From: Alphaproteobacteria bacterium
GTDB lineage: Bacteria > Pseudomonadota > Alphaproteobacteria > WRAU01 > Hepatincolaceae
Direction: 5' to 3'
DNA length: 46,430 bases
NCBI GenBank assembly: GCA_009780035.1
Contig: WRAU01000009.1
Coordinates: forward strand, 24,001 to 70,430
This document shows, piece by piece, positions 1 to 46,430 of this stretch (within the stretch, counting starts at the first letter, position 1; each line of letters starts with the position of its first letter). The notes below the pieces were generated by a model. The model did no database searches. It had not been told where the DNA came from and saw nothing but the letters and a program-made list of their open reading frames with translations. The position numbers and the translations under genes are program-made.

Positions 1-1215
1 GCCCTTAGGGCTAAAATTTATAATATTCATAAAGATTTAGATGTTCGTGCTAGTGGTAATTCAATCGTAGTTATTGTTAGCGAAGCTGCCAAAGAATCAC
101 AAATTATTAGTGTTATCCAAAATTCTATTGAAGTAGTGCGCAGAAGGGTTGACCAAACAGGCACAAACGAGCCGGTAATTAAACAGCAGGGCTACAAGCA
201 GATTGTGGTAGAGCTGCCGGGCGTTGAAAATCCCGATGCCATTAAAAGAATTTTAGGAACGACGGCTCGGTTAACTTTCCATTTAGTTGATACTGAGGCA
301 AGTTTCGGCAATGCCTCTTTAAAACCGGGCTATACTTTTTTAAGAGATGCCAATGGAGTGCGTTATGCCATTAAAATTAACCCCGAAATTTACGGTAAAA
401 GTTTAGTAGATGCTAAGCTAGAATTTCAAGATCAGCAGCCGGTGGTATTCTTTAAATTTGATACCGATGCCGGCAGAAAATTTGCCCAAATTACTACCGA
501 GCAGGTGGGCAATATGTTCGCAGTGGTGTTAGATAATAAAATTATTTCGGCGCCTCGTATCAATCAGCCGATTACTGGCGGATCTGGCATTATAACCGGT
601 CGTTTTTCCATGAACGAAGCCCAAGAACTGGCGCTGCTTTTAAAAGCCGGCGGTTTGCCTGTGCCTTTGCATATTATTGAAGAACGCACCATTGGACCAA
701 CGCTAGGGGAAGAATCCATTAAAGCCGGGCTTATATCAGGTGTAATAGGATATGGTTTAGTGTTTGTGTTTATGGTAATTTTCTATAGAAAACTTGGCAT
801 GATTGCAAATTTATCGTTGGTAATTAATACTGTGTTTATTTTTGCTGCTTTATCGCTGCTTAATGCCACGCTAACTTTGCCAGGTATTGCTGGAATTATT
901 TTATCATTGGGTATGGCGGTTGATGCCAATATTCTAGTTTACGAAAGATACTCGCAAGAAATGCTGAAAAAAGGCAATACTTTTAAACTTGCAATTTCTA
1001 ATTCTTTTACCAGAGTATTTACAACCATTGTGGATTCTAACTTAACTACATTGTTTGTTGCGGTGTTTTTATTCGGGCTTGGCAGCGGAGCAATTAGAGG
1101 GTTTGCGGTTACGCTAATTATCGGTATTATAACCTCCATGTTTTCTATCATGTTTATTACAAGATTCTTAATTAATATCTTTTTCTTTAGAAATAAAAAA
1201 GTGAGAAAAGCATAA
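1..1215 (+). CDS. secD: Protein translocase subunit SecD (5' end outside window)
   Basis: SecD is the inner-membrane subunit that, with SecF, uses the proton gradient to help pull exported proteins through SecYEG. The reading frame is open from base 1, so the start lies upstream; 404 residues are visible. The conserved RRRVDQTGTNEP segment of the first periplasmic domain is coded around base 139-174, ahead of any sensible start, which proves the gene is partial. The C-terminal half holds the SecD/SecF membrane block: helices begin near base 720, with GMAVDANILVYER at about 913-951. The TAA stop overlaps the ATG of secF by one base, so the two are translationally coupled. Full-length reading with no oddities; identification is secure. 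Confidence 0.97.
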   Translation, partial: ALRAKIYNIHKDLDVRASGNSIVVIVSEAAKESQIISVIQNSIEVVRRRVDQTGTNEPVIKQQGYKQIVVELPGVENPDAIKRILGTTARLTFHLVDTEASFGNASLKPGYTFLRDANGVRYAIKINPEIYGKSLVDAKLEFQDQQPVVFFKFDTDAGRKFAQITTEQVGNMFAVVLDNKIISAPRINQPITGGSGIITGRFSMNEAQELALLLKAGGLPVPLHIIEERTIGPTLGEESIKAGLISGVIGYGLVFVFMVIFYRKLGMIANLSLVINTVFIFAALSLLNATLTLPGIAGIILSLGMAVDANILVYERYSQEMLKKGNTFKLAISNSFTRVFTTIVDSNLTTLFVAVFLFGLGSGAIRGFAVTLIIGIITSMFSIMFITRFLINIFFFRNKKVRKA

Positions 1216-2129
1216 TGAAGCATACTCATCTTGGCATTTTAGGTCCTAATGTTAATATAAATTTCTTTAAATATACAAGAATCTTTTTTGGTGCGGCTGC
1301 TATTCTATTAATAGCTTCGCTTTCTTATCCTTTTATTAAAGGCTATAATCTTGGCATAGATTTTAAAGGCGGAATTGTTATAGATTTTATCAATAATCAA
1401 AACGATCCCATTGATGCCATACGCGGAAAGCTAGATTCGCTTGGCGTTAAAGACTACTCCATTAAAGAATTCGGTACGAATGGTTTTCAGCTGGAAATAA
1501 GCCAGTCAGAGCTTCCTAAGGAAAAAGTAAACGATATTATAGAATCCATTAAAACATCTATGGCTGGCTATACTTTACTGCAGGTGCAGTTTGTAGGACC
1601 TAGTGTTTCTGCCGATTTATTGAAAAGCGGTCTGATTGCCACATTTTTTTCACTGGTGGGCATGTTTATTTATATTTGGATACGATACAATTGGCAGTTT
1701 GGTTTGATTGGGATTTTAACCTTAATTCATGATGCTTTAATGAGCTTATTATTTTTATCCATATTTTCTTTCGAGGTAAATGTCAGCAGCATTGCGGCGA
1801 TATTAACTGTGATTGCCTATTCTATTAACGATACGGTGGTATTGTTTGATCAGGTTCGTGAAAACACTAGAAAATACATTAAAGAAGATGTGAAGTTTAT
1901 TATTAATAAAAGTATTAATCAGGTGCTTTCAAGAAGTATTGCTACCGTTATGACGGTAATTTTGGTGCTGTTAAGCATTTTCTTCTTAGGCGGCGCTACT
2001 TTAAAATCCTTTAGCTTTACTTTGCTGGTGGGCGTTATGTTTGGTGCATATTCTTCAATTTGCCTGTCTGTTCCAATGCTGTATTATATAGGAGACATTA
2101 AGGCAAGAGAACTCGCCAAAGGAAAATAA
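1215..2129 (+). CDS. secF: Protein translocase subunit SecF
   Basis: Partner of SecD in the Sec accessory complex. The 304-residue protein has the usual SecF plan: one N-terminal membrane helix (about residues 20-40), the periplasmic domain opening with GIDFKGGIVIDF, then five C-terminal helices. It carries VIAYSINDTVVLFDQVREN (about residues 198-216), the SecF version of the SecD/RND-type membrane motif. The start ATG shares its A with the secD stop. Length and gene order are typical. The next gene begins one base after the stop, suggesting one transcript of three genes. Confidence 0.97.
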   Translation: MKHTHLGILGPNVNINFFKYTRIFFGAAAILLIASLSYPFIKGYNLGIDFKGGIVIDFINNQNDPIDAIRGKLDSLGVKDYSIKEFGTNGFQLEISQSELPKEKVNDIIESIKTSMAGYTLLQVQFVGPSVSADLLKSGLIATFFSLVGMFIYIWIRYNWQFGLIGILTLIHDALMSLLFLSIFSFEVNVSSIAAILTVIAYSINDTVVLFDQVRENTRKYIKEDVKFIINKSINQVLSRSIATVMTVILVLLSIFFLGGATLKSFSFTLLVGVMFGAYSSICLSVPMLYYIGDIKARELAKGK

Positions 2130-2130
2130 A

Positions 2131-2505
2131 GTGCTTAGGGTTGTAGTAAAAGGCTATTCTAGTGATGGAATTATTTTAAGCAATAATTCAGCCATCAAAG
2201 GAAGTGCAGTTTTAACAGATGGAGGCGAAGTTATTCCAATTAATATTGGGGAAAATATAGAAGAATTTTTAAACGATGAAAATAATTTCAAATTTTTAGA
2301 AAATTTTAAAAATAAAGAAATATTTTTAGTGGGCTGCGGGGATAGTTTTATTATTCCTAGCTTAAAAATTAGGAAATTAGTTCACGAATCGGGCTTAAAG
2401 CTAGAATGGACAACAACTCGGTCGGCTTTAGATACTTTTAATTTACTGGCGGAAGAAGATAGGAATTGTTTTGCTTTATTGATTAATGAAATAAAATCGT
2501 TATAA
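2131..2505 (+). CDS. Mth938-like domain protein (DUF498 family)
   Basis: A 124-residue soluble protein of the Mth938-like family, which includes mitochondrial NDUFAF3. A conserved core is visible: an early GYSSDGIILSNN segment, then IFLVGCGDSFIIPS, and a late segment ending in LDTFNLLAEEDRNCFALL. In alphaproteobacteria this family often follows secDF, as here. The start codon is GTG, one base after the secF stop, so translation is probably coupled. The biochemical role is not established; a part in complex I assembly is known only for the mitochondrial relatives. No signal peptide or membrane helix is seen. Confidence 0.85.
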   Translation: MLRVVVKGYSSDGIILSNNSAIKGSAVLTDGGEVIPINIGENIEEFLNDENNFKFLENFKNKEIFLVGCGDSFIIPSLKIRKLVHESGLKLEWTTTRSALDTFNLLAEEDRNCFALLINEIKSL

Positions 2506-2539
2506 TTATAATAACTAACAAATAAAAAGGTGCGGAATT

Positions 2540-3655
2540 ATGTTAAAAGTCCATCGTTGGTTTATTTTACTAGGGTTGCTGTTTATTGTATTTATTGCTT
2601 TAGCGGTTGATTTTAGTGAAAAACGAGAAGATTCAGATTTTAAAAAATGGAAGGATTCTTTCGTTCAGGAATTACAGCAGTCTGGAATTTCTGATAATAC
2701 CATAAAAAAATTTCAAGATAATGCGTTTTTTTCTCAAGAAGTAGTGGATTCTTACAATGCTAGGGTGAATAATAGCATTTATGCCGTAAATGTAAATGAA
2801 GATATGCTTTTACAGGCGCAAGTTTTTTATAAAGACAATAAATCTTGGCTGGAAGAAGAAAAGCAGAAAAACAATGTTTTACCAGAAGTTGTAGTAGCTA
2901 TGTTTGCTATTAACAGTGGATTCGGTGAAAAAATGGGCGATAACTCTGCAATTAATGTTTTAACAAGCCTTTCTTTTAATCCAAAATCTGCAGATGAATT
3001 TAAGCCAGAACTTTTAGCGTTTCTAACATTAATTGATAGAGGCTATTTTGATGTTAATGTTATGGCTAATAACGACGGCACTCTTTCTTATTTAGGAATT
3101 AGACCGACCCTTTATTTGTTATATGGCGTTGACGGCAATAAAGACGGCATTGTAGATTTATTTGCTACCCGTGAAGATATTGTAGCAACATCTTTCAGCA
3201 TGTTAAAAACTTTAGGGTTAGGCATGGATTCTTGGGGTAATGAAGTGGCATTGCCGAACACTATGGATTTTCAATCTAAGCAGGGTGTTAGAAACTTAAT
3301 GACCTTAGATAAATGGAAAGATATGGGATTATCTTCTTATAACGATATTACATTGCCGAAAGATAACCGCTCGTCTTTCTTAATAATTTTAGAAGGCTAT
3401 GCGCACGGTGTGCTTTTATATAACAACTTTAATGTGATATATAAAACTAACGGTAATATTCAGCGTTCGTTAGATGTTTTAGCGCTAAGCGATAAAATTG
3501 CTGCGTATAGAGGCGTTTTATCTTATGCTGAACAAAATGTTAAGCCAGCAGCTAAAAAACCTCATAGTGCAGCTGAAACTTCTAAAAAGAAAAAACCTAA
3601 AAAAGACGACCTGCCAACTCCTACGAAATATAAAGAATTAGCAGAGGTTAAGTAG
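2540..3655 (+). CDS. MltB-like lytic transglycosylase homologue lacking the catalytic Glu
   Basis: A 371-residue protein with one N-terminal membrane segment or uncleaved signal (about residues 7-23), an MltB/SLT_2-type body and a Lys/Pro-rich tail (from about residue 335). Family members cut the glycan strand of peptidoglycan in the periplasm. The typical pattern of MltB enzymes around the catalytic acid is 'A-I-W-G-V-E-T-x-F-G'; here the matching stretch is MFAINSGFGE (residues 121-130), so Asn125 stands where Glu is needed. Later family landmarks (the LTSLSF region, FLTLIDRGYF, GLGMDSWG) are preserved. The protein may thus bind but not cleave peptidoglycan, though the fold assignment rests on sequence pattern only. 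The start has a GGTGCGG stretch just upstream. Confidence 0.75.
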   Translation: MLKVHRWFILLGLLFIVFIALAVDFSEKREDSDFKKWKDSFVQELQQSGISDNTIKKFQDNAFFSQEVVDSYNARVNNSIYAVNVNEDMLLQAQVFYKDNKSWLEEEKQKNNVLPEVVVAMFAINSGFGEKMGDNSAINVLTSLSFNPKSADEFKPELLAFLTLIDRGYFDVNVMANNDGTLSYLGIRPTLYLLYGVDGNKDGIVDLFATREDIVATSFSMLKTLGLGMDSWGNEVALPNTMDFQSKQGVRNLMTLDKWKDMGLSSYNDITLPKDNRSSFLIILEGYAHGVLLYNNFNVIYKTNGNIQRSLDVLALSDKIAAYRGVLSYAEQNVKPAAKKPHSAAETSKKKKPKKDDLPTPTKYKELAEVK

Positions 3656-3663
3656 TAGTTAAT

Positions 3664-3691
3664 CGTCATGCCTTGCTACGACATGGTATCC
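3664..3691. repeat. REP-like short inverted repeat
   Basis: A short imperfect palindrome (GTCATGCC...ACATGGTATCCC) of the 'gtcatgccgtgc / gcacggcatcc' type common between genes in alphaproteobacteria. Similar elements occur at 5271-5295, 5351-5375 and 30535-30560. It sits just before the terminator that follows the transglycosylase-like gene. Confidence 0.55.
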
Positions 3692-3692
3692 C

Positions 3693-3737
3693 AAAAAAAA
3701 GCTCCTAGTAATTTCAAAGATTACTAGGAGCTTTTTA
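3693..3737. terminator. Bidirectional intrinsic terminator
   Basis: A perfect 13-bp stem (3700-3712 with 3720-3732, AGCTCCTAGTAAT) with a 7-base loop, flanked by A8 on the left and T5 on the right, so it can work in both directions. It ends the secDF side and isolates the Fic cassette. A near copy lies after the antitoxin at 4678-4712. Confidence 0.85.
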
Positions 3738-3753
3738 TAAGAGTGTGTGATAT

Positions 3754-4374
3754 ATGGAAGAAGAGAAAATTATATTAAATAATTATTTTGGCATTACAGA
3801 TAGAAAACAGTTTAATAAGTTTGAGTTTGTAAGAGAAAGGATAAAAGAGATACGGCTCAAGAATATTACGGGTAAATTTGACTTAAAACATTTGTTAAAT
3901 ATTCATAAGCATCTTTTTCAAGATATTTATCCATGGGCTGGAACATTACGAAGTGGGGGCTATTAAAGTAAAAATAGAGTTTTAAGCAATGGTATAAGTT
4001 ATATTGTAGAGTATAGTTTTAGCGATTATTTAGAGCATAATCTTAGTAAGGAGTTAGAAAGATTAAAAAAAGAAAAGTATTTTAAGGTTATAAAAAATAA
4101 AGAGGAATTTTGTGATAAATTAGGTAATCTTTATAAGGAGTTAGATTTTCTTCATCCATTTTTTGAGGGTAATTCTAGAACATTAAGGGAGTTTACAAGA
4201 CAAATTGGAATCAATGCAGGATTTGTTATTAATTGGAATCAAACTTTAGAAATAAAGGACGAATTATGTATGGCAAGAGATTTAGGAGTCAACAATAATA
4301 ATGCTGCTAAATTAATAGAAATACTTAATAAAATAACTGAAAAATCTAAAAAGACTAAAGACAAGGTTAAGTAA
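3754..4374 (+). pseudogene. Fic-domain toxin, interrupted by an in-frame TAA
   Basis: Fic proteins transfer AMP or similar groups onto target proteins. The frame from 3754 starts like Fic (YFGITD..., then HLFQDIYPWAGTLRSGGY) and stops at TAA 3964-3966 after 70 codons. Reading on in the same frame gives about 136 more residues with the complete active-site motif HPFFEGNSRTLR at about base 4153-4188, then a TAA at 4372. A single CAA-to-TAA change would explain the break. No in-frame start close behind the stop would rescue the catalytic half. The toxin is probably dead while its antitoxin downstream is intact. Sequencing error cannot be excluded from one sequence. Confidence 0.85.
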
Positions 4375-4410
4375 TTATGCTACAATTACTTAGAATAGGA
4401 GATTTATGTA

Positions 4411-4650
4411 GTGGCATTAAAATTATTAAAAAAAGTGAGTCAAGAAGAGTTAGAGGCGATTGAATATGCCTTATCTTCAACAGCTATGGAAACTGGAGCT
4501 ACTCAGGAAGAAATAAATCTAGGTAGAGAAGATATGCTAAAAGTAGCCACTGGTGAATGGAGTGATGAAGATTATTATGCTAATGTTTTAAGAAAATATA
4601 AACTGCAGTATAGTAATAAACGTCAAGAAAATAAAGTTAAGCACGGTTAG
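4411..4650 (+). CDS. VbhA-like antitoxin of the Fic system
   Basis: A 79-residue acidic-helical protein directly behind the Fic gene. It resembles the VbhA antitoxin: a helix with SSTAMETG (about residues 22-29), comparable to the inhibitory motif S/T-x-x-x-E-G/N that plugs the Fic ATP site, then a helix and the GEWSDEDYYANVLRKYK segment, like the C-terminal part of VbhA. The residue after the motif Glu is Thr rather than Gly/Asn. The start is GTG at 4411 with AGGAG at 4397-4401. VbhA normally precedes its toxin; here the order is toxin then antitoxin. Function is inferred from motif and position. Confidence 0.7.
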   Translation: MALKLLKKVSQEELEAIEYALSSTAMETGATQEEINLGREDMLKVATGEWSDEDYYANVLRKYKLQYSNKRQENKVKHG

Positions 4651-4677
4651 ATAATACATATTTTTAATCAAAAATCT

Positions 4678-4712
4678 AAAAAAGCTCTTAGCATTACTAG
4701 GAGCTTTTTTTG
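4678..4712. terminator. Intrinsic terminator behind the Fic/antitoxin cassette
   Basis: Stem AGCTCTTAG / CTAGGAGCT (9 bp with one T-G pair), preceded by an A tract and followed by T7. It shares ATTACTAGGAGCTTTTT with the terminator at 3693-3737, so the toxin-antitoxin cassette lies between two related hairpins. This could reflect insertion or duplication of the cassette. Confidence 0.8.
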
Positions 4713-4778
4713 TGTGTATCATTATTACAAATTCCATTGACAATAAAATGTAATTATTTCATAATTTGCATGCGGGTG

Positions 4779-4977
4779 TAACGACCCTATTACACAATGT
4801 AAATTCCGCCCATTAGAATATATGGTATTTTTTCATATGCTAAAAATTGGGCGGGAGGACAGAGAATACAATACTCATTTTGGGAAACCTAATGGGGAAT
4901 AATCTTACTCTTTTACATTGTGTAGAGTCGTTAACCTCCCGCTCATTATTAATTTAACCTTTAACGAGGAATACATA
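4779..4977 (+). promoter_or_regulatory. Structured leader RNA with long covarying stem and possible pseudoknot (copy 1)
   Basis: The 200 bases before the small gene at 4978 form a defined fold. The outer stem pairs 4779-4803 with 4912-4932 (TAACGACCC and ACACAATGTAAA on the left). A local hairpin pairs CCGCCCA (4806-4812) with TGGGCGG (4849-4855). GCGGGAGG (4851-4858) lies inside the stem and is perfectly complementary to CCTCCCGC (4935-4942) just outside it, which would make a pseudoknot. CGTTAA (4929-4934) can alternatively pair with TTAACG beside the ribosome binding site (about 4961-4966). A second copy on the minus strand (7807-7987) keeps these elements with different stem bases that still pair. 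This suggests a regulatory RNA; no known riboswitch class was recognised. Confidence 0.7.
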
Positions 4978-5256
4978 ATGTCTAACCCAAATCAAAACAA
5001 TGATAATATTACCAACAGCAGCAACTTTGATATTAACCAACAATTTCAAAATCTTTTAAAAAACTCTCAAGAATCATTTTGGGATTATGATAATTTATTG
5101 CTCAGGCTAAAAGCTCTGGTAAATGCTTTAGAGCAGCCTATGCAGCTTGTATTTAAAGATATTATCAAGATTTATGATAAAAAAATAAACGATAGAAAAG
5201 CGAATATAATTACTATAAAAAAAGAATTTATTAGTAATAACCAAGCAAAAAATTAA
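4978..5256 (+). CDS. Small Asn/Gln-rich protein of unknown function behind the structured leader
   Basis: A 92-residue protein starting MSNPNQNNDN. The ATG at 4978 is chosen over a longer upstream frame because it follows ACGAGGA at the right distance, and because the second leader copy also runs into an MSN-x-NQNN start. The N-terminal 25 residues are Asn/Gln/Ser-rich and probably disordered; the rest is helical with charged repeats (LLLRLKALVNALEQP, then a Lys-rich end). No signal peptide or membrane segment. No family recognised. A shortened relative with the same two ends is encoded at 7806-7717 on the other strand. Confidence 0.7.
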   Translation: MSNPNQNNDNITNSSNFDINQQFQNLLKNSQESFWDYDNLLLRLKALVNALEQPMQLVFKDIIKIYDKKINDRKANIITIKKEFISNNQAKN

Positions 5257-5267
5257 TAAGCCAAACC

Positions 5268-5375
5268 TCTGCCTTGTTATACCGTGCTTGACACAGTATC
5301 AATTTGCGGGATATTATTACTTAATGATTGTGTTTTGTATGATAATCCTATGATACCGTGTTAAACACGGTATCA
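5268..5375. repeat. Two REP-like palindromes
   Basis: The gap before the NlpC/P60 gene holds two related inverted repeats: 5271-5295 (ATACCGTG...CACAGTAT, imperfect) and 5351-5375 (TGATACCGTG / CACGGTATCA, 10 bp perfect, 5-base loop). They belong to the same family as 3664-3691 and 30535-30560. The second could work as a weak hairpin, but no T tract follows directly. Confidence 0.6.
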
Positions 5376-5424
5376 CGAAATTTTATTATATGTAATTAAA
5401 ATTAAATAAAGGCACAAATAACTT

Positions 5425-5907
5425 ATGGGGAATGGATTCTTTTATTACAAGAATTTTATAATAGTATTATTGCTGGTTTTACTGGCTGGGTGCACAAGTT
5501 TTGCGTCGCAGCAAAGGCTGGCAGTGGTAGATACGGCGTTAAAGGAAAAAGGCGCTCCTTATAAATCTGGAGGATACAAGCATGAAACAGGGTTTGACTG
5601 CTCGGGATTAATTTATTACGCCTATAAGGCTAACGGCTATGAAATTCCACGAACTACAGAAAAACTTTATGCTTATGGCGATAGGGTATATTTGGCTAGG
5701 CAGCCGGGAGATTTAATATTTTTTAATACGGACTGGCATTGGTGGAGTATTCCAAGCTGGTTTCGGGTTAATCATGTGGGCTTGTATATCGGCAATGGCA
5801 AAATGATACATGCGCCAAACAGCGGCGGCAAAGTTCACATAGTTGATAATGTTTTTGAAAACCCTTATTGGAAATCGCGTTATAAAAAAACTAAGAGAAT
5901 TATTTAA
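5425..5907 (+). CDS. NlpC/P60 family lipoprotein (peptidoglycan endopeptidase)
   Basis: A 160-residue secreted cell-wall peptidase. A hydrophobic signal (about residues 10-20) ends in the lipobox LLAGC, with Cys23 as the lipid-bearing residue, so the mature protein should be a membrane-anchored lipoprotein. The NlpC/P60 core follows: GFDCSGLIYYAYK with nucleophile Cys59, NHVGLYIG with His117, and MIHAPNSGGKVHI with His129. These give the Cys-His-His set that cuts stem peptides next to D-Glu or DAP. The length is that of a minimal one-domain member (Spr/NlpC type). REP-like palindromes precede it and a tRNA-His duplication follows. Confidence 0.93.
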   Translation: MGNGFFYYKNFIIVLLLVLLAGCTSFASQQRLAVVDTALKEKGAPYKSGGYKHETGFDCSGLIYYAYKANGYEIPRTTEKLYAYGDRVYLARQPGDLIFFNTDWHWWSIPSWFRVNHVGLYIGNGKMIHAPNSGGKVHIVDNVFENPYWKSRYKKTKRII

Positions 5908-5939
5908 ATTTTGTGAATTTAACCAATTATTTGTTAAAC

Positions 5940-6014
5940 TGAGGCGGGCGAGGAGAAGCGGACAAAGACCCCCTGAACCACAATCAGGTGCTCTAACCAA
6001 CTGAGCTACTATAG
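5940..6014 (-). pseudogene. Broken duplicate of tRNA-His
   Basis: This is the left unit of a 130-bp tandem duplication: the stretch from 5911 repeats at 6041. The anticodon arm, D arm and variable region match the intact tRNA-His at 6070-6147. The T-arm region (AGAAGCGGACAAAG instead of AGATTCGAACTCCCG) and the 5' acceptor side (CTATAGTAG instead of GCGAGCGTAG in tRNA sense) are replaced, and neither can pair properly. It is therefore not a working tRNA. Confidence 0.85.
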
Positions 6015-6069
6015 ACTATAACAAAACTGTCATAAAAATTTTGTGAATTTAACCAATTATTTGTTAAAC

Positions 6070-6147
6070 TGGGGCGGGCGAGGAGATTCGAACTCCCGAC
6101 CCCCTGAACCACAATCAGGTGCTCTAACCAACTGAGCTACGCTCGCC
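6070..6147 (-). tRNA. trnH: tRNA-His (GTG anticodon)
   Basis: Complete cloverleaf on the minus strand. There is an extra 5' G (-1) opposite C73, a hallmark of tRNA-His. The acceptor stem GCGAGCG pairs with CGCCCGC with one A-C mismatch at pair 4-69. The D arm is GCTCAGTTGGTTAGAGC, the anticodon loop carries GTG between CCTGA and TCAGG, and the T arm is GGGAG-TTCGAAT-CTCCT. The 3' CCA is encoded. A broken copy lies directly to its left as part of a tandem duplication. Confidence 0.95.
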
Positions 6148-6345
6148 ATAAAAAGAATCGCAAAACCTTACTGCCTATTTTAAATTACAGCAGAATCAAT
6201 CCTACGAACTATTATAGTATAACAAAAAATAATTGGTTTTCAATATATTTTATAAGAGACTATAAATAAATTATTGTAATAATTTATTTAGTGGATTTAT
6301 ATTATTTTTATGTTAAAATTATAGCAACAATAAGGATTTTTATTC

Positions 6346-6783
6346 ATGAAAAAAATAGTTTTATTTATTATTTTAGGAGCAGCCCTTTTGTTAAGTGCTT
6401 GCGGCAAATCTCCAATTGCTTATACTCAAAATGATTTTTTACGGACTTTTAATATAAGAATGGAAGAGGAAAGCCTTAATTCTTATATGTTAATATCTTT
6501 AGATTCAACGCAAAGCCCCGATAAGAGAACTACAACTTTTACAGGATTTAATAAAAGTCAAAGCCTGCAGATTGAAATGGTGTTTGATATGTCAGGAAGG
6601 CTTACAAGATTTGGTCTTTTAACTACAAAAATTCCTGATGAAGATTTTAATAGAATCATCAAAATAGTTAGAGCAACATTCCAAGCTGAACAAGGCAAAT
6701 ATACTATTAAAGAAGGGGTATCACCGAATACTGGCTATAGAGGGATTGGTTTCTTTTTGAAAGAAACAGAAGAAGCTCATTAG
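6346..6783 (+). CDS. Putative lipoprotein of unknown function
   Basis: 145 residues with a clear lipoprotein signal: MKK, a hydrophobic core and the lipobox LLSAC (Cys19). The mature part is a small mixed alpha/beta protein (TTTFTGFNKSQSLQIEMVFD, then DEDFNRIIKIVRATFQ) without a motif I recognise. AAGG lies about 11 bases before the ATG. It may be co-transcribed with the barrel-like protein starting 60 bases after its stop. Envelope location is well supported; function is unknown. Confidence 0.8.
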   Translation: MKKIVLFIILGAALLLSACGKSPIAYTQNDFLRTFNIRMEEESLNSYMLISLDSTQSPDKRTTTFTGFNKSQSLQIEMVFDMSGRLTRFGLLTTKIPDEDFNRIIKIVRATFQAEQGKYTIKEGVSPNTGYRGIGFFLKETEEAH

Positions 6784-6843
6784 TTATATTTAGCAGTGCT
6801 TTTCTTATTTATTCATTGAATTAAAAATCTATAAAGGATATTT

Positions 6844-7521
6844 ATGGTAAGATTTTTTGTATATATCATAATAGTAGTTTTTGCGTCGGCATTACTAAAA
6901 GCGGACGATCGTGGGTTTAGATTTACGCCGTCCTTTACTAGCATGGGCGGCATGGTTGGTAAAAAACTTAGCTTAAAAACAGCGGTTCAAGCTGAAATGA
7001 CCTATTTAATTTTTAATCAGTTAGAATTTGGAATTGGAACCGGCTACCATCGGCAGCAGATGACCCGCGATAGAAATGAAAATTTTTATACCGAAGATAA
7101 TTCTTCTGCTATTGCAATTCATAGCATTAGAGCAGATTCTGTGCCTTATTATGGCGTATTGCGCTATAATTTTGATTTTTTTGAAGATGGTTGGGTAGTT
7201 GCCTCGTTTAAATATGGGTATTATTATTTAACGCCTAAAGATAGGCTTCGCAAAGGATTCTTGCCATCATCTGCAGCAGCAGAAGGAGAAGAACCGCCTG
7301 TTTTACGATTTGAAAACTCCCTTAAAAATACGCAATTCATGGCAGCAACTTTAGGATATTCTTTAGATAATGTTGTAGTTTCTTTAGAATACCGCAGAGT
7401 GAGCTTTAATCAAAATATATCATATATTAACGATACAAAAAATCAAATTGCTGAAAATTCTTATAGCAGAGTTAATCAGTATATAGGGGTGAACCTAGCC
7501 TATTCCATAGACTTATTTTAA
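6844..7521 (+). CDS. Outer-membrane beta-barrel-like protein
   Basis: 225 residues with an N-terminal signal peptide (about residues 1-20, ending near LLKADD) and a body of alternating polar/hydrophobic strands with aromatic girdles (LEFGIGTGYHRQQM, YYGVLRYNFDFF, WVVASFKYGYYYLTP, VVVSLEYRRVSF). It ends YIGVNLAYSIDLF, with the terminal Phe typical of barrel proteins inserted by BamA. Size and pattern fit an 8-stranded barrel of the OmpW/OmpA-like kind, but no family was recognised. AAGGA precedes the ATG. A palindromic repeat begins right after the stop and may end the transcript. Confidence 0.7.
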   Translation: MVRFFVYIIIVVFASALLKADDRGFRFTPSFTSMGGMVGKKLSLKTAVQAEMTYLIFNQLEFGIGTGYHRQQMTRDRNENFYTEDNSSAIAIHSIRADSVPYYGVLRYNFDFFEDGWVVASFKYGYYYLTPKDRLRKGFLPSSAAAEGEEPPVLRFENSLKNTQFMAATLGYSLDNVVVSLEYRRVSFNQNISYINDTKNQIAENSYSRVNQYIGVNLAYSIDLF

Positions 7522-7522
7522 A

Positions 7523-7616
7523 TATTTTGGATTTATATTTAAAAATTTTGCCCCTCACATATGTTTATATGCTACGGAGCAAAACTTTTAAATATAAACC
7601 TTAAACTATTCAAAAT
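7523..7616. repeat. Palindromic repeat, host copy 1
   Basis: Imperfect palindrome directly behind the stop of the barrel-like gene. The stem TTTATATTTAAAA / TTTTAAATATAAA lies outside an inner stem TTTTGC / GCAAAA, with a loop that includes ATATGTTTATATGCTACGG. It is a diverged member of the dispersed family described at 25469-25556. Confidence 0.65.
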
Positions 7617-7716
7617 AAATGATTTTGGTTTTTTATTTTAGATGATTATAGACATAATATACCAACAAAACTCGTCATATCGGCTACGCCTGTATCCATT
7701 TGCAGATTTGCGGCTG

Positions 7717-7806
7717 TTAAAGGCTTGCTATTTTTTGTTTATCAAAATCTTTTTTTATAACATACATGATTGTTTTGTTGCTATTGTTTTGATTTAAATT
7801 AGACAT
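7717..7806 (-). pseudogene. Internally deleted copy of the small leader-controlled gene
   Basis: A 29-codon frame, MSNLNQNNSNK at its start and VIKKDFDKQKIASL at its end, directly behind the second structured leader. Its start matches MSNPNQNN of the 92-residue protein at 4978-5256, and its tail matches that protein's IKKEF segment. About 60 central codons are missing. It is either a deleted remnant or a shorter functional version; the conserved leader makes the first more likely but not certain. Confidence 0.6.
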
Positions 7807-7987
7807 TTTCTGTTCCTCGTTAAAGGGTTAATGATGAGCGGGAGGTTAACGACTCTACAGAAACAAAGAAAGAGTGAGATTATTCCCCAAATGGGTATTA
7901 TATTCTCTGCCCTCCCGCCCATACCATAATATATAACTCTTCAAGTCATGTATTATGACAAAGCTATTTGTTTCTGTGGGTCGTTAA
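7807..7987 (-). promoter_or_regulatory. Structured leader RNA with possible pseudoknot (copy 2)
   Basis: Inverted second copy of the leader at 4779-4977. On the minus strand TAACGACCC-ACAGAAACAAA (7986-7967) pairs with TTTGTTTCTGT-A-GAGTCGTTA (7867-7847). The bases differ from copy 1 (ACACAATGTAAA / TTTACATTGTGT), yet pairing is kept. The internal hairpin is a different one (CATAATA / TATTATG). GCGGGAGG (7918-7911) and its partner CCTCCCGC (7845-7838) are conserved, as is the stretch reading CAGAGAATA and later GGGGAATAATCT. The rest of the 7617-8121 gap shows no gene besides the deleted copy. Confidence 0.7.
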
Positions 7988-8121
7988 ACCCGTAATTAAA
8001 TTATTAAGCAATTACATTTTATTGCCAATTAATTTTGGCTGAATATAGCTAAAAGACAGGATTTATTTTTAATTTCAATTGTTATGGTATAAACTAATAA
8101 ATTATATTTACAGGATAATTT

Positions 8122-8841
8122 ATGAAGAATTTACTAATTTTATTAACAGTCTTTATGGCAACGGCTAATTTATCGGCGCAGTCTTTAAAATTTTCGCCAT
8201 ATGTTGGCGTAGATTATGGAAACAAATTTGGCTCAAGTGCTAAGCCCTTTGTTGGTATTGATTTTTCTTATGAGTTGAATATGGGATTAGAGTTTGGTTT
8301 TGGGTCTTATTTATCGCAAACTTTAGTGGCAAAAAGCGGTGAAGAAATCCGACCTAGCTATTGGACAGATTCGGCTAAGCATGTTAGAGAAACTCCTGTA
8401 TATTTATTTTTAAAGTATAATTACTATATGGGGAATTATGCCGTATCTCCTTATGCAAAAGTAGGGCAGCTGCGGACTTCTATCTATAATAATTACGAAA
8501 ATACCATAAGTGAAAACAAAGATATTACCAGAGATGATACTATTTTTTATGGCAATAATTTTTACGTATTTGGAATGCAGTATGCTTATAAAAATTACTA
8601 CTTAGCGGTTGAATATAAAGTTAGAATGCTTGAACAGGAATATTTGCATGCTGAATATATCTTTGATTCCGCAAACAATAGCTATTCCGGCAGTATTGAT
8701 TATACAAATAGAACCTATAAAGCCAACAGCATATCATTTTTAATCGGCTATAACTTTAATACTAAAAATAGCGCGCCAAGAGCAGCAAAACAAAGAGGAG
8801 AAGAAGATAATACAAATGCTGCTCTACCTGCGAGCAATTAA
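8122..8841 (+). CDS. Outer-membrane beta-barrel-like protein
   Basis: 239 residues: a signal peptide (about residues 1-19, cleavage near LSAQS), then strand-like segments such as LKFSPYVGVDYGNKFG, LNMGLEFGFGSYLSQ, PVYLFLKYNYYMG, NFYVFGMQYAYK and NSISFLIGYNFN. A charged tail of about 25 residues follows. It resembles small porin or OMP beta-barrel proteins and is similar in plan to 6844-7521, so the two may be distant paralogues. ACAGGA lies just upstream of the ATG. Outer-membrane location is inferred; function is unknown. Confidence 0.68.
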   Translation: MKNLLILLTVFMATANLSAQSLKFSPYVGVDYGNKFGSSAKPFVGIDFSYELNMGLEFGFGSYLSQTLVAKSGEEIRPSYWTDSAKHVRETPVYLFLKYNYYMGNYAVSPYAKVGQLRTSIYNNYENTISENKDITRDDTIFYGNNFYVFGMQYAYKNYYLAVEYKVRMLEQEYLHAEYIFDSANNSYSGSIDYTNRTYKANSISFLIGYNFNTKNSAPRAAKQRGEEDNTNAALPASN

Positions 8842-8965
8842 TTGAAAAAATTAGATAATTATACGAAACAGATTAAACCATCATGCCGTTTTGGCATAGA
8901 CATAATGTGATGGCATATTTCGTTATACAAGCAAAGCCATTTATATGGTTTATAGTTCGTATTTT

Positions 8966-9586
8966 CTAATTAGCCACCGGAGTAATGCTAATTAATAATT
9001 CCGATCTTCTATCCATGCCGAAAAGGCGTCTAAATCCATCAAAGTTATCGCTGTTTATTGAATAAAGCACCTCGTATTCGTTATTGCAAACAAATCCGCT
9101 TCTTAGAAAATCAACATTATCGCGGCAGTTTAATAGCGATAAAGCATTTCTTAATTTTTGAAAAGTTTCTTCATTTAACGGGCGGCGATTTTTATCGTTT
9201 TCGGTATTGGCAGTATTGCTGTTAAGGGTTATGATAATAAAAATACCATTTGCTTTAGCCATTTGCGATTGTGCATAAATCCGCACGCCAATATCAGAGC
9301 TGTCTCTTTGATTTAAAACAATAAATGGTCTTGATTCATTGTTTCTATTAGATATTACAAAGCCGTTTTCTAAAAAACCGTCAATAATTGCTCCAGAAGC
9401 ATAGGGAAGAAATTTACTTTCATCTACTTCTGTTTTAACGCCGGTATTCAAAAAAGCAGTCATATTATCTAAAGAGCCGTCAATTACAGTTCCTATAGAT
9501 GGATATTCGTCTGCAGAACTTGATTTAGCAAATCCTATATTGATTGTTATAATAAGCGTAAAAAATATTAGATTAAATACTCTCAT
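8966..9586 (-). CDS. Exported protein of unknown function
   Basis: 206 residues from the ATG at 9586, chosen because CTGGAG lies just upstream and a signal peptide starts there (MRVFNLIFFTLIITINIGFA). A longer frame to 9658 has no such support. The mature protein contains an IGTVIDGSLDNMTAFLNTGV segment and paired Cys residues (NCRDN... and FVCNN...) that could form a disulphide in the periplasm. The C-terminal half has alternating strands and helices. No family recognised. It diverges from the methyltransferase gene at 9692, with an AT-rich promoter region of about 100 bases between them. Confidence 0.65.
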   Translation of the reverse strand: MRVFNLIFFTLIITINIGFAKSSSADEYPSIGTVIDGSLDNMTAFLNTGVKTEVDESKFLPYASGAIIDGFLENGFVISNRNNESRPFIVLNQRDSSDIGVRIYAQSQMAKANGIFIIITLNSNTANTENDKNRRPLNEETFQKLRNALSLLNCRDNVDFLRSGFVCNNEYEVLYSINSDNFDGFRRLFGMDRRSELLISITPVAN

Positions 9587-9691
9587 TTCAACTCCAGTTA
9601 TTAGTTGTAAAACTATACAAATTATAGTAGAATATACTTTCAAGTATATTGTAATCAAATTATAGAATAAAATAAAGGATTTTCTAATATA

Positions 9692-10309
9692 ATGAATGAA
9701 TTTTTTGCAAAATATCGGTTGTTAATTTCAAGAATCGCAGGAGTAATTTTAGCTTTATTCATGCTGTTTTCGCAGCCTATTATCCAGTATGATGAACAGC
9801 ATAGTTCTGTATATAACTTTATGTTTGTGCTAGGTTTGTTTTTGATATTCGTTTGTATTTTAGGAAGAACTTTTACCTCTTTATTCATGAGCGACAAAAG
9901 AGGAAGAAGCATAGTTTCGCAGGGCATGTATTCTATTACTAGAAACCCTCTATACTTTTTTTCTTTTTTAGGAACATTAGGAATTGGCTTAATTTATTCA
10001 AGTTTAACTATTATAGTTTTATTGATATTATTTTTTAGTTTTTATTATTATCATGTAATTTCTTACGAGGAAAAATTTCTTACATCAGAATTTTCTCAAG
10101 AATATGTTGATTATTTAAATTCAAATATTCCAAGATTTTTTCCTAAAATAAAACTTTGGAAATCTAGCGATTATTTGGAAGTAAACTATAAAGTTGTTTT
10201 AAGAACTATAGTTGATGCTTCTCTATTTTTTCTTATTGCAATCTGCTTGCTTATAGTATTAAATCTGCAGGAAATTGGAGTTTTACCAGTGTTTTGGCAA
10301 ATTTGGTAA
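9692..10309 (+). CDS. Isoprenylcysteine carboxyl methyltransferase-like membrane protein
   Basis: 205 residues with five to six membrane helices. The C-terminal region has the ICMT/PEMT signature: SQGMYSITRNPLYFFSFLG (about residues 75-93), then EEKFLTSEFSQEYVDYLNSNIPRFFP (about residues 127-152). The Arg-Asn-Pro-Leu-Tyr and Glu-Glu motifs bind S-adenosylmethionine and the substrate head group in this family. Bacterial members methylate diverse small lipids or thiols, so the substrate is unknown. A final helix (about 170-195) follows the usual family end. It runs convergent to the antiporter operon, with two bases between stops. Confidence 0.8.
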   Translation: MNEFFAKYRLLISRIAGVILALFMLFSQPIIQYDEQHSSVYNFMFVLGLFLIFVCILGRTFTSLFMSDKRGRSIVSQGMYSITRNPLYFFSFLGTLGIGLIYSSLTIIVLLILFFSFYYYHVISYEEKFLTSEFSQEYVDYLNSNIPRFFPKIKLWKSSDYLEVNYKVVLRTIVDASLFFLIAICLLIVLNLQEIGVLPVFWQIW

Positions 10310-10311
10310 AC

Positions 10312-11946
10312 TTATGCAAATCTTAATGCCAAATATAGCAAAATTGTAAAAATCATAATGCAGGTTATTGTATATCTCATAGATAAATTAGTGGTAATTT
10401 TAATTAAAGCAGAGGTTTTCTGCAAATAGAAATTAAAATAATTGCCGATGCTTTTCATAGGTTTTTCACTGGCTAACAATTTTAATGTATTAGAAGAAGC
10501 ACGAAAAGCAGCTGCTTTAAAATTATCAAACTGCAAACGCCACTGATCTTCTTTAGTATTAATGAAAAACAGCGACAAGCTGAACATAACAATGCCGAAT
10601 GCCAGCACTTCAAGCGAGTGCAGCGTATATTCTAAGCTGAAGTATTGAATTCCGTGCAGAATAAAAATTGCCTCCAGCATTACAATAATTGTAATAAGAA
10701 TGGCATTTTTTGAACGGCTGTTATTTAGCACAATTTTTTTAGCCTTGCTTTTAAAATTAATTAAATAGTAGGGAACTTTTATTCCAATATTTACTGCCAC
10801 CCCAGCAAATAGAATTATTATAGCATAGTATAGCCACGATATATCAAGCAGGGCAACCACATCTACAAGGTAAGTTTTTACTACGAATCCTCCGGTTAAA
10901 GGCAGCCCGACAGCCTGAAAAGAGCTAAGCAGCAGCGAAATTCCTAAAACTGACTTTAAATTAATAGAGTTTCTTAGCTCATAAATATTATCGGTGCGGT
11001 ATTTTTTTATAAGAATTGCTGCCAGCATAAAAGCGATAATTTTATATAAAACGCTTACCACAACATAGGTAATTAAAAAGCCGTCAAAGGCTTGCATGGC
11101 AGAAACGCCGATTATTATAATTCCTAGCTGATGGATAATAGACATGGCTAGAATGCGTCTTAGGCTGGATTCAAACAGCGAGAATATTAATCCATAGGCA
11201 GCAATAAATATTCCGATATAAATTAATATTTCTGCACCATGAAATAATCTAAACAGCACAAAAAGTGCAGCCTTTGTGGTAAATATAGATAAAAATATAG
11301 AGGCATTAGGCGAACATTCAGAATATCCGTCAACCAGCCAAGAAGAAAATGGCGGAATGGCAAGATTTATAAGAATGCCGCATAATATTAATATATTTCC
11401 TAAATTAGTAATATTTAAAGCGTAGTCTAATGGAAAAACCTCAGTATGCAAAACTCTAATAAAATCTGTTGCTCCGGCTATCAGCATTACTCCGCCAAGA
11501 CTATGAATGGCAAAATACTTTATCGCTACATATTTTTTTCTATCGCTATTTGACTGCAGAATAATTAATGTTGCGCTGATTGACGCCAGCTCCCAATAAA
11601 TTATAAGGTTAATAAAATCTTCTGCAAATAAAATTCCCATAGAAAAAGCAAAATAGGCAACGATGATTCCTAATTCCCGATAGTTGGTTCTATTTTGCGA
11701 TAAAACAAAAGCTACACCTAAAATAAAACTGATGCCAAAAAGAAGCATCATGGAATAAAGCGGATAAATAAATTCGCTTAAAAAAACAAGGCTGCTATAG
11801 CCATCAGTAATAGTATAAGAAGCTATAAAAATTATGGTAATAATAACTGCGGTTAGCGTTAAAAGAAATAAATATTTCTTATTTTTTAGAAAAAACAATC
11901 CAATGCTTACAGCAAGCAAAGGCAGAATTAAATTTAGCAGAACCAT
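10312..11946 (-). CDS. Mrp/Mnh antiporter proton-translocating subunit (third MnhD-like)
   Basis: 544 residues, about 14 membrane helices, of the NuoL/M/N-MnhA/D family that moves protons or Na+ through the membrane. The core motifs are IYWELASISATLIILQ (about residue 117, with the key Glu in helix 5) and PPFSSWLVDGYSECSPNASIFLS (around residue 200). A long helical tail (about residues 455-544) exceeds that of plain MnhD. It is the last gene of the operon, 13 bases after the preceding stop. Because no standard MnhA is seen, this longest subunit may stand in for it; that is inference. Confidence 0.88.
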   Translation of the reverse strand: MVLLNLILPLLAVSIGLFFLKNKKYLFLLTLTAVIITIIFIASYTITDGYSSLVFLSEFIYPLYSMMLLFGISFILGVAFVLSQNRTNYRELGIIVAYFAFSMGILFAEDFINLIIYWELASISATLIILQSNSDRKKYVAIKYFAIHSLGGVMLIAGATDFIRVLHTEVFPLDYALNITNLGNILILCGILINLAIPPFSSWLVDGYSECSPNASIFLSIFTTKAALFVLFRLFHGAEILIYIGIFIAAYGLIFSLFESSLRRILAMSIIHQLGIIIIGVSAMQAFDGFLITYVVVSVLYKIIAFMLAAILIKKYRTDNIYELRNSINLKSVLGISLLLSSFQAVGLPLTGGFVVKTYLVDVVALLDISWLYYAIIILFAGVAVNIGIKVPYYLINFKSKAKKIVLNNSRSKNAILITIIVMLEAIFILHGIQYFSLEYTLHSLEVLAFGIVMFSLSLFFINTKEDQWRLQFDNFKAAAFRASSNTLKLLASEKPMKSIGNYFNFYLQKTSALIKITTNLSMRYTITCIMIFTILLYLALRFA

Positions 11947-11959
11947 TATTTCATCTCAT

Positions 11960-13429
11960 TTATTTTGTTAAAATACTTATAAAATTACTGGAGTATATAA
12001 ACAGCATTAATACACAGGCGGCGGTAATTATCATAGCTGCGTCCATATGCGGAGATTTTTTTATAACCTCTGCCTCATCTTTGTTTTCTGGATATTTATA
12101 AAAGAAGGCATTAATAATTACCGGCAGAAAATATAAGGCGTTTAATACCGTAGAAGCTATTATTACGAATATTACCCAATGCTGCGATGATTCCCAAATT
12201 CCTTTTAATAAAAACCATTTGCCCATAAACCCGCCCGTAAGGGGAAATCCAATCATAGAAAGGGCAGCGATGCTGAATGCCGTCATGGTAATGGGCATTT
12301 TTCTGCCGATTCCTTTAAGCTGGGAAATTTTATCTTTATGCGCCAGCACATAAATACTGCCGGCAGCAAAAAACAGAGTAATTTTAGCAAAAGCATGGGC
12401 TAAAATATTTACTACCGAAGATATTATCCCAGCATTGCTTAATAATAAAACTCCTAGCACAATGTAAGAAAGCTGTGATATGGTAGAATATGCCAGCATT
12501 TTTTTTAAATTATCCTGATATAATGCAACGATTGATGCTAAAATAATGGTAGTGCATGGAATAACCAGCAGCCAGTTAATAGTAAACATCTTGCTTATTA
12601 CCACATTCAAATAATCAATGCCGAAAATATAAATAATAATTTTAATGAATACAAAAACACCGCTTTTTACTACTGCCACTGCATGCAGCAGGGCGCTTAC
12701 TGGCGTTGGAGCAACCATCGCAGCAGGCAGCCACTTATGCACGGGCATAATTCCCGTTTTTGCCACTCCAAAAATAAATAGCAGCAGCAGCAAGAAAACC
12801 ATATAAATATTCGTGTTTTCTGCCCTTATAAAAAGTCCGCCGAGTGTATAGTTTATGCTGCCTAAATATAAAAGCGTTGTAATAATTGCCGGCAGAAAAA
12901 ACAGCAGAGATGTTCCAATTAAAATTGATAAATAAACTTTAACATTAATTTTAGTTTCTGGGGTTAGCTTATGGGCAACCAATGGGAAAGTAGCAAGTGT
13001 TAGGGCTTCGTAAAATAAAAATGTGGTTATTAAGTTGCTGGAAAAAGCTATACATAAGGTAAAACTTATAGATAAACAGTAAAAGGCAAAAAATCTGCCA
13101 AGATGTTTTTCTTTATGGCTATACATATAGCCGATGGAATATATCATGCTGATTATCCACAGAAAATTTACCATGATAGCAAAAATCATAGTGATTTTTT
13201 CCGTATAGAATCCTAAATAAAGATAGCTGTTAATTGCAATAAACTTAAAATTTACAAATTCTCCGGCTGCAAATTTATTATAAGCAACAATGCTGAGGAT
13301 AAAATTAATAACTGCAATTGCTGCATTTAGCCTTTCCCTGATGGTTGGGTGTTTGTTTAACCATAGGGAGTTTAAAAAACTTAGAAATGGCAGAAAGATA
13401 ATTAATAATATTAAGTATTTTAAAGTCAT
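11960..13429 (-). CDS. mnhD: Mrp/Mnh antiporter subunit D-like (second copy)
   Basis: 489 residues, about 14 helices. The ion-channel helices hold FLFYEALTLATFPLVAHK (about residue 137, helix-5 Glu) and KTGIMPVHKWLPAAMVAPTP (about residues 224-243, the Lys- and His-containing helix-7/8 region), followed by SALLHAVAVVKSGVF with the broken-helix His/Lys. These motifs are typical of MnhD and NuoM. It is read from the ATG at 13429, seven bases after the stop of the previous antiporter gene, so it is co-transcribed with it. One of three paralogous D/A-type subunits here. Confidence 0.92.
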   Translation of the reverse strand: MTLKYLILLIIFLPFLSFLNSLWLNKHPTIRERLNAAIAVINFILSIVAYNKFAAGEFVNFKFIAINSYLYLGFYTEKITMIFAIMVNFLWIISMIYSIGYMYSHKEKHLGRFFAFYCLSISFTLCIAFSSNLITTFLFYEALTLATFPLVAHKLTPETKINVKVYLSILIGTSLLFFLPAIITTLLYLGSINYTLGGLFIRAENTNIYMVFLLLLLFIFGVAKTGIMPVHKWLPAAMVAPTPVSALLHAVAVVKSGVFVFIKIIIYIFGIDYLNVVISKMFTINWLLVIPCTTIILASIVALYQDNLKKMLAYSTISQLSYIVLGVLLLSNAGIISSVVNILAHAFAKITLFFAAGSIYVLAHKDKISQLKGIGRKMPITMTAFSIAALSMIGFPLTGGFMGKWFLLKGIWESSQHWVIFVIIASTVLNALYFLPVIINAFFYKYPENKDEAEVIKKSPHMDAAMIITAACVLMLFIYSSNFISILTK

Positions 13430-13435
13430 AAAAAT

Positions 13436-14929
13436 TTATCCTTGTGAGACAATATTTAAATTAATTATTTGTTCTATAAAATAATAGGTTGCATCTGGAA
13501 AAAATGTTAAATAAATATTTAACATAATTGCTATAATGATAGCTAAATTCATATAGATTGGAATTTTTTTATGAGCCACAATTAAATAGACGCTGCTGTC
13601 TTGAGCAATCCAAAGCTGCGATATTATTTTCCAACTGTAGGCAAAAGTCAGCACCGAAGCTAAAATTATGGAAACAATTAAAAACCAGTTGTCTGATTGA
13701 ATTACTGACATTAATAAATAAAATTTCCCCCAGAATAAAGATGTTCCTGGCAGCCCGGCTAAAGACAGGCTGAAAAAAATAATGGCAAAAAATGTAAACT
13801 GAGCTTTCGGTCCAAAGCCTCTTAGCTCACTAAGTTTTTCTGTTCCAAAGGTGTAAATTAAATTTCCTACGCATAAGAACAGGGCAGTTTTAATAAAAGC
13901 ATGGGTAATAATTAAATACAAAGCTGCCGACATGCCGTAAAAATTAAATAAAGATATGCCTACCATAATTGCGCCCAATTGCGATACGGAAGAAAATGCC
14001 AGTAAAAGTTTTAAATTATCCTGCTTAAGGGCAAGCAATCCGCCCGTAAACATGCTAAGGACAGACAGCACTAAAAGCAGTTCGAAATAGTTATCTAGGC
14101 TGATGTGAACACCTCTGGCAACTACCATAATGATTACTTTAATAAGAATATAAATCCCAACTTTTGAAGAAACTCCTGCTAAAAAGGCAGACATGGCTGA
14201 AGGGGCGCTTTGATAAGTTTGCGGCAGCCACCATAATACAGGGAAGAGGGCAATTTTTATAATAATCCCTACAGACAGCATGGTAATGGCTAAAACTAAA
14301 ATCGGCGTCATTGGATATTTGCTAATTTGCAATACTAAATCACTGGCGTTTAGGGTTCCAAACAGCATATACAAAATACCGACGCCGAAAAGATAAAACG
14401 ATGCCGAAACAGTTCCAATTACCAAAGCATCAAAAGCGGCTAACGGAGAGTTTTTCCTTTTACCCATTGCTATTAAAATATAAGAGGCTAGTGAAGATAT
14501 TTCTAAGAATACGAATAAATTAAAAAGGTCGTTGGTTAGAATAATGCCAAGCGATCCGGCGTAGTATAATAAAAATACGCAGTTGTATAAATAAACATTT
14601 TTCTCACCCAGCTCGGCAGTAATGTTTCCTTTAGACCAAAGGGCTGTTAAAAACCCTACAATTGAAAGTAAAAATACAAAGAAAATAGATAAAGCATCTG
14701 TTGTGTATTCAATCCCGAAAGGCGGAATAAAATTGCCGAAATTATAAGCAGTAGTATTAAAATTGTTAGCAATAAGTATGTAAACAGAAATAGCTATAAC
14801 TATTAAGCATGTTAAAAAAGATACCAGCCAAGAAAAATAAGATTTTCTAACAAATAAAAGAACAATCGCCGCCAATAAAGGAATTACCACTATGGCGGGG
14901 ATAGAAAAACTGTATTGTAAAGTATTCAT
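13436..14929 (-). CDS. mnhD: Mrp/Mnh antiporter subunit D
   Basis: 497 residues, about 14 helices, the most canonical MnhD of the three. It has LFVFLEISSLASYILIAMG (about residue 137, helix-5 Glu), KIALFPVLWWLPQTYQSAPS (about residue 226) and SAFLAGVSSKVGIYILIK. Late motifs GLPGTSLFWGKFYLL and the terminal helices are in place. Its start lies four bases after the stop of mnhC, as in classical mnhC-mnhD pairs. No unusual residues were noticed at the channel positions. Confidence 0.94.
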   Translation of the reverse strand: MNTLQYSFSIPAIVVIPLLAAIVLLFVRKSYFSWLVSFLTCLIVIAISVYILIANNFNTTAYNFGNFIPPFGIEYTTDALSIFFVFLLSIVGFLTALWSKGNITAELGEKNVYLYNCVFLLYYAGSLGIILTNDLFNLFVFLEISSLASYILIAMGKRKNSPLAAFDALVIGTVSASFYLFGVGILYMLFGTLNASDLVLQISKYPMTPILVLAITMLSVGIIIKIALFPVLWWLPQTYQSAPSAMSAFLAGVSSKVGIYILIKVIIMVVARGVHISLDNYFELLLVLSVLSMFTGGLLALKQDNLKLLLAFSSVSQLGAIMVGISLFNFYGMSAALYLIITHAFIKTALFLCVGNLIYTFGTEKLSELRGFGPKAQFTFFAIIFFSLSLAGLPGTSLFWGKFYLLMSVIQSDNWFLIVSIILASVLTFAYSWKIISQLWIAQDSSVYLIVAHKKIPIYMNLAIIIAIMLNIYLTFFPDATYYFIEQIINLNIVSQG

Positions 14930-14933
14930 TTAC

Positions 14934-15350
14934 CTATTTCTCGCCTTCATTGGTATCCCAATCTAATAGCAGATGATCGTTATCATCTCTTTTATTAATC
15001 ATTGCCAGTTCCACCTCATTAATGGTGCCGTATCTTTTATAAATTATGTAAATTAAAGAAAAAGCAACAGCACTAACTGCAATTCCTACTACAATAGCTG
15101 TAAGCATTAAAACATGAGGTATCGGATTGCTGAAGGTTTCCTCTAAATTAGGATTATAAACAGGAGATACTCCGCCTTTTATTTTAGCAATAAGAACAAA
15201 AAAGAGAATTATCCCCCCCTGCATGATGTTCATGCCGATAACCTTTTTTATAAGATTCTGTTCAAATATTAAGATATAAAGACCGATTACAATCATCATT
15301 GCTGCAAGAATATAAGGGTAGTTGCTTAAAATATTTGTCCAATACTGCAT
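14934..15350 (-). CDS. mnhC: Mrp/Mnh antiporter subunit C
   Basis: 138 residues with three helices, homologous to NuoK. The motif GLYILIFEQNLIKKVIGMNIMQGGIILFFVLIAK (a helix pair, about residues 23-56) and DPIPHVLMLTAIVVGIA-type sequence (here NPIPHVLMLTAIVVGIAVSA) are diagnostic for MnhC. A hydrophilic tail of about 35 residues ends in LDWDTNEGEK. It is a small integral subunit that packs against MnhD. Nine bases separate it from the fused B subunit upstream. Confidence 0.92.
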   Translation of the reverse strand: MQYWTNILSNYPYILAAMMIVIGLYILIFEQNLIKKVIGMNIMQGGIILFFVLIAKIKGGVSPVYNPNLEETFSNPIPHVLMLTAIVVGIAVSAVAFSLIYIIYKRYGTINEVELAMINKRDDNDHLLLDWDTNEGEK

Positions 15351-15359
15351 GAATTATAC

Positions 15360-16385
15360 CTAACTTTTTAACTTATTATAAAACTGGCTGATAATTATTG
15401 CGGTTGCTGCAAATACTGCCGTCCCGACGCCTAACTCAATTGCAAATAAGCCGAGGTGATAGGCTGAGGCAGTAGATTTCGCAAAAACTGAATAATCTAA
15501 ATATTTGCCGCCTAAAAGCATGCTTAATATGCCAACACTTATAAAGATTAAAACTCCAAGCGCTGCAAAGTATAGCAAATATTTAATACTCATAAATTGA
15601 TTAGCAGTATGTTTGCCGAAGTGGAGTATCATTAAATAATAGCAGGCGGCAATCATAACACCGGCTTGAAAACCGCCGCCGGCGCCGAAATCTCCATGAA
15701 ACTGCGTATAAAAGCCGAATAATAATAATAAAGGAATTAAAGCAAACACAGCAGAGCTAAGAACATAATCTTTAAGAGTTTTGTTTTTAAGCTCTTTAAT
15801 TTCCCGTGAGGAAAGCTCTGCGGCAAGTTCTGATTTATCTATCTGTAAAACTAAACAAACACCCACTGCTCCGATTAAAATTACAATAGCTTCGCCTAAG
15901 GTATCAAAACCTCTGAACGATCCTAAAATCATGGTTACCATATTAGGAATGCCGAAAGTTTTATAGCTGGTGGTGGTGTAAACTTTATAAATTATGTTAG
16001 AGTTGGTTATATTATTAATGTTGCCGAAAGTTGGGGCATAGCCGAGTGCATCTATCATTATGAAGAAAATTACCGCTAGCATAACAGCATTAAAAAGATT
16101 TGGTAAAGTAAATTTAGGGAATCTTTGAATAGGGTTGTAGCCGTCTATATGATAGGCTCTGGTTAAATATATTATAATTAACATTAAAATGGTAGATATG
16201 CCGGTGCCGATGGCAATTTCGGTAAGGGCAACATCTATAGCGTCTAGCAGCACATAAATAACGGCAGTTATTATGGAAATTAAACCGGTAATTAAAACAA
16301 AAACCAGCAAATCATTAACAAATAATAAGCTAATAACAATAACTGCCAGCAGTAATAAAAATAGTATTAAAAGAGTATCATACAT
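15360..16385 (-). CDS. mnhB: Fused Mrp/Mnh subunit: DUF4040/MbhE-like region plus MnhB
   Basis: 341 residues, about ten helices, joining pieces that are separate or attached to MnhA elsewhere. Residues 1-75 resemble the DUF4040 domain (LLDAIDVALTEIAIGTGIST). Residues 95-185 resemble the MbhE-like part (GIPNMVTMILGSFRGFDTLGEA). From about 205 comes MnhB with the signature FHGDFGAGGGFQAGVMIAACYY. In Bacillus-type Mrp the first two regions are the C-terminal end of MnhA; here MnhA is split and that end is fused to MnhB. Its ATG abuts the mnhG stop with no spacer, which supports coupled translation. Confidence 0.88.
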   Translation of the reverse strand: MYDTLLILFLLLLAVIVISLLFVNDLLVFVLITGLISIITAVIYVLLDAIDVALTEIAIGTGISTILMLIIIYLTRAYHIDGYNPIQRFPKFTLPNLFNAVMLAVIFFIMIDALGYAPTFGNINNITNSNIIYKVYTTTSYKTFGIPNMVTMILGSFRGFDTLGEAIVILIGAVGVCLVLQIDKSELAAELSSREIKELKNKTLKDYVLSSAVFALIPLLLLFGFYTQFHGDFGAGGGFQAGVMIAACYYLMILHFGKHTANQFMSIKYLLYFAALGVLIFISVGILSMLLGGKYLDYSVFAKSTASAYHLGLFAIELGVGTAVFAATAIIISQFYNKLKS

Positions 16386-16721
16386 TTATTTAATTATCTT
16401 CCTTTCAATGCCTTGTGCAAAAATTTTCTGCTCTCTGTTAATAAAAATCTGCATTAAAGCATAGCTTGAAGGTGCAGAGAATAAGGTTATAAATATTGAA
16501 AAGAATATTGGCTTAAAACTTACAAGAGCTATGCCGGAATGGATAGCCAAACTTAAACAGATAAAAAATATGCCAAGACTGTCAATAATTACTAAGGCAT
16601 GCTGTTTATTGTAAAGTTCTTTAAAACGGAATAAGCCGAATATCCCAATGGCGCAAAAAATCAAACCGCTGCTTAAAAAAATAACAAAAAGAATTTCCTT
16701 AGCAGCAATAAGTATATTCAT
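16386..16721 (-). CDS. mnhG: Mrp/Mnh antiporter subunit G
   Basis: 111 residues, three helices. The pattern SSGLIFCAIGIFGLFRFKELYNKQHALVII is the diverged family motif G-x-x-G-L-x-R-x-x-D-x-Y-x-R-x-H-A; the usual Asp of 'RLPDFY' is Glu here. It is an integral subunit of unknown individual role. Gene order E-F-G is retained and spacing to neighbours is zero to three bases. A short basic cytoplasmic tail follows the last helix. Confidence 0.85.
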   Translation of the reverse strand: MNILIAAKEILFVIFLSSGLIFCAIGIFGLFRFKELYNKQHALVIIDSLGIFFICLSLAIHSGIALVSFKPIFFSIFITLFSAPSSYALMQIFINREQKIFAQGIERKIIK

Positions 16722-16724
16722 TGT

Positions 16725-17006
16725 TTATTCCTTTCTTTTTAAATTTATTTCGAAATATTTTTTTAATCCTAAAATGCCGATAAAACTTAAAACAGCATAA
16801 GCTAAAGCTAAATCTATGTATTCGGGTTTGCCTATATAATAGCAATATATGGCGATAAAAACTGCGCATAGATTATTAAAAGGAGCAATAATTTGAATTT
16901 TCTCGTAAATATTTTTTGCTTTAAAAAACGCGAACAGCAGAGTCATAATTAACAGAACGATAACAATTAAGCCGGCAAATAAAATAATTTTTGTATCGAT
17001 TATCAT
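16725..17006 (-). CDS. mnhF: Mrp/Mnh antiporter subunit F
   Basis: 93 residues, three membrane helices. KIQIIAPFNNLCAVFIAIYCYY corresponds to the family's 'GPT..DR' loop and second helix, and the final helix region EYIDLALAYAVLSFIGILGLKKYFE is diagnostic (an Asp-Ile-Ala-like motif followed by 'SFLG'). The 'GPT-DR' motif itself is worn down, as in other reduced alphaproteobacterial versions. Seven bases after mnhE and three before mnhG. Confidence 0.85.
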   Translation of the reverse strand: MIIDTKIILFAGLIVIVLLIMTLLFAFFKAKNIYEKIQIIAPFNNLCAVFIAIYCYYIGKPEYIDLALAYAVLSFIGILGLKKYFEINLKRKE

Positions 17007-17013
17007 ATTCAGC

Positions 17014-17493
17014 TTATTCCTTTATATTTTTCAGCAGATCTTCTTCCAGTTGTAAAACTTTTCTATACATGGTGCCGTCAAGAGATTCGTTCATACTTTC
17101 TATGGTTAAAGAATGAATTAAAAATTCGTTTTCATCTGCCCTTAAAATAATAGTTTCCGGAGGAAGCGTTACAGAATTTGCAAAAATAGTTATGCCGTAA
17201 TTGGTTTTAAAAGTATTTTTTATTTTAAAAACCTGAGGGCTGAGGTCGTTTTTTATAATAGTCCGCGCCACGCGAAAATTAGATATAATAATTTCTTTGG
17301 CTAAATAAAGCGTGTAAAGAAAAAGTTTTAAAGAATTAATGGCAAATATTTCTTTAAAACCAGCATCTTTTTTAGCTTTTTTATATAAAAAAAAGCCGAT
17401 AGTTATAAAAATTAAACCCGGAACTACTGGTAAAACGCTAAAGTGTCCTGAAAGAATAAACCATAAACCAATTAAAATTAAAAATAACCGCAT
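17014..17493 (-). CDS. mnhE: Mrp/Mnh antiporter subunit E
   Basis: 159 residues. Two N-terminal helices (about residues 2-40) and a third (about 52-70), then the cytoplasmic MnhE domain: EIIISNFRVARTIIKNDLSPQVFKIK and the well-conserved NSVTLPPETIILRADENEFLIHSL. It ends with an EEDLLKNIKE helix. First gene of the operon (minus strand), so its promoter should lie in 17494-17600. The whole set exchanges cytoplasmic Na+ (or K+) for external protons, supporting pH and salt balance. Confidence 0.92.
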   Translation of the reverse strand: MRLFLILIGLWFILSGHFSVLPVVPGLIFITIGFFLYKKAKKDAGFKEIFAINSLKLFLYTLYLAKEIIISNFRVARTIIKNDLSPQVFKIKNTFKTNYGITIFANSVTLPPETIILRADENEFLIHSLTIESMNESLDGTMYRKVLQLEEDLLKNIKE

Positions 17494-17605
17494 GAAAATT
17501 CCTTAACTATAACACCTGCATTTATGTTCGCAGATAAAAATATGAAACACTAAAAGAGTATATATATATTATTAGATTACTAATTAAAATCATTAAATTC
17601 AAGGA

Positions 17606-17713
17606 AAAATTTTGGTCTTTTTACATTTATATTCATTCGCTTTACCTCGGTTATACTATGGGTATGCTATGATGTAAAGCTCATGATATAAAAGCAAAAA
17701 TCCTCAAAATTTA
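17606..17713. repeat. Palindromic repeat
   Basis: Arms AAATTTTGG / CCTCAAAATTT with inner complementary segments GCTTTACCTC / GATGTAAAGC and a loop around ATACTATGGGTATGCTA. It is nearly the same subtype as 24291-24400 (shared GGTATGCTA loop and CATGATATAAAA). It lies at the head of the 854-bp gap between the antiporter operon and the virion module. Confidence 0.7.
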
Positions 17714-17724
17714 TAAATTTTAAA

Positions 17725-17815
17725 TCTCTTGAATTCCTACTTTGGAAATTTAACTCTCATGTATTAATATACACTACGAGCTAAATTTCCTTTGTATAAA
17801 TATCAATATATTAAC
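17725..17815. repeat. Palindromic repeat
   Basis: Inner stem GGAAATTTA / TAAATTTCC with a CTCATGTATTAATATACACTACGAG loop region cut from the family pattern, flanked by weakly matching outer arms. It is closest to the copy at 41543-41645. The stretch 17816-18058 shows fragments of similar arms and AT-rich sequence but no gene. Confidence 0.6.
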
Positions 17816-18058
17816 TATATGCCTCATGTTAAAGCCCAAACTACTTAAAATTTATGAACTTTAAGTTTGTTTTACAGATTTTTTAGTTGATATGTTGTTT
17901 TTAGATAGAATTCACTTGACAACTATACAATTTTTATATACATTTTAAGTATAATTGTGCGTTAAGACAAACTATTCTATTCTTTTAAAGAATAAAATAT
18001 ATTTTACAAAAACATCAATTATAAATTGTAAATAAATAATATCATAAAAAGGAAAAAA

Positions 18059-18347
18059 GAACAAATGGAATTAAAAAAATAAAACAAAAAACAACATCGC
18101 TTTCTATTAGAAAACGGGAAGTATACTGTAATAAAATAGAAGATAAACAAGAAAACATCTAAGATTCAATTAAATATCTAAATGCAACTATACAGATTGT
18201 GTAAAAGATGCTATTATTCAATTTAAGGATGCTGAATTGGATTCGCTCTTAAAATAAAAAGATTCCGCTTAGAAATAATAAAAAAAGAATGCGTCTTATG
18301 TTGCGATATTATGATGCAAAATAAAGCTATAAAAAGGACAAGCAATT
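18059..18347 (+). pseudogene. Decayed reading frame ahead of terL
   Basis: About 290 bases that look like former coding sequence. One frame reads TTSLSIRKREVYCNKIEDKQ and on to KYLNATIQIV; a shift of frame near 18200 then gives KDAIIQFKDAELDSLLK before several TAA and TAG codons. The peptides look helical and charged. The position in front of terL would suit a small terminase or another early packaging gene, but no homology is recognised. In contrast to the module downstream, stops here are TAA and TAG as well as a frame change, so this is decay, not recoding. Confidence 0.35.
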
Positions 18348-19916
18348 ATGAAAAACCCTAACATACAGGATATGCTTAAGGTTATTGTTAAAGATTTTGA
18401 GAAATTCTCACAGAATTTTCTATATATTAGAAGTAAAAACAGTTCAATAACCCCGCTGGTTTTTAATAAGGAGCAGCAGTATATCCACAGTATTTTACAA
18501 CAGCAGAAACAGTTGCAAGGAAAGGTGCGCGCTTTAATTTTAAAGGGGCGTCAGATTGGGGCAACTACATATGTTTCTGCCAGATGCTATCATTACATAA
18601 TATTTCATGTTGGTTCTAAAAGTTTTGTTCTATGCCATCAGCAAAGAGCGACTGATAATATTTTTGCTGTTATGCAAAGATATTACCACAATAGCCCTAA
18701 ATCTCTGAAGCCTAAAGCATTTATTGGCAGAGGTAGATATATTAATTTTAATAATATTAATAGCGGCTGCACTTTTGCAACGGCTGGCGGCGCAGAGGTT
18801 GGCAGATCGGATACCATACAGTTTTTTCATGGCAGCGAGGTGGCTTTTTGGAATAATTCCGATAATCACTTGTCTTCAATCTTAATGTCAGTGCCGGATA
18901 CTGCTGAAAGCGAGGTGATTTTAGAAAGCACATCCAATGGCTCCAGCGGACTTTTTTATAATATGTGCATGGAGGCAGAGGCTGGCAGAAGCGAATATAA
19001 TTTAATATTTCTGCCTTGGCATTGGCATAGTGAGTATGCAGATACAGCGGCGGATATAGAGTTTTCACAGGAATGGCTTAGCTATCAAGCAACCCATAAA
19101 CTAACAATTCCGCAGCTGAATTGGGCTTACCTTAAAAATCGCAGCCTTTGTGCGAATAATCTTGATGATATAAATAAGCCGAGCGCTAGATTCCATAGGG
19201 AGTTTCCGGCTACAGTAGCAGAGGCTTTTATGGCAGCAGATGATAATAAACTAATTCCTCTGGATAAACTTTTAGTGAAATCTATAAAAAAAGAAGATTT
19301 TATAATAGATGGCAGCAGCAATAAACAACCGCTTATTCTAGGGGTAGATGTGGCTTATGGCGGGGGAGACTTCTCTTGGATTATTGACAGAGAGGGCAAT
19401 TTTCTTGGTTTTAATGTGAATGAAAAAATTAATACTAAAGATACTATGGAGCTGGTAGGGATTCTCTCCCATTTAATAAATAAACACTCGCCTTACAAAG
19501 TCTGCATAGATGCCGGAGGCGGCGGAATCGGAGTTTACGACCGTCTATGTGAGTTATTTCCTAAGGATATTCTGGAGTTGGTGCAGTTTGGCAGCAAAGC
19601 ACAAAATTCAACAAAATATTTTAATAAAAGGGCGGAAATGTGAGGACTTTTAAGTGAATTTATTAAAGAAGAGGGGCATATTGTTTTTAATGATACTTTA
19701 TTACAACAAATAAGTAGTGTAAAATATGGATATAATTCTTTAGGACAGCTTAAAATAGAATCTAAAGACGATATAAAAAAAAGATTAAAAACATCTCCCG
19801 ATGGCGGCGATGCCTGTGCGCTAACCTTTGCCTGCAATAATTTTAAAAGGATATTGATAGGAGAAAAACTCAATGGAATCAAGGGAATAGGAGAGTATAG
19901 CCCATTCACTTGGTAG
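18348..19916 (+). CDS. terL: Phage terminase large subunit, with one in-frame UGA read as Trp
   Basis: The DNA-packaging ATPase/nuclease of a tailed phage, 522 residues if UGA at 19641-19643 (codon 432) is read through. The ATPase part has the Walker-A-like LKGRQIGATT (about residues 65-74) and the later ESTSNGSSGLFYN. The RNase-H-like nuclease starts with ILGVDVAYGGGDFSW (about residue 330). Beyond the UGA the same frame continues 90 codons to TAG and contains KTSPDGGDACALTFA, the conserved end of the nuclease with its last Asp. This is direct evidence that the UGA is sense. Seven other Trp codons are UGG. AGGA lies 9 bases before the ATG. Confidence 0.93.
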
Positions 19917-19920
19917 ACAG

Positions 19921-19972
19921 TATTTTGAATCTCTTGGTTTTCTATGGCGTTGTTTCTAGTATAAAATTGGGG
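19921..19972. repeat. Partial (deleted) palindromic repeat
   Basis: Directly after terL: TATTTTGAATCTCTTGGTTT and CTATGGCGTTGTTTCTAGTA match the left arm and the beginning and end of the dispersed palindrome, with the centre missing. It shows that members suffer internal deletions. Confidence 0.55.
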
Positions 19973-20015
19973 GATTTAAAATTAGAAAAATTTTTATTTA
20001 TATTGCAAAATATGC

Positions 20016-20044
20016 TTGACAGGAATAATAGAATCTGCTATAAT
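20016..20044 (+). promoter_or_regulatory. Perfect sigma70-type promoter for the portal operon
   Basis: TTGACA (20016-20021), exactly 17 bases, then TATAAT (20039-20044), preceded by TG in the extended -10 position (CTGCTATAAT). Both hexamers match the vegetative consensus completely. Transcription should begin near 20051, which makes ATG 20083, with AAGG at 20069-20072, the better portal start than ATG 20065. Confidence 0.85.
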
Positions 20045-20082
20045 ATACATATTAAGAATAAAAAATGCAAGGCAACAAAACA

Positions 20083-21603
20083 ATGAAAGATAAATACTTA
20101 AAAGAAAAGAATCTTAGCAACAGTGATAAAAACCAAGAAATTGCCAATTGGGCAATAAATTTAGCAGAAAAGCTATCTTCGCAAAGGAGCTCATTAGAAC
20201 AACTTTGGCAGCAGATAAGCCGTTATGTTCTGCCGCAAAAAGGTGAAGAATCTAAAAACAATGCTGAGGTTTACGATTCCACAGCGGTAATTGCTGCAGA
20301 ATACTTAGTGGCAGGGATTTGGTCTTTAATTTCTAACAGTTCGCTTAACTGGTTTAATATTAAGCAGAAAACTTCGCAGGAATCAGCATTTAACCTTAAA
20401 GACTGGCTAGATAAGGCTAATTTAGCTATGAAAGAAATGCTGAATAATCCTAAGCGGGGATTCTATCATAAATCTTACGAATTTTATACAGACTTAGTCT
20501 GCTATGGCACGGCGGTATTTTATTTATCTGAAAATTTAGAAGATAATTCTATAAATTATCAAACCTTAAACCTTAGCAGCACTTACTTGCATAGCGTGTA
20601 TAAAGATAATGACTGCATTCTTAGAAAAATCAGCCTTAATGCGTCGTCGTGCGTTGATTTGTTTGGATATGCTAATTTAAGCCCAGAAATTCTTAAGGCT
20701 AAAGCAGATGATTCCCAAGAGATTTTCAACTTTCTGCATCTTTGTATTCCTACAAAATATTTCGGCGATAAAACCGCCCAGCTTAAGGGCATGAAATACT
20801 CGTCTTTTTATATAGATATGCAGAATTCCGCAGTTATCCTTAAATCAGGACACTACGAGTTTCCCTATATGGTTGCAAGATGGTATACATCTACGCAAAA
20901 CTCTTACGGACAAAGCCCGGCGATGGGGGTGCTTGCGGATATTAAAATGATTAACGCCATGAGTAAAACCATGCTGGTTTCAGCACAGAAGCAGGTAGAT
21001 CCGCCGATTCTTGCACCCAGCGAATCCAGTGTGCAAGGCATTAAGGCAGCGCCGGGAGGCATTATTTACGGCGGAATAGATCCGCTTACAGGCAATCAGC
21101 TTTTAAAACCGCTTAGTCTTGGCGGCGATTTATCTAGTGCCTATGAGCTGCAAGAGCAAAGACGCAATACTATTAAAGAAGCGTTTTATACCTCGCTGCT
21201 GGTTTATGCTTATGCCAGCAATGCTACGGCTACGGAAGTGGTAGCAACAAATGAACAGAAGCTAAGAATTTTAGGATCAAAAGTAGCAAGAATTCAAGGA
21301 GAATTTTTATACCCGCTGTTAATAAGGCAATTAGGAATTATGTATCGCTTAAACTTATTGCCGAAGCTGCCGCAGGGCATAAAATTTGAGGATATTGCTT
21401 TTGAGGTAGAGTTTATGAATTCATGGAACCGCTACCAAAAAATTCAAGAAAGCAATGGCTTATTCCAATTGAATGCTATGGTAGATAAAATAAGAGATTT
21501 CAATCCCGATGTGGTAAATGTGCTAAATTGAGATGAAATTTTAAAATTGGTAGCACAGGCTAATGGTGTTCCAATAAATGTGTTTAACAACAAAGGAGAT
21601 TAA
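20083..21603 (+). CDS. Phage portal (head-tail connector) protein, with one in-frame UGA
   Basis: 506 residues from ATG 20083 (512 from ATG 20065, which lacks a ribosome site). Portal rings form the DNA gate of the capsid. The N-terminus has the podovirus 'head-tail connector' pattern, SSLEQLWQQISRYVLPQKGE, and the middle has QSPAMGVLADIKMINAMSKT and KQVDPPILAPSES. The UGA at 21529-21531 (codon 483) reads LNWDEILKLVAQANGVP in the continued frame, ending at TAA 21601 after 23 more codons. The tail resembles the usual helical portal end. The ribosome binding site of the next gene (AAAGGAG) lies inside this extension. Seven other Trp codons are UGG. Confidence 0.92.
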
Positions 21604-21604
21604 T

Positions 21605-21907
21605 ATGAAAAACGGATACAAATGGCTATGGGCAGTTTTTGGCGGCGAGCAAGCGGCAGAGGCAGCATCTGCCTGAAATGAACTTTTTAACTTAGAAGAC
21701 GAGCGATGCTTAAACATTTTAAAAGATCTAGCCAGCTATTGCAACTTTACATCTTCGTCATTCAGGCTGGGCGATTCTCATCAAACCGCTTTTAACGAGG
21801 GTGCTAGAGATGTGTTTCTGCATATATTAGAGATGGCAGATTTAGATCTTAATATTGTATTGCAATTAATTTTAAATAAAAATAAGGAGAATAATAATGA
21901 TAAATAA
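21605..21907 (+). CDS. Bbp19-like small phage protein, with one in-frame UGA
   Basis: A 100-residue protein that cannot be seen under the standard code, because UGA 21674-21676 is its 24th codon. Read as Trp, the frame runs AASAWNELFNLED, then YCNFTSSSFRLGDSHQTAF and NEGARDVFLHILEMADLD to TAA. This resembles the Bbp19 family of Bordetella phage BPP-1-like podoviruses, small proteins coded next to the portal, with an Asn/Arg-Glu-Gly-x-Arg motif. The ATG follows AAAGGAG by six bases. The end overlaps the next gene by 11 bases. Its role is presumably in virion assembly; this is inferred from family and position. Confidence 0.82.
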
Positions 21908-22346
21908 CGCAGCAGAACAAAACAATGAAGGAACGCAGCCAACGGCAGATAATCCGCAGGCAGCAAATATAGATGCCGGCATAGATTTACTGCTGGCAAA
22001 GCTAGAACAATTATGGGGAGAAGATTTAGATAAAAACCTTCTGCTTAGTAAAAGAGGCTTGGCATGGCTTGGTTTTGATGAAGAAACTATAAAAGAAGAC
22101 TTCAGCGAAATTGTTTTTTTAAATAAAATGGTAGATTTAGGAAAACTTCTGTCAGAAGATGCAGTGGCAGCTTCAGGTGAAAACAACAGTTTTAACATGA
22201 CCCCAGCCGAAGCCAAAAAAATCCGCTCGCAAATAATTTCGCAGAAAGATATTCTTGAAGCGCTGAATAATAAAGGCAATATGCGTCATAATGAGGTTTT
22301 AAGTTATGTAAACCGATTAAACGAAATTATTGCCAAAGAATTTTAA
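21897..22346 (+). CDS. Putative phage scaffolding/capsid assembly protein
   Basis: 149 residues, acidic and helical, with a disordered Asn/Gln/Ala-rich start (about 25 residues), a central LLAKLEQLWGEDLDKNL helix and a C-terminal charged helix ending VNRLNEIIAKEF. Small acidic helical proteins between the portal and the major capsid gene are usually scaffolds, and the composition fits, but there is no diagnostic motif. The ATG at 21897 overlaps the end of the Bbp19-like gene, with AAGGAG upstream. No in-frame UGA; its two Trp codons are UGG. Two palindromic repeats follow the stop. Confidence 0.65.
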   Translation: MINNAAEQNNEGTQPTADNPQAANIDAGIDLLLAKLEQLWGEDLDKNLLLSKRGLAWLGFDEETIKEDFSEIVFLNKMVDLGKLLSEDAVAASGENNSFNMTPAEAKKIRSQIISQKDILEALNNKGNMRHNEVLSYVNRLNEIIAKEF

Positions 22347-22440
22347 TATTTTGGTTTTCTATGTCGTTGCAAAGCCGCTTATGTATTATTCATACATTGC
22401 ACAGCTTAGCGCCTAATAGAAATTCCAAACTATTAAAATT
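22340..22440. repeat. Palindromic repeat, first of a tandem pair
   Basis: Arms TTTTAATATTTTGGTTTTCT / AGAAATTCCAAACTATTAAA enclose an inner region with CTTATGTATTATTCATACA. It is about 90% identical to the next copy at 22447-22543. It starts at the stop codon of the scaffold-like gene and may end the first virion transcript. Confidence 0.85.
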
Positions 22441-22446
22441 CTTAAA

Positions 22447-22543
22447 CTAATATTTTGGTTTTCTATATTGTTGCAAAGCTGCTTATGTATTATTCACACA
22501 CTGCACAGCTTAGCGCCTAATAGAAATTCCAAACTATTAAAAT
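22447..22543. repeat. Palindromic repeat, second of a tandem pair
   Basis: Near copy of 22340-22440. Differences include GCAAAGCTGC against GCAAAGCCGC and TTCACACACTGC against TTCATACATTGC. The tandem arrangement argues for local duplication of the element. Confidence 0.85.
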
Positions 22544-22583
22544 TACTAAATTTTTAAACAAATAACTATCTAGGAGAGAGCAA

Positions 22584-23111
22584 ATGGGTGATATGCAATG
22601 TTTTAGTTTATTTATAAACAACAATATTTACAAACATAAATTTGATTTTGAGGTTATTAAAGAAGATGTTGATGTATTGAATATCACTTTGTATAACCTG
22701 CTGGATGAAGAATTAAAAAATACAGATGTTGAAATTTTTATTGAAAACTTCTCTATTTTTAAAGGCAGAGTAAATACTTATAATTTAGAAGATATAAACG
22801 GGTTTTTAGTATTAAATATTGAAGCGGCTGCCGATAATGCTTTTAATTATAACGAGGTAGATTTTAACGCTCCGTGCAAAGAAAAATTTCCCCTGCAGAA
22901 AGCAAAAATCCAAAGCACTAAAGAGGGTTATAAATATATTCAAATGGATGCCGATTTTCAAGCAAATATTAATGTTGGCGATATCATCAGCCATGATCAA
23001 AGTTTATACGCCATTGAGAGTATAATTTATACAAATGATATGCAAGGAGTTAAACAAGAAATTCATGGAATTAACGATGTATTGCATAATGCTAAATATG
23101 CGCACAGATAG
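22584..23111 (+). CDS. Phage structural-module protein of unknown function
   Basis: 175 residues without any Trp. Mixed strand/helix composition: an N-terminal CFSLFINNNIYKHKFDFEVI, central VEIFIENFSIFKGRVNTYN and a late ADFQANINVGDIISHDQSLY. This order of extended segments suggests a small beta-rich virion protein, but no family was recognised. AGGAGAG lies 8 bases before the ATG. It stands alone between two pairs of palindromic repeats, upstream of the capsid gene, so it may be its own transcript unit. Confidence 0.6.
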   Translation: MGDMQCFSLFINNNIYKHKFDFEVIKEDVDVLNITLYNLLDEELKNTDVEIFIENFSIFKGRVNTYNLEDINGFLVLNIEAAADNAFNYNEVDFNAPCKEKFPLQKAKIQSTKEGYKYIQMDADFQANINVGDIISHDQSLYAIESIIYTNDMQGVKQEIHGINDVLHNAKYAHR

Positions 23112-23211
23112 TTTTTAATATCTTGGCTTTCTATGTTGTTGTTTTGCTGCTTATGTATTATTACACACTTCGCAACAAAACGCCTAATATAAAGCTCAAG
23201 CTATTAAAAAC
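23110..23211. repeat. Palindromic repeat, first of a tandem pair
   Basis: Outer arms GTTTTTAATATCTTGGCTTT / AAAGCTCAAGCTATTAAAAA, inner stem GTTTTGC / GCAACAAAAC (imperfect), loop CTTATGTATTATTACACACTTCG. It begins at the stop of the 22584 gene and is followed at once by a second copy. Confidence 0.85.
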
Positions 23212-23310
23212 AGTTTTGATATCTTGGCTTTCTATGTTGTTGTTTTGCTGCTTATGTATTATTACACACTTCGCGGTAAAACAACAGCATAAAAAATTCA
23301 AGCTATGCGG
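23211..23310. repeat. Palindromic repeat, second of a tandem pair (right arm diverged)
   Basis: The left three quarters repeat 23112-23170 almost exactly (ATATCTTGGCTTTCTATG and following). The inner stem is GTTTTGC with GGTAAAAC, and the right arm is altered (CAACAGCATAAAAAATTCAA). The pair fills the gap before the major capsid leader. Confidence 0.8.
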
Positions 23311-23313
23311 AAC

Positions 23314-23355
23314 TTGAAAAGTTTTAACTTAAATAAAATTTTAAAAACTTTTCAA
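23314..23355 (+). promoter_or_regulatory. Hairpin in the major capsid leader
   Basis: TTGAAAAGTTTT (23314-23325) pairs perfectly with AAAACTTTTCAA (23344-23355), an 18-base loop between. A small GGGCTTAGCCC hairpin (about 23367-23377) and AAAAAAAGGAG at about 23390-23398 follow before the ATG at 23408. It could stabilise or regulate the capsid mRNA; no T tract follows, so it is not an obvious terminator. Confidence 0.55.
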
Positions 23356-23407
23356 TTTTAACAATGGGGCTTAGCCCTTATAACAACTAAAAAAAGGAGA
23401 AACTAAA

Positions 23408-24289
23408 ATGATAACAATAGATATGGCAACTAAAGAAGGCTACAACTATGCCGTTAGACTAAACATGCAGCAGAAAGGGTCAAAGCTGTCGTCCTGCGTC
23501 CGCGAGGAAGAGCAGAAAACAGAACGTTATTATTACGATCAAATTGCCCCGACTGAGGCGGTAGATATTAATGTCCGCAATTCTGACACCCCCTTAATTC
23601 AAACCAACATTGACAGAAGAATGGTGAATTTAATCAGCTCTGACTGAGGGGATTTAATAGATAGAGACGATCAGCTTAAACTTTTAACAGATCCCAGCTC
23701 TGCTTATGCGCTGAATGCCGCCTATGCGCTGGGACGCAAAAAAGATCAAAGAATAATTGATGCAGCGCTTGGTTTAGCTTATTGCGGCAATAAAGGAGAA
23801 ACTAAGGTTCCATTGCCGGAATCGCAAATTATTCCTGTAGATTACTATGAAACTAATTCAGCACAAATCTTAACCTTAGACAAACTAAGAAAGGCAAGAG
23901 AACTGCTAGACGATGCCGATGTAGATGACGACGAAGAACAATACTGCGTAGTCAGCTCTAAGCAAATCAGCAACTTATTGCAAACTACCGAAATAACCAG
24001 CGACGATTACAACACCGTTAAAGCCTTAGTAGACGGCAAAGTAAATACTTTTATGGGTTTTACTTTTAAACGCGTATCTTCGCAGCTGCTTCCAAAAGAA
24101 GATAATGTAAGAAACATCTTCTGCTTTGCCAAAAGCGGCATTCTAATGGCAACCAACGGCGATATAAAAACAGATATAAGCATTCGCACAGATAAAAGAA
24201 TGGCGAAGCAAGTTTATGCTTCAATGTCCTGCGGAGCAACTAGGATGGATGAGAAGAAGGTGGTTAGCATATTTTGCAAAGAACAGTAA
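23408..24289 (+). CDS. Major capsid protein, with one in-frame UGA at a conserved Trp
   Basis: 293 residues if UGA 23645-23647 (codon 80) is Trp; only 79 residues otherwise. The head shows the podovirus capsid pattern: RYYYDQIAPTEAVDINVRN, then TPLIQTNIDRRMVNLISSD-Trp-GDLIDRDDQL. In related capsid proteins the same place reads like 'Y-x-W-A-D-L-I-D-x-x-D', so Trp is expected exactly there. It continues LTDPSSAYALNAAYALGRKK and DQRIIDAALGLAYCGNKGE, well-known blocks of this family. The only Trp codon in the gene is the UGA. There is a strong AAAGGAG ribosome site. Without recoding no capsid could form. Confidence 0.92.
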
Positions 24290-24290
24290 G

Positions 24291-24400
24291 CGGTTTTGGT
24301 CTTTTTGTTTTTATATTTTCTTACTTTACCTCTTACATACTACGGGTATGCTACGAGGTAAAGCTCATGATATAAAAACAAAAGTCCTCAAAACTTAAAT
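24291..24400. repeat. Palindromic repeat
   Basis: Follows the capsid gene. The inner stem TTTACCTC / GAGGTAAA is perfect and the loop contains TACTACGGGTATGCTAC. Outer arms GGTTTTGGTC...and GTCCTCAAAAC. Same subtype as 17606-17713. It separates the capsid unit from the next gene pair. Confidence 0.8.
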
Positions 24401-24423
24401 ATAAATTGAAAAGGAGAAAAATT

Positions 24424-24888
24424 ATGCTGCAAAGCGATCAAATAATGAATGAAAATTCAATGCCGAAAATTAAAAACTCTGCCATAAATTTACAAGGTAA
24501 AATTAAAATTTTAGCCTTTGATGTAAATTTTTCGCAGAAAGAAACAGTTGAACAAGAAGAAATTCTTCTTGTAAAGCTGCCTAAAACAGAAAACCGCATT
24601 ACGCAAATCGGGTTTACCTGCAGCGAAGGCGCAGCTGAAGATACTTTTGACCTGCTGGTGCTAGATGTTTTATATAATGCTGTCAGCAATAAGTATGAAA
24701 TTCTTAAAAGCAGCAATCTTAAAACAGGAATTGCCCTTAACCGCAGCGGCGGCGCACTATTTTATTATAACAATATTATTAAGCCGTCGCCTCAGGTTAA
24801 TGTAGAAAAATACATTGCCCTTAAGGCATCTATCGCTTTTTCTAAAGCGAATATTTTAAACGGCTATGTGCTTTATACTGCGGATTAA
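24424..24888 (+). CDS. Phage structural-module protein of unknown function
   Basis: 154 residues from ATG 24424, chosen because AAGGAG lies 8 bases upstream; a longer frame from TTG 24406 would contain that site. No Trp. The body alternates short strands (GKIKILAFDVNFSQKE, RITQIGFTCSEGAAE, FDLLVLDVLYNAV, YIALKASIAFSKANI), which would suit a beta-sandwich decoration or minor capsid protein. That idea rests on position behind the capsid gene and composition only. It ends four bases before the next ATG, so the two are coupled. Confidence 0.65.
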   Translation: MLQSDQIMNENSMPKIKNSAINLQGKIKILAFDVNFSQKETVEQEEILLVKLPKTENRITQIGFTCSEGAAEDTFDLLVLDVLYNAVSNKYEILKSSNLKTGIALNRSGGALFYYNNIIKPSPQVNVEKYIALKASIAFSKANILNGYVLYTAD

Positions 24889-24892
24889 ATCC

Positions 24893-25468
24893 ATGATATA
24901 CAATAATATAAGAGTATGCAATCGGGCGCTTAGCATGCTTCGCCTGAATCATATTAATTCCCTTGAAGATGAAACTTTTGAAGCGCGCCAATGTAAATTT
25001 TTATACGATATAGCAAAAGCAGAGGTGCTTTCATCTAATATTTGAAAGGCTTGCTTAAAAACCATTGTTTTAAATAATGTTTATAGTAATAAAAACACAA
25101 GGAACGCTGAATACAAGCATGAATTTGTTCTGCCAAGCGATTGCTTAAGAATTTTGCGTGCAGAAGGAAGCGGCAATTATTTAAGGCAAGGTCAGGTTCT
25201 TTACAGCAATAACAGCGAAGTATGCCTTACTTATTTAGCAGATATGGATGTGGCAGATTTGCCTTTAAGTCTAGTGTATTTAATTGTTCTGCGTTTAGCC
25301 ATAGAGCTTTCTTTCAGTTTTTCTGTGGAAGGGGCAGTTCAAAAAAATATTCGGGAATTATATGAAATAGAACTTCGCAAAACTGCCAACCTAGACGCTA
25401 AAGAAGGCAGCGAGATTTTTAACTCAGACAGTCTATTCAGCAGTTCATGGATTGAATCTAGAAACTAA
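24893..25468 (+). CDS. Tail tubular protein A-like, with one in-frame UGA at a conserved Trp
   Basis: 191 residues if UGA 25043-25045 (codon 51) is Trp. The protein begins IRVCNRALSMLRLNHINSLED, the usual gp11/tail-tube-A opening ('CN-x-A-L-x-x-L-G, I-x-S-L'). It continues CKFLYDIAKAEVLSSNI-Trp-KACLKT, where relatives have 'R-x-x-V-L-x-x-x-x-W-x-F-A'. The UGA thus falls on the family's hallmark Trp. LPSDCLRILRAEGSG follows, like the usual 'LP-x-D-x-L-R-V'. Such adaptors bind the portal and prolong the tail tube of short-tailed phages. One other Trp (near the end) is UGG. Start four bases after the previous stop. Confidence 0.88.
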
Positions 25469-25556
25469 TTTTGAATAGTTTGAGCTTTCTATGTCGTTAT
25501 TTTGCCCTTACATACTACGGGCAAAACTTCTAATATAAAGCTCAAACTATTCAAAA
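25469..25556. repeat. Palindromic repeat with perfect 20-bp arms (type copy)
   Basis: Left arm TTTTGAATAGTTTGAGCTTT (25469-25488) is the exact reverse complement of the right arm (25537-25556). Inside lies a second stem TTTTGCCC / GGGCAAAA around TTACATACTAC. This is the cleanest member of the dispersed family. It separates tail-tube A from tail-tube B. Confidence 0.95.
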
Positions 25557-25589
25557 TTTTAAAAAAATAATAAAAGGAGTAATAAAAAC

Positions 25590-27593
25590 ATGAATATAAA
25601 TATCAGTAATTTTAAGTTGGGGGAGGTTTCTAAATATGTTAATAAATATAATTTGAAAAATCTATATTACTCTTCCGCTTCTTGTTTAAAAAATATGAGG
25701 CTAAGCCCGTGGGATATGTTAGCAAGACGCAATGGCAGTAAATTTATTAATAATTTAGTTCATGCTTTTGAGGTTCGGATTATTGCATTGGAAGATAATA
25801 ACAATAACATTCTAATGGAAATTTATCCTACGGTTATTCGTTTTTATTTTAATAACGAGCCCTTAATAAAAAACGGCGAGCATTATAGCATTAATAATAA
25901 TTGGATTAGTGAAGATGAAATTGCCAAACTGAATTATGTCTATGATGATGCCAACAAATGCTACTATTTTTTTTCTGCGGATAGAACTCCAAGTATATTG
26001 AGCTTTGATGAAAATTATAATTTTACCCTAAAAAATGTAGATTATACAGACGGTCCTTATTTAGATATAAATAAAACCAATACAACTCTTAGTTTAAGCG
26101 GAACTACAGGCGAGGTGCAGATTACGGCATCAAGCGATTTATTTAAATCTAATGATGCGCTTTTAAATCAAAAAAGATTCATCCGCATTGCCCATAAAGG
26201 CATATGGGGTGCAGCGCAGATTTCGCAGTTTATAGATGCAAGGAATGTTAAAGCTCAAACCTTTATAGATTTTAACGGCACAGAGGATACTCGTGATTTC
26301 AAGCTAGGAGCATGGGGTGCGGAAATGGGTTATCCAACAATGGCGGCTATTTTCGGCGGGCGCATGTATTACGGAGCATCTAATAAAAACAAAAAAACTA
26401 TCTGGATTTCTAAAACCGGCGATTATACCAATATGTCGCCTACCACAAGGGTAAATGAAAATAGCGTAATAAGCGATATTATTGCAGAAGACAATTCTAT
26501 TACTTTAACTCTGCCGCGCGGCAAAAATATTCTTTGGCTGGGAGCAAATAAAGATAATGTATTGGTGGGTTCTCAAGAGGGAGTTTTTACCTTATTACCG
26601 TATAATATTGAATCGCCTATTTCGCCTTTTAATTATACAGTGGCGGAATTCAATTCGCAAAAGAATTCTAAGCATATGGCAAGCACCGATTTTTTAACCT
26701 TTTATGCTGACTGGCATCAGCAGAATATTTTTGCGATTTCTGTTGATAAAGATAAACTGCTGTCGCTATCGCAGATAAATAGTTGATCGCTGCATTTATT
26801 TGCTTCTAAAATTAAAGATATGCTGTATTTAGACTATCCCTCAAAGGCTTTATGCGTTCTAATGGAAAACGGTTCTCTGGCGCTTGGCTTTATTAATAGC
26901 AGCGGCGACTATCTTAATTATGCTTGAGTTTCGTGTAATTTAGGCGGAGAAGATGCTAAAATTACCGCCATAAGCGCCTCTTACAATAAGGAAAATCAAT
27001 ATCTGTATTTAACGGCAGCAAGAAAAATTAAAGGAAAGGACAGCAGATTTATTGAGGTAATAAATTTTGATTCACTGCAGAATCTTTATTTAGAAAATGC
27101 GGCTATGCCGGTTTATCTTGATTCATATATTCATAAAACCATTAGCAGTAATGTAATTGATTCCTTAGAAATATTTGAGGGTGAAACATTAAGTGTTCTA
27201 TACGGCAATAGCTATTTAGGAGATTTTAAAGTAATAAACGGCAGCATTACAGTGGCAGGCAACAGCTATGCCGATAGCAATGTAATAGTTGGCTATGGTT
27301 TTGCTTCAGTTTATACCACGCCGAATTTAGAAACCGATAGCAGTATGGTAAAAATAGATAAGGCAGATTTAGTTTTTTATAAATCTTCACATATTGATGT
27401 TCTTAATAGCACGGGCAGTATTCTGCAAAGAAATATTTTAGCTAAAACTGCGCCGATGGCTGAATATCAAAATATCATGCTTAATATTAATGGCAGCTGG
27501 GAGAGTAATGCTAATTTAAGCATTCAGCAGTATCTTCCTTTTGCCATGAATATTGTAGCAGTAAACTTAAATTTAAATATATTAAACAAATAA
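25590..27593 (+). CDS. Tail tubular protein B-like, with two in-frame UGA codons
   Basis: 667 residues if UGA 26784-26786 (codon 399) and UGA 26925-26927 (codon 446) are Trp. The N-terminus has the tail-tube-B features of short-tailed phages: FKLGEVSKYV, CLKNMRLSPWDML, ARRNGSKFI. Mid-protein PTMAAIFGGRMYYGASNK, TIWISKTGDYTNM and LGANKDNVLVGSQEGVFTL match the usual 'tiW-S-K-x-G-D-x' and 'L-V-G-T-x-x-G' blocks. The second UGA reads GSLALGFINSSGDYLNYA-Trp, where relatives have 'D-G-x-L...T-Y...x-A-W-x'. The frame then stays open for 221 codons to TAA. Eight other Trp codons are UGG. AAAGGAG precedes the ATG. Confidence 0.88.
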
Positions 27594-27605
27594 AAAGGAG
27601 GAAAT

Positions 27606-27941
27606 ATGTCAGCAATTAATGAATATCAAAAACAGAAAGCCGATATATTAAATAAATCTAACAGTCTTCTTATAGCGCTTAATAATAAAAGAGCGGCAGA
27701 GAAGTCTAAAATTAAAAATAAAACAGCAGCAGGGAGCGGCGGATCTAACGAAGATTTGCAGTATTTTATGGAAAATTCCCTAAATGCCGATAGTGAAGAA
27801 ATTCTTAAAAATCAAAGCGATGCCCTGCAAAGCCTTAAAGAAAAAACGCAGGCGGAAGCTAGATATAATGCCGTTGCTAAAAGAAAGCAAGATTTAGCTA
27901 GTATTAAAAATATCATGTCGTCTTTTTCTAAAATATTTTAA
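27606..27941 (+). CDS. Small coiled-coil virion-module protein
   Basis: 111 residues, no Trp, almost all helical and charged: EYQKQKADILNKSNSLLIAL, a Gly/Ser hinge (AAGSGGSN, about residues 43-50), then ILKNQSDALQSLKEKTQAEA and a final basic helix. AAAGGAGG lies just before the ATG, 12 bases after tail-tube B. Position between tail tube and fibre fits a short internal or tail-associated protein, but no homology is recognised. Confidence 0.6.
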   Translation: MSAINEYQKQKADILNKSNSLLIALNNKRAAEKSKIKNKTAAGSGGSNEDLQYFMENSLNADSEEILKNQSDALQSLKEKTQAEARYNAVAKRKQDLASIKNIMSSFSKIF

Positions 27942-27953
27942 AGAGGAATAATT

Positions 27954-28895
27954 ATGGATTACAAAAATTTTATAAGCTACTTGGCAACTGGACAGGATTC
28001 TTTTACCTGCGAATTTGAAGTGGAGTTCGAGGCGCAAATTGAAGTAATTATTGAAGATAAGCAGCTAGTATATTTAGAAGATTATACAGTTGAGAATTTC
28101 CGCAGTAAAGATAAAGTAGTTAAGCTAAAAGAAAAGTTGGGAAGCAGTCTTTTCCCTAAGCTGATTATTTTAAAAAGAAATGCGGGAATGCAGCGTAAAA
28201 CTAGCTTTCAAGACAACTCGCAAATTAAGGCGAATCTGCTGAATTTAGAATTTGATAATTTAATTGACAATCAAAATTTTTTGAAAGATTTCCTTACCGC
28301 AATCTCTCGCGGGCTGTTAATTAAAGGCGATGGTGATACTGATGGAGGAGGAGACTGCAATTGCAATTGTGATTGCGGCAATAATGGCAATACTGGCGGC
28401 GGAGAAGCAAACAGCGGTGTTGATCCTAGAGATTGGGAAGAAACTGTAAGCGCAGTTGATATTGAGGATAGTTTTGATGCCAGCAGTTTTAAAGAAGTAG
28501 TAATAGATGATGTTAAGCCTTTAACGCATAATACCTATTTTATTTACAGCAGCAATCCTGCAAATCTGCCGGACAGCACTCCCTATAGAATTACAAATTT
28601 TACAAAGATATGAGAACCCTGCAGTATTAGATTTTTTATTGATAAAAGAATTGCCTTTAAAGCAGATGCTGCAGAATTCATGAGAAAAATATATACAGCA
28701 TTAATTATCGGTAAAACGCAAACTGATCTGCTAAGTGTTTATTCTACAAATCAAACCGTGCTGTGCTCTGATGTGATTCGCGGTGAAGAAATAAAAAATA
28801 ATTATAAAGATATGTATGAGGATCTAAATATGGAAGCAAAAGATGAGTTTATTGTATTGCAGCGATACATATTAGACCCCGCACGCGGATATTAA
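27954..28895 (+). CDS. Tail-fibre-like protein with Cys/Gly linker and one in-frame UGA
   Basis: 313 residues if UGA 28611-28613 (codon 220) is Trp. The first 75 residues resemble the T7 gp17-type fibre attachment domain: DSFTCEFEVEFEAQIEVIIE, then LEDYTVENF and FPKLIILKRN, like 'F-x-V-x-F...D-Y-x-V...L-x-I-x-R'. A linker (about residues 125-152) is rich in Gly and Asp and carries CNCNCDC, four alternate cysteines that could bind metal or cross-link. The C-terminal 90 residues after the UGA (FTKI-Trp-EPCSIRFFIDK) read cleanly to TAA. AGAGGAA precedes the ATG. The one other Trp is UGG. Confidence 0.78.
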
Positions 28896-28990
28896 AAGTT
28901 TAAACTTTTGGCTTTCTATGTCGTTGTTTTACCACTTATGTATTTATTCATACACTTCGCGGTAAAACGCCTAATATAAAGCTCAAAACA
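28896..28990. repeat. Palindromic repeat
   Basis: Starts at the stop of the fibre gene. Inner stem GTTTTACC / GGTAAAAC, loop ACTTATGTATTTATTCATACACTTCGC. Outer arms are TTTTGGCTTT / AAAGCTCAAAA. It marks the right end of the virion module. Confidence 0.85.
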
Positions 28991-29125
28991 TAAATTTAAT
29001 AATTTTTATGTAAGATGTTTTGTGATATAGTGCAAAATTTATGTTTATTTATCACATATTTTGAGGTATAATTAATTTGTTTGATAATGTATTAAAATAG
29101 GAAAATTTAGAATAAGGAAATTATT

Positions 29126-30520
29126 ATGTGGCGCAAATTTTTTGATTTACTGCAGCAGATTGGAAGAGCTTTATGGTTGCCGATTGCGGTTCTGCCGGCT
29201 GCAGGTTTATTATTAAGATTCGGACAGCCGGATTTATTAAATATTGAATTTTTAGCAAAATCTGGGGAGGCAGTGTTCGCCAACTTGGGTCTGCTTTTTG
29301 CCATAGGGGTGGCAGGCGGAATGTCCCGCGATAAAAATATTTCAGCAGGACTCTCCGGCGCTATTATTTATCTGGTAATGGGCGCAGGCATGAAAGTATT
29401 AAACGAAGCTAATGATATGGGGACGCTTGGCGGGATTATTGCAGGGCTTATGGGCGGCTATTTATACAACCGTTTCTATCAAATTAAACTTCCTGTATAT
29501 TTAGCATTTTTTGGCGGCAGAAGATTTGTGCCGATTGTTTCGGGGCTTACAGCCATTGGATTAGCGTTTGTATTTGGGCTGATTTGGCCTTATATTGCTT
29601 TAGGAATTGATATTTTCAGCGAATGGGTAATTAGCTCTGGTCCTGTTGGAATGTTTGCCTATGGTGTTAGCAATCGTATTTTACTGCCAACAGGATTGCA
29701 GCATATAACTGAAGCTATTGCTTACTTTACCTTAGGCAGTTTTACAATGCCGGACGGCACAGTTTTAACTGGTGATTTAACTAGATTCTTTCATGGCGAC
29801 CCGACTGCTGGAATATTTATGGCGGGCTTTTTCCCTGTAATGATATTCGGTTTGCCGGCTGCCGCTCTAGCTATTTATAATACTGCAAAAAAAGAAAATA
29901 AGCCGTTAGTATTAGGAATTTTATTAAGCGGTGCGTTTACCTCATTATTAACAGGGGTAACCGAGCCGATAGAGTTTCCGATTCTTTTTGCTGCTCCGCT
30001 ATTATTTGGAATCCATGCTCTGTTAATGGGAGCATCTTATGTTGCTACATATCTGGTTGGATATAAGGCAGGGTTTACCTTTAGCGGCGGGATTATAGAC
30101 TTAGTTTTATCTTGGGGGATTTCAACTAAGCCTTGGATGATACTTATTCTTGGTCCTATTTTCTTCTGCATTTACTATTTTATTTTCTATACCTTAATTA
30201 AAGCGCTGAATTTAAAAACTCCCGGTCGTGAAGACGGCGATGTTAGTTCATCTAGTGCCGCTAAATTATTTGAAGATACCAGCTATACCGATAAGGCAGA
30301 AAATATCTTTAAAGCACTAGGGGGTGTTGATAATGTTGTAGTAATTGATAACTGCGTATCAAGACTGCGCTTGCAGTTAAAAGATATATCGCTGATAGAC
30401 GAGAATTTATTAAAACAAAATGGCAGCAAAGGAATATCCAAAAACGGCAATAACATTCAAGTGGTAATTGGAACGGATGTGGAGTTCTACGCTGATGCCA
30501 TGAAAGCTATTAAAACTTAA
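29126..30520 (+). CDS. PTS glucose/N-acetylglucosamine-type transporter, IIC-IIB domains
   Basis: 464 residues. Residues 1-365 form the IIC membrane channel of the glucose/GlcNAc group: LQQIGRALWLPIAVLPAAGLLLRFG at the start, ISNRILLPTGLQHI-type sequence (here SNRILLPTGLQHITEA) and LTGVTEPIEFPILFAAPLLF, the conserved GxTE sugar-binding loop. Residues about 390-464 form IIB with VIDNCVSRLRLQLKD, its Cys being the phosphorylated residue. No IIA domain is attached, so a separate IIA is needed. Sequence favours GlcNAc-type specificity but this is not proven. Its presence next to a GH3 hexosaminidase 11 kb away suggests aminosugar use. Confidence 0.9.
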   Translation: MWRKFFDLLQQIGRALWLPIAVLPAAGLLLRFGQPDLLNIEFLAKSGEAVFANLGLLFAIGVAGGMSRDKNISAGLSGAIIYLVMGAGMKVLNEANDMGTLGGIIAGLMGGYLYNRFYQIKLPVYLAFFGGRRFVPIVSGLTAIGLAFVFGLIWPYIALGIDIFSEWVISSGPVGMFAYGVSNRILLPTGLQHITEAIAYFTLGSFTMPDGTVLTGDLTRFFHGDPTAGIFMAGFFPVMIFGLPAAALAIYNTAKKENKPLVLGILLSGAFTSLLTGVTEPIEFPILFAAPLLFGIHALLMGASYVATYLVGYKAGFTFSGGIIDLVLSWGISTKPWMILILGPIFFCIYYFIFYTLIKALNLKTPGREDGDVSSSSAAKLFEDTSYTDKAENIFKALGGVDNVVVIDNCVSRLRLQLKDISLIDENLLKQNGSKGISKNGNNIQVVIGTDVEFYADAMKAIKT

Positions 30521-30531
30521 TATTATACCCT

Positions 30532-30663
30532 ACCGTCATGCCGTGCTATGGCACGGCATCCATAGGCTTGTTATGCAAAACGAAATATTGCAATGCTATA
30601 CATAATTATCAAAATTAATATTTGAGTTTTGGTCTTTAAAAATCCTCAAAATTTATTAAATAA
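30532..30663. repeat. REP-like palindrome and a deleted copy of the large palindrome
   Basis: 30535-30560 holds ATGCCGTG / CACGGCAT, an 8-bp inverted repeat of the REP-like family. 30623-30663 (TTTGAGTTTTGGTCTTT directly joined to AAAAATCCTCAAAATT) contains only the two outer arms of the 17606-type palindrome, the centre having been lost. Confidence 0.6.
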
Positions 30664-30723
30664 TTATAAGAATAGGTTATTTTTAACATGAAGCAGGAGA
30701 AATAAAGAAAAGTCAAAAAAAAC

Positions 30724-30751
30724 TTGACATATCCCCTTATAAATATATGAT
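30724..30751 (+). promoter_or_regulatory. Sigma70-type promoter of the YfcC-like gene
   Basis: TTGACA (30724-30729), 16 bases, TATGAT (30746-30751). Only one base differs from the consensus hexamers. A short leader follows, with GGAG at 30773-30776 ahead of ATG 30783. Confidence 0.75.
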
Positions 30752-30782
30752 AGTTTGTTATTAAAGTTTATTGGAGATGAAG

Positions 30783-32159
30783 ATGAAACTCAAACTACCG
30801 CATACGCTCAGTATTATATTTTCATTAATTATCATTATGGCAGTGTTAACATGGGTGTTGCCGGCTGGACAATTTGATAGGATTCATAATGAAGCAATTG
30901 GTCGTGATGTGGTGGTTCCTGGCACTTATAAGGAAGTGCCAAGCAATCCGCAAGGATTCTTAGATACTTTCTCTTCATTTGCCAGAGGGATTGTGAATGC
31001 TGCTGAGGTTATTGCCTATGTATTAATTATTGGCGGGGCATATGGTGTTATTTTAAAAACCGGCGCTATCAACAATGGACTTAAAGCTGCGGTAAAAAAA
31101 CTAGAAGGCAGAGAATTTTTATTGATTCCGGTTCTAATGTTCTTATTTTCTATTGGCGGAACTATGGCAGGGATGTATGAAGAAACACTGGCATTCTATT
31201 TAATTTTAATTCCGCTGATGGTGAGGGCAGGATACGACCCCATTGTGGGCGTAGCTACTATTCTGCTTGGTGTAGGTGCAGGGTTAACCGCATCTATCGG
31301 CAATCCTTTTGCTACAGGAATTGCCTCGCATATTGCTGAAATTCCTATTACTGACGGCATACTATCAAGAGTAATTTTTTATTTTATCTGTTTAGGCACT
31401 TCAATAGCTTATGTGTTATGGTATGCCAATAGAATTAAAAAGAATCCTAAAAAATCTATTTGCTATGCCAATAGAGCTGAGCATCAGGAAAGTTTTGCTA
31501 ATTTAACTAACGAAGAGGGTCATATTCGTTTTGGACTTAATCAAAAGCTGATTATTATAATTTTCTTAGGGCTTATATTTTTTATGATGTATGCAGTGGT
31601 GCAGCTGGGTTGGTGGATTCCTGAAATGACTGTGCTGTTTCTTGCAGGGGCAATGGTAGCGGCAATTCTTGGCGGGTTGAACGAAAAAGAATTTTGGGAT
31701 TCTTTTGTAGAAGGTTCTAAAGATTTACTCTATGCTGCAATTGTGGTTGGGCTAACTCGCGCTATTGTGATTGTGGCTCAGGACGGTGCAATTATTGATA
31801 CAATTTTACACGGCATTGTAAGTGTTCTATCAGGGCTTTCACAAAATTTATTTATTATGTTAAATCAAATTTTTCAGCTGTTTATAGCATTTTTAGTGCC
31901 AAGCTCAAGCGGACATGCGGCACTTACCATGCCTTTAATGGCACCGCTAGCAGATCTTTTCAGCGTGCCCCGTTCTTCTGTGGTTACTGCTTATCAGACG
32001 GCATCAGGATTGATTAATCAGTTTGCCCCAACTGCCGCTGTGGTAATGGCAGCTATTGGCATGGCGAAAATATCTTACTTTCATTGGTTGAAATTTGTAA
32101 TGCCTTTATTGTTTGTGCAGTTGATTATTGCCCTAGTGGTGTTAGTATTTACATTGTAA
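30783..32159 (+). CDS. YfcC-family membrane transporter
   Basis: 458 residues from ATG 30783, which lies six bases behind GGAG; an ATG at 30777 abuts that site and is less likely. About 12 helices. It has the YfcC/ArcD-like features LTWVLPAGQFDR near the N-terminus, FLFSIGGTMAGMYEETLAFYLILIP and a late SSSGHAALTMPLMAPLADLF. Members are thought to carry amino acids or carboxylates, often in exchange; the substrate here is unknown. Ends before an intrinsic terminator at 32167. It has its own strong promoter. Confidence 0.87.
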   Translation: MKLKLPHTLSIIFSLIIIMAVLTWVLPAGQFDRIHNEAIGRDVVVPGTYKEVPSNPQGFLDTFSSFARGIVNAAEVIAYVLIIGGAYGVILKTGAINNGLKAAVKKLEGREFLLIPVLMFLFSIGGTMAGMYEETLAFYLILIPLMVRAGYDPIVGVATILLGVGAGLTASIGNPFATGIASHIAEIPITDGILSRVIFYFICLGTSIAYVLWYANRIKKNPKKSICYANRAEHQESFANLTNEEGHIRFGLNQKLIIIIFLGLIFFMMYAVVQLGWWIPEMTVLFLAGAMVAAILGGLNEKEFWDSFVEGSKDLLYAAIVVGLTRAIVIVAQDGAIIDTILHGIVSVLSGLSQNLFIMLNQIFQLFIAFLVPSSSGHAALTMPLMAPLADLFSVPRSSVVTAYQTASGLINQFAPTAAVVMAAIGMAKISYFHWLKFVMPLLFVQLIIALVVLVFTL

Positions 32160-32166
32160 GGAAATT

Positions 32167-32197
32167 AAAAAAACCTAACAATTTAGGAAGTTTTTTC
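32167..32197. terminator. Intrinsic terminator after the YfcC-like gene
   Basis: A7 then CCTAA-CAAT-TTAGG and, after AAG, T6. The stem is short (5 bp, extended by the A/T tracts). Confidence 0.6.
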
Positions 32198-32269
32198 TTG
32201 ATAAAAATTACTATTAGTTATATAATGGTTTTTTCTTAAATATCATTTTATTTTATCTTGGAGGACATC

Positions 32270-33013
32270 ATGAATTTTGTTAGAAAATTTATTTTACAAA
32301 TTGTAGCATTATTTTTTATTCTGCCATTGGCTGTAAGTGCTTATGCTGATGATAGCGACTATGCGGGTGCTAATCTTAAACTTTTTAGCGGCTATGTTAA
32401 TAGTGATGTTGATTTTTTAGATACAACAAACTTCTTTGTAGAAGTTGAAACTTTTGCAAAAAAAGGTCAGTGGGATATTTATGGTTTTACCGATTTTAAA
32501 TTTAATGACAAAAAAATTGATAGATTAAACTACGATTTTTACAAATACATTGTAAGATACGATGTTATTAATAACTCTAAACTATTTTTAGTATTGCAGG
32601 CGAAAGAAACTTTTAATTATACTGGCGATGGTTTTGTTGGGCTTGGAACACAGTTTGACCTTCCTTTTATGGGAGTTTTAAAAGCCAATGCCATGTATTT
32701 TTTATCTTCAAAAGATAAAGATGGCAAAGAAGTTCAAATTCCAGCTATGATACAGTTTTCTTGGGGAAAAGATTTCGGACAGCTTGGGAATACACAGTTT
32801 AGCCTTTATCATGGCGGCTGGAGTGATATAGATTTATATGAAAAAAGAAAAGATGCTCCTAAAACTGCAGCTGCCTTCCAAATTTATGAAGGTGTTGGTT
32901 TAAATTATGATTCATACGGTTTTGAGTTAGGCTATAAATATTGGATGAATGTTGGCGGGAATAAAAATACCTCAGCTAATAGTGTATTCGGCTATTTAAT
33001 CAAAAGGTTTTAA
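32270..33013 (+). CDS. Tsx/OmpK-like outer-membrane channel
   Basis: 247 residues from ATG 32270, six bases behind GGAGG; a signal peptide follows (MNFVRKFILQIVALFFILPL, cleavage near AYADD). The mature part resembles nucleoside channel Tsx/OmpK: an early NFFVEVETFAKKGQWDIYGFTDF segment (family 'G-x-x-D-x-Y-G-Y-x-D'), repeated amphipathic strands and an end in Phe (YLIKRF). Such channels let nucleosides or other small solutes through the outer membrane. It follows a transporter gene, so the two may serve one substrate. Family call is moderate; outer-membrane location is better supported. Confidence 0.68.
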   Translation: MNFVRKFILQIVALFFILPLAVSAYADDSDYAGANLKLFSGYVNSDVDFLDTTNFFVEVETFAKKGQWDIYGFTDFKFNDKKIDRLNYDFYKYIVRYDVINNSKLFLVLQAKETFNYTGDGFVGLGTQFDLPFMGVLKANAMYFLSSKDKDGKEVQIPAMIQFSWGKDFGQLGNTQFSLYHGGWSDIDLYEKRKDAPKTAAAFQIYEGVGLNYDSYGFELGYKYWMNVGGNKNTSANSVFGYLIKRF

Positions 33014-33098
33014 ATAGCTTAGTTTCTATGTTATTGCTTCGGTGCTTATGTATTGTTATACATTTTGCACCGAAGCCCCTAATAAATACTTATAGAGT
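33012..33098. repeat. Palindromic repeat
   Basis: Inner stem GCTTCGGTGC / GCACCGAAGC is a perfect 10 bp with the usual TTATGTATTGTTATACATTTT loop. Its arm bases differ from every other copy, while pairing is complete. It lies between the Tsx-like gene and the rhodanese gene. Confidence 0.85.
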
Positions 33099-33104
33099 AA
33101 GTTT

Positions 33105-33509
33105 ATGATAAAATCTTTCTTTAATATATTTGCAGATAAAAATACCGCAAAAGAAGAATCACAGCTTAGCGCACAGCAGCTTAAAGATTTAATGGAGAAT
33201 TCTAAAATCAAAGTAATTCCCTTAGATGTTAGAAGCAAAATTGAATATGACCGATATCACATTAAAGGAGCTTTAAATATCCACATTGTAGATTTGTCTA
33301 TGCAGTCTTTGCAAAAAGCCTTAAATTTAAAAGAAAACGAAAAAATTATTATTGTAACCTATTGCAATGCAGGCGGTAGAGGCGGCAGGTCTTTTAGTTT
33401 TTTAACTAATGAAAATACTAATGAAAACATTCAAATAAAAAATCTTACAAACGGTATAAACCAGTGGATAGATAACGGCTTTCCTATTGAAGAGAATGTA
33501 AAAAGCTAA
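33105..33509 (+). CDS. Rhodanese-domain protein
   Basis: 134 residues, single rhodanese domain. Motifs: IPLDVRSKIEYDRYHIKGALNI (the 'D-V-R...H-I-x-G-A' segment) and the active loop TYCNAGGRGGRS with Cys87, which would carry the persulphide. NGINQWIDNGFPIE is the usual 'G-x-x-x-W-x-x-x-G-x-P' ending. The loop is two residues longer than the commonest six-residue type, so substrate is uncertain. No signal peptide. It is convergent with the formate/nitrite-type channel gene. Confidence 0.88.
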   Translation: MIKSFFNIFADKNTAKEESQLSAQQLKDLMENSKIKVIPLDVRSKIEYDRYHIKGALNIHIVDLSMQSLQKALNLKENEKIIIVTYCNAGGRGGRSFSFLTNENTNENIQIKNLTNGINQWIDNGFPIEENVKS

Positions 33510-33513
33510 TCTA

Positions 33514-34323
33514 TTACCCTCTTCGCTGCTGCCTTTTTAAATCATTATAATAATCTTTCAAAAGCAGGTGATAATAAACAATTGGCAGTAATATTCCGCC
33601 AGATAAGGCATTGCCGATTATTGACATAATAATAGCATTTAGGCTTTCGCCTAAGGGAATGCCTCCATTTAGAAATCCGGATAGAGAAAAAATAAACATG
33701 TTGGCAACACTATGTTGGTAGCCGGATGTAACAAAAAGCAGAATTGGAAAATAAAGTGCAAATATTTTAGAAACCACATCCTTAGCAGAGTAAGACAGCC
33801 AAACCGCAAGGGCTACAAAAATATTACAAAAAAAAGCGCTTATAATTAGCTCTATATTGCTTAATTCAGCCTTATGTCTAGCCGTTACTATGGTATATTG
33901 AATTGTAGTGCTGTCAAGAGCTCCGGCATGATGCACTAAAAATGCAGTCAGCCAGCAGCCGATAAAATTTCCTATAATAACTGCCAGCCAGTTGCTTGAT
34001 AACTGATTCAGCGAAGTTTTTTTTGCAAGAGTTGATAGGCTAACAAGGGCATTACCTGTAAAAATATCGCCTCCTGCTAAAACTGTTAAAATAATCCCTA
34101 CGGGAAAAACTAAGCTGCCTAAGAATCTTGCCATGCCTGCAGAAAACATCATGGAATCGGCTCCTGCCATAACCATTAGTGCCGCCATATATCCCATAGC
34201 AATAAACATGCCGCCAAGCATGCCTAAAATTACAGTGTTGCTAAATGGTGTATTAGCTTTTTTTATGCCTAGTTCTACTACTTCAAGAGCAGTTTTTTTA
34301 TGAGAAAATTCTTCTATAGCCAT
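33514..34323 (-). CDS. Formate/nitrite transporter (FNT) family channel
   Basis: 269 residues, six helices, the FocA/NirC fold that carries formate, nitrite or hydrosulphide. Visible: LGMLGGMFIAMGYMAALMVM (helix 1), FPVGIILTVLAGGDIFTGNALV (the broken helix 2 with 'G-x-x-L-x-T-G'), NFIGCWLTAFLVHHAG (helix 3) and SGYQHSVANMFIFSLSGF, the conserved 'G-x-x-H-x-x-A-N-M' with the pore His. HSC-type hydrosulphide channels share the fold, and the rhodanese neighbour makes sulphur transport possible but unproven. Short Arg-rich tail. Confidence 0.93.
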   Translation of the reverse strand: MAIEEFSHKKTALEVVELGIKKANTPFSNTVILGMLGGMFIAMGYMAALMVMAGADSMMFSAGMARFLGSLVFPVGIILTVLAGGDIFTGNALVSLSTLAKKTSLNQLSSNWLAVIIGNFIGCWLTAFLVHHAGALDSTTIQYTIVTARHKAELSNIELIISAFFCNIFVALAVWLSYSAKDVVSKIFALYFPILLFVTSGYQHSVANMFIFSLSGFLNGGIPLGESLNAIIMSIIGNALSGGILLPIVYYHLLLKDYYNDLKRQQRRG

Positions 34324-34442
34324 ATTTTTTACCTTTTTGCAAATTATATATCATAAATTGTTATTAGCAAAGAAAAATTGCAAATTATCACAAACTTGTT
34401 ATAATTTCTTATAATTAATTTAGTTGCTTTTGGTTAGTGTAA

Positions 34443-34931
34443 ATGAGATTTTTAGATTTAAGATTTGTGGTTGTTATTAGCATTATAATTATTGTTTTGG
34501 TTATTACCATTCTTTTTTCTTTAGAGAAAAAATATAATCTTGGCTTGTTTAGATATCTTTCGTTTATATCAAAACCCGATCCTAACTATAAGGAAGCCTG
34601 CATCAACTATGCCACCGATTTTTTAAAAGTTAATTACAACCTTTCTGCAGTTGCTACAGAAAACAATATAAAAACGGCAGAACTAAGCAGACAGAAAATA
34701 AAACCAAAAGAAAGATTAAGCCTTGCTGATGACAGAAATGAAATTAGCACAGTTATTATTAATATGCGAATAAGCATTAATAATAACTCAGCTTTTAATT
34801 TAGTATGCTGGATTAACGCTAGTTTTAAGGAAGATCCTAGCCTTATTACTTCGTATGATATTTTATTTTTAAATATTTACAGTATTAATAATACTAAATC
34901 GCAGTTTAGTGTTAAAGAAGAAAATTATTAA
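34443..34931 (+). CDS. Membrane-anchored protein of unknown function
   Basis: 162 residues with one strong N-terminal helix (about residues 7-27) and a soluble domain likely facing the periplasm. A single Cys in DPNYKEACINYATDFLK and another in FNLVCWINASF could pair. The rest is an NTF2-sized alpha/beta domain (VNYNLSAVATENNIKTAELS, STVIINMRISINNNS). No motif recognised. The next gene starts 67 bases later, and both may form one unit. Confidence 0.6.
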   Translation: MRFLDLRFVVVISIIIIVLVITILFSLEKKYNLGLFRYLSFISKPDPNYKEACINYATDFLKVNYNLSAVATENNIKTAELSRQKIKPKERLSLADDRNEISTVIINMRISINNNSAFNLVCWINASFKEDPSLITSYDILFLNIYSINNTKSQFSVKEENY

Positions 34932-34998
34932 GTTAGTTGAAATAAAAAAAATCTTAGTGTATGATTGATATGTCTTAACATAATTTTTTGGCAGTAAA

Positions 34999-35946
34999 TT
35001 GAATAGATTAATAGTTATTATTGTTGTAATTTTCTCTTTTTATACAGATGGATTATTAGCGTCTATTTTTGATAATGGAGTATTTTCAGGCTATAAAACT
35101 CAGCAGAATCCTAATAGCGCTTTTTTTTCTAATCGGCCCTCGTATGATAGTGATAAACCAGTTTCAAGCAGGAACAATAATTTTTCTCAAAATGATAGTT
35201 TTTCTAATTTAGATAATCAAAATAACTCTTTTAACCGCTTTGGAACTTATACAAGCAGACCTAATATGCCGCAAAGCAGCTTTAACAATCCTCCGCCATT
35301 TTCCTCTACTACTAATAAAAAGATAACCTCGCAAAGAATTACCGGTGTAAATGATAATAATGTTGGCAGCAGTCGTTTTAATGTTGCTAATACAAAACCT
35401 CAAAATGAGAATATTTTTGATTCAGGGATTCCTATTGGCAATGTAAATAATCAAGCCGGGCAGAAAAATATTCCGCGCGGTCAAGTTGATTCTAATGTAT
35501 TGCAAGCGCAAATGCCTTCAGAGCAAACACGGAATGCCTTAGATTTTCGCAATCGTTATAATCCAAGAGAAATAGTGCAGCGGCAGCGAATTAACTATCC
35601 GGCTTTTCTTTTATTTGCTAATGATGTTATTTGCACAACTGAAAGGGGAATTACCGATGGCATGATTTTCTATACTCCTCATGGCACATATAGATTAAAG
35701 GGCAATATAATAACCTCCAGCAATGATACTTTTATGATTTCCGAAAATAAAGTTTGGCTGGATAATATGATATATTTCTTTGACGAGCGGGGAGTAATTC
35801 TAAATAACAGAATCTACAATTTTACAAATAATGTGATGTATAAAGAAGGAATCCGCTACACGATTGAAGGCAGTGTGGTAACCGCAGAAGGTGCTGCTGG
35901 AAATAGACGCTGTATAACTTCAGATCTTGTAAATCTTACGCCTTAA
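34999..35946 (+). CDS. Secreted Asn/Ser-rich protein of unknown function
   Basis: 315 residues starting at TTG 34999. Signal peptide about residues 1-21 (LIVIIVVIFSFYTDGLLAS). Residues 30-195 are low-complexity, rich in Asn, Ser, Gln, Pro and Phe (for example SFNNPPPFSSTTNKK) and likely disordered. The C-terminal 110 residues are folded, with short repeated strand motifs (GTYRLKGNIITSSNDTFMIS, ILNNRIYNFTNNVMYKEG) and two Cys that could pair. A surface-exposed or secreted role is plausible; no family recognised. The non-ATG start is the best available with a signal peptide directly after it. Confidence 0.6.
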   Translation: MNRLIVIIVVIFSFYTDGLLASIFDNGVFSGYKTQQNPNSAFFSNRPSYDSDKPVSSRNNNFSQNDSFSNLDNQNNSFNRFGTYTSRPNMPQSSFNNPPPFSSTTNKKITSQRITGVNDNNVGSSRFNVANTKPQNENIFDSGIPIGNVNNQAGQKNIPRGQVDSNVLQAQMPSEQTRNALDFRNRYNPREIVQRQRINYPAFLLFANDVICTTERGITDGMIFYTPHGTYRLKGNIITSSNDTFMISENKVWLDNMIYFFDERGVILNNRIYNFTNNVMYKEGIRYTIEGSVVTAEGAAGNRRCITSDLVNLTP

Positions 35947-35962
35947 CTGTTCTAGTGTTTCT

Positions 35963-36505
35963 TCATATTAGTTTTATTCCTATGTTATAAGCCTTAGCAA
36001 CCATACTAATAGCATATTTGAGTTTTTCTTTTGAATATATCGAACTTTCCTGCAGAACTAAGCTACGAAAAAAATGGCTGTCTTTGTAAAAATAAGCTGG
36101 TTTTTCACCAATATCTAAAAGGCTGGAAGAAATTTCTCCCATAAAATCTCTATAAATATCTTCATGCGGTGCTGCTAGGGGATTTTCGTTATTGTCATTT
36201 AGGATATTAAATGAATATTTATTGGCATTTGTGCTGCTTTCTAGTAAATCTAAAGACTGAGCAAAAAACACTAAGGTTTTATGGGCTAAAAAAACCTCAA
36301 GAAAACCTGAAGATATATCGATGTTTTTAATACTAATATTGCTGTCGTTAAAGTTTTCGCTGAAGAAGCTGTCTAAGTTATTAAGCAGATATTTTGCAGT
36401 AAAAACCACGCTTTTGGTGTTTTTATTAGTAATGCTTCTAATTTCTAAATAAAGAATATCTTCTTCTAAAATAAATTTTTTTATATCCGTAGTGTTTTTA
36501 AACAT
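35963..36505 (-). CDS. Protein of unknown function ending in UGA
   Basis: 180 residues, no signal peptide, no Trp. N-terminal half alternates strands (ILYLEIRSITNKNTKSVVF, FLEVFLAHKTLVFFAQ), C-terminal half is helical (IYRDFMGEISSSLLD, LKYAISMVAKAYN). No family recognised. It is one of only two chromosomal genes here that end in UGA (35963-35965). Reading through would add nine residues before TAA and overlap the convergent neighbour, so it does not settle the host code alone. Confidence 0.55.
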   Translation of the reverse strand: MFKNTTDIKKFILEEDILYLEIRSITNKNTKSVVFTAKYLLNNLDSFFSENFNDSNISIKNIDISSGFLEVFLAHKTLVFFAQSLDLLESSTNANKYSFNILNDNNENPLAAPHEDIYRDFMGEISSSLLDIGEKPAYFYKDSHFFRSLVLQESSIYSKEKLKYAISMVAKAYNIGIKLI

Positions 36506-36677
36506 GTTAAGCTCTTTGTTTAATATACATAAAATTGTATATATAGTTTATTTAAATATATTGTTTTTGTAAATATTTAACATTGCATTATTTATAATTT
36601 TGATATATTATAGTAGGGTATTGTATTTTAGATTAACATGCAGTAGGTTTTATAAATTAGATTATAAATGTTGAGTT

Positions 36678-38519
36678 ATGAAAATATTAAAATTATTGTT
36701 TGCTGTAGCAGTCTTCTCTTTTATAGTTATTGATTTTTCTGGTTTATATGCTGCCGATGAGCCCGCTGCAGTTGTTGCTACCGACCCTATAGTGGCAATA
36801 GGAGATAATCCAGATAATGCAGTAGTTGCTGCAGTTCCAGAACAAAAGAGCTTCTTTAGAAGATTAATGTTTTGGAAAAAAGACGATAATACTCAAAATA
36901 CTCAAGACATTAATCAAATAGATGCTGCAGTTGTTGACGAAGAAATGGATCCAAGATTAGTTCAAGAAAGAAAAAAACCGCTTGAAGTAAGAGTTCGCGA
37001 TAAATACGGTATTAAGATAGATACTTTTAAACTTTTTGAAGCTAATTTTAAAGTCTTAAATCAAGATGCCATCAACAAAGATACAGAATTTGTTATGCCT
37101 TTAGATGAGTTAGAAAGAGAAATGTATGTTGAAGAATTTTATGATAGAAGGGGACCTGTCGTAATGTCTAGGCTAGACCTTAAACAAAGCGTTGATTCTT
37201 ACAAAGACGAATATTTTCCAAATTTTACACCTATTGGCAGAGTGAAGGTTATTTTTAGAGATGTTCCTATCAATGAAATAAAAGGCTATGGAGCTTATCT
37301 TGGTGCTAATTTTATTATCATGAAAAAGTTTTTTGAACCAACGGTTGGGCGTTTTGTTTATGACATTATGTTTTTAGCAGGCGATATTGATAATAGAAAT
37401 TTAGCTTGGTATAGAAATTCTGATGAAGCTGAAAATTTAGATAAAACTTTAAAAGCGCTGAATGTTACGAATTTAAATGATTATATGAATATTATAACTC
37501 ATAATATGTTAAGCCCTAACAGAACTATCTCGCAAAGACTTAATGAAAATTATCAAAGCGAACAGCAAAGACTTACTGAACAGAATGCGGATGCTGAAGC
37601 GCCGCAAGGTGGCTCTTCACCAAGCCAGCCAACTCCAATAAATCAGCAAAGATTAGAAGAGTTAGCACAAAGAGCGCGGGATGCTCAAAGAGGCTATCTT
37701 CCTTCTGATGAAGCAAACTTTAGCACATACTTATTAAAAGATATGAGTGAGGAAGAACTTTTTGAATTGCAAAAAGCATTAATTACATTTAGGGTAAATG
37801 CCGTAGTTGGTTTATGGGAAGATGTTATAACTGGTGAAGTTATTGAGATTAGAGTTCTCCCTAAAACAGCGGACCGGCAGGATTTAACTTATGCAGCATA
37901 TTTGCTGCTGGGTTCAGATTTAGATTCTATAGTTAGATTTACAACTACCGAATCTAGTGATGAGCAGATTAGTGCAGATAGCCAGCCAAATGTAAATATA
38001 GGCGGTGATGAAACTAATATTGAAAATATAGGCAATGCAAATGTTGTAAATAGCATTGATACTAATAATTCACTTTCTCAGAATAATAATAATTCTGCCA
38101 ATAATGATAATGCTGCATCTTTTGAAGAATTTACTAATATGGTAATTAATAAAAGTTTATCTTGGTTAACCCGCGATCTAAAAATGCAATTTTCTGCTAC
38201 TAGCGGCTCTGGGTTTTTTATGGATAATGAAAAAATGGTTAATGATGCTATAGTGTATTTCCATCCAGCTAAAGGTTTAATTGTGGTAGCTTTGCCTAAT
38301 AAAGAATTTAGATACTATAAGCCAATAATTCCGGATATGTATCCTACACTTGAAGAATCTTTATATAACAGCAGTAATGTTGTAGCAACAAATGTAGATC
38401 AAGATAAAATTGCAAGATTTTCAAGTGAGCTAGAATCTACAGCAGGAACAACTAACTATTTCTTATATCCAGGTGTAACCTTAGGGGTAATTGCAGCATT
38501 CTTGTTGATATTTATATAG
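36678..38519 (+). CDS. Large exported protein of unknown function with C-terminal membrane anchor
   Basis: 613 residues. A signal sequence lies at residues 1-26 (ILKLLFAVAVFSFIVIDFSG, AADEP follows) and a C-terminal hydrophobic stretch (about residues 593-613, YPGVTLGVIAAFLLIF) with no residues beyond it. The part between is acidic, with a basic patch SFFRRLMFWKKDD near residue 55 and Gln/Asn-rich loops (about residues 288-325 and 425-480). A tail-anchored exposed protein is the simplest reading. No known domain recognised. It stands upstream of the sialylation genes but 174 bases apart from them. Confidence 0.6.
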   Translation: MKILKLLFAVAVFSFIVIDFSGLYAADEPAAVVATDPIVAIGDNPDNAVVAAVPEQKSFFRRLMFWKKDDNTQNTQDINQIDAAVVDEEMDPRLVQERKKPLEVRVRDKYGIKIDTFKLFEANFKVLNQDAINKDTEFVMPLDELEREMYVEEFYDRRGPVVMSRLDLKQSVDSYKDEYFPNFTPIGRVKVIFRDVPINEIKGYGAYLGANFIIMKKFFEPTVGRFVYDIMFLAGDIDNRNLAWYRNSDEAENLDKTLKALNVTNLNDYMNIITHNMLSPNRTISQRLNENYQSEQQRLTEQNADAEAPQGGSSPSQPTPINQQRLEELAQRARDAQRGYLPSDEANFSTYLLKDMSEEELFELQKALITFRVNAVVGLWEDVITGEVIEIRVLPKTADRQDLTYAAYLLLGSDLDSIVRFTTTESSDEQISADSQPNVNIGGDETNIENIGNANVVNSIDTNNSLSQNNNNSANNDNAASFEEFTNMVINKSLSWLTRDLKMQFSATSGSGFFMDNEKMVNDAIVYFHPAKGLIVVALPNKEFRYYKPIIPDMYPTLEESLYNSSNVVATNVDQDKIARFSSELESTAGTTNYFLYPGVTLGVIAAFLLIFI

Positions 38520-38693
38520 AATGAGTAAGATATTTTCAGCAGAAATTGCGGAATGCAATAAACTTTATAGACTTATTGAGATTTAGCGCAGTTAAAACTT
38601 AAATTCAAAAACTCCTTAATTATAAGGATTTATCAACAGTTGAACATTATTAATATTGCTATTAGACTAGTATTGGAAATTATATTATAGAAT

Positions 38694-39914
38694 ATGAAAA
38701 GAATTTTAATTGCTAATGGCAGCTTTTCAAGCCTAGTTTTAGCAAGCCTTTTGCAAGGCAAGTTGAATGCTGGAGATAATAATTTCTTTTTAGGCTATTT
38801 TAAAAATACTAGCCTTGAAAAATCTAAAGCCTTGTTTGCTTTCTTTAATTACTTAATAACAGCGCAGAAAAATTTAAATTTTTTTGATTATAAAAGTTCA
38901 TTCAATTTTGATTTTAAAAAGCTAGATTCCGATTTAGGAGAAAAAGATATTGATGAAATTTATATCCCAATTAATTCTAGGACAAAGCAGATTTATAAGT
39001 CTTTCAAAAAACATTATGGCACGGCTAGCTTTATTTTCTATGAAGAAGGATTAATGTCTTATGTAAAGCCTTTACTAGATTTTTCGCTAAGAAAAATTAT
39101 GAGAAAGAATCAAAATTATTATATATTTTATCATGAAAAATTAAGAAACCTTCTTTTGAAGAGCTTTCCTTTTATAAATTTTCAAACTATAACTAAAGAT
39201 AGCCTGCTTGAAAGTATTAGAACGATTCAAAAAACTCTATTGCAATACGATAATAAAATAAAACTAAATATGCAGAAAGAGCAACAGGGATTCATTAAGG
39301 CACCGCATGCTGATAAATATGTTCTAGTTTTACCGCAGTATTATTTTGAAAAGAATGCAGGCAAAACGAAAAAAATTATTAACATGTATTATGAAAATAT
39401 CCAAAGATTAATTACCGAAGGCTATACGGTTATTTTTAAAGATCATCCAAAAGCTGCACTTAAATATTCTGCCGAATTAAAACCTTGTTTTTCTCCGCAA
39501 AGTTTTCTGTTGTTTGAAGATATTATGATAAGGGATAAATTAAATCTAACTGGCAGTAATGAAATTTTAAAAATACTAGAAATTCTTCCTGTAGAAGTTG
39601 TAGCAGAGAAAATAAAAATTAATGCGGTGTTCTCGGTTTATTCAACCTCTCTTTTTACTTTCAAGCATCTTTTTAATATAGATCCGCTTACGGATATTAA
39701 AATGTTGGATTATCGTATAAATATTTTTTCTCTGTATCCAACTCTCAGTGCGCTGCTTGTAAAAAATACTCTCGCTCTGCCTTTAAAAAATACTAATTTT
39801 ACAGTCTTAAATAATGCTGCTTGCACTTGCAGGCGAGGAATACTATATACAGATAATATACCTTTAAAAATTATAATAATGATGCTAAAGTTAATACATA
39901 AATATAAAGAATAA
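38694..39914 (+). CDS. Polysialyltransferase-like glycosyltransferase
   Basis: 406 residues. It has three motifs that define bacterial sialyl/polysialyltransferases of the GT-B type: an acidic-acidic-Gly motif in FIFYEEGLMSYV (about residue 120), a His-Pro motif in VIFKDHPKAALKY (about residue 257) and a Ser/Thr motif in VFSVYSTSLFTFKHL (about residue 319). The first acts as the base and the second binds CMP. It would transfer sialic acid from CMP-sialic acid to a surface glycan. neuB starts 12 bases later and neuA follows, which supports this. Linkage and acceptor cannot be told. Confidence 0.78.
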   Translation: MKRILIANGSFSSLVLASLLQGKLNAGDNNFFLGYFKNTSLEKSKALFAFFNYLITAQKNLNFFDYKSSFNFDFKKLDSDLGEKDIDEIYIPINSRTKQIYKSFKKHYGTASFIFYEEGLMSYVKPLLDFSLRKIMRKNQNYYIFYHEKLRNLLLKSFPFINFQTITKDSLLESIRTIQKTLLQYDNKIKLNMQKEQQGFIKAPHADKYVLVLPQYYFEKNAGKTKKIINMYYENIQRLITEGYTVIFKDHPKAALKYSAELKPCFSPQSFLLFEDIMIRDKLNLTGSNEILKILEILPVEVVAEKIKINAVFSVYSTSLFTFKHLFNIDPLTDIKMLDYRINIFSLYPTLSALLVKNTLALPLKNTNFTVLNNAACTCRRGILYTDNIPLKIIIMMLKLIHKYKE

Positions 39915-39926
39915 TTTGGAGTTTTC

Positions 39927-40814
39927 ATGAGCGCATTTAATTTTAAATATAAAAAACCGGTGGTGGTTTCAGAGATTGGCTGCAATCATATGGGTAATTT
40001 TGAAATTGCTAAAGAATTAATAAAATTATCTAAAGATGCAGGTGCCGATGTGGCAAAATTTCAAAAAAGAAACAATAAAGAATTGCTAACACCAGAACAA
40101 TATAACGCCCCGCATCCTAACCCTGCTAATTCTTATGGCGATACTTACGGAGCGCATAGGGAGTTTTTAGAATTTACTGCCAATCAGCATGCTGAGTTGA
40201 AAAAATATGCTGAAAGCATTGGCATTAAATATTCAACTTCCGTATGGGATGTTATATCTGCCCGTGAGATTATTGCGATAAATCCTGAATTCATTAAGGT
40301 GCCGTCTGCTTGTAATTCGAATTTTGAAATGTTGAAAATTCTTAGAGACAACTACAAGGGTGATGTGCATATTTCTTTCGGCATGACTTACAATGCTGAA
40401 CAAGAAGATATTATCAAATTTTTTGAAGAAACCGGCGATGCTAAATCTCGTCTTGTGGTATATGCCTGCACTTCTGGCTATCCTGTGCCTTTTGAAGATA
40501 TTTGTCTTCTGGAAATTAATAACCTTTATGCTCGCTTTGGTGGTAGAGTCAAAGAAATTTCTTTTTCAGGACATCATTTAGGAATTGCTGTAGATGTAGC
40601 TGCTTATACTTTAGGGGCGGTTTATATAGAAAGACATTTTACGAAAGATAGAACTTGGAAAGGAACAGATCACGCAGCATCTTTAGAGTTTGCAGGATTG
40701 CAGAAATTAAGCCGCGATTTAAATGCGGTTTATAAAGCCTTAACTTTTAAAAAACAAGAAATTTTAGAGATAGAACAGGTGCAACGCGACAAGCTAAAAT
40801 ATCGGAAAGCCTAG
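39927..40814 (+). CDS. neuB: N-acetylneuraminate synthase family protein (no SAF domain)
   Basis: 295 residues. NeuB joins phosphoenolpyruvate with an N-acylmannosamine to form a sialic acid. Visible: VVSEIGCNHMGNFEIAKELI (start of the TIM barrel), AGADVAKFQKRNNKELLTPE with active-site Lys, KVPSACNSNF, and the end block IERHFTKDRTWKGTDHAASLE. The C-terminal antifreeze-like SAF domain of standard NeuB (about 60 residues) is absent: the protein stops after the barrel. SAF contributes to substrate binding in the dimer, so the substrate may differ (legionaminic or related acids are possible). TTGGAG precedes the ATG. Confidence 0.9.
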   Translation: MSAFNFKYKKPVVVSEIGCNHMGNFEIAKELIKLSKDAGADVAKFQKRNNKELLTPEQYNAPHPNPANSYGDTYGAHREFLEFTANQHAELKKYAESIGIKYSTSVWDVISAREIIAINPEFIKVPSACNSNFEMLKILRDNYKGDVHISFGMTYNAEQEDIIKFFEETGDAKSRLVVYACTSGYPVPFEDICLLEINNLYARFGGRVKEISFSGHHLGIAVDVAAYTLGAVYIERHFTKDRTWKGTDHAASLEFAGLQKLSRDLNAVYKALTFKKQEILEIEQVQRDKLKYRKA

Positions 40815-40872
40815 AGATTAGCTTTTTAGGTAAATTAGGTTCTTTTGGTAGTTACTTAAATAAGTGAAAATT

Positions 40873-41547
40873 ATGAAAATAGCTTTAATTCCTGCAAGGG
40901 GCGGTTCTAAATCTATCCCTTTAAAGAATATCAAACTCTTTTGCGGAAAACCTTTAATTTATTGGAATCTTAAAGCACTAGAAGATTCTTCTGTTGATAA
41001 AATTTATGTGGCGACAGATTCTCAAAAAATTAAAGAAACAGTAAAATCTTTTGGTTTCTTAAAAGTAGAGGTGTATGATAGAGATCCGCAGAATGCTGAG
41101 GATACCTCATCTACTGAATCTGTTCTGCTGGAATTTATTAATAATAAAAATATCCAGCATGATGCCTATATTTTTTTAGTGCAGCTAACCTCGCCGCTTA
41201 CAAGAACTATTGATTTTGATAATGCTTTCCAACAGTTGATAACCAGCAATAGTGATTCGCTTTTAACCGCTGTAGTTTTTAAAAGATTTTTCTGGCATAA
41301 AAATCAGCCGTCTGCTCCGGTTAATTATGATTATAAAAATCGTCCAAGAAGGCAAGATTTTGCAGGGTTTTATATGGAAAACGGTGCTTTTTATATATCA
41401 AAAGCTGCAGATATTCTGCGGAGTAAAAATAGGCTTTCAGGCAAAATTGGTGTTTATGAAATGCCAGAATACATGGGAATTGAAATTGATGAAGCAATTG
41501 ATTGGATTATAGCTGAAAAACTCATGCAAACCTATGGTGAATTTTGA
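40873..41547 (+). CDS. neuA: CMP-sialic acid synthetase (acylneuraminate cytidylyltransferase)
   Basis: 224 residues from ATG 40873, where the nucleotide-binding start IALIPARGGSKSIPLKNI begins properly; a GTG nine bases earlier is possible. Further motifs: VDKIYVATDSQKI, DTSSTESVLLEFI and FLVQLTSPLTRTIDFDNA, then RRQDFAGFYMENGAFYIS and MGIEIDEAIDWIIAE, all typical of NeuA. It activates the NeuB product with CTP for the sialyltransferase upstream. It ends in UGA at the normal family length. Reading through would run 47 codons across the palindromic repeat, which speaks for UGA as a true stop here. Confidence 0.92.
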   Translation: MKIALIPARGGSKSIPLKNIKLFCGKPLIYWNLKALEDSSVDKIYVATDSQKIKETVKSFGFLKVEVYDRDPQNAEDTSSTESVLLEFINNKNIQHDAYIFLVQLTSPLTRTIDFDNAFQQLITSNSDSLLTAVVFKRFFWHKNQPSAPVNYDYKNRPRRQDFAGFYMENGAFYISKAADILRSKNRLSGKIGVYEMPEYMGIEIDEAIDWIIAEKLMQTYGEF

Positions 41548-41645
41548 ATATCTTGGGTTTCTACTTCAGAAATTTGTCTCTTATGTATTAGTTATACACT
41601 GCGTGCCAAATTTCCTCGTATAAATCTCAAGCTATTCAAAACTTT
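41543..41645. repeat. Palindromic repeat overlapping the neuA stop
   Basis: Outer arms TTTTGAATATCTTGGGTTT / AAATCTCAAGCTATTCAAAA; inner stem GAAATTTG / CAAATTTC; loop TCTTATGTATTAGTTATACACTGCG. The neuA UGA is part of the left arm. Confidence 0.85.
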
Positions 41646-41681
41646 AAATGCAAAGGAACTATTTAAACACAAGAGGTAAAA

Positions 41682-42809
41682 ATGTTTAAGAAAATTTTTG
41701 TATTATATTTATTTAGTGCGGTATCTTTATTAGCAGCCGATTTTGATGAAAAATTGATTTCTGATTATAAGGATATTCCTCTTGAAAATAAGATCGGACA
41801 AATGCTTTTGGTAGGTTTTTCTGGAACAGAACTTAATGATGAAGCTCGTGAATACCTCAGCAAATATCATGTGGGTGGAATTATTTTATTCAGCAAAGCC
41901 TTAAATGATAGAATCCCTAATATAAAGTCGCCGGAACAGGTTAAAAAATTAAATGAAGATTTGCAGAATGAAGCTGAAGCTGCATTTGCTAAAATTTTTA
42001 TCAGTGTAGATCAAGAGGGCGGATATGTAGCAAGGCTTAACGAGGCAAATGGCTTTTTTAATACGAAATCAGCTGCTGAATTGGGAGTGAATCCTACAAC
42101 GGGTGCTACTTACGAAGAGGCTAAAAAGATTGCTGCTCTTTTGCAGGAATATGGTTTTAATTTAAATTTTGCTCCTGTGGTGGATGTAAATGTTAATCCT
42201 AACAATCCTGTAATTGCTGCTCATGATAGGAGCTTTTCCGACAATCCTAATATCGTAGTGCAGCATGCTCTTGCTTACATTAAGGCACATCAAGATATGG
42301 GGATTATTACAACGCTTAAGCACTTTCCAGGACATGGCAGTTCAACAGCAGATTCGCATGAGGGATTTGTGGATATTACAAATACTTATAAAAAGTATGA
42401 GCTGCAGCCTTTTCGTGATATTATAAAAACTGGATATAAAGGCGGGGTGTTAACCGCACATGTAATAAATCGTAATATTGATACTATGCCTGCCTCGCTT
42501 TCAAAAAAATTTATTGATGGAATTTTAAGAGGTGAACTTGGCTTTAAGGGAGTAGTATTCAGTGATGATTTAAAAATGAAGGCGATTGAAGATAACTTTA
42601 CATTGGAAGAAGCCCTTGTAGATGCTATTAACGCCGGCACGGATGTTATAGTTTACGGCAATAATATTGGTGAATATAATCCTAATTTTGTTAAAGATGC
42701 TAGTGAAATAATTAAAAAGAATGTAGAAGAGGGTAAAATTTCTATGGATAGAATTGACGAATCTTACCTGCGCATTATGAATCTTAAGAAAGAGATGTTG
42801 TATAAATAA
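41682..42809 (+). CDS. nagZ: GH3 beta-N-acetylhexosaminidase, with signal peptide
   Basis: 375 residues. Signal peptide about residues 1-18 (FVLYLFSAVSLLAADF), so this enzyme is exported, whereas the E. coli NagZ is cytoplasmic. GH3 motifs: FISVDQEGGYVARL (substrate-binding), LKHFPGHGSSTADSHEGFVD (NagZ-specific loop with catalytic His) and GVVFSDDLKMKAIED with the nucleophile Asp. It should release GlcNAc from peptidoglycan fragments or other glycans in the periplasm or outside. GlcNAc could then enter by the PTS at 29126. AGAGG precedes the ATG. Palindromic repeats flank the gene on both sides. Confidence 0.93.
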   Translation: MFKKIFVLYLFSAVSLLAADFDEKLISDYKDIPLENKIGQMLLVGFSGTELNDEAREYLSKYHVGGIILFSKALNDRIPNIKSPEQVKKLNEDLQNEAEAAFAKIFISVDQEGGYVARLNEANGFFNTKSAAELGVNPTTGATYEEAKKIAALLQEYGFNLNFAPVVDVNVNPNNPVIAAHDRSFSDNPNIVVQHALAYIKAHQDMGIITTLKHFPGHGSSTADSHEGFVDITNTYKKYELQPFRDIIKTGYKGGVLTAHVINRNIDTMPASLSKKFIDGILRGELGFKGVVFSDDLKMKAIEDNFTLEEALVDAINAGTDVIVYGNNIGEYNPNFVKDASEIIKKNVEEGKISMDRIDESYLRIMNLKKEMLYK

Positions 42810-42910
42810 ATGATTATTTTTGCTTTCTACTTTGTCGGGTCCGCTATTTATGTATTAGTTATACAAATCATAGCGACCCTCCTAGTATAAAGCTCAAACT
42901 AATCATTTAT
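42807..42910. repeat. Palindromic repeat after nagZ
   Basis: Outer arms AAATGATTATTTTTGCTTT / AAAGCTCAAACTAATCATTT; inner stem GGGTCCGCTAT / ATAGCGACCC (one bulge); loop TTATGTATTAGTTATACAAATC. Base pairing is kept with an inner sequence unlike other copies. Confidence 0.85.
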
Positions 42911-42930
42911 TCTAGTTTGGGGAGATATTA

Positions 42931-43497
42931 ATGCTGCATGAGCAAAACCATCTTAATTATAAAGATACCATAAATTATGGCAGCTATTATACTCCATTAG
43001 GTATAGTAGATATGGTTTATAGCATGATTTATGCTAATATCGTTGATGCTAAAGAATATATTATTATGGATACATCTTGCGGTTATGGCAATTTTCTGCG
43101 GTTTCCAAATTCTATAGGAGCAGACAGTGATAATAAAGCCATAGAGAAAGCAGCAGCTAATATTGATAATGCTAAATTTTTTCATCATAATAGTCTTTTT
43201 GATGTTAGCCGCAAACAATATAATCTTGAGCCTAAAGATAAAATTATTATTGTTGGCAACCCTCCTTATAATGATACCACTTCCGTTGTGCGCAAACATA
43301 TAAAACAGCAAAATTATGCAATTGATAAAGATTTATCTCACAGAGATTTAGGAATCTCGTTTTTACTTTCCTACAATAAATTAAAAGCCGACTATATTTG
43401 TGTTTTACACCCTTTGTCATATTTAATTAAAAAAACTAATTTTGATAGCCTAAAAGATTTCAAACAAAATTATAAACTAATATATAGTATATTATAA
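42931..43497 (+). pseudogene. N6-adenine DNA methyltransferase, C-terminally truncated
   Basis: 188 residues with the SAM-binding start DTSCGYGNFLRFPNSIGADSD (motif I, about residues 49-69) and the catalytic motif IIVGNPPYNDTTS (motif IV, about residues 106-118). Conserved LGISFLLSYNKLKADYICVLHPLSYLIKK follows. Relatives continue well past the LIYS-type segment; here the frame ends at TAA right after NYKLIYSIL and the next 130 bases show no matching continuation in any frame. The integrase of a prophage begins 137 bases downstream (its 3' end), so integration probably cut off the rest. Catalysis without the target-recognition part is doubtful. GGGGAG lies before the ATG. Confidence 0.75.
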
Positions 43498-43633
43498 TAT
43501 TTCCTATTAAATAATAGAAAAGCCTTATAAATTAAGCTATAGAGGTAAAATTTAGGTGAGTTTATTAAAGTCTGTATTTGCTTGTATTTGATGGTATGGA
43601 AAGTTTTGTTAGTGGAACAATTACGGCACAATT

Positions 43634-44653
43634 TTATTCCTTATTTTTAAGATTAAAAAAATTATCTAAACCGAAGTGAGTATAATCTTTTGTGATATTT
43701 GAATTTACTTCATGCCCTACCACAAATTTACGCAATCTATCGCTCATTGGTTTACCGTTTAGGAAATCAAACTCGCCTGTTTCTGTCCATGTTAAAAAGG
43801 TATGGCGGAACATGTGGGCTGAAGCCTTACTCCAGTTCTTAAAACCTGATAATTCAGCATATTTTTTTATTTTATTGTTTAGTGTTGAAAGAGGTTTATT
43901 TACAACGAATTCATTGTTGCTATTATTTATTAAATATTTTAAGCTGTCAATTTCTTCTTGGCATAGCATAGGAATTTTCTTTTCTTTTTTTGTTTTATTG
44001 AATTCTGCAGGTATAAGAATATGCGGCGTGGGTGAATCTAAAAATACTCTATCTTTAGTAAGTGTCAATAATTCATTAATCCTAGCCCCTGTATGCAGCA
44101 TAACAATAAAAAGATGTTTAAAGTCCTGCTCTTTAACCTCATTGATAAAATTAGCCCATTCAGCTTTTTTAAAGAATAGTTCTCTTTTGCCTTTCTCTAT
44201 TCCATCTAAATCAAAAATTGCATTTTCAAGCGGTTTTGCTTTTTTCTTACAATAAAGATAGCAGGCTTTGATTTCACTTACTTTAGTTATTATTGTGCCG
44301 CCTGCGTAATTTTTAGATTGCAAATACTGAATAAAAGTGTCTACTGTTTCAGTATTTGCTTGGCAATCAAGAACTTTTGCAGATTTTAAATAATTAATAG
44401 TGCTATTAAGATTTTTTAAAGTCCCAATTGTTAGTCTATCTTCTTTATTTTTAAGATAAAAATCTATAATTTCACTCCAAGTAAGGGGGTTCTTTTTGTG
44501 GTGCAAGTATATACCATTATAAATTTCATTATCTATTTTTTCAGCAAATTTTTTCGCAAGTTTTTTACGAGTTGTTTTTGTGGATTTTTTGTATCTTTGA
44601 CCCTCGTAGCTGAAGTCAATCCAGTAGATTTTTCCTCTTTTAAAAATTCGCAT
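43634..44653 (-). CDS. int: Prophage tyrosine integrase
   Basis: 339 residues, tyrosine recombinase. An N-terminal arm-binding domain (RGKIYWIDFSYEGQRYKKST), a core-binding SAM-like domain (about residues 57-140) and the catalytic domain. Catalytic residues seen: HTGARINELL (Arg, about residue 191), AHMFRHTFLTW (His-x-x-Arg), FVVGHEVNSNITKDYTHFG (His and nucleophile Tyr). Complete set, so likely active. All five Trp codons are UGG. The gene lies at the left end of a prophage, pointing toward the truncated methyltransferase, as expected for an att-adjacent integrase. att repeats were not identified. Confidence 0.95.
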   Translation of the reverse strand: MRIFKRGKIYWIDFSYEGQRYKKSTKTTRKKLAKKFAEKIDNEIYNGIYLHHKKNPLTWSEIIDFYLKNKEDRLTIGTLKNLNSTINYLKSAKVLDCQANTETVDTFIQYLQSKNYAGGTIITKVSEIKACYLYCKKKAKPLENAIFDLDGIEKGKRELFFKKAEWANFINEVKEQDFKHLFIVMLHTGARINELLTLTKDRVFLDSPTPHILIPAEFNKTKKEKKIPMLCQEEIDSLKYLINNSNNEFVVNKPLSTLNNKIKKYAELSGFKNWSKASAHMFRHTFLTWTETGEFDFLNGKPMSDRLRKFVVGHEVNSNITKDYTHFGLDNFFNLKNKE

Positions 44654-44838
44654 TCTTTTTCATTCCCTGTGTGTAGTTTATCTATATATTCCTTTCGTAT
44701 CCTCCAAAAATTTTTCTTTAGTCCTGGTAATTTTATTGCTGGTATCGTGCCATTCCCCATTAATTCATAAAGAATTCCAAGGTCCTTGTAGAGTCCCATT
44801 GCGATAATTTCTTTTGGTGTATAGTATTGTTTTTCCAT
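44533..44838 (-). CDS. Excisionase-like HTH protein overlapping int
   Basis: 101 residues. The first 57 (YYTPKEIIAMGLYKDLGILYE, then IPAIKLPGLKKNFWRIRKEYID) have the winged-helix plan of excisionase/MerR-type DNA-binding domains. The C-terminal 40 are basic. The last 121 bases overlap the beginning of int in another frame, more than usual. The basic tail may be genuine or the overlap may reflect a small deletion that fused the two ends. Role, if real: control of excision direction. Confidence 0.7.
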   Translation of the reverse strand: MEKQYYTPKEIIAMGLYKDLGILYELMGNGTIPAIKLPGLKKNFWRIRKEYIDKLHTGNEKECEFLKEEKSTGLTSATRVKDTKNPQKQLVKNLRKNLLKK

Positions 44839-44944
44839 GTTTTACCTTTTCTTTTCTATATTTTTTAATAAAATTAACGCCCCACCATCAACTAATTCCA
44901 CACTCTGTGGTTGTTATTAGTTTGTTTATATCTATAACCGGCAT

Positions 44945-45883
44945 TTACTCTCCTTGAATTTTATAATTAAAATAGCCATCAACCTCTTTTTCCTCAAAGA
45001 ATTCAGGGTGTTCTTTTAGTAATTTCTGTTTAGCTTCTTTTTTGAGGGTTTTATTAATTTTGGGTTTTACATAAGAAACTAAAAAATGTTCATTTTTTAA
45101 ACCGCTTTCGTTGAGGTGAGAAGATATGTAATCCTTAAGCTCGTTAATATCATCTTCCATTGCATTTTTAGCTTGAATTAGATTTTTTAGTTGCTCGCAA
45201 TCTGTAGTTAAATCTGCATCTACATTATAAACATTGCCATTGTGCCAGATTTTGCCGTCTAATTTGCCGTAGTAAGCTAATAATAAATTTTCAAACTCAT
45301 TTAAATATTCTTCAGTTTCTTCTGTTCCTAAGTTAAAAAAATCCTCAACTTTCTCTCTATAACATATTGCACCTCTAACAGACTTAATCCCTAGAGCATA
45401 AGCAGCAATTTGCAATTTATGCTTATCGGTTTTACTTGTGCCAGTCTTATAATCAAACACATATAACCTACCTTCACTATCTTCACAAACTAAATCAATT
45501 GTTCCTGCATACTTACAACCTTGTATTTCAGCGATAAATGGATATTCAACATATTTTGGTTTTAAACCATTTTCTAACAGAAATTTAGAGAGGTTTTCCG
45601 CAATCTTGAAATCTTCAGGATTACAATCGTCAAATAAACCTTTAATTGTCGGTTTTTTGTTTAAGATATAACCGAATTCGTCAATCTCAACATTTTCGTC
45701 TTCTTTAGTGAAATTACCTAAAAAATAGTTTGCCATCGCCTCATGAAAAGCGTTGCCATTAGCGGATGCTTTACCACCCCCGCCGCTACCTATTATAGTT
45801 GAAACAGACGAGATTTGAGTATCACCTAAAAAGTAATCAACTCCTCGTTTTTCAAATTTTTGTTCTTCTAAAATTTCTTGCAT
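44945..45883 (-). CDS. PD-(D/E)XK exonuclease of RecB type (prophage recombination)
   Basis: 312 residues. The nuclease motifs stand in order: GNAFHEAMANYFLG (H-box, about residue 44), KYAGTIDLVCED (metal-binding Asp, about 128), LYVFDYKTGTSKTDKHKLQIAAYALG (Asp-x-Lys and the Gln-x-x-x-Tyr motif, about 140-165). This is the RecB-like/Cas4-like arrangement. Next to recT it is very probably the phage exonuclease that makes single strands for RecT annealing. Its ATG overlaps the stop of the 70-residue gene upstream (TAATG). Charged C-terminal tail. Confidence 0.88.
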   Translation of the reverse strand: MQEILEEQKFEKRGVDYFLGDTQISSVSTIIGSGGGGKASANGNAFHEAMANYFLGNFTKEDENVEIDEFGYILNKKPTIKGLFDDCNPEDFKIAENLSKFLLENGLKPKYVEYPFIAEIQGCKYAGTIDLVCEDSEGRLYVFDYKTGTSKTDKHKLQIAAYALGIKSVRGAICYREKVEDFFNLGTEETEEYLNEFENLLLAYYGKLDGKIWHNGNVYNVDADLTTDCEQLKNLIQAKNAMEDDINELKDYISSHLNESGLKNEHFLVSYVKPKINKTLKKEAKQKLLKEHPEFFEEKEVDGYFNYKIQGE

Positions 45884-46095
45884 TAATAAAATCCTATTTC
45901 TTTTTTAGCGTTGTAGAAATCTCTTAATGCTTTTTCTTTTTCAAGATAAGCAATAGTTTTGTGTTTGTTTAAATAATCTTCAGTTTGAGCTATAGTTTCA
46001 CCGAATTCAGCTTGATACTTAGCAGAATCGTCAAAATCTTTATTTATTTTTGTAGTAAGTTTTTCAATTATAAAATTTCTTAGTTTTTCTAACAT
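45883..46095 (-). CDS. Small prophage protein between recT and the exonuclease
   Basis: 70 residues, helical and highly charged (NFIIEKLTTKINKDFDDS, then EDYLNKHKTIAYLEKEKALRD). It begins four bases after the recT stop and its TAA overlaps the exonuclease ATG, so all three are translated together. No family recognised. A small partner of the recombination pair is possible; this rests on position only. Confidence 0.65.
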   Translation of the reverse strand: MLEKLRNFIIEKLTTKINKDFDDSAKYQAEFGETIAQTEDYLNKHKTIAYLEKEKALRDFYNAKKEIGFY

Positions 46096-46099
46096 TTTT

Positions 46100-46430
46100 T
46101 TAATTCTCCTTAATGTTGTTTAAATCTTGTAAATCTAAGTCTTGCTTTGCCTCTCCTGTTAATTTCTGCTTCTCGTTATCTATATACTTTGCGTTGCCAT
46201 CTGCATCAAAGGTTGCTTGGTCGCTGGTAATTGCTTGTTGCATTTCAATAGACAATGGAGCATATTTAGATAGCAATAGTTTAAGCACAGTCTTTTTTGC
46301 CATATTATCAAAATCAGTAGTCCATAATGATTTTTCCGCATACTGACCGCTGAACATTTTTGAGTATTTTTTGGCATGGGCGAATAATTCTTCTTTAGTC
46401 ATTACAAAATATTTTTCAAAGCCGTTTGTA
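46100..46430 (-). CDS. recT: RecT-family single-strand annealing protein (5' end outside window)
   Basis: The C-terminal 110 residues of RecT. The frame stays open to the window edge: NGFEKYFVMTKEELFAHAKK is read continuously, so Met at 46402 is internal. Diagnostic: HAKKYSKMF, WTTDFDNMAKKTVLKLLLSK and PLSIEMQQAI, all in RecT order. The tail is acidic and Gln/Asn-rich. RecT coats single strands and anneals them, with the exonuclease gene downstream as its usual partner. It runs leftward, toward the integrase. Confidence 0.93.
   Translation of the reverse strand, partial: TNGFEKYFVMTKEELFAHAKKYSKMFSGQYAEKSLWTTDFDNMAKKTVLKLLLSKYAPLSIEMQQAITSDQATFDADGNAKYIDNEKQKLTGEAKQDLDLQDLNNIKEN

Follow-up and report, generated by a model that had tools for sequence, protein, structure and literature searches.

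Sense UGA codons in resident phage genes and a tRNA-Trp(UCA) with a common promoter motif suggest a regulon-restricted code in an alphaproteobacterium

Background

Phages that reassign a stop codon and carry suppressor tRNAs are known, with UAG read as Gln (code 15) or UGA read as Trp (code 4) (PMC11210395, PMC10879173; Borges et al. 2022, Nat. Microbiol.). Phages with code 4 are uncommon, and a UCA suppressor tRNA was present in just 11 out of 73 (PMC11210395). Stop-codon recoding has been proposed to serve as a late-gene switch (PMC11210395, PMC10879173; Borges et al. 2022). The proposal is hard to test in phages, since they come and go.

In bacteria that read UGA as Trp the recoding extends to the whole genome and has classically been accompanied by the loss of RF2. 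They include Mycoplasma and Hodgkinia (PMC2704378), and a screen is available (PMC8629427). Alphaproteobacterial gene transfer agents are inherited chromosomal virion clusters with terminase, portal, capsid and tail genes. R-type tailocins resemble headless tails and are under CI/PrtR-like control.

Here we describe an alphaproteobacterial metagenome-assembled genome (MAG; 1.42 Mb, 17 contigs, ~98.8% complete, 0.08% contaminated) in which one chromosome appears to hold two reading rules for UGA. As in recoded phages, the reassigned stop was found at conserved positions in structural, late and lysis genes of a standard-code host, and the decoder is presumably a tRNA of the suppressor type. Unlike in recoded phages, the UGA genes are resident chromosomal units, and the virion module is not a mobile phage but an inherited locus, at which relatives have UGG. 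The gene for the decoder lies in the chromosome far from the particle genes and is not carried by a phage element, it shares an operator-like motif with the UGA genes, and ordinary genes keep UGA as a stop. In UGA=Trp bacteria, too, UGA is read by a tRNA-Trp with a UCA anticodon, but this genome still has RF2 and UGA stops, and the recoding is limited to one gene set. The virion module resembles a gene transfer agent in being an inherited chromosomal cluster with the same kinds of genes, although it is podovirus-like and contains UGA codons. A second module, similar to a headless tail with fibres and lysozyme in a genome with CI/LexA-like S24 repressors, recalls R-type tailocins, but the similarity of its genes to known families is slight, and there are 17 UGAs in them. 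In the open-access literature searched, we found no account of inherited chromosomal genes that read UGA in their own way and have a co-regulated host tRNA. Such a set, fixed in the chromosome together with its decoder, seems to be a new form of stop-codon recoding.

Results

The window, which is the whole stretch of 46,430 nucleotides that was analysed, includes a virion module of eleven ORFs (Table 1). In-frame UGAs were found in seven of them. All eight UGAs listed in the original prediction were recovered at exactly the expected positions, and its hand count of about 28 UGG and 8 UGA codons was reproduced by our recount (28 UGG, 8 UGA). It had also stated that the module has no internal UAA or UAG and that no gene ends in UGA. 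This was correct, as the eleven ORFs had no internal UAA or UAG and ended in UAA (nine ORFs) or UAG (two ORFs).

Table 1. Features of the window and UGA-containing units on other contigs. Positions without a prefix are positions in the window.
Feature	Position	Strand	In-frame UGA	Evidence
Mnh/Mrp antiporter operon, left flank	10312..17493	-		Pfam; collinear with flank of same module in G001
Virion-module promoter/operator region	17916..17996	+		TTGACA at 17916; held-out matrix scan and pattern match
TerL (large terminase)	18348..19916	+	19641 (residue 432), read as Trp	phrog_2 terminase
Portal/head-tail adaptor	20065..21603	+	21529	phrog_332, E=3e-99; W in both same-family relatives
Small virion-module protein (predicted as Bbp19-like)	21578..21907	+	21674	55-59% identity to same-family orthologues; W at UGA
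Virion-module protein	21897..22346	+	none	phrog_3742; syntenic orthologues
Virion-module protein, without Trp	22584..23111	+		ORF; no match in family search
Major capsid protein	23408..24289	+	23645	phrog_3437, E=7e-75; W in 5/5 homologues
Virion-module protein, without Trp	24406..24888	+		ORF
Tail protein (predicted as tail-tube A)	24866..25468	+	25043	phrog_394; W in 5/5 homologues
Tail protein (predicted as tail-tube B)	25590..27593	+	26784, 26925	phrog_376, E=5e-58
Small virion-module protein, without Trp	27606..27941	+		ORF; weak orthologue in G002
Fibre-like protein	27954..28895	+	28611	N-terminal third conserved in both relatives
DcuC-family transporter and Tsx-like channel genes, right flank	30771..33013	+		Pfam; collinear in G001
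Tail-like module	C6:39904-51713		17 UGA, 8 UGG in phage-type genes	DUF276, phage lysozyme and tail-collar matches only
Tail-collar-type fibre genes, three paralogues	C1:163683-164402, C3:44708-45433, C4:133-918		8 UGA, 1 UGG	
AmpDh3-like amidase	C2:156075-156803		1 UGA	UGA aligned with Trp of AmpDh3, AmpDh2 and AmiD

The focal genus is represented by one MAG. Two genomes of the same family (G001 and G002; the comparison covered 1.23 of 1.34 Mb of G001) have these virion genes too, uninterrupted by stops. The sites of the virion-module UGAs were occupied by Trp in 12 of 14 aligned cells from these relatives, and UGG codons of the same module, which served as a control, in 45 of 54. When 80 phage contigs were added, Trp was found at the UGA sites in 101 of 106 cells, confirming the expectation that homologues have Trp there. 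TerL residue 432 was W in 82 of 83 homologues and invariant in both same-family genomes, and a stop at this site would remove the last 90 residues, including the invariant SPDG-D-A block. In the tail protein with two UGAs, site 26925 was W in both relatives, whereas site 26784 was N or Q.

In G001, too, the virion module is flanked by the Mnh operon on one side and by the transporter and channel genes on the other. It has UGG codons there, and the gene order in G002 is the same. The shared locus and the UGG codons of G001 indicate that the module was inherited and domesticated, and that UGG was replaced by UGA in place. A PTS EIIBC gene between the module and the right flank (window 29126-30520) had its best G001 match elsewhere and is therefore probably an insertion or a rearrangement. 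Two matches to sRNA-Xcc1 were also found in the window, at 7829-7919 (-) and 4849-4952 (+), with 48.7 and 36.4 bits, under the Rfam gathering score of 53.

According to the original prediction the special code was a property of the virion module. UGA=Trp was supported there, but the restriction to the module was not, as UGA genes were also found on other contigs (Table 1). They were sought with a coding-score scan, which looks for coding sequence on both sides of a UGA, and by reading with table 4. A small lysis-like cluster contained four additional sense UGAs, and none of the UGA units had an internal UAA or UAG. G001 has a tail module of its own in standard code (C1 ~338000-353000), with sheath- and tube-like proteins and homologues of the UGA fibres. 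Paralogous GT8-type glycosyltransferase genes (C6:45701-46654, C4:1025-2080 and C2:154957-155904) adjoin fibre genes or the amidase, and the C4 copy may carry a UGA near its start.

The base following the sense UGAs was a purine in 29 of 34 cases, compared with 21 of 40 after UGG in the same genes (p = 0.003). U followed a sense UGA directly in 1 of 34 cases, compared with 12 of 27 true UGA stops. A U following UGA promotes termination, and the bias thus fits a competition with RF2.

Among the 33 tRNA genes of the focal genome, one (C1:52667-52740) has the anticodon UCA. Its acceptor stem has one U6-U67 mismatch, and TrpRS is encoded by one gene. We searched 398 Pseudomonadota genomes for UCA with a strict pattern of the D arm and anticodon arm of tRNA-Trp, which matched in the focal genome only, while the CCA version of the pattern, used as a control, matched in 44 of 60 genomes. 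A looser UCA pattern gave many matches in the class, but none of 30 loci inspected was a tRNA, and the stricter pattern was used instead. The tRNA(UCA) gene is beside no UGA gene, there is no tRNA inside the virion module, and neither a theta ribozyme nor another Rfam element was found at the tRNA.

The tRNA(UCA) is preceded by TTGACA-17-CATAAT. The promoter of the tail operon agrees with it at 23 of 29 positions, including 12 of the 17 in the spacer. Genome-wide, the sigma-70 consensus is matched at 12/12 positions by just six intergenic promoters that lie no more than 300 bp from a gene, five of them before UGA genes. The core of an operator-like element, the dyad TATNC-N7-GNATA, overlaps the -10 box, and the motif precedes the tRNA(UCA) and all seven main UGA units. 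Its IUPAC pattern matched 11 times in the genome. Ten matches were intergenic, of which nine lay upstream of the tRNA or a UGA unit and one upstream of rimP-nusA-infB. These counts are descriptive only, because the pattern was drawn from the sites counted, and the test is provided by leave-one-out and held-out ranks. Leave-one-out matrices were built from seven 29-bp sites (tRNA, tail, baseplate-like gene, three fibres and rimP). The omitted sites ranked first among the non-training windows of 2.82 million, except for the tRNA site, which ranked second. The three fibre promoters are not independent evidence, because the fibre genes are paralogous. A matrix trained without the virion module found the site upstream of TerL (17937-17955) as the best new window genome-wide, and two sites before the amidase within the top 25 windows. 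The virion-module operator reads TATACATTTTAAGTATA(AT), with the dyad TATAC-N7-GTATA, and a second, weaker copy lies at 17978-17996. Its TTGACA and TATAAT are separated by 28 bp and not by 17, so that the -35 arrangement differs. With the -35 box left out and just the 19-bp operator core scored, the tRNA site ranked only 27th to 62nd. A scan of G001 with the operator matrix gave no strong match.

The motif is not exclusive to UGA genes, as the rimP-nusA-infB operon (C3:125850) is preceded by a promoter of this type, perhaps a sign of some connection to translation or growth control. Further UGA genes were revealed by following weaker operator-like sites, and these weak, post hoc sites are treated as leads. 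One, at C4:64163, lies between a CI-like repressor gene and a divergent gene and led to a gene for 155 amino acids with one UGA (C4:64280-64747), whose product is weakly similar to a protein in the G001 tail region. Another, at C4:61050, lies before a pair of small genes that together have three UGAs, and paralogues of these genes in a standard-code prophage on C5 have UGG at two of the three UGA sites. The genome encodes three CI/LexA-like repressors with HTH_3 and Peptidase_S24 domains (C4:63430-64119, C5:1876-2505 and C1:1415-2065), which had no G001 homologues in the comparison. The first of these has the operator-like site in its divergent promoter region.

The original prediction regarded the host as apparently using the standard code, and this view was upheld. 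UGA remains the stop of ordinary genes, of which there are ~1,100 in the MAG, and RF2 (prfB) was found over the cut-off with its SPF and GGQ motifs. A crude gene call placed UGA at the end of 72 of 1,157 genes, a few of them being truncated UGA genes, against 40 of 976 in G001, and the share of UGA stops was put at ~5% here and ~4% in G001. Gene calls were scripted without a standard gene finder and left out ~11 kb of two contigs. In-frame UGAs in conserved ordinary genes would have pointed to a recoded host. Outside the UGA gene set (243,000 aligned columns), G001 Trp corresponded to UGG 1,319 times and never to UGA, whereas inside the set it corresponded to UGG 22 times and to UGA seven times in 29 columns (Fisher p = 1e-12). 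Possible read-through in ubiB-dut, ctp-nudix and ogt-dnaE was rejected, since these are adjacent genes in one frame with a true UGA stop between them. Integrase, methylase-fragment and PD-(D/E)XK nuclease genes of an integrative element in the right-hand part of the window (42931-45883) had no sense UGA that we could see.

Discussion

We suggest, with a probability of about 0.8, that the domesticated phage particles of this bacterium are encoded in a conditional UGA=Trp code restricted to one regulon, and that ordinary genes keep UGA as a stop. At the level of the genome sequence, this reading draws on the sense UGAs, the conservation of Trp at their sites, their confinement to a gene set, the tRNA gene, the intact RF2 and the common motif. 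Ordinary UGA stops would be read by RF2. In a dispersed regulon, comprising the virion module, the tail-like module, the fibres, the amidase and the lysis-like cluster, UGA would be read as Trp by the chromosomal tRNA-Trp(UCA), which is presumably charged with Trp and would compete with RF2. Because the tRNA and the UGA genes share a promoter/operator type, the decoder is probably made while the particle genes are transcribed. Induction of the tRNA together with these genes would mean that complete particle proteins require both transcription and the decoder. The CI-like S24 repressor at C4:63430-64119 is a candidate for the switch, perhaps through its cleavage. Whether the second code also acts as a safety catch, allowing phage particles and lysis proteins to be completed only when the co-regulated tRNA is made, is in our view evenly balanced.

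With recoding seemingly fixed in a bacterial chromosome, and decoder and targets under one promoter type, the idea of recoding as a switch becomes directly testable. The arrangement may also represent an intermediate step of genetic-code change, in which UGA is ambiguous while RF2 is still present. Annotation tools that choose one code per genome will mislabel such genes as pseudogenes.

A possible but rather doubtful account of the origin is that a recoded phage imported the tRNA together with the tail and fibre genes, and that the older virion module gained its UGAs later. It is a rival on origin only and is compatible with a regulon-restricted code at present. The UGA share of Trp codons, 0.68 in the tail module compared with 0.22 in the virion module, would be expected from such a history. 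The flanking genes of the tail module are not collinear with those of the G001 tail module, and the gene in the position of the sheath had no detectable orthologue in 57 relatives. The protein had no relatives in IMG/VR or phages either, and its structure model (pLDDT 33) was too poor to use. The tRNA itself points the other way. Its closest paralogue is the single tRNA-Trp(CCA) of the same genome, with which it shares the 5′ acceptor strand and the discriminator G. It stands alone on C1 near a tRNA-Leu gene, among genes with G001 orthologues, and no Trp-type UCA tRNA of this pattern was found in IMG/VR.

Non-adaptive drift, in which tRNA-Trp(UCA) causes low constitutive suppression and UGA is tolerated in rarely used genes without any regulatory role, is unlikely. 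The positions of the sense UGAs within the genes are scattered (KS p = 0.19), and the UGA share in the tail and fibre genes (0.68-0.89) is about that of A-ending codons in other two-fold sets, as expected at mutational equilibrium. The host UGA stops had no excess of back-up stops behind them (27 genes, p = 0.43), so strong constitutive readthrough is not indicated, which also agrees with drift. Drift does not account for a promoter/operator common to the tRNA and all main UGA units. It is also at odds with an apparently complete prophage of the same genome (C5:1876-22296, loci L129 and L130), which served as an internal control. This element has a CI/S24 repressor, terminase- and portal-like genes and tail genes, and although rarely used it follows the standard code, with ~38 UGG and no UGA.

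The presence of a tRNA-Trp(UCA) could suggest that code 4 applies to the entire organism, or that a change to it is half completed. This is very improbable. RF2 is intact, UGA occurs at none of the 1,319 conserved Trp positions outside the UGA gene set, and the usage of UGA stops is not below that of G001, a relative without the tRNA. Code 4 is thus contradicted for the present state, though a future transition is possible.

Hardly any weight can be given to the view that the UGAs are nonsense mutations of a decaying prophage. Resident phage genes frequently decay, but random decay should also produce UAA and UAG, as the original prediction argued. In the main UGA gene set (7,267 codons, 40 UGG) all 34 internal stop triplets were UGA and none was UAA or UAG (p ~1e-22 under random nonsense mutation). 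The sites are those of conserved Trp, and identity to the relatives was 46.5% before the first UGA and 47.3% after it, indicating no decay of the distal protein parts.

The idea that UGA encodes selenocysteine or another residue can be dismissed, since the SeC label comes from ARAGORN, which gives it to any UCA tRNA, the tRNA has 74 nt and no long variable arm, no SelB was found over the cut-off in the focal genome, and the UGA sites align with Trp.
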